A DNA stretch of 64,000 nt from assembly GCA_008508345.1 (NCBI GenBank), contig QNGE01003068.1, positions 1 to 64,000 of the forward strand, in the 5' to 3' direction. The stretch is from Paragonimus westermani (lineage: Eukaryota > Platyhelminthes > Trematoda > Plagiorchiida > Troglotrematidae). Below are positions 1-64,000 of the stretch, one piece after another. The position numbers were made by a program, and so were the translations under genes. Under the pieces are notes generated by a model, which was not told where the DNA came from, did not search any database, and worked only from the letters and a program-made list of their open reading frames with translations. Position 1 is the stretch's first letter; every line of letters begins with the position of its first letter.

Positions 1-39
1 TGTGAACCACTGATGTGTTGCTGTCTATGATGATGATGA
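1..39 (+). mobile_element. 3' terminus of an RTE-type LINE, cut by window edge
   Basis: The segment reads 'gtgaaccactgatg' and then runs into a short TGA repeat. The same end occurs, reversed, directly downstream of the LINE reverse transcriptase at 4591-4636, and again at 52262-52318. RTE-clade LINEs typically end in a short microsatellite rather than poly(A), so I read this as the 3' end of another plus-strand copy whose body lies left of the window. Confidence 0.6.
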
Positions 40-732
40 CCTTTGTCAAGTTCAGGTTGGACATATACAAGAACGTAACAAGCGAGGAAGGAGGGAAGGA
101 ACGGCGATGTCTACCGACGTCTGATGGCGAAATGCCTTCGTTGACAATGAAATTTCCAAGGTTTGCTGACTGCAGGACTACGATGCTCGATTGTCTGCGG
201 GTCCGTGGCCACTAATCTCAATGAAGCATGACTTCATGTAGTCGAAAACTCGTCGTTCCAGCTTCCCAAGCTGAAGCAACCCAAGTGATTCGTCCCTAGA
301 ATGAGCGGCGCTAGGACCCAGCTACCTCACAATGACCGACGTGAGCCACTTCCGAACTAAATAACTAACTACATTTTTGATTTACCGTTGATTCTTGAAC
401 AAATTTTTCTCACAGATGAACGCTGCTTGCGTAGCACTTGTACCCAAGATCTCAACCCTCCACGCCATCTGACTTCTATCCGAATTCTATTTTTTCGATG
501 GTAGTAAGGCGTTTTTATAAGATCTTTTTCTTTCGTCGAGCCCTGAAGCACACGGCGATTATTCGATTGCAAACAATGATGTATTTGAGGCTTTTGGACA
601 CATATTTCATGACTCTCTAAGAACACCAGCCACTACCCACAGCGAACTTACTATTCTGAGCAATTACTTACATTCAGTTTGTGTCTGATAAATCTCATCT
701 TAAAAACTGCGAGTTTTTCCAAGAAGAGCTGT

Positions 733-1234
733 TCATCAAAGAGATCCTCTATGTCCCCTATTGTTTATAATGGCCTTAGATGAACTCCTCTCATTCTCAC
801 TTGATTTTGAATTCTCCCGAATTTCACCGGGCAACCGGCTGACTTATCTGATATACATGGAGGACATCATACTAGCAGCTCCTTCGAGAGAAACACTGAT
901 AATCAGCCTGGAAAATACATGGGATAACTTGCTTAGAGTTGATTTAACCTGGATCCAGTCGAAGATCCAACGCATCCACACAAGAGCAGGTGGAAAGAGA
1001 ATTACCACTATCCGTGACAGTTGGTCCTTGGAAGTGGACGGGGACACCCTACTATCTGTTTCCTCAAACAACATTCAATGCCCTCGGTGTAACGATCAAA
1101 TAAGGGAGAATCTTACCAACAGCTGCAGCTGCCGATCTTTCACAAATGCTGCACGAGGCGACGGCGGCGCTTATAGAATCCCAACAATGGGTGGAGATTT
1201 TGTGGACGTATCTACCACCAAGGTTAACTCATAG
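733..1234 (+). pseudogene. R2-like reverse transcriptase palm fragment
   Basis: The reading frame from 733 begins 'QRDPLCPLLFIMALDELL', matching the family motif GVxQGDPLSPLLFN with an R replacing the second G. It is open from 761 to the stop at 1234. Residues 'LTYLIYMEDIILAA' occupy the place of the catalytic box normally written [FY]ADD; here it is YMED, so one of the paired aspartates has become glutamate. The stretch 'GNRLTYLIYMEDI' before it and the 'LEVDGDTL' turn after it follow R2 order. Upstream and downstream homology lies in other frames, so this is a dead fragment. RNA-templated DNA synthesis is the ancestral role. Confidence 0.6.
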
Positions 1235-1559
1235 ATTATATGCCAGTGCCGTTCATGGGAATACACATAAATCCTTAGACTAGGCCGTAAAGACAAATAC
1301 CAAAAATTGCAACGACTGCTCAACGGCATACTCAGTCCGTTCTTTTACCCGGATATCAATTTCGGCGGCCTCACAGTAATCCATCTCCAAACTCGTACTG
1401 GTTTGGATAAAAATTGTCGCATCGAAAGACACTTTCGATCAAGAAATACGGTTCCACAAGAGACCTCACGTGGTTCTTTGCCTCAACTGCTCAGTCGCCT
1501 CGCTCTCACACGGACGTCAAAAGCCGGAACGATTATTACATCTAAAGAATAACCAAACT

Positions 1560-2140
1560 TGACATGCCGTGTGGCTCTTTGTGATATACTCCGTGGAAAC
1601 TGTTCACAACGTTCCTCAACGAAGGCCAAATCACAAACAAATCTTTATTACTCCTAGCCCTTGTATCACAGCGACGAAACTTAGGGTTGGCCTGCTACCT
1701 ACGAAACTCCGTCCAAAATATCGATGTGATACTAACCATGGGAGTTTCTCTCACACTTTTCAGTTGTCTTCTCACATTCTGATTAATGGGGAAAACAAAG
1801 CATCATAGCTGCATTAATAATTCGTGAACTGAGAAAGAAGAAACTCTCAATGATCTCAGAACTCCATGTGTTCACGGCTAACTTATTTTTTAAACGAAAC
1901 ATCTTTATATTCAAAGATATTGCAATCTACGTTGCCAACATGACTAATTTCGACCCCTACCGAACGGAAGTAGTAGTCAAATTGAAGAAGTACACGTAGA
2001 GTCCTCAAAATTCGTTCAATGCACTTCTACCTTTCTCAATTCCTAAAACTTCCCTTCCTACAAAACATCTCGGCTTCACTGTAATCGATAACAGAGGCTT
2101 CAAACATTTATCAACGCACGAATTCCTCCAACAAATGAGT
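1560..2140 (+). pseudogene. R2-like C-terminal region and endonuclease relic
   Basis: The frame open from 1569 to 1808 carries 'LRVGLLPTKLRPKYRC', like the arginine-rich segment preceding the CCHC knuckle of R2-clade proteins. A further stretch, 'LFFKRNIFIFKDIAIYV' near 1885-1940, sits where these proteins carry the PD-(D/E)XK restriction-like endonuclease (family order: KPD, then 'VVD/DVT'). The expected acidic residues are not preserved. The match rests on order and spacing more than on identity, so the assignment is moderate. Confidence 0.4.
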
Positions 2141-3660
2141 CTTTGAAAATGTAATACCGCGAACACTTGTGCAGCATCTGTTCAGGGCTCTCTCACGTTA
2201 TTTGATTCGTATATGAGAGATACTCTGGATATTTATTACCACCCTATACAGATGTCAACAAAAGTTAACTTCGCATACGCTGACCAAAATATGCAGCATA
2301 TAGTGTAAGAGTCACAATATCAAAACATGTGTCTCATTTAAGCATGGGTACTACACCCCCATTTAGCGAATCCTGTGTATCCTGGATTTGGAAGATGTGT
2401 GCCTTTCGTTGTTAGTGTTACTCCGGAGGATATAACATGATTTGTATAACTACTAAATATCGACGTTGTAACAAATGTCACTTCGCGCCAGGGTTTTAAA
2501 CCGCGTGTAACTGCCTCAAAAAAAACAACAAATGGGGTACGAAGTTTAGAAGTCAACCATATTGTCGGCACACAGTAATATTGAACTCGATTGTTCCAAG
2601 TTAATAGTTGTTGCTAATGTATGAGTTAGTTTGTTTTATTACACTCCGTCTGTGATATGCATATTCACAATTTTGTTCAGCCCCGCGAAATAGAATAATC
2701 GAAAACAAAAGTTTTGGGAATTGTATATATATATATACATATATATTCGACTGCGATTGCTTCGACGTGTTGATTAAGGAGTACCTGCGTATATGTGAAA
2801 AACAGAATGGGAACTAAACGTTAATTTCAAATAGACAGGTCTAGAAGCATTGATACACGGACATGTGTCCGGCATCACTGCTTGACTGCACACTGAATAA
2901 ACTGCACCAAGTGCCATCAGTCAACTTATTTACTCATTGTAGGCTAAGATAACGATTACATACCTCAAACATGAATCAACCAAGTGAAGTCATTCAGGTG
3001 AGATGACACTAGAGTTCTATAAAAATTCTGACTACAAGGTAAGGAATATACGGACAAACAAATACGGTCTGAGGGATTCGTTCGGATGAGGCTAGTTTAC
3101 AGTCTGCAAGAGACAGTGGTTTGCGGTCGCTCCAAAACCGTTGTTGGACTTACTTGGTTACTGGAATCGAAAGTCGTCGGTCGACACATCTTATCGCACG
3201 GATGAGTCAGTTGTCCCTAGCTATCAAACTCTGTCAGCTGGAACAGTACTGAGAATAACATGACAGCACAGAAGATTATGTGCTACTTCTGGCTTTGATG
3301 GTTGTGGTGAATATTGTTCACATCAAGCAACGGCCAGGCATGTGAAGTAAAATGTTCTGCTGCAAGCTGTAGCCGGCTTCCACAGTAGCCATCGGACGGC
3401 TTATAGAAGCCGTTGTGTTCAACTCCTATCACCGGCGCGAACTTGGACACTTCATACACGATTCCTTGTCCATACGTATTTTCCCCTGAGAGTGGGGGAG
3501 GTTGATGTGCAAGCTTATTCTAGCCAAACCAACTAATCACAGGTCCAACGACTCCTAAACACAACTTCAGTGAATCGGATTGTCACAAAGAAGTGACTAC
3601 TGAAGGACACTACCACAAAATGAGTAAATCTTCTACAATGAAAGTTAATATGTGGCCACA
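2141..3660. other. no gene or element recognised
   Basis: Stops are dense in all six frames and I recognise no family. The only notable item is the TA microsatellite near 2726. Confidence 0.5.
2726..2748. repeat. TA-rich microsatellite
   Basis: A run of about eleven TA/CA units, 'tatatatatatatacatata'. It is a simple repeat with no associated gene. Confidence 0.8.
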
Positions 3661-4590
3661 TACAGACAAGTTTGGCTACTTCACTTACGGTTAACCACGT
3701 TTGTAGCCGCTTGGATAGAGCTTTAACGCATGCTAATAATTGCAGGGACTGCAGTATTCAGCATCAAGGTCTCTCCATCATTTACGGTCTCTGTGGTGAA
3801 GACAGAGCAAAAGCCTGTCAATTACTCCGGTGCACAGATACGGTGCTCAGTTTAATTCCAGAAATCAAGAAGACCGCTGGGCCATCTGTTGGAAGATTGT
3901 GTAGTTTATGGTAAGAGTGTACCCAAAGGAATCATCTTGAACGTGCCTGGCAATCAAAAAATTTGACTGACAGTAAGAAAGAGCGTAGAAAGACAGTAAG
4001 TCTATGCTGGTTAACAGGCGTCCGTCTGCTCTATAACTGCCTTCATGGGTTTACAGTTGGTTAGTGAATTGAGTGAGAGAAACAAACCACTTCACAGCTT
4101 GTTGAACAGTTCGTTTGAATGACACTGCATTAGGAATTTGATGAGTTGTAAAATATTTCACCCATCCAATGACTTGAAAAAGATGGAGCCCTGAAAAGCC
4201 ACTTGGTCCCATTAGTCAGTTTACCAGTATTTTGAGTTTACATTTCACAAAAGACTTGAAGCTGACAGATAGTCCGCTATGTGGAAAGTCGCCTACAGGT
4301 TAAACATTTGCGGATACGCATACAGAAGTGCAGATCAGCCGCTATGAAGAAACGTGATGGAGCATTTAAACGAGAAGTAGAACTGTCCTCTAGTAGAAGG
4401 GTGTCTTCAAAAACAAGACGCACTTCAAAAGTGACATTGAGGGTGAAGTCTTCACAGTGTTAATAATACTTGCAACCAAAAAATCGCCTAGCTGCTTCGA
4501 TTGTTTTTCGCAACATAACTGTCTTCTAACGAATCGGAAGCACTCGTTAGAATAGATTAGTGCCGTGAATACCACTTACCAACACCATTT
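3661..4590. other. unassigned; short open frames only
   Basis: Two chance-length open frames (3672-3914 and 4281-4463, plus strand) lie here. Neither resembles a family I know, and their lengths are within expectation for AT-rich noncoding DNA. Confidence 0.45.
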
Positions 4591-4695
4591 TCATCATCAT
4601 CATCATGAAGAGCAATACATCAGTGGTTCACACTAATGCCACACAACCATGAAGAAAAAGCAAAACTTATGTATGGAAAGAGAAGGAAAAAAGAA

Positions 4696-4696
4696 N
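4696..4696. other. single N, assembly join inside the LINE
   Basis: One undetermined base sits exactly where the LINE protein homology breaks off and 3' UTR sequence resumes. A one-base N usually marks a scaffold join or a gap of negative estimated size. The missing LINE interior may therefore be an assembly loss. Confidence 0.8.
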
Positions 4697-4739
4697 TCTA
4701 CCCTGAGCGGCCAGGTCTCGCTGCCGTGAAGTGATACGG

Positions 4740-5850
4740 CCCCCACGGTTGTCTTATATACGCGACCTTTGAACTTCAGAGAAATACCTCTCCCTCTGTC
4801 GCCAGAGGTGCCTCAAATCAGCGAATACCGCCATAGCCTCAGAGATGCGCGCTTTTGTTTCATCCCCTACATACCCGCCGCCGCCGCCGGTGATGCAGCT
4901 TTCCAGATATACAAACCGGTCAATAATCTCCATGACTACGTTATCTAACATCAGATCCACGTGATCACGGCAGTTCTGCAGAAAGCACTCTGCATTTTGA
5001 GGCTGCAAAGCGCATTCCGAAATATTCAGCAGAACGCAAAATAGCGTCTAGCATTACTTGTGCCGGTTGAAAGTTGTCACACAGCAACACCCGGCCGTCA
5101 ACATAATCAAGATCACTCAGTCTTTCACCAGGTAGGAGGTCCACGCCGGCATCTTGTGAGTGCCGCAGACAATCCTCCATTATTTCGTCTATGACGAAAT
5201 TGAACAAGAATTGAGAGTGGACAGCCATGACGTACGCCACTCATGGTGCTGAAACTGCCGGACAGTTCACCGTAAACCCTAACCTGAGCTGAAGTATGGG
5301 AATAGAGTGCCGACAGTATGTTCACGTACTTAGTCGGCACACCTCTGCGTTTCAGCAACTCTAAAAGTGTAGATCGATCCACCGAATCGAAAGCACCTTC
5401 ATAGTCGAGAAATACAACTGTTGGCCGGCGGTACGCACAACGTTGCTCCAACGTTTGACGAAGAGTGAAAATGTGATCTATGCATCCCCGCCCGGGGGAA
5501 GTCCTGCCTGTTCTTCCCTTATGTTTACCTCCCGAGCTGCAGTGGGGCGGCGAAGTATACTGGATGCTAGAACCCTAGGAATTACTGGGATCAAACTAAT
5601 TCCTCTGTGGTTTTCGCAAGAACCCCTGATACCTTTTTTGAAAATGGGAACTATTATCGAGTGAACCCAATTCGAGGGGATAGTTTCCGTCGTCCACACA
5701 ATTTGGAATAACTGAGCCAAGGCTTTTATCAACGCCTCTCCCCCTTCTTTGAAAAGTGCCGGCACGAGGTCATCTGGACCAGCAGCCTTATTGCGCTTGA
5801 GAGCCGCAATGCAATTGTGGACTTCGGACTCAGTCCATGTTACCGCATTA
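4740..5850 (-). pseudogene. RTE-type LINE reverse transcriptase, frameshifted
   Basis: Four overlapping minus-strand frames (5891-5478, 5451-5125, 5240-4965, 5008-4754) together give an RT domain, so at least three frameshifts separate them. In order: the GPDD entry motif, 'TIPSNWVHSIIVPIFKKG', 'GISLIPVIPRVLAS', 'VFLDYEGAFDSVDRSTL', 'GVRHGCPLS', 'LFNFVIDEIMEDCL', the catalytic box, and the thumb 'DRFVYLESCITGG ... ARISEAMAVFADLRHLW'. The catalytic box, near 5100, is YVDG instead of YADD, which removes a catalytic aspartate. A glycine run from a CCG repeat near 4880 is inserted in the thumb. This would have been the RT of a target-primed retrotransposon; it is inactive here. Confidence 0.85.
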
Positions 5851-6150
5851 CCGCAGTGCCATCGAAACACACCAACAATCAGTCTGTACAATCGCTAGAC
5901 TCGTCCTGATCACTGGCCACGTTATCAACCTAGCCTGTCGTTCGGCATCTCATCACATCGTTCTAATTCAATCTTATTGTGATTTGTTGAAAAGATTTCA
6001 ACCAGCCACTGAAGCCAGGTTCATGAACAGCTGTCCCCGAGCCTGAGTCTGTATGGGATTTGGTGATCCTTCCTACACCAATGATTGAGTATCTACACTC
6101 TTTGCTGAATTATATTGTTGTAAATCTTATCGATTTATTATTATTATATA
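5851..6150 (+). mobile_element. PLE C-terminal and 3' fragment
   Basis: The plus strand encodes 'IETHQQSVCTIARLVLITGHV', aligning with 'VETRKQPASAVARHVLTTGH' of the copy at 13 kb. The TGH motif belongs to the C-terminal part of the Penelope GIY-YIG endonuclease region. Downstream, 'gatccttcctacaccaatga' around 6070 matches the post-stop sequence of the 13-kb copy ('gacctttcctaaaccaacag'). The fragment begins exactly where the RTE LINE's 5' end stops. The ribozyme expected about 100 bases further on is not recognisable. Confidence 0.7.
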
Positions 6151-7719
6151 TAACTGTTTGCTGATCAGTTTGTAGGTTGATCGTTTTGTCCTTTTCACAA
6201 GCTTTTAAAGTAAAATGGACATGCAGCCAATAGGAGAGCGGGTTATTTTCTCAGCCAATCAGTTCAGTTCAGCGTTGTAAAACTGTTAGCGAATGTGGCG
6301 TTCATACTGGTCCGACCATCGCAGTCTCTGTGCATTGGAGCCGACCAAGTTGGTACTTAGTAATGAGAGAAAAGACCACCCAGCCCAGTAAATCTGATGA
6401 TGCAAACGATTTACTTGATTTTCGATGAATTCGCTCCGTCATTCATTTGACCAGCTTTGTTACCGGCTGTTCAGCCGTGTGATCAGGTAGGCTCAAATCC
6501 GCTGTGCTTAAGTACGCTGATGTAACTTCAAATAAGCCGGAGATAACGTGTGGGACATTTATGTGTTGCATCAAACAAAGTGCCTGGAAAACGTGTGTAC
6601 CATCTTGCTAAACTGCAGAACGGAAACTTCACTGAGCGGTTAGAATTTTGCGTTTTGGAAATTTTCAACTATACGCCTGATCTTTCAATGGCAATCGCTT
6701 CCATCTGGAGGCTAAACACCAAATGTTTCAACATATTCGTTTCGTTTCAAACGTCAAAACAGTTCGCATGTAGCAGTTTATCACTGGGATGTTTTCAGAA
6801 AGGTCAGTTTCTGCCTATACACAAACATCACTACTGATTCGGCTGGTATGGTTATAGAGAGAACGAGACAATCTGTTTCATTAAACGAATATCATGAAAC
6901 TGGAAACCGTAGAAAGAATGCCAACTAGACCACGTTTCACTACAACTTAAACAACTGAGCGTCGCAGTCTTCCATAGTGTTGGGACATAGTAAGGTAGAA
7001 TAAAATTATTCAGAATGTTGGGATAAGAAGTATCCATTAATGTATTCAAGAATGTTCAGCTTTACATGTTAATGACTCACCCGAAGCACTGGTAGATTTT
7101 TGTGAAATAGTAGTACTTGACTAAAAGAATTATTTATGCAAAATGATTTTGCAGACCGTACCTTTCTTTTTCTTGCAAAAAATACCCCATTTAGGTTACC
7201 GAACCCTCTTCCTCTGCCCCGTTGCATAGACGCCTGCTCATTTGCTACGGTGGAAATAAACGGGGGTAGGTATGGACAATGATAAACAGACAAACGGGAA
7301 ATGATGAAAGTAACTTGTTTGGAAAAGTAATGAGTTATACGACTTATAAATGTGTGAAGTATGTTAGAGCAGAAGAACTAATCTGAGTGGGAAACGTCGA
7401 TCCAGGTAGATCAGGTTCTTCGAGTTCGTACTCGTTTGAAGACATATTCGGTTAAATCTGAAGTATACTTGATTTAGTAATACCGAATAATTGCATCTCA
7501 GCTTATTAGAAATTCATGGTTAAGTATGAATTGCCACAGTTTCTACGAAATGTTCAATGAGTAAATACACCCATAACGATCCATCCAACGGCATTCGACA
7601 TCTAAATTCAGTCCTCAAAATAAGAACCAAAGCAGAGGGTACCATGCAGTCATGACAGTAGCAATCGTGACCTCAACTCATACGCAAGAGAACACAAAAT
7701 AAAACAGAAATACTACTAC
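6151..7719. other. unassigned, includes a short ATT/TA simple repeat
   Basis: A short ATT/TA simple repeat lies at about 6128-6150. Sequence near 6180 ('gatcgttttgtcct') resembles sequence 3' of the PLE at 18.5 kb, so the PLE terminal region may reach further right than called. Beyond that I recognise nothing. Confidence 0.4.
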
Positions 7720-7738
7720 CACATTTCTTAGATAACAC

Positions 7739-7807
7739 CTAATTCGTAGTCATTGACAAAATGAGAAACAAACAGGAGAAAGCAACGAAACCAATACTCA
7801 TCGCCAT
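7739..7807 (-). pseudogene. signal-peptide leader exon, copy 1 (stop codon)
   Basis: From ATG at 7807 the frame reads 'MAMSIGFVAFSCLFLILSMTTN' and then TAG. The hydrophobic core (GFVAFSCLFLILS) with a short neutral N-terminus looks like a secretion signal. Copy 2 is identical through 'SMTT', then continues 'KEALSKK' to a good splice donor, whereas here the equivalent bases give a stop and the donor has become GTGGTA. I read it as a disabled duplicate of the exon at 16158-16242. The protein family is unknown. Confidence 0.4.
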
Positions 7808-7840
7808 ATCACAACGAATTCCAAGTTGGACTGTACACCC

Positions 7841-7850
7841 GAATATATAA
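7841..7850 (-). promoter_or_regulatory. TATA-like box upstream of the leader frame, copy 1
   Basis: The minus strand reads TTATATATTC, 34 bases upstream of the ATG at 7807. A start site about 30 bases downstream of the box would leave a very short 5' UTR. The identical arrangement is present in copy 2. Confidence 0.45.
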
Positions 7851-8274
7851 ACCACTGAATCAAACCAACTGAATGAATATCGTTGAACAACACGACACTG
7901 AAATCTCAGAGAACTCTCATCGGACACTCAAATTCTGAAGGATGCCACAGTTCCTTCCGATCTCACGGACCCACTCATTTAACAGTCTACTCAAAACGTT
8001 GAGCTTTTTGAATGCACTCTCCTCAACTGTCCGCCAGAACACTCGTGCTCTACTCACGCGGTCGCTTGCGCGAAATGACGAGGTTTTCGCGTGTGATTGA
8101 GCTGGTCACGTACACACCAGATTGAACGAGAATGGAGTTATGGTGTATTATCAGATCGGATGATCTTGGACCGCGTCCACGTCGAATGCAGTGGATCTGT
8201 TCGAACTCGGTGTTTTTCAACAAAACCGAAATGTAATTTGCGGCCGCCATCTAGATTTCATATGAACCATTTTG

Positions 8275-10290
8275 CTGAGACGTTTCCCCTGAGTCTTCCA
8301 TATAGTTTATACGACAGTGAAGCATAGTTCTCCTGTGGTCCGTATAAAAACAAGGGGACGAACACAGTCAACAAGAGTTTTTAAGTTGGTCCGTCGGCTT
8401 CTAAGCGCTGTTATATTAAAGTCATGTAAAATGGAGAATAAACTGTTACTTCCACGTTATAGTCCATTGAAATTGAAAATGTAAGCTGGTGTGTCATTAT
8501 CCGGAAAAACTAGTGCGAACGAATGACTAGGTAGGCGGCCGCGCCGCCAGCATGATGTGTCATCACGAAAAATGGCCCGGTGTGATCATTCAGTCTGCTG
8601 TTTGTTTGATGTTTCTTTCGAAGTGTTATCGACGCTTATCTTATACTGAACAGTGGTGCCGTCCCCATCACCCCAAATTTAAAACGGAAAAGCGGCAAAT
8701 CCATTCACTGCTTACTATAAACTAATCTACAGGCCGCGATTTTGGAGACATCAAGACGGAGAATGTGCACGACGTAATCAACATCACTGGAAGTCGGTGA
8801 GAGCAACTCCGAACTCTTCATGATTGGTAAGCTGACGATGATTTTAGTACTCGATTAACTGTAAGACAAGCGCAATAAAATATAACACTGTTAAAAGTAA
8901 GATTCAAAAGACTGGTTGCAACATTGTTTCTAATGTACAATTCTGAACAGATGTTAAGTATTACATTCATTCATAGTCCATCTATAGAAGCTAGTTCAGA
9001 GCCGGATGTCGATGTGTAAAGAAACTAGTTCATCTTCCTTCCCTTTGCACTACCACAAACCTCTGGTAATGAAGTTTTGATCAACTCCAGAATGAGAATC
9101 ACCAAGTAGACACTGAATCTAAAGAATGTGCGTTTAGGAATCTCATCAAGGCGTACTGTACTTCAAAGTTACTATTTCGTTTTCTTTTACCCTTGCTCAG
9201 CCTATTTAGGCAGAGGAGTGGGTTTCAGGGGAACACAAAGACAAAACTTCCCTTTCGGTCTGAAGATTTTCTATTGAGCTCACAAAGTAATCACAAGGAT
9301 AAGCTATCTCTTTCCTAAAATTCCTTGTGTATAATGAAATCGTATTTATTGCCTTTGTAAAAAGTTAGATTTAAATGGTGCATGAAAAATCAATGCGAAT
9401 GATTTCACTTCGATCAACAGCGACAATAACACATTTTGGTAGTCATCGGCATTCCCGGCCTAAAGATATCAAATCAGTGATGAATTCTGAATATGGGATT
9501 TTCCCCCGCTTATCGTAGCGTGAACCATTGTTACAAACTTTCGAATGTAAACACAAACAACGTTTACTCAGTAATTTACATTCTACTATGTCCCTGTTAC
9601 CATCACTTTTTCTTCCTCCGAACAATCCGCTTTTATCACTATATGCTTGATTCATCTTCTACTTCGGAAAATGTAGTTTATTGGATTCGAGCTTAGGCCC
9701 GTAGTAACTAAAGTATCGAGGTAAATGTTGTTTGAGCCGTTTCTACCCCATGAATTGAAGAGTACTGCAGAGTGGTCGCGAATTATCGATTACAAAATAC
9801 ACACCAAGGAACTCCATAGGATTGCACTGGAACAATCATGAGCAGCTAACCAGAAACCAGTAACTTGAGACTTATTAACTAACAGAAAGAAAGAGATAAG
9901 TTGTCAACGTTAGTTCAACGTGGGAAGCCTTCTTGTCACACCAAATCACGATGTGTGGATATTCCTTTCGAAAGAAGGTGATCGATTCTACAAAATGTAT
10001 TCTACTACATCAGTCCTAACGAATAAAGTGAAGGAGAGAACATTTTACCCATAAAGTCTGAATTCTTCCGAATTTATTCTGTCCCACGGTGTACGACTAT
10101 GTAATCAAATTCTATGTCAAGGTAAATTTGCCAATTTCTAGAAGATCTATACAGCGATGCCTATCTGTAAAGCCGGTGTACGCAGTGGGTCTGACAACCA
10201 CAGGTTGACTGCATTTTCGTTGACTGGCTCAGAGTTCACGGAGATCTGAACGGACAAACAGCCACATGAGCATTTCAGTCACTTCGCGCT
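8275..10290. other. unassigned stretch
   Basis: There is no open frame with recognisable homology and no clear repeat. GC-rich 'gcggccgcgccgcc' at about 8535 is the only compositional oddity. Confidence 0.45.
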
Positions 10291-10980
10291 GTGACCCGAC
10301 GACTGGCATACACTTCGAAAAGGAGTCTGGTGTTTTATCAGTTTACTTGCTGCTCAGGCAGACAGGGCAAAGCAGCTGACAAGTCAGCTGATGCAATCTT
10401 TATAGACTGTGTTAAAACGCTTGGCCAGGTATACCATTCAGTACTCAGCTTGAAGCTTTCTAACTATGGTAAGGAAAATTCTCCACTTTTTCGGTTCATT
10501 GATTACACCAAAGCTTGGATATCACTGAGCGGAGCATTTTTAGACCGGTGTTGTGTGACCAGCAGTGATCTACAAGGTTCTTTACTAGGGCTTCTGTTCT
10601 TTGTTTTGTTAGTGTTTGAGACTCAGGGGTCACGAATTTCTCGTTACTACTGCGTGTTGATTACACCGACATTTGCTGTTTGATGGGAAATGTAAATCAA
10701 GGTAAAAAAACTATGGAGCAATTTGAAGGCATCACACCTCTAGTTCACAGATAACCGAAACCAGTTTAATGTGGTATAATGTCAAACGGTGCACCCCCGT
10801 CATTCGCGTTGGACACAGTGCATTCCTGAGTAGAAAGTATTGGGTAGCAACAGTCGTGATTGTGATTTAAGAAAGACATGTTTCAGATGGCTTCACTCAA
10901 TCGTCAAACAGTTCGTCAGTAATCAAAAGCTAACTGGGTGCGTGGGTTACTCATCAAACTGCTTGGACGTTTTCACCGAG
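10291..10980 (+). pseudogene. CR1/jockey-like LINE reverse transcriptase fragment
   Basis: An open frame of 130 codons (10291-10683) contains 'DAIFIDCVKTLGQVYHSVL', matching the family's 'DVIFIDFSKAFDKVxHSLL', then 'LKLSNYG', and 'VTSSDLQGSLLGLLFFVLL' for 'VTSGVPQGSVLGPLLFLLYI'. The catalytic YADD position falls near 10655-10675 as 'DYTDI'. Further along, in another frame, 'WYNVKRCTPVIRVGHS' (about 10770-10820) fits the 'FNVxKCxVxRxGHS' block, and 'LGAWVTHQT' near 10940 fits 'DLGVWVT'. The order is exactly that of CR1-type RT, so the family call is firm although every catalytic motif is damaged. The open frame 10997-11341 just downstream may be its C-terminus, but I could not align it. Confidence 0.75.
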
Positions 10981-11569
10981 ACTTTTTGTTGATAACTTGG
11001 AATTCACAGAACTAACCAGCTTCGATAATTGTGTAGTTGGTAAACCTGTGGTTATTAGCAACATGTTTGAGTGGCTATTTTTTTGTAGTGATGTTTTTCT
11101 TGGAGCGCAGCATTGCAGTCCATTAGGATGGATTAGTGTGCTAGACGAGACGGTCACTTGTGGTATCACTAAACGTTTGAATTCTGTTTTCCAGATACGC
11201 GCATCACTTAGGTATAACAGATACATTGGAAATTCCAGTATCTTCTTCCCAGTAACACTCTTGAGGACCGGGAACTCTCACTTTACTTGGAATTCATTAA
11301 ACGATCTACCCATGACAACGTGTGTTCGGCCGTGTCGTTGAATATATTATAAACTGAGACTGGTCATTCTCTCCAGTACACTCGAGATATAGGCAAAACA
11401 GTCATTCCACCCCTCAATCATTTATTTGTTTCAACAAATGGACAGTCATTTTGGGCTATCCACGTATAGATAACCGGCTGGAATGAATAATGTACCGAAC
11501 TCACTGACTCGATTAATATCGCCCAACAGTTTCCGTGACGGGCTGCTCTAGATTTTCAACCCCCTCTCG

Positions 11570-11812
11570 TTACTCTAGTTTGCCCGGCATCCTATATTTT
11601 ATAGACAGTTTGGAAGGAATGTTCGTGTACGAACGAACATTGCATCCGAAACTGACAGGCCAAGGGTAGCATCCGGTAAATAACTCGTCCAGGCTATTGT
11701 GCAGGGTACCAAGGCACACAGAAACCAGTGAGATACCTGGTCGGACAAGCGACCTGTCCGTGCGGCCATAGAACAACAAATATGTGAACGTTAGACCATT
11801 CCAGGCAGTCAA
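11570..11812 (-). pseudogene. PLE GIY-YIG endonuclease fragment
   Basis: The minus-strand frame reads 'YLLFYGRTDRSLVRPGIS', like 'YIGRTDRCLxxRxxEH' of the Penelope GIY-YIG domain with the I of YIG lost. It continues through a degraded 'SLDELFTGCYPWPVSF', which fits 'SIxxHLxxTGHxVDPxxSF', to 'RSYTNIPSKL'. It is isolated: no RT part is seen upstream and no recognisable ribozyme downstream. Confidence 0.55.
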
Positions 11813-12685
11813 GTAAAGTGCATCGAAGGGCGGGATGCGTTACAGCTTCTTACTGTCTACAACGTTAGCTGAACCTAAACACTGGACCAAACAAACTCAA
11901 CCTCAGATCATTCAAAAAAGCCGGGTATACCTTCCAGTAATCACACGGTGCAGCGAGTGGATGATGACGTGAGTCAACTCACATCACCCAGCCAACCAAC
12001 GTGAGGGGAAAGCTCAATAAAGATAGCAGCATCACTGCGTTGAAAGTCCACAGTAGTGACTCAGAAGAAAACAGTGTATCATCCAGTAGAATCAAGTAAG
12101 TCATCCAGCAACAAGAACGGGTGAATCAATCTATCAACAGATTACAGCGTTTAAGCTCAGTTTTACACTACAATATATTTTTGATCAACGTCCCATTTTC
12201 CTCGTGATTTCTGGAGAACCAACACCCTGAATCTTGACTACAACGTCACCGCACTCAGTGTTCTGTGTTCCAAATTCGCGCACGTGTGAGCACATGGCTA
12301 TGTTTATCTGACCAGGTTAATAGTCAAGTATAACATGATTATCGAGTAGGATACGGAGGAGCCAACAGGGCTAAAAAAGAGAATCATAAATCATTGTAGT
12401 AGCTACGGAACGAAGCTACAAATTCACGTAAAAATTTACGCACATTTTCCCACCACACACCGCATTCTTTATGCCACGGGACGGCAAGGGGTCAACGGAT
12501 TGCCGTTTATTGTTATTGAGTTAACGAAAAATGTCACAAAAGGAACTCCCGATTAGAAAACAAAGCATTCTCACTTAAAGAATAGGAATTCACCACAACC
12601 GAATGACTTGTTCCGGCTGTACAGTATATGAGTTAATTTACTCATTTGACAAAATGGTGTAAAACAGGAAACTGGGAAACATCAT
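11813..12685. other. unassigned stretch
   Basis: Stops are dense in all frames. No element was recognised before the inverted PLE arm at 12686. Confidence 0.45.
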
Positions 12686-12963
12686 CAAAACCGTTAGAAC
12701 ACGAAACCTGGTAGGTGCAAGCATTTCGTATTGACTCGTGAGTACCAAATCTACGATAACAGGAAACGGGATTTTTATATCGAGCAGTTGGGGGGGCAGA
12801 GTGGATAGTCAATCAGTGGATTAAGAAATGCCACTAAGTCCAGGGAATGGTCCAGTTTACAAGCAATTGTTTCCGAACACACAGGGTCGGCCTCAGTTGA
12901 CTGATTGCGACCGCCTCGGCAAACCGCAGGAATCTTAGATTGGAGTGACGTAATAGGATTCTG
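12686..12963 (-). mobile_element. inverted copy of the PLE 3' end (left arm)
   Basis: Read on the minus strand, this is the last part of the PLE coding region ('LRFLRFAEAVAISQLRPTLC' in the frame covering 13073-12834) followed by its 3' UTR and ribozyme motif. It mirrors 13102-13375 on the plus strand. The inner end meets plus-strand PLE coding sequence at 12964 with no spacer. This is the inverted-terminal layout seen in Penelope-type insertions. Confidence 0.8.
12708..12748 (-). ncRNA. hammerhead ribozyme motif, core-mutated copy
   Basis: On the minus strand: stem I 5' strand TTGGTA, then CTCACGA where the core should be CTGANGA, stem II loop GTCAATAC, GAAA, stem III TGCTTGCA, then CC and stem I 3' strand TACCAG. 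Stem I still pairs over six positions. The core G is changed to C, and the U of the cleavage-site UH is C, so it should not cleave. Its partner in the right arm (13319-13359) is intact. Confidence 0.7.
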
Positions 12964-13415
12964 AAAGAACATTTGCCCAAATGGGTGCAGAGCTCTGTAT
13001 TACAGAAGAACGATAATGTCGTTGAAACTCGCAAACAACCAGCGTCCGCAGTCGCAAGACACGTTCTGACCACTGGTCACGTTAGCGACCCAGTTGGTGC
13101 ATCCAGAATCCTATTACCTCACTCCAATCCAAGATTCTTGCGGTTTGCTGAGGCGGTCGCAATCAATCAACTCAAGCCGATCGTGTGTGTTCAGAAACAA
13201 TTGCTCGTAAACTGGACCCTTCCGTGGATCTAGTGACCTTTCCTAAACCAACAGTTGAGTATACACCCTGCCCCTCTGACTTCTCGATATAAAAATCCCG
13301 TTTCCTGTTATTGTAAATTTGATACTGACGAGTCAATACGAAATGCTTGCATCTGTCAGTTTTCGTGTTCTAACGGTTTTTGTTGAAACTTCTGAAGGGA
13401 ATGAACTGTTTCAAA
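12964..13415 (+). mobile_element. PLE C-terminal fragment with 3' UTR
   Basis: The plus strand starts mid-domain at 'KEHLPKWVQSSVLQ' and reads through 'ETRKQPASAVARHVLTTGH', 'LRFAEAVAINQLKPIVCVQK' and a terminal 'NWTLPWI' followed by TAG at 13231-13233. Only the end of the GIY-YIG region and the C-terminal tail remain. The 3' UTR carries a hammerhead motif and shares its last bases ('gaactgtttcaaa', to about 13415) with the copy at 44841. This is the same subfamily as the long copy at 45-46.7 kb. Confidence 0.85.
13319..13359 (+). ncRNA. hammerhead ribozyme, intact core
   Basis: A 41-base motif: stem I 5' strand 13319-13324 (TTGATA), CTGACGA 13325-13331, stem II GTCAATAC 13332-13339 (two pairs and a tetraloop), GAAA 13340-13343, stem III A13343 to T13352 with ATGC pairing GCAT, cleavage-site base C13353, stem I 3' strand 13354-13359 (TGTCAG, six pairs, two of them G-U). 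All core bases match the hammerhead consensus CUGANGA/GAAA/UH. Penelope-like elements are known to carry such ribozymes in their terminal regions. Self-cleavage would fall after 13353. Confidence 0.85.
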
Positions 13416-13730
13416 ACATTATCATCTCGAACGAGTGTAATGAGGATTTATGCAGTCGGGTGTTTCATCTGGTCGTTCTGCTATAGAACAAGACTAAATA
13501 AACTAACACATTTGCTGCATTAAAAACAATCCAACCATCACCGCAAAATAGTAAACAGGTAACATATTGACTCACAGCCGACGTCTGATAGAGTTGCAAA
13601 AATGTATCGATTGGACTGGAAGAATTATTAATGTTATAAACTATTCTACAAACCATACCCTGCCATTGTTAGCTGGCATATTCATCCAATTTCCTTTGTT
13701 GCTGCGCGTCGTTTCTGGAGTTTTTGCTAG

Positions 13731-13929
13731 ACAAATAGACAATGAATTTGGGATGAAATTGTACCATTTTGTTAGTTTTGATGGACATGCCAGTAGTAAA
13801 CGTTGCAGTCAAATTTACGACGACCGACAAATTAAAACACGGACAGCAGCCGTTTCAAAAGAATTTCGTGCCATCGAACAATTTATCCGTAAAGTGACTT
13901 ACCTCTACAAGGGTCACCAGAAGGCCTGA
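13731..13929 (+). CDS. unidentified exon-like frame, possible last exon
   Basis: A pyrimidine-rich run ending 'tttttgctag' at about 13730 could be a splice acceptor. After it a frame reads 'QIDNEFGMKLYHFVSFDGHA' and continues to 'VTYLYKGHQKA' and a TGA at 13927-13929, about 65 residues, hydrophilic, with a mixed and natural-looking codon set. The frame is also open upstream to 13567, but the upstream translation looks like intron. I recognise no domain. An open frame of this length is not significant by itself in this window, so this is a candidate only. Confidence 0.3.
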
Positions 13930-14063
13930 ACAGCCTGAAGACCTTGGTGCGCACTAATGTAGTCATATGGACAGTCATTCAAACTGCATGAGCGCAAACG
14001 CTGTTACAAGTCCAACAGATTCATCATACATTATTCATTGGTAGCAACTGTAAGCGAGTTACT

Positions 14064-14303
14064 CTAGTTATCTCCTGGCGAAATGCGTTTGGCGAGATGT
14101 AAAAATGTGATAAATGAATATATGGGGTCACTGAAACCAGCACAGAATCCACTCTCCTCATACAGTTGTAAGGAAGAAACATAGCTATTGATAAACAGAT
14201 AAACACGACGCCCAAACTGTTCAACTTCATTCGGACTAAATTTGGTGCGGATATCTTGCAACGGATTAATAAAAGAAACATAAATCCTGAATCCATTGTG
14301 CAC
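14064..14303 (-). CDS. unidentified exon-like frame
   Basis: The minus-strand frame reads 'GFRIYVSFINPLQDIRTKFS', then 'NEVEQFGRRVYLFINSYVSS', and ends 'AKRISPGDN' with TAG. The composition, with regularly spaced aromatic and acidic residues, looks more like protein than most frames here. I see no clear splice donor before the stop, so it would be a terminal exon; acceptor choices (after 'gtag' or after 'ttcag') are both weak. No family is recognised. It lies downstream, on the same strand, of the leader exon at 16158-16242, but the exon phases I can propose do not match well. Confidence 0.3.
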   Translation of the reverse strand: MHNGFRIYVSFINPLQDIRTKFSPNEVEQFGRRVYLFINSYVSSLQLYEESGFCAGFSDPIYSFITFLHLAKRISPGDN

Positions 14304-14305
14304 AA

Positions 14306-16155
14306 GCTACATTCTCCAATCTTCTTGATGAACCCAAGATCTGGATTATTGAAACAGGATTTGAACTACTAATGATTCACCGTCTAGGTATGAAGCTTAG
14401 AGATGTTTATTCGGCAACTCACTGCTCATTACCCGGATGAAAAATTCACAGACATGGAGTTCCCTTAGAACCAAAGTTTGCGATTACAAACTATGGTATG
14501 ACTGATTTTCCCAGATCCGAACGAATTTCAAAGAAGTCACAGCAACACTCAGAACAACCCACAATTCCCGCTTTGCACTCACACTTTGTTTACAAGTAAT
14601 AGACCTAGTTGGTAATGACGCGAACAATGCATAAGACATACTTCCCTATTTAGGTGTATGTAGGGGTGAGTATCGCGAAGATCAGGCTTTAGCAGTAGAG
14701 GTGATGTTGCACTTGTTGAACGTCTCGCGCAATGATGCCTCTTAGACATGCTCAACAAACGAAGTACAACTTCATCCTCTCTGAAGGTGTACAACTGTTA
14801 GCAAATAACGATAGTTGCAAAGCAGACCCATTCGAACTGAAAAATAGTCCCCTCTATTGGAGGTTTTCACAGGACCAGATTAGTACGAGCTATCAAACAA
14901 AATGAATGCAAATTGAACACCCTGTTTTTTAACCTTGTTTAACAGTGCACATACTGAGTTTTACTGCCAGAAGATACGTGGTAACGTTTGATTTCATAAC
15001 AAAAACGAATGTGAGGTTATCATTACTGGAATCTTACGGAAGGAGTGCAGCGCCAACTACTCTATTAAAACTGATGGTCAATTAATGTTAGAAACTATTT
15101 GTTCGAAGTGGTTATTTAACTTGGGATGCAAGGATTTCATAAGTTTAGTGGCAACGGTGCAATACCGATTGGCAAACAGTTCATCATTGTCACACGTTTC
15201 ATTCTATTTATACGAAGCAGTGTCTAACAACTGGGTGTTATAATCAAAACTAATACCATTTAGTATGTTCGCAAACGACCACTGTGTGGACCCTGTAACA
15301 AACAAGCTTCCAGCGACACACACCAGGCTTGCTAACGAACATTGTGTGGGTTCGGTCACTTTCCAGTTTTCTAAATTCGCCACATCGTTAGCAAGATGGA
15401 GTAGCCCCGAACATGGTTGAAACTATTGGGTTAACTGTCACTTAAACGTTGAACAGCACATTCGCAGGAAATCGCACCGTTCGAACCCACATGGACTTTT
15501 CATACCATTAAACAAAATGTCGTCCACTAAGTTTGCTAACTTCCGCAGTTTCAACCGGAAAGGCTATTCTAATCGTACGGTTGGTGAGTGAAGTTAAAAC
15601 GCTAATTGCATCTTCCCGTAAGATTAAGGGGCCATCTGAGTATTATTTACCAGAGAACATGACTAAGGGTTTCATATGAAAGTTCACCAGTGCCTAGGAT
15701 GAGGTCATTGGTGCAGTTGCCAGCAAGATTGCCTCAGGAAGACGTGACGGGAGCTCTAGTTCCGGCTACGAAAAGGGTATGCACTAGTGACAAACTATCA
15801 CAAAATTGAAACTCGAGCCTAATAATTCGTTTCAAAAGCGGCTGACTGAAAAGGCTTTTGAGAATAAATGGCTGCATGTAATTTTGCGTGTTGTCTTTCA
15901 TCGGTCACAATCCACTAATGATTACGCTGATCAAGTAACACGTTGACGTGGACATGACAAGTAATGTAGGTTACGTGTCAATATCCAGTTGATCTGAATT
16001 AGTAACAGAATCAATTACAACACATGGAGTGGTTTCATTATAAACTGAAAGTCAGATGATAACACGGGATGGACAAATGCCGGTGGATTTCAGACTAGCT
16101 GAAACAACCCGGAAAATCGGTATTAAAATAGTTGGCTGTATACTATTGATGACTC
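14306..16155. other. unassigned stretch
   Basis: No recognisable coding or repeat family. If the leader exon at 16158 is real, this would be its first intron (minus strand). Confidence 0.4.
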
Positions 16156-16157
16156 AC

Positions 16158-16242
16158 ATTTCTTAGATAGCGCCTCTTTCGTAGTCATTGACAAAATGAG
16201 AAACAAACAGGAGAAAGCAACGAAACCAATACTCATCGCCAT
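16158..16242 (-). CDS. candidate first exon encoding a secretion signal
   Basis: From ATG at 16242 the frame reads 'MAMSIGFVAFSCLFLILS' then 'MTTKEALSKK' and meets GTGAGT at 16157-16152, a strong match to the splice-donor consensus; the exon would end after one base of a codon (phase 1). The first 18 residues have the hydrophobic core of a signal peptide. The start is chosen because the TATA-like box sits 34 bases upstream and the longer upstream frame would read through the promoter. Fluke genomes are known for secreted proteins assembled from a signal exon plus small exons, which is one possible identity; I could not find the following exons. Unproven as a gene. Confidence 0.4.
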
Positions 16243-16275
16243 ATCACAACGAATTCCAAGTTGGACTGTACACCC

Positions 16276-16285
16276 GAATATATAA
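16276..16285 (-). promoter_or_regulatory. TATA-like box upstream of the leader exon, copy 2
   Basis: TTATATATTC on the minus strand lies 34 bases upstream of the ATG at 16242, at the position expected for a TATA-driven promoter with a short leader. Confidence 0.5.
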
Positions 16286-16966
16286 ACCACTGAATCAAAC
16301 CAACTGAATGAATATCGTTGAACAACACGACACTGAAATCTCAGAGAACTCTCATCGGACACTCAAATTCTGAAGGATGCCACAGTTCCTTCCGATCTCA
16401 CGGACCCACTCATTTAACAGTCTACTCAAAACATTCAGCTTTTTGAATGCACCGTCCTCAACTGTCCGCACTAACACTCGTGCTCTACTCACGCGGTCGT
16501 TTGCATGAAGTGACGAGGTTTTCGCGTGTGATTGAGCTGGTCACCTACACACCAGATTGAACGAGAATGGAGTTATGGTGTATTATCAGACCGAATGAGC
16601 TTGGACCGTGTCCACGTCGAATGCAGTGGATCTGTTCGAACTCGGTGTTTTTCAACAAAACCGAAATGTAGTTTGCTGCCGCCATCTAGATTTTATATGA
16701 ACCATTTTGTTGTGATGTTCTATTCGGGCTTTCTGTAGTGTATTAAGAGTGAACGTAAATAACTTCAAATGAACCTTGCTGTTTCAGCACGAAAATCTCG
16801 CTCAACAACATCAATGAATGTTGGATGGAGTAAGGTTAAACGTTAACCACCACGCAAGTAGGCCAATCCCGTAGAAGCTAACAATTGACGAGCAAAAATC
16901 AATTAATTCAATAGAAAAAAAGAGGTTAGTAGAGTATGTGGTCTAATTATCAGGCTAGAAGGCATA

Positions 16967-17389
16967 ATGGAGATTACAAAGAGCGAGAATGAGTTTTTCT
17001 CTGTACGTCGACCAACTTTACACTTAGCTTTGAAAACCTGCTGCATAGTCGAACCTTTTTGTCTCCCAGTTGATTACCTTAAGGAACTTATGCTTTTATG
17101 TACAGAGAATATCCGTTTTGATTTCGGCGGATTGTCCTATAAGCAATTTGATGGTGTGGCAATGGGTAGCCCATTGGGCCCTACACTTGCAGATATATTT
17201 TTAGGAATGATTGAATTAAAACTATCTGATGCTATAGATGTTGCCAGCCTCTGGAAGCGATATGTAGACGCTATTTTGATTTTTACTACTAATATTCATT
17301 TTGATTCACTCCTAAACCACTTCAATTCTGTTCATCCTAATCTTTCTGTTTCTCATGAGGAGGAAAAAACATCAGTTTATCTTTTCTAG
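16967..17389 (+). pseudogene. PLE reverse transcriptase part, YVDA
   Basis: 140 codons. RT signature 'FDGVAMGSPLGPTLADIFLG' (residues 61-80) and palm box 'LWKRYVDAILIF' (95-106). Penelope RTs have YVDD here; this copy has YVDA, so the second catalytic aspartate is gone. The frame ends at a stop after 'SVYLF'; the correct frame resumes as 'LSFLDILITRRQDGS', so there is a frameshift at about 17370-17385. The first 30 or so residues do not match the family and are probably flanking sequence. Confidence 0.85.
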
Positions 17390-17433
17390 ACATTTTAATC
17401 ACCAGACGGCAGGATGGCTCAGTACAACGCTCA

Positions 17434-18204
17434 GTGCACCGCAAAGCCACTTGGAGCGGTCAGTATTTGCAATTCTCTTCTTTTGCGCCCATTACTTACA
17501 AAAGAGGCCTGGTACGAACCCTGTTTCATAGAGCCCGGGAGATATGCACCGATGATTGTTTACAAGGAGAAGAGGCGAAATTAAGAAAGGTACTGCTTGC
17601 AAACGGTTACCCGGAGAAATTCATCGATGTTCACAGCCAGAAGAGACTGACAAAGTCTGTCGTGAGTACGGTTCCCAAGAAGCAGGTCTTTTTGAACCTA
17701 CCCTTCAAAGGCGATCATATCACAACCGATGTAAGTCAAAAATTACAATCTGCTCTAACTCGCACATTCCCTGCGGCTGAATTGCGATTGCTACTCACAA
17801 CTAGGAGTGTCACTCAGCTTATTCGTAGTCGTGACCTACCGAAATGTTCTGTCTCACATGTAATCTATCAGTTCACTTGCAGTTGCGGTGACATCTATAT
17901 CGGCAGAACAGATCGATGCCTACGACAAAGAATGGCTGAACATATGCCTAGGTGGTTGATACGCGCCATGACGCAACGGACATTGGCAACAGAACAATTG
18001 AGACGAAATCCGACCTCATCCATCACAAAGCACATCATGGAAACAGGTCACGTTGTTGACCCGGCCAACTCGTTTCAAGTTCTGTTACGTAATAAGAACC
18101 CCAAGTTGCTTGCTTTCTCCGAGGCGATGTTGATCAATACTCACCGTCCGGCTTTGTGTGTGCATAAACTGTTGACTCACGCAGTTTGTCTGCCCTGGAA
18201 CTGA
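17434..18204 (+). pseudogene. PLE linker and GIY-YIG endonuclease part
   Basis: 256 codons, in frame with PLE sequence that opens upstream of this ATG at about 17370, so the ATG is not a genuine start. In order: 'RKATWSGQYLQFSSF' (3-17), 'NGYPEKFI' (57-64), 'LPFKGD' (89-94), the GIY-like 'VIYQFTCSC' (143-151), 'YIGRTDRCL' (155-163), the TGH motif (204-206) and 'NTHRPALCVHK' near the end. Full Penelope order is RT, linker, GIY-YIG. The endonuclease would nick DNA for target-primed integration. The domain itself is intact; the element is dead because of the RT lesion and frameshift. Confidence 0.85.
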
Positions 18205-18293
18205 CGACAGTCTTTGTTTCATGTAAACCCAATGGTTGAATGTTTTTGATTGTGTTGCTAACCGCATGTCCTATATATTCTAAGGTTTTACGT

Positions 18294-18334
18294 TCGTGAC
18301 TGAAGAGAGTAAACGAAATGTTAACATCTCGCGA
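18294..18334 (+). ncRNA. hammerhead ribozyme of the 17-kb PLE
   Basis: Stem I 5' strand 18294-18299 (TCGTGA), CTGAAGA 18300-18306, stem II GAGTAAAC 18307-18314 (outer G-C pair, an A-A mismatch, GTAA loop), GAAA 18315-18318, stem III ATG/CAT closing a TTAA loop (18318-18327), cleavage base C18328, stem I 3' strand 18329-18334 (TCGCGA). Stem I has six pairs, one G-U. The core matches CUGANGA/GAAA/UH. Stem II is weakened. The sequence is largely different from the 13-kb motif but folds the same way. Confidence 0.75.
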
Positions 18335-18340
18335 TGTATG

Positions 18341-21204
18341 TCTTCTATCGTTATTGGTGAATCAGATTTCAGTCGTGAGGTCGGACGTCTGTGCGTTATC
18401 TGGACTTTTCCCGTGTTGCTTTCTGATGTCCCCTGTAATGTGATTTGCCCTGACGCCCCGAATGCTATATATGACCTTTTCACTTAATTCGCTTTGTCTG
18501 ACTTCCACGTATGGTAATCGTTTTGTCCTATAAACTTAGAGCTTCTGTGGCCTGATTTTGACTATCTCCCAGTAAACAGTGCTGCCGACTCTTTTATACT
18601 TGTCGGTTTTGGATCAAGCGGTTGAGCACGTCAAATAGTTTGCAGTTAGTGGAACAAACTATTTGGAAAGGGGAGAGGCGTTTGACTAGTTGGCCAAACA
18701 GTAATCGGTGTGATGACAAGTTAGACGCATGCAATAACAACATCTGAGCCACCTTTTATTCTAGTAAAAATATCATCATTAATAAAAGATAGGGGTAGGT
18801 GCTCTTTTCTCACTGCCTGCGTGCGTTTTCAAATAAGCTTCGATGGGTGGCCGCTTCCAGCCACGGTACCTCACTTTCAGCTTGTTCTAGACTTTCGTTG
18901 CTAGATATATGTATCAAACGATCGTCCAACGTTAATCCAATGTTGCCTTTTCACTAAACACTATTGAAATCCAGGTGTCCTAACCAAGTAACGTTCTGTT
19001 AAACTGACCGCTGTGTCAAGCCGTTCGTTTTACGAGACCTTAGGAAACCTAAAAAATCTAGAGGAACTCTTGGAACCTATTTAATTCGACGCAACCAAAT
19101 ATTCAGTAGAAGGGAATCTTCAACTTACAAAAGTTGCGACCACGACAAAATTGCGGTTTCATGAAATGTTGCCTCACTGACCATCAAAGTGCTTCGGCTC
19201 TGCACAGTTGATCTAATTTGTGCACATACGTCTACAATCCATAAGAACTCATAGATTCAGTGTTTCTTTGTAATGAGTAAGTTTAGATGGCCAAATTTAT
19301 CAGCAATATGACCGCGTAGCAATTGTTACCTATATGTGTTGTCCGCTTGCAAATATTTTTATTAAATTTCGAATAAGAAATAATTGATTTATCAGAACGA
19401 AGATTGTTCCACAGACTCTTCTTTCTATACCAAACCGGACGCTGAAGTGAAGAGCTTCTGAGGTTTATAAAACCCATTTATCCACACAGCGCCCTTAAGA
19501 TTTCTGTCATATGATAATGGACAACTAGTAACAGGTCGGATTTTATTTCCATGTTTTATGTATTCCACCTCGACTTACATGCTAGAGCGTATTGTCTTAA
19601 TGTTCACTGAAGTTGATAGCTCACTTGTTCATGTGTCTTCTTGCAAAACCAGTTTGTTGGAAAGATTGTCTCACCACATACACTTTCCCATATACACTGT
19701 CAACCGATGGTCCACGGCAATGTAATTCTCAGCAAGACCGGTCGTTCTTAGGCCAGTTACATCTATTCGTATGTTAAGTGAAGCAGACTACTGCGTTGTT
19801 GGTCAGCTACAGATGGCACGGTGCTGACTAGAAGAAATGTACGCCAAACGGTTTAGCAGATGAAAAATATTTATGGAGAAAGCTTTGCGGCGGTCGAAAA
19901 AACCAGCAGTTGAAGAAAAGATACCGGAATATCTTGCTAATAAGATTGTACGCAAGAGGAGACAGGCAGAGAGAAGAAATTACAAAAAGCATGCATTGGT
20001 GTCAATGGTGGTTATCTGGGGCAACATTGAAGAAGATTACCTCCCCTGGAGGCAACTTAATCTGTTCGAAAGGGTTTTGACTAAAGTTTAACTAGTAATT
20101 GAAAAAACGCTGCAAATTGTTGAACCTAGAAGATCAAAGAAAAGTCAGTGGAAAACACACTTTCCAATATCAGACAAGCGAATTAATACGGGGGCTGTGA
20201 CATTTATGAGGATAAAACCAAAGGATGCATCCATCTCCGTATCATACATTTTAAGTAAAACCTACCCAGTTAGGTTGATAATGACCTGATTCTTGTTGCA
20301 ATATTGTAATGCAGTTGGTGGATACTGGCGTGAAACTTTTGGAGAATCCTCTGACGGCAGTCAAATACCTGGATCAACTGGCGGACCCCGGTGAAGTGAG
20401 CCTAAATTTGACATTTCTTAGCTCCAACAGGTGGCCTTCCAGACTTGCTGGAAAAACTTCTGGCTCCTCTGGGCACACTGTTTCTGTTAATGCCAACAGA
20501 AAGACGTAGCCGTCAGTTTGGAATTGTTGTGAAAACGGAACGATCTCATTGCTCGTGTTTATATGTGTGTTTGTGCGTGTGGTCGTATCCCGCGATCTTT
20601 TCTGCTACTTTAGCCTGGCGGTCAAGGCTGCTTGCTGTTCTGATCCAGCTAGCTATGCTGACCAGGACATCGGTCCTTGCAGGTCCAACCATGTTAGATT
20701 GGGCAAACGAAGGCAGCCGGAAAATAGCACTTACACTCCTTGTGGGTAGTGCCGGTGTTCTGTGTTTTCGTTTGGCTTGATGTCTGCCCCTGATCGATCT
20801 GGTTTTATGTGTTTCTGACTTATTTGCTTCTGCAAAAGTTTTGGTTATTTTAACTACAAGTATGTGGTCCTCGAGCATGTGCGTGGTTATCGCAATTCAG
20901 ATCTGGCTGGTAGTCGTTGTTTAGATCGCTTGTTTTATGTGTGCCACACGCTGCCAATCGATACAGGCTTTTGGGCCGAATGCCTTTTTTGAAAACCTTA
21001 ATATCTCTCCTGCCTTGGTCTGGGCGTCCTGGCAGTATCCAAAACCGACATCAACCATGATTAGACAAAGTGAACCAGATACCACATTGCATCAGTCCTC
21101 GCGTTAGATAAACCAGGTCGCCCTGTGTGCTGTGGGTGGCAGGGTGATTAAGCAAAGACATGCTACCACCAAACCTTCCTCCTTCCTAAATAATCCCTCC
21201 CGCA
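18341..21204. other. mostly unassigned; possible LINE 5' UTR at right end
   Basis: A short charged frame starts with ATG at 19873 ('MEKALRRSKKPAVEEKIPEY', stop near 20091) and looks protein-like but has no family I know. GC-richer sequence from about 20500 to 21200 has a composition like the RTE endonuclease region that follows and could be that LINE's 5' UTR; this is a guess from continuity. Confidence 0.35.
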
Positions 21205-22368
21205 ATGACCCTTCCAGTACAAATATCAGAACAGACAATGCTCACTCAGGTCTCGGTTACACGAAAACCAACCCGAACAATCCCCAGGAAGCAAAAAGAT
21301 TTCATTTGGGACATGCAAACGGCGTACGCTGACGAATCGATGGCGCACCACAAGACGACTAAGGCACCGCGGTGCATTAATCGCTATGGAATTGAGCCGC
21401 TATGGAATCGAAGTAAAAGCCTTGAGTTAAACAACGCCTTCAGATCAAAGGGAGATCCAAGAACTGGGTGCTGTGTACATCTTCAACCGAATAGGTTACT
21501 CGGAGGACAGTGCTCGAGATCACAGTGTCCGTTTCGCGGTCGCTGAACGTACCAATGCTTTGATGATAGGTGAACCGCATAGCATCAGCCCTCAAATCCT
21601 ACTGATGCGTCTGCGACTCAATCGAGGTAAGTACGCCGCACATTTAAGCCTTTATGATCCAACTATGTATCACACCGACAATACAAAGGACCAGTTCTAT
21701 GTTCAGCTGTCTGCCACAAACCGGTGGCACCGGTGAGTGACCGACTGTTTGTTCTGAGCGAGCTGAGCACTCTAGTCGTGCGAGACTGGGTACCCCGGTT
21801 TGGAGTCCTCGGATCATACAGCATTGGTTCAGTCACCGAGAACGGTGATCGTCTGCTCCACATGCATGAATACATGACTGTGCAGCAGTACCACATTCGT
21901 GAAGTGCGTGTCACATGGATGATGCGCGACGGTGAATGTAGCACCGAACATAGGGCGGTCAGAACCAAATTGTTTATCCATGAATACCAGCCTATTTATT
22001 AAAGACCATCCAGACAGTGGCAGAAGTTTGATGTCAAACTATTGTAGAACTGTGCGACGAGGGCTGGTTTCCAAAGTGCCGTTGCCGCTCTTCTGAAAGA
22101 CTCTTGTATCCACCATCCCCAGGGGTGTGGGACGGCTGCTCAGGAAAGTGATCACGTCAGCAGCAGACAAGATGCAGTGTTAAACACCAGAAAAGTCCGG
22201 ACCGGTTCAAAGACAACAATGCGGCCATCTCCAGCTTGGTAGAAAATAAGAATGCGGCGTTCGCCACCTCCACAGCCGACCGGGACGCTGGAGACAAGAG
22301 AAATACTTTTCGGATTATTTCCGCTTGCTTCAAAAAACTTGTCAAGATGCTAAGTGTTCTCTGATAGC
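21205..22368 (+). pseudogene. RTE-type LINE, APE-like endonuclease half
   Basis: Fragments in several plus frames line up with the N-terminal half of RTE-type LINE proteins. 'ELGAVYIFNRIGYSEDSARD' fits 'EEVGAGYTFFWSG'. 'HSVRFAVAERTNALM' to 'LLMRLRLNRGKYAAHLSLYD' and 'DNTKDQFYVQLSATN' fit the endonuclease core through 'VSVYAPT ... KDxFYxxL'. 'RDWVPRFGVLGSYSIG' and 'NGDRLLHM' fit 'GRDxxxWxGVLGxHGxG ... NGxxLL'. 'EHRAVRTKL' stands at the catalytic 'TDHRLVxxKL'. 'KSPDRFKDNNAAISSLVENK' (about 22190-22250) is the linker before the RT. The RT half is absent, and the aspartate before the final H is glutamate. At least three frameshifts are present. Confidence 0.75.
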
Positions 22369-24264
22369 CCTGGTTGAATGGCAGCAACACGAACCTCCAG
22401 ACAGGTCTGTTTCCACGCCCCCTGGATTAGTGAAGGCAATGAGGTAAGTTGGTGAATTACACAACATCCATCTTCTTAATGAGTTGTGTTCCACACATGT
22501 TCAGTCCATGTTTACAAATGCTCCACGAGACAATTGTTGGTTGAAAGCTTCTTGGAACGATTCATGTTACTTAACCTATGCCGACCGATGTTCTGGGGGG
22601 TACCCTACTGTTATGCACTGAACATGTTAGCCTCCACTTTATTGGTCGTTGCTACCGCCAGTCATAGCAAGTTCGCTGGGATTCATCAGAGCCGACTCCT
22701 CATGTTGAAGATTGAAAAAGTGTTGGCCGTAAACACGGCAGTGTTGCCATACCACTAATATCAAATGATTGTAAAGAGACAGTAAGTAAGTTTGCGCTGC
22801 GCCTACCTAGCGGACGTCCCAACCTGAAGATAACGTGTAATCTTGAGAGAGATGATCGTCACCTTTTCCAGACATATTCATTTGTCGCCGCAAACAGTTT
22901 CCCTTTAAAAAGACAGTCCACAGGAAACCTACGTGATTCGATTAATACCTGAGCTTTAACACCATTACACCGGTCCATCATAGGCGTACACTGATGAACA
23001 CAAATTACACGAGCAAAACGATTCTATAGAGTCCAGCGGAGGAATGAGACTTGATTACTACTCTCCTTCGATCAACTGGCAACTTCAAAATTTGAACAGG
23101 AAGGAGCAGCAGACAAAGTTAATTTTCGAAAGGCGATCGTTTTGTAAGAACAAACCGCTTATACAGAGCTGCTTTTAAAATCTGAGTACCTCATGCGCTA
23201 AACAAAACGATGATTGGGATGCTCGATTGGGTGAACATTTGCTGCAACCGGACTCTGTGTATCAGCTCGGATCCAGAAGATGTGCGTGTTTTCAATCAAG
23301 GGGGATCAAACTTTTGGCGCCAGCTAACACTGTATATGTAACCGCAGCTGTCCTTGTACTTAGCCGAGCCTCAGTTTGCTGACCGTTCCTAGCCCGCTGA
23401 TCAAATATCTATCCTATCCCCGTGTCTGTTTGGTACCAAAAATCTGTTACTGATGCGGCAACGCGATTTGTCTACATTCACCACCCTCCATGTTCACACT
23501 GTTACGTTCAACTTCTGAAAATAACCAACCACTTTAAATGAAACACATCGTTATTTGACCTTGAACTTTTTGTCCATGTAAGTCTCAGAATGTCGCACAG
23601 TCACCCGACATACAACCAGCGTATTACCAAAACAAGCTAGCTCCACTATAGGGTGACCAAGTCCATTCCTAACTGGTCGCAAAATCATGTGTGCTGAGTT
23701 AGTGACATCTGCAGCTAGTGCACACACTGTCGGGAATTCCAAAATTCAGCTTTTCCTCCACTGTCAACCTCACCTGACTGTTGCAGAAAAATTCTTGGAA
23801 ACGTCTTCTCCCAGAAAAACCACAAACACTTTGAGGTCCTCTTCCTAGTGTTAGTGCAAGTTTAACGGTTATCCTGAAATCAGCAGGTCCTCCCACCCTA
23901 CCCTGCAAGCTTCCACTCGTTTAATCGGTAATCGGTAATAATCCAGACCATTCTAATCTAATCACAAGGCTTTTTTAGTCCAGTTTTTATTTAATTTGTT
24001 AACCACGTATATCTGGTACAGTTCTATTCACACGAAATATAATTACGTACATCGGCATTGTTTGCGTTGTAATTGTAAGTAGCATTCCTACCAATATTCT
24101 CATCTCATCATCCAAAACACTGAATCATACTAAATTACTCAGATGATACACATTGTGTCGTAATTACCCTATGTGCTTGCAGATAGCTACCAATGTTTGA
24201 TTGAAATTCACATCATCATCCACGTCTGTCAGATGTTCGAAGATCACGTTAATTATCAAGTATG
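22369..24264. other. unassigned stretch
   Basis: The LINE homology stops near 22368. The open frame 22486-22758 has no family resemblance I can see. Confidence 0.4.
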
Positions 24265-24480
24265 GACTGAATTCCAGGAATTTGGTTATTTCACTCACAT
24301 TCGTTCACAATTCTCGCATTCAAATAAGTGTTGCAAAGAAGCACTAGACTCTAATGTCGCTCTTAACAGACCTCTTCAATAGTGTACATCTTGGTCAAGC
24401 CGGAATTTACACTCCGATACTCGTGTTTTCGAGACTACGTTATTAACCACAACGCCATCGAGTTTCATAATCTAGATCGG
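24265..24480 (-). repeat. tRNA-derived SINE copy
   Basis: On the minus strand a tRNA-like head has 'ggcgttgtggttaa' (box A-like, 24443-24456) and 'ggagtgtaaattcc' (box B-like, 24402-24415), followed by a body shared with 35269-35500 ('aagcactagactc' on the plus strand at about 24340) and the tail segment near 24290-24330. Box B spacing and the shared order of parts support a pol III SINE. Confidence 0.6.
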
Positions 24481-27400
24481 GGCCATCCTGGATTATGTAT
24501 CAATATATGTTTGGAGACCACATTTAACGTTAGACCAATACATTACGTTGCAAATCAGCACATCAAGTTTAAGGTTAACCGTGCGCAAATTGGTGAGCTG
24601 TGATCATGATGCTTTACGGGATATTGTGGTTTGTGGTCTACTTCACAGCTCATGACTAACATACGTCTCAGCTCTGTCGACTTCAAATGGTAAACAGACG
24701 ATGGCAGGTTTCCGCCTCGAAGAGGTTACTAAAGGGCGTGGGAATCTTTGTGTCCTGTTCTACACAGCGAACGTTTCCTGATAATGGCTCCGATCCAGAC
24801 CATCGGCAACCTAAGCAACCATGTTCTTGCGTTATTCCTGGGGTAGTGTGCTAGCCTTTACCTTTACCCGCGTGACTGTTGTTGTGATTGGTCAGTGGCC
24901 TTGTTTCAGGTAGATTTCTGTAACAGTACTTACGAAGTAGTTTTGCATACTGTGACACTACTTATGACGCAGATTAACTGAATGAAACACTATTTGCCAA
25001 TACTTGAGAACTCATTCGTTGACACTATTACTAAATTATTCAGAGTACACTGAAACTCATTGAGATAGGGACATATTGGGTATGCTTATTTTCCGGTATT
25101 CGTCATCAAGTTGATTATACTGATGGCAACTATGTAAGTTCACACTGATCTCATGCGAACGAAAACTTGCAGAAATCTGCAGTGCATGAGAAGGTTCGCG
25201 CGTTTCGCAGGGACAAACATACGGCAAGAAAGCAATCACTCCTCTTGAATGTTGCGTCTACGATTACAAATATCCTTTGAAAGAAATCGTTGATTGCTCG
25301 TATAGCAGCTTAATAAGTACCAGAAGACATATAGGAATATTAGTAAATAAGCTCTAACAAATACTTCATTGCTGCGTCTACAGTGTTCAGTTCAAGTTCA
25401 TCGAAAAGCTAAATATAAGTGTAGTGACCTCTAATTCAATCAGGCAGACAATAACGAATGCTTAACCCTAGCAATAAGTCAGAAGAGGAGGTTGATTTCT
25501 CACAAACAATTCGTCTCTTCGCTCAACTGGAGTGGTAGCTCATTAAGCCACTGAAATTATTTGATACGGCGCAATACACTGCTTTCAGCTACTTTGACTC
25601 ACCGAACATTAGCAATCATAATTCACCCTAATGCTCATCCCGGTCAGACATCGGAACAGAAAACAAGCGTCTCCATTTGGGAATCACCGTCGGTTGCAAA
25701 ATTTTGTTTAACATTGCTGTACAGATATGAATAATCATCAGTTCTGGCCCACAAACAGCAGCGTGAACAACACATTAAAAACTTTTGTTTAAGGAATCTT
25801 CAGAACCCAGATCATTACGCTTTCTACCCAAATGCATGATGGAGACAGGAGGAAAGATCAGAAATCAAATAGTTATCATTAGTTTTAAAAATTCCTCGGT
25901 TAGTCATATTATACTTGGTGACATCTCCGGTTGGAAAACACTGAACTGAGAACAGGTGACCTTGATGGTAATCTACTTGTACGCCGTTTGCATTTCCATG
26001 GTGATCAGAAAGTAGTTTAATATTATCCTGTCACATGCGAATAGTTTAGATCTGCTTGGAACCGCTCGAGTCACAGCCAGAATTACAATTTCTCATGCTG
26101 ACCATAGACAGGATTAACCATAGTACACGCAAATTTGCTGGTTAAAGATTACTGATCTTACATGTGTACTTTTCAGAGGAGGAGGATACTCCTACGATTT
26201 CGTTTCAATTATGTCTATCAGTACAATACGCTTATGGTCAACTTGTTTTCAACTAGTAGGAAATCGACGCGAGTTGGTTGCTGTCCGTGTGTGAATTTTA
26301 CAAAACCACTGAGGTACAATACTGCTTCATTGGAGGCCGAAATGCGGCTATTATTCATCGTGTACGTACCTGGGCCAGATTTCCTCATTTCTATTGCCGT
26401 CGTAGGTATACAATTTTGTAGCATAACTTCAAGACACCTTAAAGTGTGATTTCATCTATTTTTGAGTCACAGATTTAAGCGTGAAGTATTGCAGAGCCAG
26501 CTGTTATTATTGTTCTGAAGGTCAGCAGGGCTCTCTGAATAATTTCGTGGACTGGCTGTTCATCTATCGTTATCGACGGCCAGTCATTACTTGTGTCATC
26601 ATGAGGGCTTTCATTTTGAAATTGCATTTCAAACCACTGTTCTCACTGCTTAGCAGGTGGCTAACCGTACACTTGAATGCTAGTCAACTGCTTTGTGGCT
26701 TACAAGATGACCACATTATGTGGGAAGCACTGGATCAGTGCGTTGCTGGGTTGTCAAACAGCTGGTCTAAGTTCCCTGAAACATAATGGGTTGGTCAGTT
26801 TCCAGTCCGTTTGAACCGAAAGCTACAGGTGTTTAAGATCATGGAAATGTACATTGTAGAATGGATAACTAGAACAGAACACAAATCATAAGAATCATCT
26901 GCATCAGTTTAAGGATAAACTTAAGGATAAACAATAGACATAACCCATCAGATTTGCTGGCAATAAGGCTGAACACGTCAATAACTTTCGTCAGAAAAAC
27001 AGCGCAATCATTCTGAAACCGACACCAATAGTGCGTGTATAATGACTTGATTTTTATGACTACAGAGATAATTTTGGGACAAAAATATTTTCATCCGCTG
27101 TAAATATCCGCTGATGTAACTAATGAAACAGACCTTTCCCCTAACTGCAGGAGCCTTCGTAGTATACAGTGCTTTTCGTTTAACTCATTGACGGCGAGGG
27201 GGTCCATTGGGAACGGAGTTAATATCAGCAGGTAGGTAGGAAAAAGTGAGAAAGACGGATGACATCAGGTCTGGTAAAATGGATGGACACGGTAACCTGG
27301 AATATGTGAAAAAATGCCATTCAGGAGCTCTCCTTGACATTGAGAGCAAATATGAACTTTAGGCCTTTGCCATGGTGTCAAACTTTTGTGTAGACCATTA

Positions 27401-27755
27401 GTTGCATAATCGGTCACTCATGGAAACCAGAGTATTGTGTAAATGAGTGATTAAACAGATATCAAAATATTTATAGTCCAAAGGTTTAGGATTGCGGCTA
27501 AAAATTCACTTCCCGGAGAAAACTAAAAATGAAAAACTGTGATTAAAAAATGACGTATAAAACTTTTCTTCAGATTAGTACGATTACGTAGGTTCAGCGA
27601 AATCAAAACGGAATGTAAACAAAACAAAGAGGTATGGTAGAATATCACTGAATCAAGTACAGCGTTACAAAATATCCAAGCACCTAGAGGTCAGGCATTC
27701 GGAGAACAAATCAACAATTCTATTGATGGTAGGTTTGGAGTTCCACCCACCGTTA
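24481..27755. other. unassigned stretch
   Basis: Two open frames (26162-26449 and 26481-26786, plus strand) are within chance length and unrecognised. A 12-base tandem duplication ('aaggataaactt') lies near 26912-26935. Confidence 0.4.
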
Positions 27756-28580
27756 CATCACAGAGTTATCGGGTGGAGTCTGAATGGGCATGCAGAGCGA
27801 TGGTGTGACCTTTGACCAACACAACTGCAATGCCTGCGCGAATTTCTTGTGTAAACACGAGATCGGATTGGGTAATCCGATGGCGGTCGATTCAGAAGTA
27901 ACAACCATCCATTGCCTGACCTATTTGAGGTAGTTGACCGGAGCTTCGTAGACAACACGGAACGCTTGAGTGGAATCAACCCGGTGATCTGTGCCTGCCA
28001 AATGTGCGACGATTGCACTGTTGAGGGACTTGGTCGGACCTATTCTGAGCCAATGTGGATGGCATTCTTAGATCCGTTTCGACAAACTTCTTGTTGTGCG
28101 ACCTCTGTGCTTTGTCGTTACTACAGCGGGAGAATGAGTACACAATCATGGATCGGTCGAGGGCAAGGAGTTTGTCTTTTAAGGGAATATGGTGAACCAG
28201 TTGCGTAGCGTTGTCTGAGTGTCTGATAAAATCGACGGTTGAACGCTTCTGTTGCAATATCAACTTTGAAAGGGAGGCGGATGGAAACAGCTTTCTTCTC
28301 CACTGTGGTAATCGAACTCCGTAGCTTAGTCACAGTCATGTTCCACATTAGAAAACGACCCGGATAGCTATTTTCCCACAACACACTGGCGACTGTCCCC
28401 ATTTCCTGGTCTGTTGTGTCCGCAGAGCAAATTAGCATTGATCTACTGATGAAGCAGCAAACGAGGTTGCGTTTTTCACTCCAAAGGCACAGATCGATTA
28501 AAACTCATACCTTGCCCCGTTCATGTTACTTTACAATAAACAGAGCATTGTAACCTACAAACAAACACCTATTCAAGTTA
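27756..28580 (-). mobile_element. decayed PLE, linker to C-terminus
   Basis: Minus-strand translation in several frames gives, in order from 28580: 'CSVYCKVT' then TGA in place of the family W, 'TGQGMSFNRSVPLE' (family 'TGQYLNFxSFxPxx'), 'RNLVCCFISRSMLICSADTT', 'VLWENSYPGRF' (family 'LxxNGYPxRF'), 'VEKKAVSIRLPFK', a damaged 'HDCVYSF' at the GIY position, 'NSAIVAHLAGTDHRVDSTQ' and the tail 'LPNPISCLHKKFAQAL'. Multiple stops and frameshifts. The YIG motif is not recognisable. Same subfamily as the copies at 30 and 56 kb. No ribozyme motif is visible downstream. Confidence 0.75.
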
Positions 28581-29889
28581 AGGTTTACAAAATGAAATGA
28601 ATTTTCTGATTCTGTTTTGGAATAGTCGGGATAACTTGTACCGATCTGCGTGATCCAATAATATTCTGCTAAACTTCTGTGTTTTACCTACACAGTTTTG
28701 CTTTCCCTGGACTCGTATGATTGTAACAGTCTGATGAAGAATTGTTGAAAACAGTTGTCCGTTAAGGTTTTTGCAAGAAAACTCAAAAAATTTTCGTGTT
28801 TGTTATTGACTGTCTAAACACAATTCCCAGTTTATCCATGGTCAAAAATGACTTCCGTTGTTTATTGGAGTTGAATCTAGGCAGAAAGTGTGTTCTCGAC
28901 TACTCACCAACCAGCCAATTAAATACCAACTCACACCAATATGGTCATGAAACCAGCGGAATCTAAAGCAACTTTTTATATAATTACGTCGAACAGTATT
29001 AAACCCAATACCAGTTTTGTGATTAAACTGTCCACTGAAGTTACCAAATTGACAATGGGATTCTTAGAAGTCGTATGCCTGAACAGATTTGTTCTGAGTA
29101 CATAACTGTGGATTGTATAACCCAATTCAGATCGTCTCAGCGGTGACCAGATGATAAAATTTGACTCATTTGGAGTGACAGCAAAGTAGGCGTTAAATCG
29201 GCTAGAGAGCCACCTCTGATGAGACCCAGTGCACCAGAATTGGACTCACAACAGACCTCACGGTCATGAGAGTGACGTTCACATCCTCTGTAAAAGACGC
29301 CTAGTTGTAAGACGGAGATTACTTGCATCACAGCAGCATGTGGAAGAGTGATCACAAGAAGTGGGTCGCACATTTAGGCTACAAGCATTTCCAGTCGTAA
29401 GTAAATACTATGTAGCATGCACTTTGAATCCGCGTATTCAAGTTTATGCAGCTTGAATAAGAGGAATTGTGCAGTTGTGCTTCAATGCAGACAAGCATAC
29501 TTCAAGAAGGTGTCACCATTCCTCGGAATCCAGTATACGCACACTACGCATGGTTCGCTGTTGGAGAGCAAAAGTAAGCTTTATTACCAGCAGTTAGAAC
29601 TGTCGAGACATAATCACTTGTGACATTTCTCGTCGTACATAATTCATAAGACAACATAACTCATCTCAAGAATCCAGTAACAGTAGGTCCTGTTGATCTT
29701 TAGTCATCTGCATAATGAAGCTGCAAGGCTGAGAATTGCCGTGTGCAAATTAAGCTAGTTTGTAACACGGCTTTTTGGCTTAAGGTCACAGTCAGCAAAT
29801 GGTATAGTAAAACAGATTCAGACAAATACGTACTCCAGATGACACCACGTTTGGTGATTAAGTGTCTGGAAACTGAATGTCAAAAACAG
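28581..29889. other. unassigned stretch
   Basis: No recognised coding or repeat family. A CTGATGA at 28732 was examined as a ribozyme and rejected. Confidence 0.45.
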
Positions 29890-30400
29890 CGGACTTGTGA
29901 AGCATGAGAAGAATAAAATAGCCAACATGACTTGATTTCTATGTTTGGTCATCAGGTTAGCTATAACATAATAAATGTTAGAGAAGTAACTACGCTGAGT
30001 CAGTAAAACTGGTAGTATGGGCTATGGCCAGTGTGTTTTTGACAGCCACGTAGGCACTGTTTCAAATCGCAGGCTTGATTGATTGTGGGCCGATGAAGAT
30101 TAGGTGTCCACAGGAAACTCCTCCGGGCGACGAGACCAATGTTTTCGTTCCGCTAAATCAAAGTGAACCTCATACAAAGTCTGGCGGGAAAAATATCAAC
30201 AATCTGCACCCATGACACTTTAGAATCTGAGCAGACTGGCTACCCAAAGCGTTTCACCCAGAAGACGACCCAGGCTGTGGAATTGAAACTTAACTCGTGT
30301 GGATAATGAACGTAAGTTTATTAATCTCCCTTTCAAGGAAAACCCCACGGTTGAAGTAACCGCAGAGTGGAACAGAAAATCAATCGGAACAGTATACTCT
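29890..30400 (-). mobile_element. PLE remnant, left half of a head-to-head pair
   Basis: On the minus strand, 'VGFSLKGRLINLRSLSTRVK' (about 30345-30285) fits the 'LPFKGDxIN' block of PLEs. After a short gap that must be a deletion of the GIY-YIG domain comes the C-terminal tail 'RRSFLWTPNLHRPTINQACD' (about 30130-30070), matching the 56-kb copy's 'KKFVRTLNLPWPTISQAHD'. The 3' UTR continues to about 29890 and contains a decayed ribozyme motif. Confidence 0.7.
29918..29964 (-). ncRNA. decayed hammerhead motif of PLE subfamily B
   Basis: On the minus strand: CTGATGA, CCAAACATA, GAAA, enclosed by a nine-base helix (ATAGCTAAC with GTTGGCTAT). The core boxes survive but stem II is lost and the cleavage base position is G. 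Aligned with 30666-30712 and 55884-55930 it is a remnant, not a working ribozyme. Confidence 0.45.
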
Positions 30401-30740
30401 TCCAACCAGTTGTGCCTGAGTTTCCATCCAACACCGGATATCATGTCATGTTGAGTGCTACCGAGACCATGAGTACCGGATTGCACAACCCTGAACTCTG
30501 AGTTCTCTAAAAGGTCTTGCGGACACCCACTCTCTATCGGCCTACAATCCGTCAAGCCTACAATTGGAAACAGTACCTGCGTAGCTGTTACATACACGCT
30601 GTTCATAACCCCTATTGCCCGTTTTACTGACTTACCATAGTTACTTTTCTAACATTTATTGTGTTGTGATTGGCGTGCAGTTCAAACACGGAAATCAAGT
30701 CTTGCTAGCTACTTTGTTGTTCTTACGAGTTCAATGGATA
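30400..30740 (+). mobile_element. inverted PLE 3' end, right half of the head-to-head pair
   Basis: The plus strand reads 'TETMSTGLHNPEL' then two stops and 'KVLRTPTLYRPTIRQAYN' (about 30457-30585), the same C-terminal tail as on the minus strand at 30.1 kb, followed by 3' UTR sequence matching the reverse complement of 29900-30030 at roughly 80% by eye. The element end is thus present twice, in opposite orientation, around the coding remnant. Confidence 0.75.
30666..30712 (+). ncRNA. decayed hammerhead motif, inverted partner
   Basis: It aligns with 29918-29964: GTGCAGT at the CTGATGA position, TCAAACACG, GAAA, then CTTGCTA. The enclosing strands (GTGATTGGC and GCTAGCTAC) still pair mostly, using different base pairs from the left copy. 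The core is destroyed. Confidence 0.35.
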
Positions 30741-31081
30741 GTTCCGAACGAATACCCACATCTTTGTGTACTGACATCTCAGCTCCCTCTGAGTGAATCC
30801 ACCCACTACTAGCTCACTCAAGGTACTATTTTCTCAGCTGTTTTTTAATAGAATACCTGTTGATCTCACACAGAGAACGTTTGCATTATTTTACGTTCGT
30901 CTTGAATTTTGTATATATTTTGCAAAGAGCTGAGCAGAAGAGAGTATTAACATTGTGACATTTTTCGCCCTAAAAATTTTATCACATACATATAATCTAC
31001 AAAATTGTGCCTACATTATTTCCAGAGGTAGCAAATATTCTATATCTTCGCAAGCACTGAGTGACACTTTGTTATGAATGT

Positions 31082-31400
31082 TTAACAAACGGAAACTTTG
31101 TTCACCAGGCGTTTGGCTTTCGCAGTTCTAATGGTTTCTGCAACTAAGAACTCAAGTGTCATTCTCAGCCTTTGTTTAATTTCTTCAACGTTTTCCAGGT
31201 CACTATTATTACCTGTGTCCAACGCGTGACCAGCGATTGTGGAATCTTTTTTCATGGCTTGCTGCTCTAATTGATTTTAGGTTACGTTCTGTTGCTTACT
31301 TAGTGCTTATTTACTGTATTTTTTAGCTCTGGTGTCATCTGCCCAGTCCAAACGTGCGATAAATATTCGTCGTTTACTCTACGTTTTGTTAGTTCTCTCA
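31082..31400 (-). pseudogene. degraded GIY-YIG domain, other PLE lineage
   Basis: The minus-strand frame from 31255 reads 'MKKDSTIAGHALDTGNNSDL' then 'ENVEEIKQRLRMTLEFLVAE' and ends with TAA at 31084-31082. It fits the end of GIY-YIG domains of the type 'SAIxEHALDTGHxIDxENVEVL...LxAEAxxI'. Upstream, around 31381-31320, 'IFIARLDWADD' may be the old YIGRT region. No RT motif was found further upstream. The wording differs from the other PLEs in the window, so I place it in a separate lineage. Confidence 0.45.
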
Positions 31401-33457
31401 GCAGAAAGATGGTCGTTAAAATGCACAAATTTTTCAAGCAATATCTTTCCCTTCCTTAAAACTGTCCTGAAAACTACACGGTTCAAGACCCTCTGAATAA
31501 CCTGCCTTCTTTCCTCAATTAGAAGAAAAGCAGCTCTTTTTCATTGTTTTCATATCTTTAACACCCATTTCAGTAGCCTTCTTAACTGCTTTTTAAGAAA
31601 CCGTTTGGGATAACTCTTTTTTGTCGTGGGAATCACCGCCCCTTTTTGCTATCACAGTAGTGTATTTAAACAGTGTCCTGTGAAACTGTGTGGCTGCAAT
31701 GTTACAGTTAAAATCTCTACGATGAGCGGGTCTACCGCCACGATCAATGGACAACTCCGTTTTTTTAGTTGACTGTAGTTTTGAGTCTTCGTCCCCACCC
31801 CGTATGTATCATGTCATTATTATGTTCAATTACGTTAAATTATTCATCTGGTTCCGAACTCTATATCCAGCCGAGCTGCTGGGAAAGTAACTCTGTTCAA
31901 CCTAATTTCGTGACCGCAAAGCTTCCGTCCACATGGCTTCACCAAATTTTTGCTAGGCTTTCAAATTACCCCATTGCCTTCTTCCCAAATTGTTTCACAA
32001 AAATTCCGGTAAAATATGGGATACTGCAGGTTCCACTACTACTTCTCTTTTCTGAACATAATTTTTAGCTATAAACTAGACAGTTCACTTGCACACATGT
32101 CGATATCCCAGTTGTCATTCAATCGCTAATTAACCTTGTTCTTTTCAAATTGCTGTCGTATTGTGATGGTTTTGTGATGGTTTTTAGCGCGCTCCTCTGG
32201 AGTACTTTAATAAATGTTGCTATAAGATCAAAACCAAATATCACTTCATTTGTGCTCGACTGAACTTCAACTAATTCTACGCACAAAAATCATAAGTACC
32301 CGATCGAAAGACTCGATTTTCCCTCTAATGACTAAAAAACTCCTGGAGACCCAATTTCACCAACATGACCTTTATGAACATCTTAAGGTTTACAAGAACA
32401 TGAGGTTAATGTGCATTTAGGGCACAAAATGTCCTGTTTTTTGCCCTAAACTCTCCTGCCAAATACGAATACGTTTCTTCTACTTGTAGACAGAGATGCA
32501 CCTATATTCCTAAATTTGTTAAATCGTCATTGTTGTAGATGGTTTTTCACTTTTGTTTCGTAGTCTCCCTAGTTCATCATGACATCGGTGTTGTTTTATT
32601 CCGCCTCCGAATTTACAACAGTCACATTTGAATTCGATCTCCAGTACTGTGTTTTCATTTGGTACACGGCTACAGGTCTCTTCCTGGTGAGGCCTAAGAA
32701 TGTTGAATAGTTGGGTTGAATAAGATTACCCTTAAGGAAATATTGTGATAGCTGTTCAATATCCTTAGTCAGATTAGCCATTCACATTTCGTGCTATTTT
32801 GCGTAAACAAATTCAGTTTTAATTACTCTGTCGATTCGTCAAACAAATTTGACCTATTTTTCTCCATCCATAAAGTGGAACAATAATGACAATTTTCAAG
32901 GTAACGAATAAGTCGAATGCACAAAGTTTATGCCTGCGTGATGGATTGCGCTCCCCATTCCGCATGCACATTTTTGTGTCGGGCGACGAATCATCTGATC
33001 GCGTTCCGTTAGTTATCGATCACAACCGTGATTGGGCAAGGCTGATTGGCTCAGTCCGTATCTTTTGTACATCATAACCAAAGAACAATCTTTGCATCAG
33101 AAAAAAGGAATTGTATGGTTAATATGCAGTTCCACTTGCATCAAAATAGAGAGAAGCTTGATTTGACAACGACCAGCTGTTAGGAAGCAATCTTGTGAAT
33201 CACAGTGCCCTTCTGGGGTTACTCCTGGTTTATGTAGTAAGTAAACTTTTTCAGTTCTTTGTTTGACACAAATGGTCAATCTTGTTGCTACGTAAAATGT
33301 AACTGGGATAGTGAGACCTCTAGTTAGTATGCTAGCAGTCATGCTTTGCCGAACCGTTTGAGCAACTAGGGCATACGGGACTGGACACTATTAAGACAAA
33401 TGTCGTTTGGATACTTTACTGGTAATATTTCGATGTGAAACCTCTAAGCTCCCAGTG
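31401..33457. other. unassigned, T-rich on the plus strand
   Basis: Minus-strand sequence upstream of the GIY-YIG relic may be the rest of that element, but I could not align it. An 11-base tandem duplication ('ttgtgatggtt') sits at about 32158-32187. Confidence 0.35.
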
Positions 33458-33527
33458 TGGCTACGTGGCTAAACTGACAAAACACATGCCGCGCATGCGT
33501 CCTCAGTTACTTCGCTGTTTCGAATCT
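33458..33527 (+). repeat. possible tRNA-derived SINE head
   Basis: TGGCTACGTGG at 33458-33468 resembles a pol III box A, and GTTTCGAATCT at 33517-33527 resembles box B, spaced as in a slightly long tRNA. No cloverleaf can be drawn with confidence, so it is not called a tRNA gene. Confidence 0.3.
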
Positions 33528-33614
33528 AGGAAAGACCAAACTTTTCATTGGTAGATCGCTTCATACTTGTCTACTTTGCCATATTATTTATTTGCAACAT
33601 CAAATTTCAGGTCA

Positions 33615-33869
33615 ATGAAGTATGCATTTTTCCTGCTATCAGTAACCATATGTTTTTCTGCTCCTCACTCTGTCAATTTCCTGTTGTATCGCAATTCGCA
33701 CCATAGGTATGTGTGTACACTGTTTTGCTTCCTAAACTCTCAACGGCGATCCGCCAACTGTTTTGCGGTAAAACTAACAGTCCATGGTAGTGGCAGCGAA
33801 TGCACACAAATTTCGCTATATTATGCTACCTATAATCTACCCCAGTTTGCAGTTGAAGATCAACCTTAG
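33615..33869 (+). CDS. candidate small secreted protein or signal exon
   Basis: ATG at 33615 opens 'MKYAFFLLSVTICFSAPHSV', a textbook signal peptide (K in the n-region, long hydrophobic core, small residues before a likely cut after CFSA). Just upstream the sequence ends 'caaatttcag' at 33610, a good 3' splice (or spliced-leader trans-splice) acceptor four bases before the ATG. The frame runs 84 codons to TAG at 33867-33869 with four cysteines after the signal ('YVCTLFCFL', 'NCFAV', 'SECTQ'). Alternatively the exon ends at 33706, where AG/GTATGT is a strong donor, leaving a 30-residue signal exon in phase 2. No family recognised. The acceptor, leader and donor together make chance less likely, but it is unproven. 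Confidence 0.4.
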   Translation: MKYAFFLLSVTICFSAPHSVNFLLYRNSHHRYVCTLFCFLNSQRRSANCFAVKLTVHGSGSECTQISLYYATYNLPQFAVEDQP

Positions 33870-35268
33870 TTACACGTAGGAGCAGTTATTTGTTGGAAGT
33901 AACAAGGCCTACTTGTTGGACTGAATTCGTAAGTAATTCATTCAAAGGGATTTGTAAAGTTGCTTCAGCCAAATCTCTGCAACGGCATAATATTTCCTAC
34001 CATGGTTTTTCAGTGTAGGAGGCCATCTTAGTGCGTGCAAATCATTCGAACATTTGCAAAACAGCCTGCATACCGGTACAACCAAATAGAACTTTTAAGC
34101 AAAACAGGAAAGACCTAAATCGAAAGACTCATTAAAACGAAACACACAGTGGCTTATGCACAACACGAATAGGACAGCTATCCGGTGGTACGGTAAAACA
34201 GAATTTAACGGTGAACCTTGCAACTCACGAGAGGATAAAATGAGTATCCATCACTGAATGCTGTTCGCGGGTTTGTATTGTACGTTCACTCTTCCTAACT
34301 TTCACACTGGTTTTATGAGATACTGCCAGTATCTGTTTAGATGCGATTCTGTTGCAATAATTGAAGACAGAGTTATTCTCTTTCGTATTACAAATTGTAA
34401 TATCAAAGATGTGTACTACGGGTTAGAGGGGTCATTAATGTTTTGCATATCGTTAAGTTAATCTTTGTCGTTAAGTCTTTGATGAAATGATGAATGGAAA
34501 GCCATGAACAAAAATTAAAGCACTGCTAATTCTGAAGATTTCACGGATACATGTGAGGTTGACGTCATTTGTGATAACCCTAACACAATTGATTTCAGAG
34601 GAACAAGGCCATTAAGCAGACTAGTCATTACTTGTCGTTGTAACATCGAAAAATCCAACTGGACCTTCTATGACGGGAGCCTTTTGATATTGCTACCGTT
34701 CGTTTGATCGGAGGTAGGTCTGCTGCACCAAGGTGTACAGACTGCACGTAATTGACACACCAAAATGCAAGAGTGCACAGTGGTGGATATCATGCACAAG
34801 CAAATAAAACCGCAGCTGGCAGTGTGTTGTGTCTGGTTAATATTACTGTTATGTAAACCTATAATCTTCAGTCCGTATGATTTTGTCTAAGTTGAAGATC
34901 ACTCTTTTAGTGAAGTCACTTGAAGGTGATTAGTTATATCTGTAGCTGTTCCATAAGACCGGCGACGTTACAGTAGTCTGTAACTGGTTGGGTGAAATCA
35001 GTGACTTCGACGTTCGCACGAACCTTATATCTAGTGGGGATTCCTTATATCAAAACAGATATATTCAAGTTAAAACTTTCAACCGTCTGGCTACCTTTGC
35101 GCAATGTTGTGCTTGAGAAGGTGAATGATACCGCCACTTCCGATTTGCGCGGTGGGTTCAAATTAGCACTTAGATGAATAGAGGGCTTTCTTTTCATTAT
35201 AAGGAACAACTTACAGAGAGAAAAAACTTCCCCCTTACTTCAACGCCTAAACAAAAACGCAGACATCT
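33870..35268. other. unassigned stretch
   Basis: No recognised family; short frames only. Confidence 0.4.
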
Positions 35269-35500
35269 GATGAGTAGTCGAGGATTTGGTTTATTTTCAA
35301 GTTGACCATCACTCACATTTGATCGCAACTTTCGCATTCAGGTAGATATTCTAGCCAGTCTTTTTCGAAAATAAGCACTAGACTTGAGTTTCCCTCTCAT
35401 TAGAGCTCGTCAGTAGTGCATATCCTTGCCACGGCCGGCATTTGAACTCTGACTATTCCAATCATGAGGCAACCGTGTTGACCACTGCGTGTAAACACGC
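35269..35500 (-). repeat. tRNA-derived SINE copy
   Basis: Minus strand: box A-like CAGTGGTCAACA (35488-35477), box B-like GAGTTCAAATGCC (35449-35437), a body with the 'aagcactagact' block shared with the 24-kb copy, and a tail ('ttggtttattttcaagttga' on the plus strand) shared nearly perfectly with 41559-41635. This copy is the most complete and best shows the tRNA-head / body / tail order. Confidence 0.65.
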
Positions 35501-37722
35501 ATATCACCATCATGAACTCCATATTATAGGATAGTGTATCAATACATAATTTGCATCCTGGCTGGTTATCTAACTCAATTTAAGCTTGTTTTGTTGTCAC
35601 GGACATTCTTCATGCTTCAACCCCACTTTCGTCCGACCTAGACCTGAATGGTGTAGGCAATCTTCTCATCAAGCAGTTGATGGTGCATTTTTATCATAGT
35701 CAAATTTGTTTCTAATTAAAGGACAATGATTATACGAGGAAACCAATGGAAATGAAACAATGGTACATGATAAGAAATGGTGAATCGAAGCGGTATTTCT
35801 CCGAGATCATGCTAGAGAACCGTGAAGTAATTCGTTTATTGCATGATTGGCATCAAAAGCCTTCCAATGGGCACGATTTTGTTCTTCGTGTGAGATGCAT
35901 CATGAAACCATATACATTACAAAATGATAGAACGAAAAAAACAGCTTATACTAACCACTCCCGTTGGTAAAAGTGAGAGTTTAAGAAAACCTCACGATGC
36001 AGTCTAATGAGAGTAATAACTCAAACTGTCAGTAACCTGTTCTAATGGACTCTCACCATGTGACGGATGAACACATTTTTCTAACGACGATTTGAGGTCA
36101 GTCAATACAGCTTTGGACTTCAGCAGACGGAGCAAAGAAAAGTGGCCTTCTTGTCAGCCATTCACTGTGGAGTAGATGAACAATAGCTAAACATCTACAT
36201 TGTCTTCAACACCGAGGTGAATTAAAAGTAGGAAATTATGGACAACATTGAAGTGCAGCATAGCGAAAATCCCACGTTTCCAGTGTTGTCAATAAAGCCA
36301 GAACAGAATATCAAGTTAGCCTGTCCGTGCAACTGTCAAGCTTATCCCGAGAAATGGAAACAATAATTCCTCCTGATTTTGCACGCGTTGACTGTCATCT
36401 ACACTAATACAAAATTTCTCGTACCACTGATCGAATGTGTTGATGTCACCTTGCAGAGATCGTCCGCGACATTCAAGTCGTATGAAAAAAGAAAACAATG
36501 ACTGAAAATTCTTCGTGCTGATCCACAGTGTGAGGTAAAACGGATAGCGGTCCGGGGCGAACCCCAGGGTCTACTCCTTGAGTTAGGAGGGAGGGAAGAG
36601 AGATCGGATTCAGATTTAACCCGAAAAACTCCGCTATTAATAGCTAAGATTGTCCAACAATGAATTCTGGGTTGAGCGTCGTTCGTCACACGAAACCACA
36701 GAAGTGAACTGTGTAGGAAAGCAAACGAATGTCTCAGTAAGGCCAAAGAAAATCGTGGCAACAAGATAACTTTCAAACGAATCTTGAGAACACTATAGTC
36801 TATAGGCGATGGTTGCCAGTATTTAAGCTGTTGGAAACAGGATCAGTTTGTGTGCACAACGACTATGACACTAGCATCAATAGCTACTGTAGTCGTCCAA
36901 GGAAAAAAGAACTAAAACAATTGTAAAACGATCCACCAGTACCTTGTTTGTGATAAAAACAGACCACAATAAGAAAATAACGAACACTTCTTTTCGTGGC
37001 AATATCGGTGCACACTTATAGAATCAAATGATTAGTTGCAAGGTGAGTCTGTCATTGATTGGTAATATATACAAATATGAAGCTACAGACAGTAACCTGC
37101 TTGACCTAGCACTGACATGGGAAAATGTGCAAATGACGTGACCGTCCATACAGTTGGCATCATATCTCGTAACTCGACGTCGGATTGTTCGGCTGTTAGA
37201 CTGCAGATAAGATGCATAAGTTCAGATTGTAGAAAGCCATAAGAAGGTAGGCGCTTGGATGACAAAGCGTCTGATAACGTGACAACAATAACTGACAGCT
37301 AATTGTAAGAAAAACCTACGAGACGTATTATCTACACAGTCACATATTCCGATATGAATCCAACTCCGGCTTGTTAATGGCTTGTAATGGATTAGCTAAT
37401 CAAGGCCTCTTATTCATTCGGATACTGGAATGAGCAGTTGAACTATACCAGATACTAGGAGTAGAGCTTGGTTCAATATTTCAAAAAGGAAAGTGGTCAT
37501 ATTTGTTTTTGGAAAAACCGTTCTTTCTACAGTTATTCCAGAATACCACGCTCTGGTTATGCTCGAAGATTTTTACCGCAGTAACAGTCATTTACCAGTA
37601 GTTTGTGAAATTTAGCATGCTTTGTTTAATACTATGCACGTCCAATAGTCGTCTATTAGTATCAACGTTGGCAGCAGCCGGAAGGACAAACCGCTCAATT
37701 TCTTGGACTGAATTTCGAAGAT
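35501..37722. other. unassigned stretch
   Basis: The ATG-initiated frame 35746-35970 ('MEMKQWYMIRNGESKRYFSE') is hydrophilic but unrecognised. The minus-strand frame at 36399-36776 is serine- and arginine-rich, typical of noncoding translation. Confidence 0.4.
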
Positions 37723-37940
37723 TCTGATTAGTTGGCACTGAACATCACCCTCATTTGATCATACTGTTCGCATTCAGGTAAATCTTTCGGCCATCCCACT
37801 GCCTAAGGCGAAGCTGGAATGAAACTACGCTGTTCTAAAGGCTCACTATTGTTTCATATACTTGTCCGAGCCGGACTTTACACTCCGACCCTCGTGTTTG
37901 TGAGATTGGCATGTCAACCACAACACCAGCAACCTCACAC
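37723..37940 (-). repeat. tRNA-derived SINE copy
   Basis: It carries the same tail block ('catcaccctcatttgatcat' near 37743), body and tRNA-like head (box B around 37870-37885, box A around 37910-37925) as the 35-kb copy, diverged. Its head is one arm of the inverted repeat at 37868-38331. Confidence 0.6.
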
Positions 37941-38331
37941 TGAACATGACTGAGCATTCACATGTGAACGTACAAATAAAACTTTGTGTGAAGAAGGCTC
38001 AGAGTCCCTGACGATCTCCATAGGAGAAACAATAACTGTCCTGTCAACTCCAGTCAATAACTCCGTGACTACAAGCATCATCGGATCAACTGAGCAATGT
38101 ATACAGTTTGGAATGAAATTCGAAGATTCTGAATATTTCAAACTGAACACAGTACAGGGAGGTTGTTGTTTTCTTCCATAAAGATCGTAGAAAAATCTGA
38201 ACACTCTTCACACAAAGTTACATTTATACGTTCACATATGACTGCTCAGTCATGTTCCGTGTGAGGTTGCTGGTGTTGCGGTTAACATGCTTGTTTCATA
38301 AACACGACGGTTGGGGTGCAAATTCCGGCTC
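37868..38331. repeat. inverted repeat, 127-bp arms, 210-bp loop
   Basis: The left arm 37868-37994 and the reverse complement of the right arm 38205-38331 align end to end with substitutions only, roughly 80% by eye. Both arms contain a SINE head plus flanking sequence ('ccagcaacctcacac'). Since the similarity runs past the SINE into flanking DNA, this is an inverted duplication rather than two independent insertions. Confidence 0.75.
37995..38181 (+). CDS. unidentified open frame in the inverted-repeat loop
   Basis: The loop is open on the plus strand: 'EGSESLTISIGETITVLSTP', 'VNNSVTTSIIGSTEQCIQFG', ending 'NTVQGGCCFLP' with TAA at 38179-38181. It is hydrophilic, threonine/serine-rich and protein-like, with no start codon of its own other than one in the arm. 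It could be a captured exon. The reverse strand is also open, so the coding call is weak. Confidence 0.25.
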
Positions 38332-38400
38332 AGGCAAGGATACGCCCAGTTTCTTTCGTTCTCCCACTCTCACAATTCGAACAGAATAACCACCGAAACT
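38205..38400 (+). repeat. tRNA-derived SINE head, plus orientation
   Basis: The plus strand has 'gttgcggttaacatgc' (box A-like, about 38275-38290) and 'ggggtgcaaattccgg' (box B-like, about 38313-38328), followed by 'ctcaggcaaggata', parallel to 'ccgtggcaaggata' in the 35-kb copy. The body beyond 38350 is not clearly conserved. Confidence 0.5.
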
Positions 38401-41400
38401 GAAAACAGTTTGCAGTAGACGGTTTTGTCCCAGTGAGTTGCCCCGATCCTCCATACTGATGGGTCTGGTTCCCGATCCTGAATGATTCCAATTTCAGGAC
38501 GAATTAGTAGAAAAGAAGTGAATTAAAACCTCTCTTAATTAAAAAAATCGATCACAACCACATGACAATATGCAACTGAAATTCCCGAATTTGTGTAGGC
38601 TACCTTAACATTTTCGTTAGATATTAATCAATGATAACCAGCCAATAAAAAGTCAATGTCTATTGGTGTGAACTCCTACGCAGCTATTTTAATACTGAAA
38701 ACAAAACTGCAAGACGTGTAGTGTTATAAAATTGTTGCCACTATATCACCAGTCTACTCCCATAGCTTTGACCTTCCCACTGCTTATTTCGACCGGGATG
38801 CTAACACGGTTGTTGGGCATTCTTTTTCTAATAATCTTTTGTTACCGTATTTGACATTTAGGTACATGTGCAACTCGAGAACGTTTCGGGTATGTTCGAC
38901 ATACTGTCTGGTTGCGTCTGGCCATCAAATGGAAGAAACCTAAAATCCATCTAACAGCTTCAGGAAGATTACCTCTTTCCGCTATAGGCATTCGGTTCCG
39001 CACCTGATGCAGACGCACGAACGGCTTATTTTACGGTGTCTAACACTGCAACAAAAGTTGATCTGAAATTAGTACTTCCACGGCTTATTGACAGGACACC
39101 AGTGACAGAGAAAGGTGTCAAACTAATCCAAAAATTGAATGAAAAAACCCTCTCTATGCGTCTGCGTCTTTGTATCGTTTACGCGACAAAACGCTTTTGG
39201 GCAGTTATTAGAAGTAAACGGATGTGACTAGAAACAGAACTGGAAAAATCCGTTGGAGTGTGGACATCGAAAATTCATAGCAAGCTTCACTGAATACATA
39301 TCCTGACAAATGTCCACGTGTCGTGTAATGTGGGGGTAGAGTTGATAGGTGATTTGGAAAGAAGGGGTGTTGGTTTTAAAGTCGTTCGCCCTGCCCATTG
39401 CTCTGAAAGGTACTTTCGCTTGACTCGGTTTGTGTAGTAAGCTCCCTGTTTGTTATCTTAGTTTCTCTGAATTGTTCGTGATATAAGTGGATTTCTCGGT
39501 GGTAATCAGATAAGTAAATTTTTGTAGGTGAAAATGCTTTACAGAAAGTGGTATACCTAAATAGGGGACCATTAAAGCCTCAGGTGGATCTCATGATGAG
39601 TCGTTTCCAGGCTCCTCTAGTCAATGTTATTTTTGTTCGAGCAGTGTATCACATACACAGACCTTTCAGTGGCACGTTTAAGCATATTGGAGTGGATCCA
39701 ACGCAAAGTCAGAAGTTTGACGTGCAGCTGGACCCAGTCCCAACTGAACTGTGTAGAATATAAATGTACATATTACCAACAAGTTATTGTGACTGACGGC
39801 TAAGACACCCCGTTCATGCTGACGGTAGCGTAGCAATTACCACATCCGCACAACAAGCACGTGAACTTGAGTTGGGCTCGCGGTTTAGACAGAAAAATAC
39901 ACTACTAATTAAGTCAACCAAGGGTAAGTCTCTGTTCAATATAGAGTTTGGATTGAACTGGTGGTTAATTTCTACTAACCCTTATTTGATTTGCTAACAG
40001 GTGGAAAACAAAGTCCCAAGCAGCACGCTTTGTTTGGGTGGTGGAATAAAATTTAGTCGTTTGGCTCAGGACAGGTAAGCAGCCAACCGTGGCAATATGA
40101 TTAATAGTACGCGTGTAACTAGACAGTGCGTGCGTTAATTAGGTAGGCCATCTAAAAGTCAGACTAAATTCTTAACCAACCAGGATGCTGTGGTAATTCG
40201 TGTGTTTAAATGGAAAGTAGTGTGTATTAAAAAATCCCTGTGCAAAATTTTGGGCAACCGCATAAGGCGGGGCAATTGACCAACAGAATTTGCTTTCGTG
40301 TCTGAGACAGGAAAACGCGAATGGGCAAATGGGTGAACAATTCATTATCACGAAAGATCTGGTCCGTGAACCAGACGTCAAAAATTCACTTTCCAAATCA
40401 TAAAGGAATTCCTCAACATGAGCGTAGGAGTTAGTCAATCATCATCCAGCAATCAGTTCCCCACTTGTGGTAGCAAACAGCTACGGTATGAACTCGTAAT
40501 TCTGGTTTCCATAATTCCCTATTTACTACCGCATGTGTCTGAGTAGAACAGTTCACGTGGTAATGCGGTTTGTGTCCAGTCAGTTCTGAAGGCGGTATCC
40601 TATCCTGGCAACCACCTACAAACTCCGTTTTCTATGTCCACACCATGGACTCCAAAGCGGTAACGGTTTTCTCGCCGACGATAGACTGCTAACTACATTC
40701 TTCTTATGTTGCTGTTCAATATGCCGCACTCACCACAATAATTAGCATCCGATGTTCTCTGTGCATCATCCCTGAGACGCGTTGAGTAGGAGACCTGATT
40801 TTAAATTTTACTGAGTTGAGCAGTCATTCCAATACGATTAAAGTTTAACCAAGGTCCCGAAAACACTATTACCGAACAATGAACCTCCTACCATTCTTGC
40901 AATTCTCGTTCACCGTAGTATGACAAGTAATATATCTTAGTTTATGTGATGTGGTTTGACACTATGAAGGCTCAGAGAGGCTTAACCGATGAACGACGAA
41001 GCAGAATACATTTACATTCCACACTGAAAGTCTTGGTCGCCAAGATCTTTTCCATGACAATTATGTTACTCAGCTCCCTTATGAATCCAGTTATTTTATT
41101 CCACATGTCACCACCCTTTTTGGAATATTTAATTAGCAGCTTTCATTGACTCTTAATGCCTGACCTCCTAAAGTGGTTCTGGTACTAATTTCACAAACGA
41201 GGTGCATTCTCCTCTTCACATTTCAGATGGCACATCAGCGCTCACGACCAAACTTTGCAAGTCGTAGAGATGCTGCCTAAATACCTATGCGAGCAACAAT
41301 GTGAACTTTCTGGCCTATGCCTGTCTCACTTCCGTGGATCATTCGAAGTCGAATTTGGTCTGGGCATTGTGATGTTATCGAACCTATACGTGATTAATAG

Positions 41401-41558
41401 TGGCAATCCACACTCAACTCCAAGAGGTTCATTTCCATTGACCTACTGCAGACTCAGTTTACTTAAAACAAATGAAACATTTGGTTGGTCTTATTAGTAA
41501 ACAATTGCCTTGCAGTCAGTAGGCGAATGACGCTAAACACATAATATATGTTGTAATA
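38401..41558. other. unassigned stretch
   Basis: Frames at 39036-39227 and 39548-39763 (plus) start with ATG or GTG and are unremarkable. No repeat family recognised. Confidence 0.4.
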
Positions 41559-41635
41559 CTGATGAGTAGTCGGGGATTTGGTTTATTTTCAAGTTGACCA
41601 TCACTCACATTTGATCGCAGCGTTCGCATTCAGAT
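41559..41635 (-). repeat. SINE tail, cut by an N
   Basis: Nearly identical to the tail of the 35-kb SINE from 'ctgatgagtagtcg' to 'cgcattcag', then interrupted at 41636. The body and head that should follow are missing. Confidence 0.7.
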
Positions 41636-41687
41636 NTCTGAATGCGAACGCTGCGATCAAATGTGAGTGATGGTCAACTTGAAAATA
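41584..41687. repeat. perfect 51-bp palindrome around an N
   Basis: 41584-41634 and 41637-41687 are exact reverse complements, separated by T and N. The left arm is SINE tail. A mismatch-free palindrome with an N at its centre points to an assembly join of two strands or haplotypes, not an evolved hairpin. Confidence 0.9.
41636..41636. other. single N, assembly join
   Basis: Undetermined base at the centre of the palindrome. Order and orientation of sequence left and right of it should not be trusted. Confidence 0.85.
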
Positions 41688-43991
41688 TGTTGTAGTAGTT
41701 TACGGAATATATGTTTGGCATGCGGGTTCATGATATACAGATGGATTGATGTGAGGGTAGTCTCGAACTTGTAATTCGTTTGGTGGATGAAGTTGTACAA
41801 GTTTTGAAACCCAAAATCCTCATCACAGGACCGTTTTCCGGTTAGTCCATGTGATGGTGTCAAGGCTAGCTGCATTGTTTAGCATGCTACCTAGCACGGA
41901 AACACGATTACTCACGACACGTCGTATGGAAGTATATGACTAAGCCAATCTAGTTGTGGTAGCTGTGCTCGTGGCAGTGATCCATGTCATATAGTGAACA
42001 GTGTAATGTAGTGTTGACATCGACGATGACAATGTTGACAGAGTCGAAACTGTTGACCATGTCAAAAGTTCCATATCGAGCTTTGATGGAATAAACATAG
42101 CCGCTGTTCTGGTTAAAATTAGCTCTTGAAATGTAGCCTGCTGAATACGATACGTTGGATAGGTAATTGTTCTAAATGGGCACAAGCAAAGTTGAGCAAT
42201 TTATGTCAGGAACATGCACGGAAGAATGCATTGGAGGTTTGGTGATGGGTTTACCACGTCCGTTCGGTTGATTGACCAGTAGTCTACCAGTTTCGGAGGA
42301 AGTCACTTGAATCCCTACAGTTTAAACTGCTTTAATGGAATAATGTGAAGAGTGTTTACAAGGGACAGTCTTCTCTATTGAGCTTGTCACAATTACTTGA
42401 AAACAATCTAGTACCTTGAATCCCAGCATAGTGGAAAAATAATCTTGAAAAACTGAACTTTGTTCATAATAACCCTTTTGCTTCCGCTGGAGCAGAACTC
42501 TAGCCTATTGTTTAATATTAGCCCCCAAGCATTTTGATTATGTGGTTCCTTCTGGCAGCAGAAAACGAAGTGAAATATCCTGAGATTTCAGGAAGCAACG
42601 ATGAGAACAGTGAATAATTCTGTTTTCTTATGAACCTGGCCGCTTGTTGCTGTTTTCCATTAGCACAGGAGATATTTCATCAGACACTAGAGTCAGACGT
42701 CTACCATAACTAGCTGCTTAACCACATAGATAATCACACTGGTACACAGCTTTTCCAGTTTTCTCGCGTTTTCTCACCTCATCGACAACATACATGAGGT
42801 CATTCTGGACAGTCTAAACTCTGCGGTCTGGTATCTATAGCTGAAATATTCTAATAAACGCTAGGTGAACTCCCCAAATAGGATGCTGTCTTGGGTTCGC
42901 CAGTGTCTAAATTAGATTCTGCCTTTTGTTAAACTTGTCTGTCAACTTAGATCAATGACGAGACAACGAAGTAACTCAAACTAACGAACTGCTCTATGCA
43001 TCCTGAGAGATGAATATTCAACATTTAAACAACCACATCGTCAATAAATAGAATCCCCACCAAAATGGGTAAATGAAATTCAAAGCAAATTCCTTTACAA
43101 AATTACTGGGAACAATGGGAAGGCGGGCTAAGTGAGAAATGCCAGATGAACCATATGCGTGAAAAGGTGCATGTGTAGGTTCAGGAAAGGTCTTTGTTGA
43201 ATATTCGGATATACATTTAAAAACCTCAGAATGAAGAGGATGACAGGATGTGGATTTCACCCTGGAGATAACTGACTAGCTGTGCTTCAAAATATTAAGC
43301 CACTTTAATATCATTAAGACTGTGACGAGGAACATCGTTACTGTTCAACGAGAGCATACTGGAGCTTGAAATCAACTGAAAATATTTGGTTAAGAGACCA
43401 GGGAAGCTAAGCAGAGAATAGTATAGTCCAATAGGAAGTACACATGGTGAGAGTACACGAAATGTAGGATAGGATTAAACTGGGTTGAAACCATCTTCAG
43501 ACGTGAAGCATTAGTCTACTTTTTTAAGTAAACATTCGTGGCGCGAACTGACCACGTTAATCTGTGGCTCAATGTGGCACCTGAGTACATAATAGATGAA
43601 AGCTTCAGAAGAAACCTGCTTTGAACTTGCTGATTTTTAGTGATTGTTTGCACAAAAAGACGAAATAAAACCTCAACACATTTGCTCGTGCTGGATGATA
43701 AGAAGAATATATCAGACCACATAAATAACTCATTGAAACTGTTCTGCAATGTAAGAAGCAGGAAATTTCTGAATGCTCGATATCATAGTCGACAACCTCT
43801 GCATAACTTAGCAAGAATGAATCACTTAAAATGGCTTAAACTTGTGATAGAAACGTAAATCTGAATAAAAGACGTTTGACCAATCAACTTCCCTGTTTTT
43901 GTTGTAATGTTGTTTACCAGGCAAAACTTTCTTCTAAATTTAAAAACCCGCGTTCTCTTGATTCGGTCCATCAATAAAGAAAGAAGATATA
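41688..43991. other. unassigned stretch
   Basis: Only chance-length frames; no recognised family. Confidence 0.4.
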
Positions 43992-44342
43992 ATGAGAGAT
44001 GTTATCATTCCGTCTACTGTTTTCAGTCAGGAAAGTGAAGCATCAGAATATATCAGACGTGCATGTGGAATGGTAACCAACCTGTTAACATGTCCCGATA
44101 CAGGTTTTCATAATATGTCTTCAGTACTATTGTTCTCTGTAAATAGAAAACGCATTTTTGGACGGCTTCAAAATAATTATCGCACTCAATGTTGCGTGAC
44201 AATTGACCAAAAACGACATGCACAACAGCAAGAACTCTCAGATGGACAAGTCCGATTAAAGCTAGATCTCTGTTCTCAGGACATTTTGGCGCCCATTCAT
44301 AAACTACCGTTTTGCTGTACTTATCGTAGACCACAAACATAG
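43992..44342 (+). CDS. unidentified 116-codon open frame
   Basis: ATG at 43992, TAG at 44340-44342. The product starts 'MRDVIIPSTVFSQESEASEY' and ends 'CTYRRPQT'; it is basic, has eight cysteines, no signal peptide and no domain I recognise. Codons look mixed and plausible. The opposite strand is open over much of the same span, and frames of this length are expected by chance a few times in this window. Confidence 0.25.
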   Translation: MRDVIIPSTVFSQESEASEYIRRACGMVTNLLTCPDTGFHNMSSVLLFSVNRKRIFGRLQNNYRTQCCVTIDQKRHAQQQELSDGQVRLKLDLCSQDILAPIHKLPFCCTYRRPQT

Positions 44343-44840
44343 AAAACCTAACGTTTATCGGCGAGCGACAAGTAGAACAGTAATGGAAAAGAAAACGATG
44401 ATAATCGTACTGAAACGTGTTGCAAGTAAACCAGAGTTAAAGAAAACGTTTTACCTACAGGTGCAGTTAATCCCTGCAACCACTGGGTGAGCTGGTTGGT
44501 CCTGACTGGTATCTGATAATTACCAATGCTGCCATTTGTGTGACCTCTCAGTAGAATTAAAGATACCCTGTATTCAAACTAAAATCTGTTCTCGTAGAAA
44601 TCACTGGTGTAATTATTCAAAAACACCGTTAGCTTAGGCCGATTGTTTGTTTGCTCTGATTGGACAGCTTGTCGCTTACCTTCCCTTCGTAATCTCCATT
44701 TCTTATCAAATTGTGCTGAACAATTTCGTGTCAGTCTCTCATGTTCTGGCTGGTTGCAAGAAATTGTTAGTTGTGCTCAGTTGTAAAAAACAATGCATAT
44801 CAGCGTTCACTCAGCTCGTCCTCAATAAACACATCTGACA
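44343..44840. other. unassigned stretch
   Basis: Nothing recognised before the PLE 3' terminus at 44841. Confidence 0.45.
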
Positions 44841-44895
44841 TTTGAAACAGTTCATTCCCTTCAGAAGTTTGAACAAAACTGTTAGAACACGAAAA

Positions 44896-44936
44896 CTGTT
44901 AGATGCAAGCATTTCGTATTGACTCGTCAGTACCAG
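44896..44936 (-). ncRNA. hammerhead ribozyme, intact core
   Basis: Minus strand: stem I 5' strand CTGGTA (44936-44931), CTGACGA, stem II GTCAATAC, GAAA, stem III TGCTTGCA, T and cleavage base C (44903-44902), stem I 3' strand TAACAG (44901-44896). Core and stems II and III are identical to the 13-kb motif; stem I has five of six pairs with one G-A mismatch. It sits about 125 bases 3' of the stop codon, the same place as in the other copies. Confidence 0.85.
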
Positions 44937-45022
44937 ATTTACGATAACATGAAACGGGTTTTTTATATCGAGCAGTTAGGGTAGCAGGGTGGATCGTCAG
45001 TTGATGGTTTAGGAAAGGTCAC

Positions 45023-46354
45023 TTATTCCAGGAAAGGGTCAGGTTTACGAGCAATTGTTTCTGAACACAGTGTCGGCTTCGGTCGATTGGTTGCGGCCAA
45101 CTCAGCAAACTGCAAGAATCTTGGATTCGAGTGGCGTAACAGGATTCTGAATGCACAAATTGGGTAGCTAACGTGACCAGTGGTCAGGACGTGTCTTGCG
45201 ACTGCGGGCGCTGGTTGCTTGCGTGTTTCAACCGCATTCTGGTCCTTCTGTAATACAGAGCTCTGCACCCATTTGGGCAAACGTTCCTTCACTCTGGAGA
45301 ACAAGCACCTCTCGGTTCTGCCTATGTAACTTTCATTGCAGTTACATGTAAATTGGTAGACACAATGTGAGGTGGCACCGATAGGCTGATCTCCTTTGAT
45401 TGAAGGGACAGGCAGTTTCTGGGTCCGGGCTAATACACAGAGTTCCGCTGCGTTAAATGTTCTTTTAATCGAATTCACTAGTCTTTGAGTTGTTTGATGC
45501 ATGCAATAATCACCTTTAAATGGCAGTTCTATACAAACCCTCTTTTTTCTTACTGTGGCCACCTGTTCAGAAGGTGGTTTCGGTTTACTGTGCCTTTCTA
45601 TGAACCTTTTTGGATACCCGTTAGATTGTAGTGTAGATGTGATCAAGTCTAATTCTCTCGCAAGACTATCCTGTGTACAGATTCGCCTTGCTCGTGTGAA
45701 TAGTGTATTCACTAGTGCGCGTTTGTGATGGACCGGTGTGAAACTACTGAAGTTCAGGTATTGACCGGACCACGTGGATTTCCTATAGACGGCTCGTTTG
45801 ATAGAGCCATCCTCCCGGCGACTAATGAGTATGTCTAGAAACGGCAGACAGTTGTCAGTCTCAAATTCACACGTTACTCTCAGGTTGGGATGACAACCAT
45901 TGAAGCGCTGCACTAGGTTATCTATTGCCTGCTTAGACCGACTGAATACTAATGTATCATCGACGTAACGTTTGTAATATGACAGACTCGCTATGTCTGT
46001 AGCTAACTCCTGCTCAATCCTTAACATGAAAAAGTCTGCCAGGATGGGCCCTAGTGGACTTCCCATGGCTACCCCGTCTATTTGGCGGTAGCACCGATCA
46101 AGAAAATGGAAGCTGATGTTTTCGGTACATAACAATAATGCTTCGCTCAGAATATCACTAGGCAGAGGCAAAGTAATGTGGCTCATTTCGACGAGCTCAC
46201 AAATATAATCGATTGTCTCGTGTAGCGGGACATTCGTAAATAGTAAATGAACGTCTATGGAACACATCAACTCATTAGCAAGATTGATGTTTTTTAAATC
46301 ACTGATCAATTCAAAAGAATCTTTAGTAGAATGTGTTTGAAACTTTCGTTTCAA
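45023..46354 (-). CDS. PLE reverse transcriptase and GIY-YIG endonuclease
   Basis: 443 codons, the longest frame in the window. RT: 'SIDVHLLFTNVPLHETI' (32-48), 'IDGVAMGSPLGPILADFF' (92-109) and 'YYKRYVDDTLVFSRS' (126-140), with catalytic YVDD intact at 130-133. Linker: 'RKSTWSGQYLNFSSF' (191-205), 'NGYPKRFIERH' (245-255), 'LPFKGD' (277-282). Endonuclease: GIY-like 'CVYQFTCNCN' (331-340), 'YIGRTERCL' (343-351), 'RVKERLPKW' (354-362), TGH at 392-394. The reported start is a TTG following the in-frame TAG, so it is not a biological start; the true protein began upstream. The last 15 residues ('SETIARKPDPFLE') are out of frame relative to sister copies ('VQKQLLVNW'). Would copy RNA and nick DNA for integration; likely inactive as it stands. 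Confidence 0.9.
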   Translation of the reverse strand: MKRKFQTHSTKDSFELISDLKNINLANELMCSIDVHLLFTNVPLHETIDYICELVEMSHITLPLPSDILSEALLLCTENISFHFLDRCYRQIDGVAMGSPLGPILADFFMLRIEQELATDIASLSYYKRYVDDTLVFSRSKQAIDNLVQRFNGCHPNLRVTCEFETDNCLPFLDILISRREDGSIKRAVYRKSTWSGQYLNFSSFTPVHHKRALVNTLFTRARRICTQDSLARELDLITSTLQSNGYPKRFIERHSKPKPPSEQVATVRKKRVCIELPFKGDYCMHQTTQRLVNSIKRTFNAAELCVLARTQKLPVPSIKGDQPIGATSHCVYQFTCNCNESYIGRTERCLFSRVKERLPKWVQSSVLQKDQNAVETRKQPAPAVARHVLTTGHVSYPICAFRILLRHSNPRFLQFAELAATNRPKPTLCSETIARKPDPFLE

Positions 46355-46424
46355 TGGAGTTAGGATTGCGACTAACTAAAGTGCCAATTTATGATACGGA
46401 GAATTGGTCATTGCCAGGATAGGC

Positions 46425-46691
46425 CTAAGAGGAATCCCAGAATTGTGTTTTAGGGAGGCCGTAGAGCTGAGGAGTCGACGACCCACACGGTTTAAGAGCT
46501 TTGTACGTCCTGTCATCGATTAAGCGCAGCTGTAAGAGGAGTTCGAGATGCCGTGCTATGCGACCTTCTATTTCAGTGACGTTTTCTACGGTGTCTATTT
46601 GCTGAAACTTCGTTCGGTCCTCTAGCATTGACATCTTCTGTACATATGCGTCCCTGTCTAAAATGACTGTCCCAGAGCCTTTGTCTGACAT
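46425..46691 (-). pseudogene. PLE RT N-terminal portion, separated by a frameshift
   Basis: 88 codons: 'MSDKGSGTVILDRDAYVQKM' holds the DKG motif that marks the start of Penelope RTs, then 'LEDRTKFQQI' and 'LKPCGSSTPQLYGLPK', the family's 'LRPxGSxPPxLYGLPK(I/T)H' block. The next family block, 'HNSGIPLRPILAMTNSPYHKL', continues in a different frame from about 46435, so one base has been gained or lost there. It belongs to the same element as the frame at 45023-46354. Confidence 0.85.
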
Positions 46692-47039
46692 TGTTAACTG
46701 GCCTGAAATCGTGTCTGCTGGGATCAGACACTGGTATCAACCAAAACTGTTGTTCAGTTTTATCGTGTAGTTTCTAGTTTATCCGTCGTAGATGGCATGC
46801 GTGTATACGTTGCTAGAACTGATTAATATTCTTAGCAGAAGTCCTCACTTATTAAACCGCAGAAGTAACAAGGCGATGAGCCAACACCTTCAAATAGGTT
46901 CAATCAAAACGTGTCATAATGTGAACCGCAAACTTCGAGAAATGGTTGTTAACGAATGAAATTAAAGGCAGCCGTTGAACTTCATGTAATTAGTTGGACT
47001 TGGGAGGAACGCTGACGATGTCTGTGTAATGTTCGGCGT

Positions 47040-47660
47040 TTAGGAAGTATATGACAAGAGGGCAAACGGTCCTAATCCAGGCCGGGTAATCTTCCTTATT
47101 CCTTTTTGACATGTGCCCCCCCAGTACGACCAACATACTGTGGAGTAAAACAGCAGCATGAAAACAAATACACTTGCAGTGTTCGAATGTGGACTGTCAG
47201 ATTGTCTGCCGCACCCAATCTTATCAAAGTCAACTTCCAAATATCGCCAGCATAAAGGCACTTCCTAACGACCGGTATGTGCAAGGGCTAAACTGAACTG
47301 TCACAATATCACCTTTAAAAAGAATCTTTACGAACACCGCTCTCTTTTCAACAGCAGGAAATATCTTATGCAAGATCTGGACCTTCGTATTTGAAGGGAT
47401 GAACTGCTCCAGAATATTTTCCCTTGAAGGTTCTGAAACACTCCAAGTAGTTGTTCCATTGCGCCATCCGAACAAACCTTTCTTGCTCTGGTTTCCAGAC
47501 CCTGAGCCAGATTTTGTTTCCGTCTAATGGCCAGAAGCTAATTTGGTATAGTGACCTATCCACGATACTCCTAGCTTCCCCTCCTCTCCGAATTGGCGTT
47601 AAAGTCGATAATTGGTCCACATGTACTGCCTGCAATCGTTTTCACTTGTGCAAAATAAAT
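47040..47660 (-). mobile_element. older PLE fragment, linker to GIY-YIG
   Basis: Minus strand in several frames: 'RKQNLAQGLETRARKVCSDG' (family 'HKRALVNTLFTRARRICTQD') near 47510, 'VEKRAVFVKILFKGDIVTVQ' (the LPFKGD block with P changed to L) near 47350-47290, and 'VYLFSCCCFTPQYVGRTGGA' (GIY-YIG, YVG for YIG) near 47190-47110. No C-terminal tail or ribozyme was found before the next PLE begins at 46740. It lies upstream of the long copy in the same orientation, as two separate insertions of different age. Confidence 0.75.
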
Positions 47661-48719
47661 GTGCTGAAACCTCGAAAGATCCGTATAACATATTACCGAT
47701 CGTAACGCATGTTTGAATCAGATTTGTCTAATTCAAATCAACTTGGGACAAGTGCTTATCAGATAACTGGCCAAAGTAGTGGGGTTACAAATCGGGCTAC
47801 GTTTGGCGCTCTCGTCTGAAACACATCACGTTTGTCTCTAAGACAATGTATAATATTTGATGCGTGTGATTTGACCTCCTTTAGGAAAATCTTAAACCAA
47901 ACCGCAAAAACCGGTATGCTATCCTTCAATCTCAGCTGACACGACGAACAACTTGCTTGTTTAAAACCACCAGACTAAACTGTACTTTCGACCACACAAA
48001 CACACTCGTGATGCTCTTTTACTCTGTCCGGACAAATTCGAGTTATCTTGGCAACTGATAGCAACTATGTTCGCTAAAGGGTGTTTCCCCCTTGCGACTT
48101 GATTTGTCGATTTCTGAAGGTCTAACAAATGAAATCTGACACAGCAGGATACAGGTAGAGCTAGGGTGAAGGTCACGACGTCCAGGCTGCCGAGTTTGGT
48201 GTTTATCACCAGCATTTCAATGCGGTGTCATGCTGAGCTCCCAAAGTAAACGAAGCGACTGTACATTTATGGATATACAAGGGTGAACTTTCATTCCTAT
48301 TTGGCGGGACCTTGACACCTGGCTGAACACTTTTATTTGTGATAATGGACGGAACGCCGAATACGTTGATATGTGCCACCTCATGATGGCTTTTTATCGC
48401 GTGATTAGCAAGTTATCAGATCGAAGATACTGTGATGAAAATATTGCTGACTGAATGTTTTCACTGTTTGTTAAAGTAGGAATAAGCACGGAATTTAAGC
48501 GTGCCGACTAAGTTTATCCTGAAGGGACTTTCAGTGAAGGGATGACATGGAAGAATCTAGCAGGGGATAAGGTTGAAGACGATAGAACCGACCAGTATTG
48601 ATCGGCTACCTGAGTATGGCTGGGTAGTGAGCTCTAGGTCAGCTATTCTTACGTGTAAAGCTTTGCACGTGCAGTTATCTTTAAAGCCATTTCTAGCTGG
48701 TTCTTACTTACCTGAGGGG
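47661..48719. other. unassigned stretch
   Basis: No recognised coding or repeat family. Confidence 0.4.
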
Positions 48720-49190
48720 CGGAAGTGGAAATGAGATGAACTGGAGAACGGGCAGGTTGACGTGAATAAAAAGTGGAGATAGGAGAAAGAAGAAATTTGT
48801 TGCAGAAGAAAGAATTAAAGGGAAAAAGGAGATTTATGCGTAGTAGATCAGGAAAAAGAGTAAAAGGGGGAGTGGAGGAGTTGAACGACGAAAGGACGCG
48901 GAATACTAGAAAGAAATTAATTTGCAGGCAAGGAAGAAGAGCCATCGGGAACAGAATGAAGCAAAAGAGCACAGAAGTAAGGGTTATTACATTGGTGATG
49001 GTAACGATGATTATGAAGACAGCAACGGGAAACGCGACAAGGATAGAGGAGGAAGAGGATGAGGAAAAGAAGAACAATAAAAAAGGGTTGATTGAGTAGA
49101 TGACGTGGAACAGTAGGGAGAGGTAGAAGAAAACGGGAAAGGTGTAAATGGAGAATAAGAGGGAGCAAATGGAACATATCCGGAAAAGTT
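48720..49190 (+). repeat. purine-rich strand-asymmetric tract
   Basis: For about 470 bases the plus strand is overwhelmingly A and G, with runs such as 'gaggaggaagaggatgagga' near 49047. This creates artificial long frames on both strands (lysine/glutamate-rich one way, serine/phenylalanine/leucine-rich the other), which I do not call genes. It is not a short-unit tandem repeat. Confidence 0.7.
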
Positions 49191-52100
49191 AGGAATGTAG
49201 TTAGCACACTTGCACGACCACGCGAATAGTGTTTCGGTACACCTGTAATTTCTGCTTCCGAAATTCAGTGCAACCGAGCAGAATTCAAACCAACGACATG
49301 ATCCACATGCCCCTGCATGGTGTATGCACAACTACTTGGGCTGCATCGTCATATCAGTCATTGTGAATGTAAACCATACGAATACATATTGGAGGCCACG
49401 TTACAGAAGAGTTACAGGAAGTGGATTGCAATGTGTCATAATACGAACTTACGGTCTGGTTACCAGCGCGTCCTGAAGAAATGATTTATGGGGCGTGTGG
49501 TGGCAGTTTATCTACAATAGTGTCCGTCACCGCTCTATTGAATTATCGATTGACGGAGAGAGAAACCGGTTGCCCAGGAGCTTTTCTAAACCCAATGGTA
49601 AACATCAGCTCAGTAGATAGTCCATAACGGGCAATGTCTCAGCTAGACACTGCTCTCCGTAACCAATAGAAACGCAGTATTATAATTCATCTGAGAGAGA
49701 CGACCATTTTCTCCTGAATCTCATATTACCTTCTAGACAGATAAACGGACAAGTAAGACTCCTTTCACATTACTGTGTATAAAAGGGCCCATTCATGCGT
49801 TCACCTCATCCAACAACTCATTTTGATTATAACACCATCTAGCGCGCAGTGTTACATGTGGTTGAACAGGATGAAACAGTTCGTCTTGATCTACAACCGG
49901 CCTAGTACTTGATGCGATAAAAAGAGGGTGAATGGAAGGATTCTGGATTCATGGGAGCCTGAGTACACAACAATCCTGTCCAGGTCATGGGCAGCTGACC
50001 GATGAATGGTCTCAGACGGAAAGAACTCAAGTATTAAAAATGAGGAAGCCCACACTAGAGATCTGTGGTGGTCCGTTACATACCTCGAAGCCATTCTGAT
50101 AGGTTATACGCCTCGAAAATTATTCGTTCCTTCTGAATACCATATGAAGGATGATGTGAGATGGATCTTGGTGACTGAACGTGTTAACGTATTCTCCCTT
50201 GGCCTCTCCCATGGATGATCCACTTATTCCCGAATTTCTTAGTCTACCGCCCTCCGGAACCGAAACACGATTACAACAATAGTCACAGCAATTATTCTGT
50301 CATGCCTCCCGGTTCCGTTCTCCGTGTCTTTTTGACATTGGTATATATTTATCAGCTCTTCCTTTTCTCAGTTATCTGACATCTTGAGACATCCCAGAGT
50401 GCTTGTGAATGATTTGAGATAGACAATTTACGGATAGTAAGTTTACGAGACAGAATGGGGTATCTGAAAATGAGAGTAAACCGTGTTACCAAGTCAACAG
50501 TCTGCGGACCCGGTGACACTGGGTTCGACGATTTTAGGGTACAGAATTATGGAACTGAATAGTGCGAGTAACGCAGTCTGGCATGTACGTCGCAATCACA
50601 AACCACTACCACAGTAAACCTACTCTCGAAGTGTCATAATGTATGGAGAAATGTTTTTCCTTCCAACTCCAGATTACCGTAGAAATCGTAAGAAATCAAT
50701 CGTATAAACAGCTGATTTTGACCATTCTCATCAGTACTTTACAACTGCATAATGGGCGTGCTATATGAACTCACATATGAACTAAGATAATCCAGCTGAA
50801 TTATTTCAACTGACAGACCCGGGATGAATTGACTCGTACTGCCGTACGGTATGTGTGCTGGTGGATATGGAAGAAACGTCACGCATGTTTACTGCGAGAA
50901 ACCCTGGTCGACGTCACGTAGTTTGCGTTTGCTCAGGTTTCAGCTGACTTGCGGATAATCTGTCTGGGGAGATAAACGATTGAAAGGAAATTTATTCCCC
51001 ATCAGATGTTTGCAGAAAAAATACCTAGTCTTATCGGTGGCAAACTCGAACTTATCGTCAAAAGTAGGGCTATTCGTCATCAAACTGACGGCGTAACAGC
51101 AAACCTAAGATGGGTCTGCGACCGATGTAAATAGACTCAGTAGAGTAAAACCGGGTCATTCAGCGAAAATAAAACGGTTCGTAGACCGAGCTACATCATC
51201 GGTCTCCACTACCACGAATGACCGAGTGGAAAATGGTACTGGGAGCAATGCCCTTGAACAAGTAGCTATTCAGTGACTAGACCAACTCGCCAAACACGCC
51301 TTGGAACTGTTCCCAGCAGAATTCTAGAAATCCATTAAATATCTTATATTGAAGATCTAGAATGATAATAATCAAACATTTCCTAAAGGTAAGTGGTTAT
51401 GTAAAACTAAGCAAAACGCCGAGCCACCCACAGAGAATAAATATGATCGTTTAACCACCCCACCCCCGTGAGATTCAGATACAAGAAATATTCAGTCACC
51501 TCTACAAGAAAACAATAGGTCGGGATTTTTCCATAGTAGCTATTTGCTCCAGTCTCATTTCTGTCCAACTACCCCCCTTCAATCTAAAGACCAGCCTCTG
51601 GTCCACGCCAAGATACACCTCAGGTTTGGTCGTTTCGTCAATATTCGTCTTCTTTTGTGCACACGTGGTGACCCACAACAGGTTGAGAAACATGCAAAGT
51701 TCTTCAGAGTTTTTCCTCTGTGGATAATTTCCTGTCCATTTGTCCAGTTGGAGCAATCATCAAATCATTCATCGTTCTGTCTGTTGCACTGACCATAGGC
51801 TTCTTCCTGTTATTTAAATCATACAACAGTATCACCTCTCTCCTAACTGAAAGTGCGAATCAGGACCGAGGGCTGCACCATTTTTGCTGCTTGTGTCCTG
51901 CGTTTTTCTAATCCAGAATTAATGATAATACACAGAAATCCACATGGCCCCGAAGCCTCGGGGTTTTCACTGATTTGTTCATCCCCATTTGTTCTCTTTT
52001 AATCTATGACACATTTACACAACCTACTTGATTCAGCTCACTTAAACCACTTGTTGCGCGTGGGTGCCATTCTGATAGAGCAATCCGCTGGTATGCTGAT

Positions 52101-52251
52101 TTGCTTAAGAGGTCCAGCACGGCAAGCAGCACACTTCGAAGAAATATTGGTATATCTTGCATGGGGACATTTGTCAATTCTAAACCCCTCAGATACCAGG
52201 CTTTAGGCGGAATCTGTCTGGTGTTCTAACTCGACACAAAAGTGAAACTGG
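49191..52251. other. unassigned stretch
   Basis: A box B-like string on the minus strand near 49271 hints at another SINE, but no head or body could be aligned. Otherwise nothing recognised. Confidence 0.4.
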
Positions 52252-52261
52252 TGACCGATCA

Positions 52262-52318
52262 GTGGCAGTTAAGCATTAGTGTGAACCACTAATGTATTGC
52301 TGTCTGTGATGATGATGA
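52262..52318 (+). mobile_element. 57-bp RTE LINE 3' end with target-site duplication
   Basis: This carries the LINE terminus ('gtgtgaaccactaatgtatt' and a TGA repeat) and is flanked by the 10-base direct repeat TGACCGATCA at 52252-52261 and 52319-52328. It is a complete but extremely 5'-truncated LINE insertion. It also confirms where the LINE's 3' end lies. Confidence 0.75.
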
Positions 52319-52328
52319 TGACCGATCA

Positions 52329-55300
52329 TGAAAACGAAGTTGACTATGCCATCCCGACAAGTTTTTAGTAGAATTCAATTGGTGGCCGCACAAAGATCTG
52401 GGCGATATTTTTACCTGGATTTCCTACAAACGTTTCTCAAAAAAGCTTAGGGCATTTAACGAAGAATCATCCCTATCAAAGTTTTCTCATCAAAGGGGAG
52501 TAACTGGAATAAGTAAGTTCCCGGCCTTCGAGAATACGCTTAAAAATCTCGTTTACCGATTTGGAATAGATCATGTTTCCGGTGAGTACAAATGACTTAC
52601 ATAACTACGTTACTGTCCGTTTGGGAGACTCTTTGGCCTACTATTTATCCACTGGTAGTTAGTGGTACTGTCTAAACAGTCCTCGCCTTTAATAAGGAAA
52701 AATTACCACTTCTATCAACGGTGATGTGGTCGATTTAATATTTCCAAGGCCAGCTAAAGTCACAAAACGCTTTTTTTCATTAGAAGGCGAAGTTTCCATT
52801 CGGATTTCTACAGTCGGAAGTAACGCTTTTCGGATAGTGGGGTGCACGTGTGACATCTACTAGGTGTTATGCGCGCAGGTAGCCAACTCCCGATGAAATG
52901 ATCACATCCCACTATATAGCTAAGGTAGTGTACGTCAACATTTCACTTCACCTCCTAATTTCAGGTTGAAAATTGCGCGCTTTCTAAACTAGCTGACAGC
53001 GTTATGCTTGATTACCATTTACCTCCTACCTTATAATATAAACGCCCTGCGCCTCGGATATATAAAAGAGACATTTAACTAATCTACTGGTGTTTCAACT
53101 CCTTGACGGAATTAGTTCCGACGCCTGAAATTGGGTGTTTGCTCGTGAACTGTTCTTGGTATTCCACTAAGAATTAGTATACAGAGTTGCCTGCCAAATA
53201 AGTGTCTTACAATGTGTCAGCGCCACCAACTTTCAACTGTTTGTCAAAAATCCAAACAGGGGGACTTGAGTAAGACAACGTAAAGTAAGTTTTCGACCGA
53301 ATACTCTTCATGTGTACGCAAATCTTGCAATAAAGTCGAGTGAAGCCGAGGCGTAGATCACACTAAGTTTTGCATAATGCAAAAACGAAACATTTTTACC
53401 CAGTCATGTTGAGGTGCCACTTTAAGGTGAAGCTTCAATGAAAGTGCTGCCAGCAAGTAAGTTTTGTGCTAAAGATTGATTGACAAATAGGCGGTTTGAG
53501 GATATCTTCTGTAGTTCATTAAACATTCATATAACATAAGAATCCTTGTCCTTATATGGATCGAACAAAAGAGCAGCCAACCGGACGCGTTGTTTGTTCG
53601 TTATTTAGCCCATCAAAAACCGACTGGACGCTGGCTCGTGACTTTCTTGTCGGGGTAAAGAATAATGTCATCTACATCGTCTCACCAACGACAAGTTGAC
53701 TGGAGGCCGTGAACTACTTGGTGATTTCCTAGTGCATTCTAATCACAGAATACAATATTTCACAACCTGATTAAACGTAGTTTAACTGTTTCTGTCAGTT
53801 GCTTTCAATTTGTTCTTTGGTGTAAGACAGATTACACCGAAGGACTCGATCGGAGGGAAGCAATGATTCATGCTAATGAGCTATGCTGCACTTAAAGTGC
53901 CTATCTACTTCTTCGATCCCTCAGGAGTTCCAACCATATTACTGTCACTGATTCGACCAATTCCTTAATGATAATAACAGACAACATGCAGGTGATGCTA
54001 GAATGAGCTTATGAAAAAGTCTACGGGCGTTTTACTCTGAAGGTCAACAAAACTACAAATGTAACTCACAAACGATTGTTTCATGTGACACTATTAACGA
54101 TTGAATAGAGAACAATCAGACCCATATACTTCGTTAGTTTGGACTGAAAGAGACTAGCAAGAACTAACCGTATATTGACTTACTATAAAAAAAAATCGCC
54201 CGGGATTACTACAATGAAGTGATTTTGTCAACGTCTGTATTGATGGTACCCCCTAGAGCAAGAACTTGTTGATGTTTTGAAATACGACCTATGGGTGTCA
54301 GTTATCCCAAAGTTCAGTTGGCAAACGCTTTTTTAGAAGAGTGTGCAAAAGTGGAAAACAGAGCTAATGACTTTTGCGAATTACAACTAACTATTTCTGT
54401 ATCGTCCGGCGTGAAAGACTCACCTTAGAAGAGCACGTTATATTGTACCTTAGGTTTTTGTCTCTAAGTGGCTCAAAGAAGCACTATCGCCACAGCAAGA
54501 CAACTTAAGGACTTCAAAGAGAAATTAAAATAGCGGCTAACTGAATGAAGAAAAATCACCAACCCTCTACTCCCTGGTGTATTTGTATGCCCACACAAAA
54601 GTACAATAACTCAAAACTTTAAAATATGCTGGGAAATTCCGGTGTTTTTCTTCCAGACACCACTTATACAACAAAATCCCTTGTAAGGGTCACGAATTCT
54701 TCCATAAACTGCAATAGTGCAGGTCTAACAACAAACGAAGAAATCCCACTGGTTATAAGCTTGATTAGATAAGGCCCAGCCGGGGGTTAATTACATTTCA
54801 GTCGGCTAATTTGAGTATGTGATTCTGATTAGGCAACACTGGGTTTTGCAAAGGGGCCAGTGACTGATGGATAATTTCAGTTGTTAAAACTGCCACCTTT
54901 GACCTGTCCATGATGCCAGGAAAAATGTCCCTATCTTCACTCAACGGCAAACGGAGTCCGCTTTGTTGCTTTTCATTGTTCTTATTGGAAACCAGTGGTC
55001 CTTAAAGGGATACGGTGAGAAACTGGAATAGCTGTGGGGAAAAAATGGGGGCACAAAAGCGAGTGAACTGTCAGGGATAAACTTTTAGACCGCTCCAGTG
55101 AACAAACTCAGCACCAAATTCATTTGAAAAACCATTAATGTGTAGTTTGACAGCCAACTGAAGTCACTGGAATAGATGTTTTCTCAGTTCCTTTTCAGAA
55201 TGGTGGAATTCTGTTTTTGTCTCAGAGAGACTAATCCGTATAGGAAAAAATGGCGCATCACGTTTTATTGCATTTGTTAGCAAGAGAAGACAGTCAGAAG

Positions 55301-55883
55301 GCACTGCAACTTTAAGTATTTAAACCATGGTGACATTTTTACTGAATATGTGTTCTTTGTTGCTCTGCTGGTTTGAACTGTTCGATAAACCTTACTTCTT
55401 AAATCCTGAATGAAGTTCCCCACTTGCGTTTTCCAAATTGTCACTGATGGGTTGCTCTTCCCCAATACATTCTTCTGAAATATACACACTGGTTGCACAT
55501 CTCCAAATCCCTCAAATGTTCTTTGTAAAACGGTGTGCACTTATAATTCCTTTGTATCATCAAAAATTCCGACAAAACAGACGAATTTATGGCTGAAGAA
55601 TTTCCAGAGGTGCATCTTTTGGTTGCAACCGTTGTCTCACATTCATTGTCCAAAAATGAATGAATTAGCAAGTTTCTTTCGTCAACATTATACAGTTCGC
55701 TTTATGCTTTAGCTACTTCTAAATTAATATCAACCCATTTTTAGTTCTCATCTTCCTCTTGTTTGTGCAGAAAATGTAAAATTCGAGATGGTTTTTTTTC
55801 AGATGACGAGATAGTTTTATCCCCGAAATCTCTGTGTGGTTGTATCGTTTTGCAACAGGCAGCTATGTCATGAGAACGACAGA
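52329..55883. other. unassigned, no open frames of note until 55277
   Basis: The stretch 52330-55270 has no frame above about 60 codons on either strand. Two overlapping minus-strand frames at 55277-55671 are unrecognised. Confidence 0.45.
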
Positions 55884-55930
55884 GTAGCGAACAAGACTTG
55901 TTTTCTGTGTTTGATCATCAGGTTAATTAC
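55884..55930 (-). ncRNA. decayed hammerhead motif, subfamily B
   Basis: Minus strand: CTGATGA, TCAAACACA, GAAA, then ACAAGTCTTGT, which can form a stem III of five pairs, then TC. Stem I pairing is poor. The core and site bases survive, but stem II cannot form as written; one lost G after CTGATGA would explain this. Confidence 0.45.
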
Positions 55931-56160
55931 AACACAATAAATATGAAAACATTGACTAATGTGAGTCAGATAAACGGTCAATATAGGTTAAGGACGACAT
56001 GTTTGTTATCAGTTACGTGATCACTGTTCCGAATCATGGGCCTGACTGATTGTGGGCCAGGGGAGGTTGAGTGTCCGCACGAACTTCTTCTGAGCGCAGA
56101 GGTCAGGGTTACGCAATCGGATGCTGATGGCTTCGGCAACAGTCAACATGTGTTAGAATT
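55884..56160 (-). mobile_element. PLE 3' end, subfamily B
   Basis: Minus strand: 'MLTVAEAISIRLRNPDLCAQ' then 'KKFVRTLNLPWPTISQAHDS' to TGA at 56033-56031, the C-terminal tail of a PLE, followed by the 3' UTR shared with 29.9-30.1 kb. It is the cleanest copy of this subfamily tail and was the key to recognising the 28- and 30-kb remnants. Nothing of the endonuclease or RT is left upstream. Confidence 0.8.
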
Positions 56161-59100
56161 TTATGACAATCCTTGCTAACTCCTTAATCCACACGCAAGC
56201 TACTGTGTTTTTCCCGCTACTGACATTGTAAAATGATGCGGCTTACCGTTTAGTTTCCATATTTTGTAGCGGCTAGAGCTCCTTAAACTGTGCAAAAAAT
56301 CCTGTCTCTGAAACCATGTTGCTAGAAACCATGGAGCGTTCCATACTAATCTAAATGAGTACACGTTCAATTAACCTCAGTGTTTATCATCCAGACTTTA
56401 AGATATGTTTTGTATTTTGTGCACACCGGTAATGTTTTCGCCATAGCTGCTATGTGTCTGTCACATGTATAATGTGTTCCAACTTTGTAGGACATAGGTT
56501 GAACAAAATTGGCATACGTGTTTCGTACATTTTCCCATACATTCCAGATCGCAAATTGGTGCAGATAACGTGTCAGATTTTTTCTAACTCATCACATCTG
56601 TAGTAATATCGGTATTGTCCTAAAATACTTAGCGGAAGTCCAACTTCTCGCTCTCGAGTTATTAGAGCGGAAGGCTAATTAGACATAATGCCTAGACGAA
56701 GCGTGATCGCAATTAAGTGGTCCACGCGATCTAACTGCCGTGTAAATTTAGGACTGAGTTTTATCAGGCTAGAATCTAAATTAGTTAAACAAAAGATTCA
56801 TAGTAAGTGAGGGCAGTTTCACCTTTAGTTGCTTGTTACAACATAGCCAGCTAAGATAGCACAAACTAATGAATGATAATTACAAAACTGTACATAACAT
56901 TATGAGAACATTTGTTGACTGTGGAAAATTGTGGTATCCTTATTCGAAGATTCGAATTTCCATCATATGTGGTAATATCCTTGAAAGGCACTTTTGGAAA
57001 AACTACGCACATAGTGTGAAAAAAGTTGGGATCATGCGTTGAAAGAACCATATAAATCCAAATAAAATCATTCTTATACGATGGAACACTTTGGAGTAAG
57101 AAAGCTACTTTTCAAGTTAATTTGAAAGCGTACAGGTTACACAAAGTTTGCGTTAACTCCGAGTCGCAGAAACCATTACCCGTTCCTACAAAACGGTAAA
57201 ATTATTCAACTATGATTCAATAAAACTTGATAACTTTCCATGTTCCATAAAAATGAATATTACTTTAGTAAAAGTTAAGGGTTGAAAAGGCCTGGGACTA
57301 AATTCACGCGGGGGTAACCGATTATATTGGGCATAGTTTTTATCTGTTCTTTTGGTGATAGTGTATGTCGTATCTCCTGGCTGAACCACAGCATTATGTA
57401 ATTCCGTAATAATACTATCAATCAATTAAACTCAATACGTGTTAGAAGTTTGAAGTGTTAGCCACTGAACGTCTTTATTCTTTCGTTCGAAGATTATGCC
57501 ACAAAGCAATGCTCTCAACAATCACTCACTAAAGTAAGTAATCAATAAAGGTTGCGAAAATCTTAACAAGACGTCATACTCCATATTGTCTCAAAATTCC
57601 CCACACACTCCTCTCACAAGAATGCCTAATAAATAGGTGTTCATCGGGTTTGATGGTTCACCATGAAAGAACTACAAACAATTGGCTCATTAAAACAGGT
57701 TGCAATCATCCGCAAGCTGGAATCTAATAAGGGTCAGGAGTGATTGTGTAATACCTGACAAACTGCTATTGAATTTCATCAGACAAAATTAACCGGTATT
57801 CCCATAGCGATCTTATCTGACTCAGCCAATATGTACGCTAATTTGCTGTTGCTATAGCTGATTAAGTAAGCAGCGTTCATGTGGCCTTTGACGAACATTG
57901 GCTGGTAATTTGATCAAAATTTCTTGTTTCTGGATTTTACATTCTCTTTTCTCAAAGCTCTGAACGTATCGGCCCTTTAGCGGTTGACCTGCAACCAAGA
58001 ATGCACCCATCAGGACACCCATAAAAGTTTGGGAAATTCCTTTGCAAGCAGCGTCTTGGTCACCAACTAATGCCTATTCACTGTTCGCGGGTCAGATTTT
58101 CCGACTGGTCTGGTCCTAATGAAACCAAGCGACGTCGAAACAACTGTACGTCTTTCACTCTTAAACAATGGAACCAACCGTTTATACTTCCTATCTTTCA
58201 TACATAACCTACAGGCTTTCGTCCGACACTAGACAGTTCTATGGAACTCAGCATGCTGACTGAAAAACACCAAGGTAATTGACAACCATGTGTGATATAC
58301 AGAGCTGCTTGATGAATTACGAGTCTCTTTTATCACACTAGATGAATGGAAGCGGTAGTCTTGCAGCAGAGGGTGATACCTCTATCTATCTGGAAGAACG
58401 TTGACCACAACGTCACATTTCGGCATTCACATCATCTAGCAGAGTGTTAACGTGTTTAAATTTATATGGACGAATGTACAGAACAGGTTGGCATGTATGA
58501 GAAACGAAGCATGGATGATCGACTGTTAGTTTTTCAGATGAACCATGTTTACTGACATCTGAGTAACGATATTAAGTTGTTTATTTCCTCCGAACAAGTG
58601 GTTATTGATTTGAGACATGACTGCAAGTTAATAAAAAAGACTGTGCAGAGGCAATATAATTCATACAAATTGTGTTGGTCGAACCCACTCTGGGTGGATG
58701 CTACTATCTTGTCAAACAGTGTTATAAGTATTGTACAAACCACAAGCAAGCAGCATTTGAAAATTTATGTAAGCCCTGCGCTAAATCTCACGGATTACGA
58801 CGAAAACTACTGGAATGGTGGTCGGCATGACTGAAGTCAGGCACTTTTTTGATAAGGGTTTTCGGAAATATGTTGAGTTCTTTAAAGCACAACTGAGAAA
58901 CAGAAAGCAGAATCGCATCGTAGTGCCTATCCAAACATCGATCGCAATTAAAGTTGGTGGTTTTTGGTGCAGTTAGAAGAACTATTCTCATTTACATTAG
59001 TCACACACTTTGAGTTGGTAACTTGCAAACATTTCGGTAGGCGTATCATTCAACCAGGTTCTATCAAATGATACACATCAAAATGTCTTTAAATGGTCAT

Positions 59101-60311
59101 GATAGAACCGGTTTCTCGAATTAAATCATATAATTTGCCAGCAGATAAACCGAGACTTGGTCACTTTGAGGTTATACACTACTCACAACTGATCACAGCT
59201 GCCGAGTCCAGGTAGACTGTTCAGTCAGCATTTTCAAACAGCTCTTGTTATAGTTCCAGGGTAGTGGATGATTTTGCTACAGTCGAAATCAGTACTTTTG
59301 AACACGTTTTCACGAAGCAGTCAAGTTGGCTACAGTTCCACCGACTCTGTCTCATGCACGACTAAGTGACTGTATGTGCACGTCCAACCGCATTCGTTTG
59401 CGGATATAGCCCAGTTTGGCCGATCACCTTAGTTTGAGACAGCATATACCCTGTTAATTCTAGCTGATGGCCCCAAGATTAAGATTTTCGAGGCAGGGTG
59501 ACAACCCCGATTTAACTGAGCCTTCTGAGCAGTTCTCTGGGTTAATAATGAATAGTAACAAGGATATGAACCACTGATGAGGTCTAGTAAGAAGGAGCGG
59601 GTGAATATAGAACATTTATTTTAACGCAAAACCTCTGGTCAAATTTGTAATGTTCAACCGCGAATAGATGATTTACTACTCAAAATAAAGCAGTAGCTGA
59701 AAATATCCTAATAATGTTTAAGAATAGCATGTAGGCTGTGGTTTTAAATAGCCAGAATATTTGCAAACAGAATGATCGGTTCTTAATCCTTCGAAAAAGC
59801 AGAATGTGTCAGGCCGCTCTTCTTATCAAAGTTTAACAGCTCACACGGATAACTCTATAAACCATGATGGTTCCCTCCAGCTAGACACAATGCAGTGTGG
59901 CTCCGCAGTTTATACATGTCGTAGTAACTACTAAGGTGACGATTAGATTCCATCATTATGGTTAGAACTTTTTAACATCCACACTAGATTTCGTTGCCAA
60001 CCTTTTCTACCAAATATCACTGATGTTTCTTGTAGAATAAAGAAAATTCTAATTATGTAAAATATGTAACATTACAAAAAATGTGAGTATACGGAACACA
60101 ACCGAGCTTGTTTAAGTCATTGCTAAGTCGTTCCTGCCAATTTAAGATAATCTGCTCAGTGATGCACAACCAACAATTCCAATAATACTTATAGAGAGGA
60201 TGGCATTATTGGGGCTACCTTCCAAGTCCGGAAATTGTCAGAAAATACAGTCGAAAGGATTAGAATTTATGTGGTACTGTTGTAAAGAATACAAAAAATT
60301 GCCCTCACAAC
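56161..60311. other. mostly unassigned; possible old SINE near 59.2 kb
   Basis: At 59150-59230 the order 'cttggtcac ... cactactcacaactgatcac ... ccaggtagactgttcag' resembles the SINE tail of the 35-kb copy with many changes. Otherwise nothing recognised. Confidence 0.3.
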
Positions 60312-60548
60312 TTGAGTGTGAACAAACCGGATGCTCGGATTATCCGGCGAACGAAAGCGTTCAAAGTGGAGCAACTTAAAAAGAGTTCACAAACGGCCAT
60401 CAGCCAACGGAAACTATTTGTTAAAACAATCGGTCATAAAGCCAAGGAAGAAAGCTTCAATGGCGCAACGCCGGTATTTATTAAAGTAAGAAAATTAACA
60501 CCTTCTACGTGTAGTCATTCTAAAAAGCTCATTATCACTGTGCGCTGA
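60312..60548 (+). CDS. unidentified basic frame ending at a splice-donor-like site
   Basis: The frame reads 'DARIIRRTKAFKVEQLKKSS', 'QRKLFVKTIGHKAKEESFNG', 'ATPVFIK', and then GTAAGA at about 60486, a good donor, after which the translation loses character. It is strongly basic, has no ATG start and no family I know. An internal exon is possible. The evidence is composition plus one splice-like site only. Confidence 0.25.
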   Translation: MSVNKPDARIIRRTKAFKVEQLKKSSQTAISQRKLFVKTIGHKAKEESFNGATPVFIKVRKLTPSTCSHSKKLIITVR

Positions 60549-63010
60549 ACTCAGTAATGGCCAGATGGAGGCAAATTTGGGAGCAAATTTTTAAAAACAA
60601 GCTTAACATGCTCCAACAAAGTCAGCGTTCCAAACCATGCGAAACATACAGCAAAATACATACTAAACAATCTTCAACAAATCCGAAAATCATTATTTGA
60701 TTTGTTTTGCGGTAGAACACAAAAACCAACGTTTCTGTTAAGTGATGCTTCGAAGACCTCTCCTGCCACCTGGTCCTCTAAGTAAGTGAAATGCCATCAC
60801 CAGATTGAACTCTACCATATAAGTACGACGTTAGAGTTATTTTGTACGTCTCTTTTCCTACCGTTGTTAGTCGATATGATTGCAATACGGTCTATCTGCA
60901 GAGAACATGTCGAAAGTGCGCTGAAACTGACCTGGAAAACCTCATACAGCGTGTTTCTGTATAACTTGTAGATGGGGACCGTCATTAGCATCTCTTACGG
61001 TCAGGGGAAACCCATTCCACAACAGTCGTCTTCAAACAATCAATTTATTCTAACATATGAAATAACACTTCAGTTTTAAATGGGTTTTTACAAAATCATT
61101 AGACTCACTTCTGACTTGTTTCGGTATGAATCGTTTTTCACCGTTAATCACCGCATTTAATATATTTAGCGCATACCCACCCACTTATGGTAGCATCTTT
61201 AATACACAGTTATATCCTACCTATTAATAAATATCCCACTCATGACGTTGCTTGTATGTAGTCCACCAATTCCACCACTGAAAGCATGCAATCGTTTTGC
61301 TCCTAACATTTTGGGAAACGACAGTCACCACTTCTCCCCTCAGTATTTGTAACAGTATCCACAAACTGGTTTGCACACACTGTCATCAGCTGCATAGTTC
61401 TGCGTTTGATTGTCCAACCAGAGTGTGTGTATTGAGCTTCTTCCGCATTAGAGGACGGATCATGTAACATTGTGGTTGTTTTTATTCGCGCATCGCCAAA
61501 TGTCAATCTTTACGTCTATATTTTCATTCAGTGATCGTAAGTTACAATTCTGCTGGTTATCGCTTCTTAGCGTGTCTATTGATTATGACTGAAGTTGATT
61601 ATTCTGAGGTGTACAGACTAATTTCTTGGCCGTTGTGAAAACAACCATCAGTAAATTTCGCAACAAATTCCATTTGACCACCTGTAAGTTTATTTTCGTG
61701 TCTACCGAATTAATAACTCGGCTGAATTCCAAAATTGTGTGTGATGTTTATTATCAATGAAACTACGGGTAGCATTTTCCACTTTGTTTGAAATGTTGCA
61801 AATAATCAAACGAAGTTGAATCCCGATAAAGAGGCAACTGTTGCCTGTTACCAGAAAAAACAACATTTGGCACCCAAAAAATGTAGCCTTGAGAAATTCC
61901 AAATAACCTTGAGAAAAAGAAGTTGCCGGTACGCATTACGAAACGTACCGTGCCACAACAACAGGATGAAACAACAGGAATCAACTCGATTAAATAAATG
62001 TCTGCCAGGCTGAACTGCATCACTTTCTCTGTTTCATGTGAAGATATAAAACGGAGATAATGCGAAATGGAAAGATGAAAATTTGGACACTGAAAATATG
62101 GACAAGCGAGTAATTCCAGAGTTTTCGGAGCATGCTGTGAATGAGCAGGTAATATTTTATCGAGCTCACTTATCGTACTTTATCAGAAATAATGTTGTTC
62201 TTTCTCTAACCTACTTGAACCGTCGCGGCCGATTTCCTGATATAGGACGGATACGAATATGCTTACGTCACAGGAAGTTTGATTACAACGTGATCTAGCA
62301 CAAATTCCATGACGCACTAATCGCTGAATTTAACCCCAACACATTAGTGCTATACTGTTTGTCTCAGACCTAAGTGAGACATTAGATCCGTGCTGATGTT
62401 AAAAGCACTGACTGGAATTGTGCAGAAGCTCAGCCAGCCTCAGGCTTCTAGACGACAATATAACTCCGTGGAGCATAACTAAATCAAATGAATCAGTGTC
62501 CACAACTTTCGGCATCTGCCGTTCCTTTGTAGGACGTGTGGCCGAAGTTCACCGGCGGATTTTGGCCACCAAGCACACTACTTACCTCACCTCAGTAATA
62601 TACCTCCCAAATTGAAATGAACTATCTTTAGGCGCTCTGTTTCCAGCTGCACACTGAACTCATCGAGGAGAGGATGGATTGATTTTCGTAGCCCTTCGAA
62701 CCCGTCAGTTAGAAACGTCTCTTTCGTGTAAGACACCAGAGTACAATGGCTAGTTTCCAAACACTGTGCGGAAGATGTCAGAATTGTTCCATCGGTCCAC
62801 CGATTAACAGTAATCGAGAATCCAGTTTATCACATTTCGAACCAAGTAGGGAGCTGCAAGCATTTTGATGATCACAATGCCCACGCTGAAACGTCTCTGG
62901 ATGGAGTTAACACGTTTGTACCTTGTAACTCAGTAAATCAAACTGACATACTACTGAAGGGTTATACGAAAATAACATAAGTTTTATTCACTTGCTTTTC
63001 GAGGTACCGT
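60549..63010. other. unassigned stretch
   Basis: The frame around 62083-62154 ends at CAG/GTAATA, a donor-like site, but upstream stops leave no convincing acceptor. Nothing else recognised. Confidence 0.35.
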
Positions 63011-63170
63011 TTACCGCCACTGTTAAAAAACGGGCGATTACATTTTTATGTATCTGTCTATCACATAACAAATCAGTGTACACAACTGAGTTGAGAACAA
63101 AAGTGCGGAAATGTTCATATGACTATTCATTTCCGCAACGTAGTGTTTGTGCTAGTATGTACTGCCTTTT
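63010..63170 (+). pseudogene. possible PLE linker relic
   Basis: Inside a 121-codon frame, 'TVKKRAITF' followed by 'TTELRTKVRKCSYDYSFPQR' fits the PLE order 'xVxKKxVxLxLPFKGD ... LxxRLxxAVxRTFPAAxL', though the LPFKGD box is gone. The fit is by spacing and a few residues only. Confidence 0.3.
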
Positions 63171-63357
63171 TAATGTAACATACACCTCAGACGTTAATGA
63201 GTGCACCCAGAAGGCGGTCGTCGCTGGTGGTCACCCCGATATCCACGGTAATCTTACACGTAGTAGCAGAAACTATGTCCCGATCCAACTTCACCAGATT
63301 ATCGCCTCCAAGAGTTTCACGGGCACACTTAATCCGCGAACAAAGAAGATACAATGA

Positions 63358-64000
63358 GTAAACGGTTTTTCACATGTTTTCTTCTGACTTTGGTTTATGC
63401 ATGAAATTGTGCGTGATTGTCGAAATTCTTATCGCAACTGACCTTAGGTAACATTGCGATAAACAAGGGAAAAAGTACTCCTGAAAATGGGTTATCCGTA
63501 TGGCTTCTTTTAAGAAAGTAAACCTGAGCGGTAACCAAAGTTCGTATGTACAAGGCAATTTATTCGCTTATTCTGATAGAGGACCTGCTTTTCGCTGACT
63601 ACGGCCTTAGCGATGTTTCTCCGATCGAATCATGAATGCTGTTCATTACTATTTCTGCAGGCTTTCACGTTGTTAATGTTACTTTGTTAAACATGCAAGG
63701 ATTTAGCTGGCTATCTGCAGACCCATGGTGGAATAAGTTGGAACAGAAGATCAGTTGTAGCCAGCTACACATAAACACAACCCATACTAAGTGGATAAAC
63801 CGACAGTAATGACGCAAATGTTGCATTACCAAGATCATGAAAATGTTTACAAAATTCTTTTTGACCCAAACGTTGACTCGTCTGTGTCGCCCTTGTGGCA
63901 GAGTTCACTGAAATAACGTCCTCTCTGTTGTGCACGCATTGCGTTTTGCACAAAACACCCGGGTATGTAACTCTGATACTGCAACGCATGATCCCTCTGA
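63358..64000. other. unassigned stretch to window end
   Basis: Only short unrecognised frames. Confidence 0.45.

What the first reader, a model, noticed from the sequence alone, without database searches (positions are those of the whole stretch)
13319..13359. Intact hammerhead ribozyme in the terminal region of a Penelope-like element
CTGACGA, a two-pair stem II, GAAA, stem III and a UC cleavage site are all present, with a six-pair stem I. That PLEs carry hammerheads is established; this copy, in a window otherwise made of dead elements, still has every core base. Cleavage is predicted after 13353.
Basis: partly seen in the sequence, partly recalled or inferred. Interest (0 to 1): 0.75.

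Follow-up and report, generated by a model that had tools for sequence, protein, structure and literature searches.

The report
Hammerhead ribozyme in fluke retroelement fragment
This is a real but ordinary self-cutting RNA motif of the kind already known from Penelope-like jumping genes, kept with an intact core in a truncated fragment that also carries an inverted, broken copy of itself, so this copy may be unable to work when read through.

Summary
The motif is at the stated coordinates: stem I 13319-13324/13354-13359 (6 pairs, two G-U), CTGACGA 13325-13331, two-pair stem II, GAAA 13340-13343, stem III, and UC with predicted cleavage after C13353. It is not chance. A structure descriptor finds three hits in the window, against 0.04 per dinucleotide shuffle. 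All three lie 94-99 nt behind the end of a Penelope-like (PLE) coding region. A covariance model built without copy C finds C at E 2e-6, and stem I covaries (four sequences). Rfam alone would not have confirmed it: no match reached gathering score; the best for this copy was 25.8 of 56.3 bits. The host is probably Paragonimus or a close trematode.

The PLE assignment is right; that this copy is special in being intact is not. Copies at 18300(+) and 44930(-) keep the core too, and an intact core needs no selection. An inverted copy at 12687-12970 carries a broken hammerhead and in read-through RNA is predicted to pair with 39 of 41 ribozyme bases. Folding energies give the active shape no support. 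Cleavage is untested. A new member of a known kind.

The parts
13319..13359 (+). minimal type I hammerhead ribozyme (copy A): stem I 13319-13324/13354-13359, CTGACGA 13325-13331, stem II 13332-13333/13338-13339, GAAA 13340-13343, stem III 13343-13346/13349-13352, predicted cleavage after 13353
   Evidence: direct reading; descriptor and shuffles; Rfam below gathering; covariation
12962..13415 (+). 5'-truncated PLE fragment A (C-terminal coding piece plus 3' tail with the hammerhead)
   Evidence: full-length alignment to 45291-44841(-)
12967..13233 (+). PLE C-terminal coding piece, 88 codons open to a TAG at 13231-13233
   Evidence: tblastn with P0012, E 5.5e-21; translation
13288..13295 (+). 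TATAAAAA, TATA-box-like, 37 nt before the core; kept in copies A, Ainv and B; promoter function is inference only, no promoter test was run
   Evidence: direct reading and alignments
12687..12970 (-). inverted partner arm (284 nt, 86% complementary to 13097-13380)
12708..12748 (-). hammerhead of the inverted arm (Ainv), broken: CTCACGA for CTGACGA and C in place of U16.1
44896..44936 (-). hammerhead copy B behind the PLE of the 46447-44966(-) cluster; core intact, one stem I mismatch
18294..18334 (+). hammerhead copy C, another PLE subfamily, behind the coding pieces 16907-18204(+); core intact, stem II one pair
   Evidence: model R3, built without it, 26.5 bits, E 2e-6
23444..23484 (+). weak remnant (8.2 bits, E 8.2) at about the expected place behind PLE fragment D (22484-23357+)
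   Evidence: not significant by itself

Best explanation
A minimal type I hammerhead belonging to the 3' tail (pseudo-LTR) of a Penelope-like retroelement in a trematode genome, probably Paragonimus. Shown by sequence: the motif, its place 94-99 nt behind the PLE coding end in two subfamilies, its conservation and covariation. Inferred: in a tandem PLE transcript two such motifs would cut the RNA after the UC, as monomers or more likely as a dimer joined through their self-complementary stem III, and so set the ends of unit-length element RNA. This copy is a 5'-truncated fold-back fragment. Its core is intact but it is probably a relic: RNA read through both arms would lock it in a duplex with its inverted copy, and only RNA started behind the inverted arm would leave it free.
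For: Descriptor: 3 hits against 0.04 per shuffle. All 3 lie 94-99 nt behind PLE C-termini; 4 of 7 fragment ends have an exact core in the 85-145 nt zone, and 0 of 20000 random placements of 7 ends reached 3 (zone chosen after seeing the offsets, three ends set approximately by hand, A and B near kin). Model from A, B and Ainv finds C at E 2e-6 in 64 kb. Stem I: 3 of 6 pairs with changes on both sides; 93.8% of cells paired, against 13.6-47.9% for slid structures. A against C: 21 of 29 bases from C3 to C17 the same, 26 of 84 upstream and 20 of 45 downstream (ungapped). PLE coding: RVT_1 E 2e-4 on 16907-17389, below Pfam's cut-off; tblastn E 7.7e-143 for B. Fold-back arms; 39 of 41 bases sequestered in the predicted read-through fold. 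PLE hammerheads, in tandem and possibly cutting as dimers, are described in PMC7761336 and PMC7229834 (passages).
Against: No Rfam match at gathering score. Nearest-neighbour energies do not favour the active fold: 41-nt monomer +2.5 against a minimum of -6.7 kcal/mol; two-strand form -7.1 against -18.1 (no known-active control was run, and these energies leave out the core's own contacts). The 52-nt fold is no better than shuffles (z -0.13). No tandem second copy was found in cis at this locus, only an inverted broken one. Against the proposed role: in the lizard PLE of PMC11167929 ribozyme mutants still inserted in vitro and no RNA-seq reads began or ended at the cut site (passages). Of 7 fragment ends, F has no core in the zone, D only a weak remnant, Ainv a broken core, and I a core at 136 nt that fails the descriptor. 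In one search the count of further pair types was reached by 31 of 500 shuffles. No expression or cleavage data.
Confidence: 0.85

Rival explanations
1. Chance match of a short motif in repeat DNA.
For: No Rfam match at gathering score; fold energy no better than shuffles.
Against: 0.04 descriptor hits per shuffle against 3 seen; fixed place behind PLE coding ends; leave-out model hit E 2e-6; covariation.
Confidence: 0.02
2. A non-autonomous retrozyme or SINE-like hammerhead repeat (Sm-alpha kind), not part of a PLE.
For: Such elements are known in schistosomes (PMC6155905, PMC8490949, passages); a different hammerhead-like repeat is present at 35431-35358(-).
Against: The fragment begins in PLE coding sequence (12967-13230 open) and aligns end to end with the coding-tail junction of PLE B; the only direct-repeat family found in 8000-20000 lies elsewhere.
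Confidence: 0.05
3. The hammerhead of this very copy is still functional and kept by selection at this locus (domesticated).
For: Core complete; 29 of 29 bases from C3 to C17 equal to copy B within a stretch 86.8% identical; two stem I pairs (columns 4-38 and 5-37) differ from those of Ainv without loss of pairing.
Against: A complete core is expected in 12-41% of neutral copies; the inverted arm lost two core positions; fold-back sequesters the motif.
Confidence: 0.05

Closest known systems
Minimal type I hammerheads of Penelope-like elements (Cervera and De la Pena 2014; Lunse, Weinberg and Breaker 2017; neither held, only titles seen in reference lists)
   Same: Place in the PLE tail/pseudo-LTR, type I topology, small size, stem III self-complementary and so suited to dimers.
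   Different: A short stem III (UGC-UU-GCA closed by A-U) is present, where the reviews say that PLE motifs usually lack helix III (passages).
PAc (Poseidon of Anolis carolinensis) hammerhead, PMC11167929 (passages and part 1 of section 3)
   Same: Hammerhead near the pLTR-ORF junction of an RT plus GIY-YIG PLE; a shared element end a short way downstream, here 13415 and 44841.
   Different: In PAc the ORF starts at stem II and the authors call the ribozyme protein-assisted; no ORF start could be placed here.
Rfam RF03152 RAGATH-1-hammerhead
   Same: Best-scoring Rfam family for copies A (25.8 bits) and C (19.4 bits).
   Different: Scores far below the gathering score of 56.3; for copy B it comes second (17.6 bits).
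Rfam RF00163 Hammerhead_1
   Same: Full-length alignment to copies A and B (18.1 and 20.7 bits).
   Different: Below the gathering score of 34; stem II region shorter than the model's; copy C not listed.

Membership tests
Hammerhead ribozyme, type I | CUGANGA ... GAAA core, NUH cleavage site, A15.1-U16.1 pair | tested here: met
Hammerhead ribozyme, type I | three helices with open stem I | tested here: met
   stem II only two pairs
Hammerhead ribozyme, type I | Rfam gathering score for RF00163 | tested here: not met
   18.1 of 34 bits; a threshold of a library, not a feature of the molecule
Hammerhead ribozyme, type I | self-cleavage with Mg2+ | not testable with these tools
   needs a transcription assay
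PLE-associated minimal hammerhead | lies in the terminal region of a PLE with RT and GIY-YIG domains | tested here: met
   GIY-YIG rests on the YIGRT motif and a sub-cutoff Pfam match of relative P0012 (E 0.038)
PLE-associated minimal hammerhead | tandem copies allowing dimeric cleavage | tested here: not met
   at this locus the second copy is inverted and broken; genome-wide not testable, the own-genome search did not complete
Rfam RAGATH-1-hammerhead (its link to PLEs is recalled, not from a call) | Rfam gathering score for RF03152 | tested here: not met
   25.8 of 56.3 bits
Retrozyme / Sm-alpha SINE-like repeat | short non-coding unit without PLE coding sequence | tested here: not met
   12967-13230 codes for a PLE C-terminus

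The most novel reading that the evidence does not exclude
In this trematode PLE subfamily the TATA-like box sits 37 nt before the core (in copy C a TATATATT sits 28 nt before it), so transcripts would start at about stem I and the hammerhead would be the first thing made. Cleavage would then trim a leader of some 35 nt from promoter-made RNA, while the self-complementary stem III (AUGCUUGCAU in copy A; the perfect palindrome AUGUUAACAU in copy C) would make cutting depend on a second copy: a check for tandem copies that fold-back insertions such as this one would defeat.
Probability: 0.1. Interest if true: 0.5.

Novelty: new member of a known kind. Interest (0 to 1): 0.2.

Why it matters
Hammerheads in PLEs are established, so this adds a trematode example with two subfamilies at one fixed place and stem I covariation. 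One paper search for hammerhead ribozyme together with Paragonimus gave 0 papers (open-licence library only, so absence from print is not shown). The role of these ribozymes in PLE movement is called unknown in PMC7761336 (passages), and intact, broken and inverted copies in one stretch are handy test material for the monomer-versus-dimer question.

Tried and rejected
Rfam at gathering score gave nothing. The other 8 of 11 exact core matches (28731+, 38008+, 55921-, 44124-, 42683-, 35413-, 29955-, 10919-) did not pass the descriptor (for 10919- the spacer is longer than the descriptor allows). Outside the window nothing was found: viral contigs by protein and by DNA pattern, genome contigs by protein, phage records by DNA; the tools warn that records near the window's own genome may be left out. 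Single-strand folding does not single out the hammerhead and was not taken as decisive, since no known-active control was run. Model R1 was built with a structure that I mis-drew by one column and was not used. R2 is circular for its four members, so the independent statement rests on R3.

Paper searches. Cervera 2014 and Lunse 2017 were not held, nor was a third PLE paper tried by a DOI that I recalled. Passages only were seen of PMC7229834, PMC6155905, PMC6515669, PMC7761336 and PMC8490949; of PMC11167929 passages and part 1 of 2 of section 3. For some searches all 50 proteins were queries (count checked); the protein alignments took 18 and 7 of the 50 plus the window's own piece.

In one search the 7 ends are A, Ainv, B, C, D, F and I of the 9 clusters; the two others (29076-29356 and 30160-30436) were left out because their matches do not reach the C-terminus. 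D has no such row either; the end of its cluster was used. B and F were set by hand near the tblastn ends. For I two ends are possible (56057 used, 56012 from another query). The zone of 85-145 nt was chosen after seeing the offsets. The 13 core positions of the neutral estimate are my count.

Full report
Observation. Two of the six stem I pairs are G-U.

Is it more than chance. The bare core CTGANGA-N(3-40)-GAAA occurs 11 times in the two strands of the window, so by itself it means little. With the helices required, 3 remain: 13325(+), 18300(+) and 44930(-). A hundred dinucleotide shuffles gave 0.04 per shuffle, and none of the 100 had a hit under the stricter form that copy A meets. Rfam gave no match at gathering score. 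Below it, copy A scores 25.8 bits with RAGATH-1-hammerhead and 18.1 with Hammerhead_1, copy B 20.7 with Hammerhead_1 and 17.6 with RAGATH-1, copy C 19.4 with RAGATH-1. All are below the cut-offs.

The element. Relatives of the coding piece 17362-18201 include a Paragonimus westermani protein (97% identical over 38% of the query) and less alike Echinostoma caproni and Fasciola hepatica proteins, so the window is probably from Paragonimus or a near trematode; no tool named it. tblastn with the 50 proteins finds 9 clusters of PLE coding sequence. The best, B (46447-44966, minus), matches P0007 over residues 1-450 of 462, E 7.7e-143. RT is supported by Pfam on the window (16907-17389, E 2e-4, below the curated cut-off) and above the cut-off on the relatives P0007 and P0012. 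GIY-YIG rests on the YIGRT motif and on a sub-cutoff Pfam match of P0012; the window piece 17362-18201 itself has no Pfam match.

The place of the hammerhead. Copy A is a fragment, 12962-13415, aligned end to end with 45291-44841(-). Its first part is an open 88-codon C-terminus ending in a TAG at 13231-13233. The core follows the last coding landmark by 98 nt in A, 99 in C and 94 in B. A fourth fragment, I, has a core at 136 nt that does not pass the descriptor. So 4 of the 7 fragment ends examined have an exact core in the zone of 85-145 nt; 0 of 20000 random placements reached 3. The zone was chosen after the fact and three ends were set approximately. Of the other three, Ainv has a broken core, D only a weak remnant (8.2 bits, E 8.2), and F none that I could see. 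A and B stop matching at 13415/44841, compatible with the PLE 'tail' that PMC11167929 explains by internal start of reverse transcription.

Conservation. A and C belong to different subfamilies: upstream of the motif 26 of 84 bases agree without gaps and about half with gaps; downstream 20 of 45 without gaps and 59% with gaps; from C3 to C17 21 of 29 agree. On the four-sequence alignment 93.8% of cells pair, stem I has 3 pairs with changes on both sides, and sliding the partner brings pairing down to 13.6-47.9%. A model from A, B and the inverted copy finds C as its best outside hit, 26.5 bits, E 2e-6; the next is 29407-29371(-), 16.8 bits, E 0.006. Four sequences are few, and three of them are close kin; the E-values of these short-calibrated models are rough.

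The locus is a fold-back: 12687-12970 is an inverted copy of 13097-13380 (86% complementary). Its own hammerhead has CTCACGA for CTGACGA and lacks U16.1. In the predicted fold of 12687-13380, 39 of the 41 bases of hammerhead A pair with that arm. Thus RNA read through both arms probably cannot cut, and the tandem partner that a dimer needs was not found in cis. RNA started at the TATA-like box 13288-13295 would be free of the arm; that start is inference.

Intactness. Copies B and C keep the core too. With 13 core positions, 41% of copies at 6.6% divergence, 25% at 10% and 12% at 15% would be intact without selection. So 'still has every core base' is no sign of present function.

Activity. 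Nearest-neighbour energies put the hammerhead fold of copy A at +2.5 kcal/mol against a minimum of -6.7, and the two-strand form at -7.1 against -18.1. These energies omit the core's contacts and I ran no known-active control, so I read them only as no support. Stem III, AUGC-UU-GCAU, can form a tight hairpin in a monomer or, with two U-U mismatches, an eight-pair helix between two copies; in copy C the same stretch is a perfect ten-base palindrome (direct reading). Against a role in movement, PMC11167929 reports for the lizard PLE that ribozyme mutants still insert in vitro and that no RNA-seq reads begin or end at the cut site (passages).

Verdict. A real PLE-type minimal hammerhead, a new member of a known kind in a probable lung-fluke genome, most likely a relic at this locus. 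Interest is low; the fold-back and the two-subfamily covariation are modest additions.

Noticed in passing
35358-35431 (-): A different hammerhead-like motif: Rfam Hammerhead_HH9 27.9 bits (gathering 52), E 0.0085 in the whole window, the highest hammerhead score there; longer stem II but G-G at its first pair, so it fails the descriptor. It sits in a repeat with partial copies such as 15713-15847, 24291-24450 and 37715-37889, perhaps SINE- or retrozyme-like.
   Followed up: partly
29955 (-) and 55921 (-): Two related repeats (70% identical) with CTGATGA...GAAA cores that fail the descriptor. Around the core, TGTGTT/AACACA in one is TATGTT/AACATA in the other, a paired change that could mark another fold (read by eye). 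55921 lies 136 nt behind a PLE C-terminus.
   Followed up: partly
29371-29407 (-): Looks like a decayed relative of the copy A hammerhead (model R3 16.8 bits, E 0.006; model R2 13.7 bits, E 0.13), just upstream of PLE coding fragment 29356-29076(-) instead of behind a C-terminus.
   Followed up: no
29907-30723, 37857-38342, 41584-41687: Other self-inverted (fold-back) repeats in the same window, so this arrangement is not peculiar to the hammerhead locus.
   Followed up: no
7720-8321 and 16155-16753 (+): A 602-bp direct repeat at 93% identity, the most alike of the repeat pairs over 500 bp in that self-comparison; not identified.
   Followed up: no
43969-44062 (-): Partial copy of the tail of PLE copy C (78% identical to 18264-18359) with a decayed hammerhead (CTGAAAA...GGAA; model R2 9.5 bits, E 3), lying near PLE B.
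   Followed up: partly
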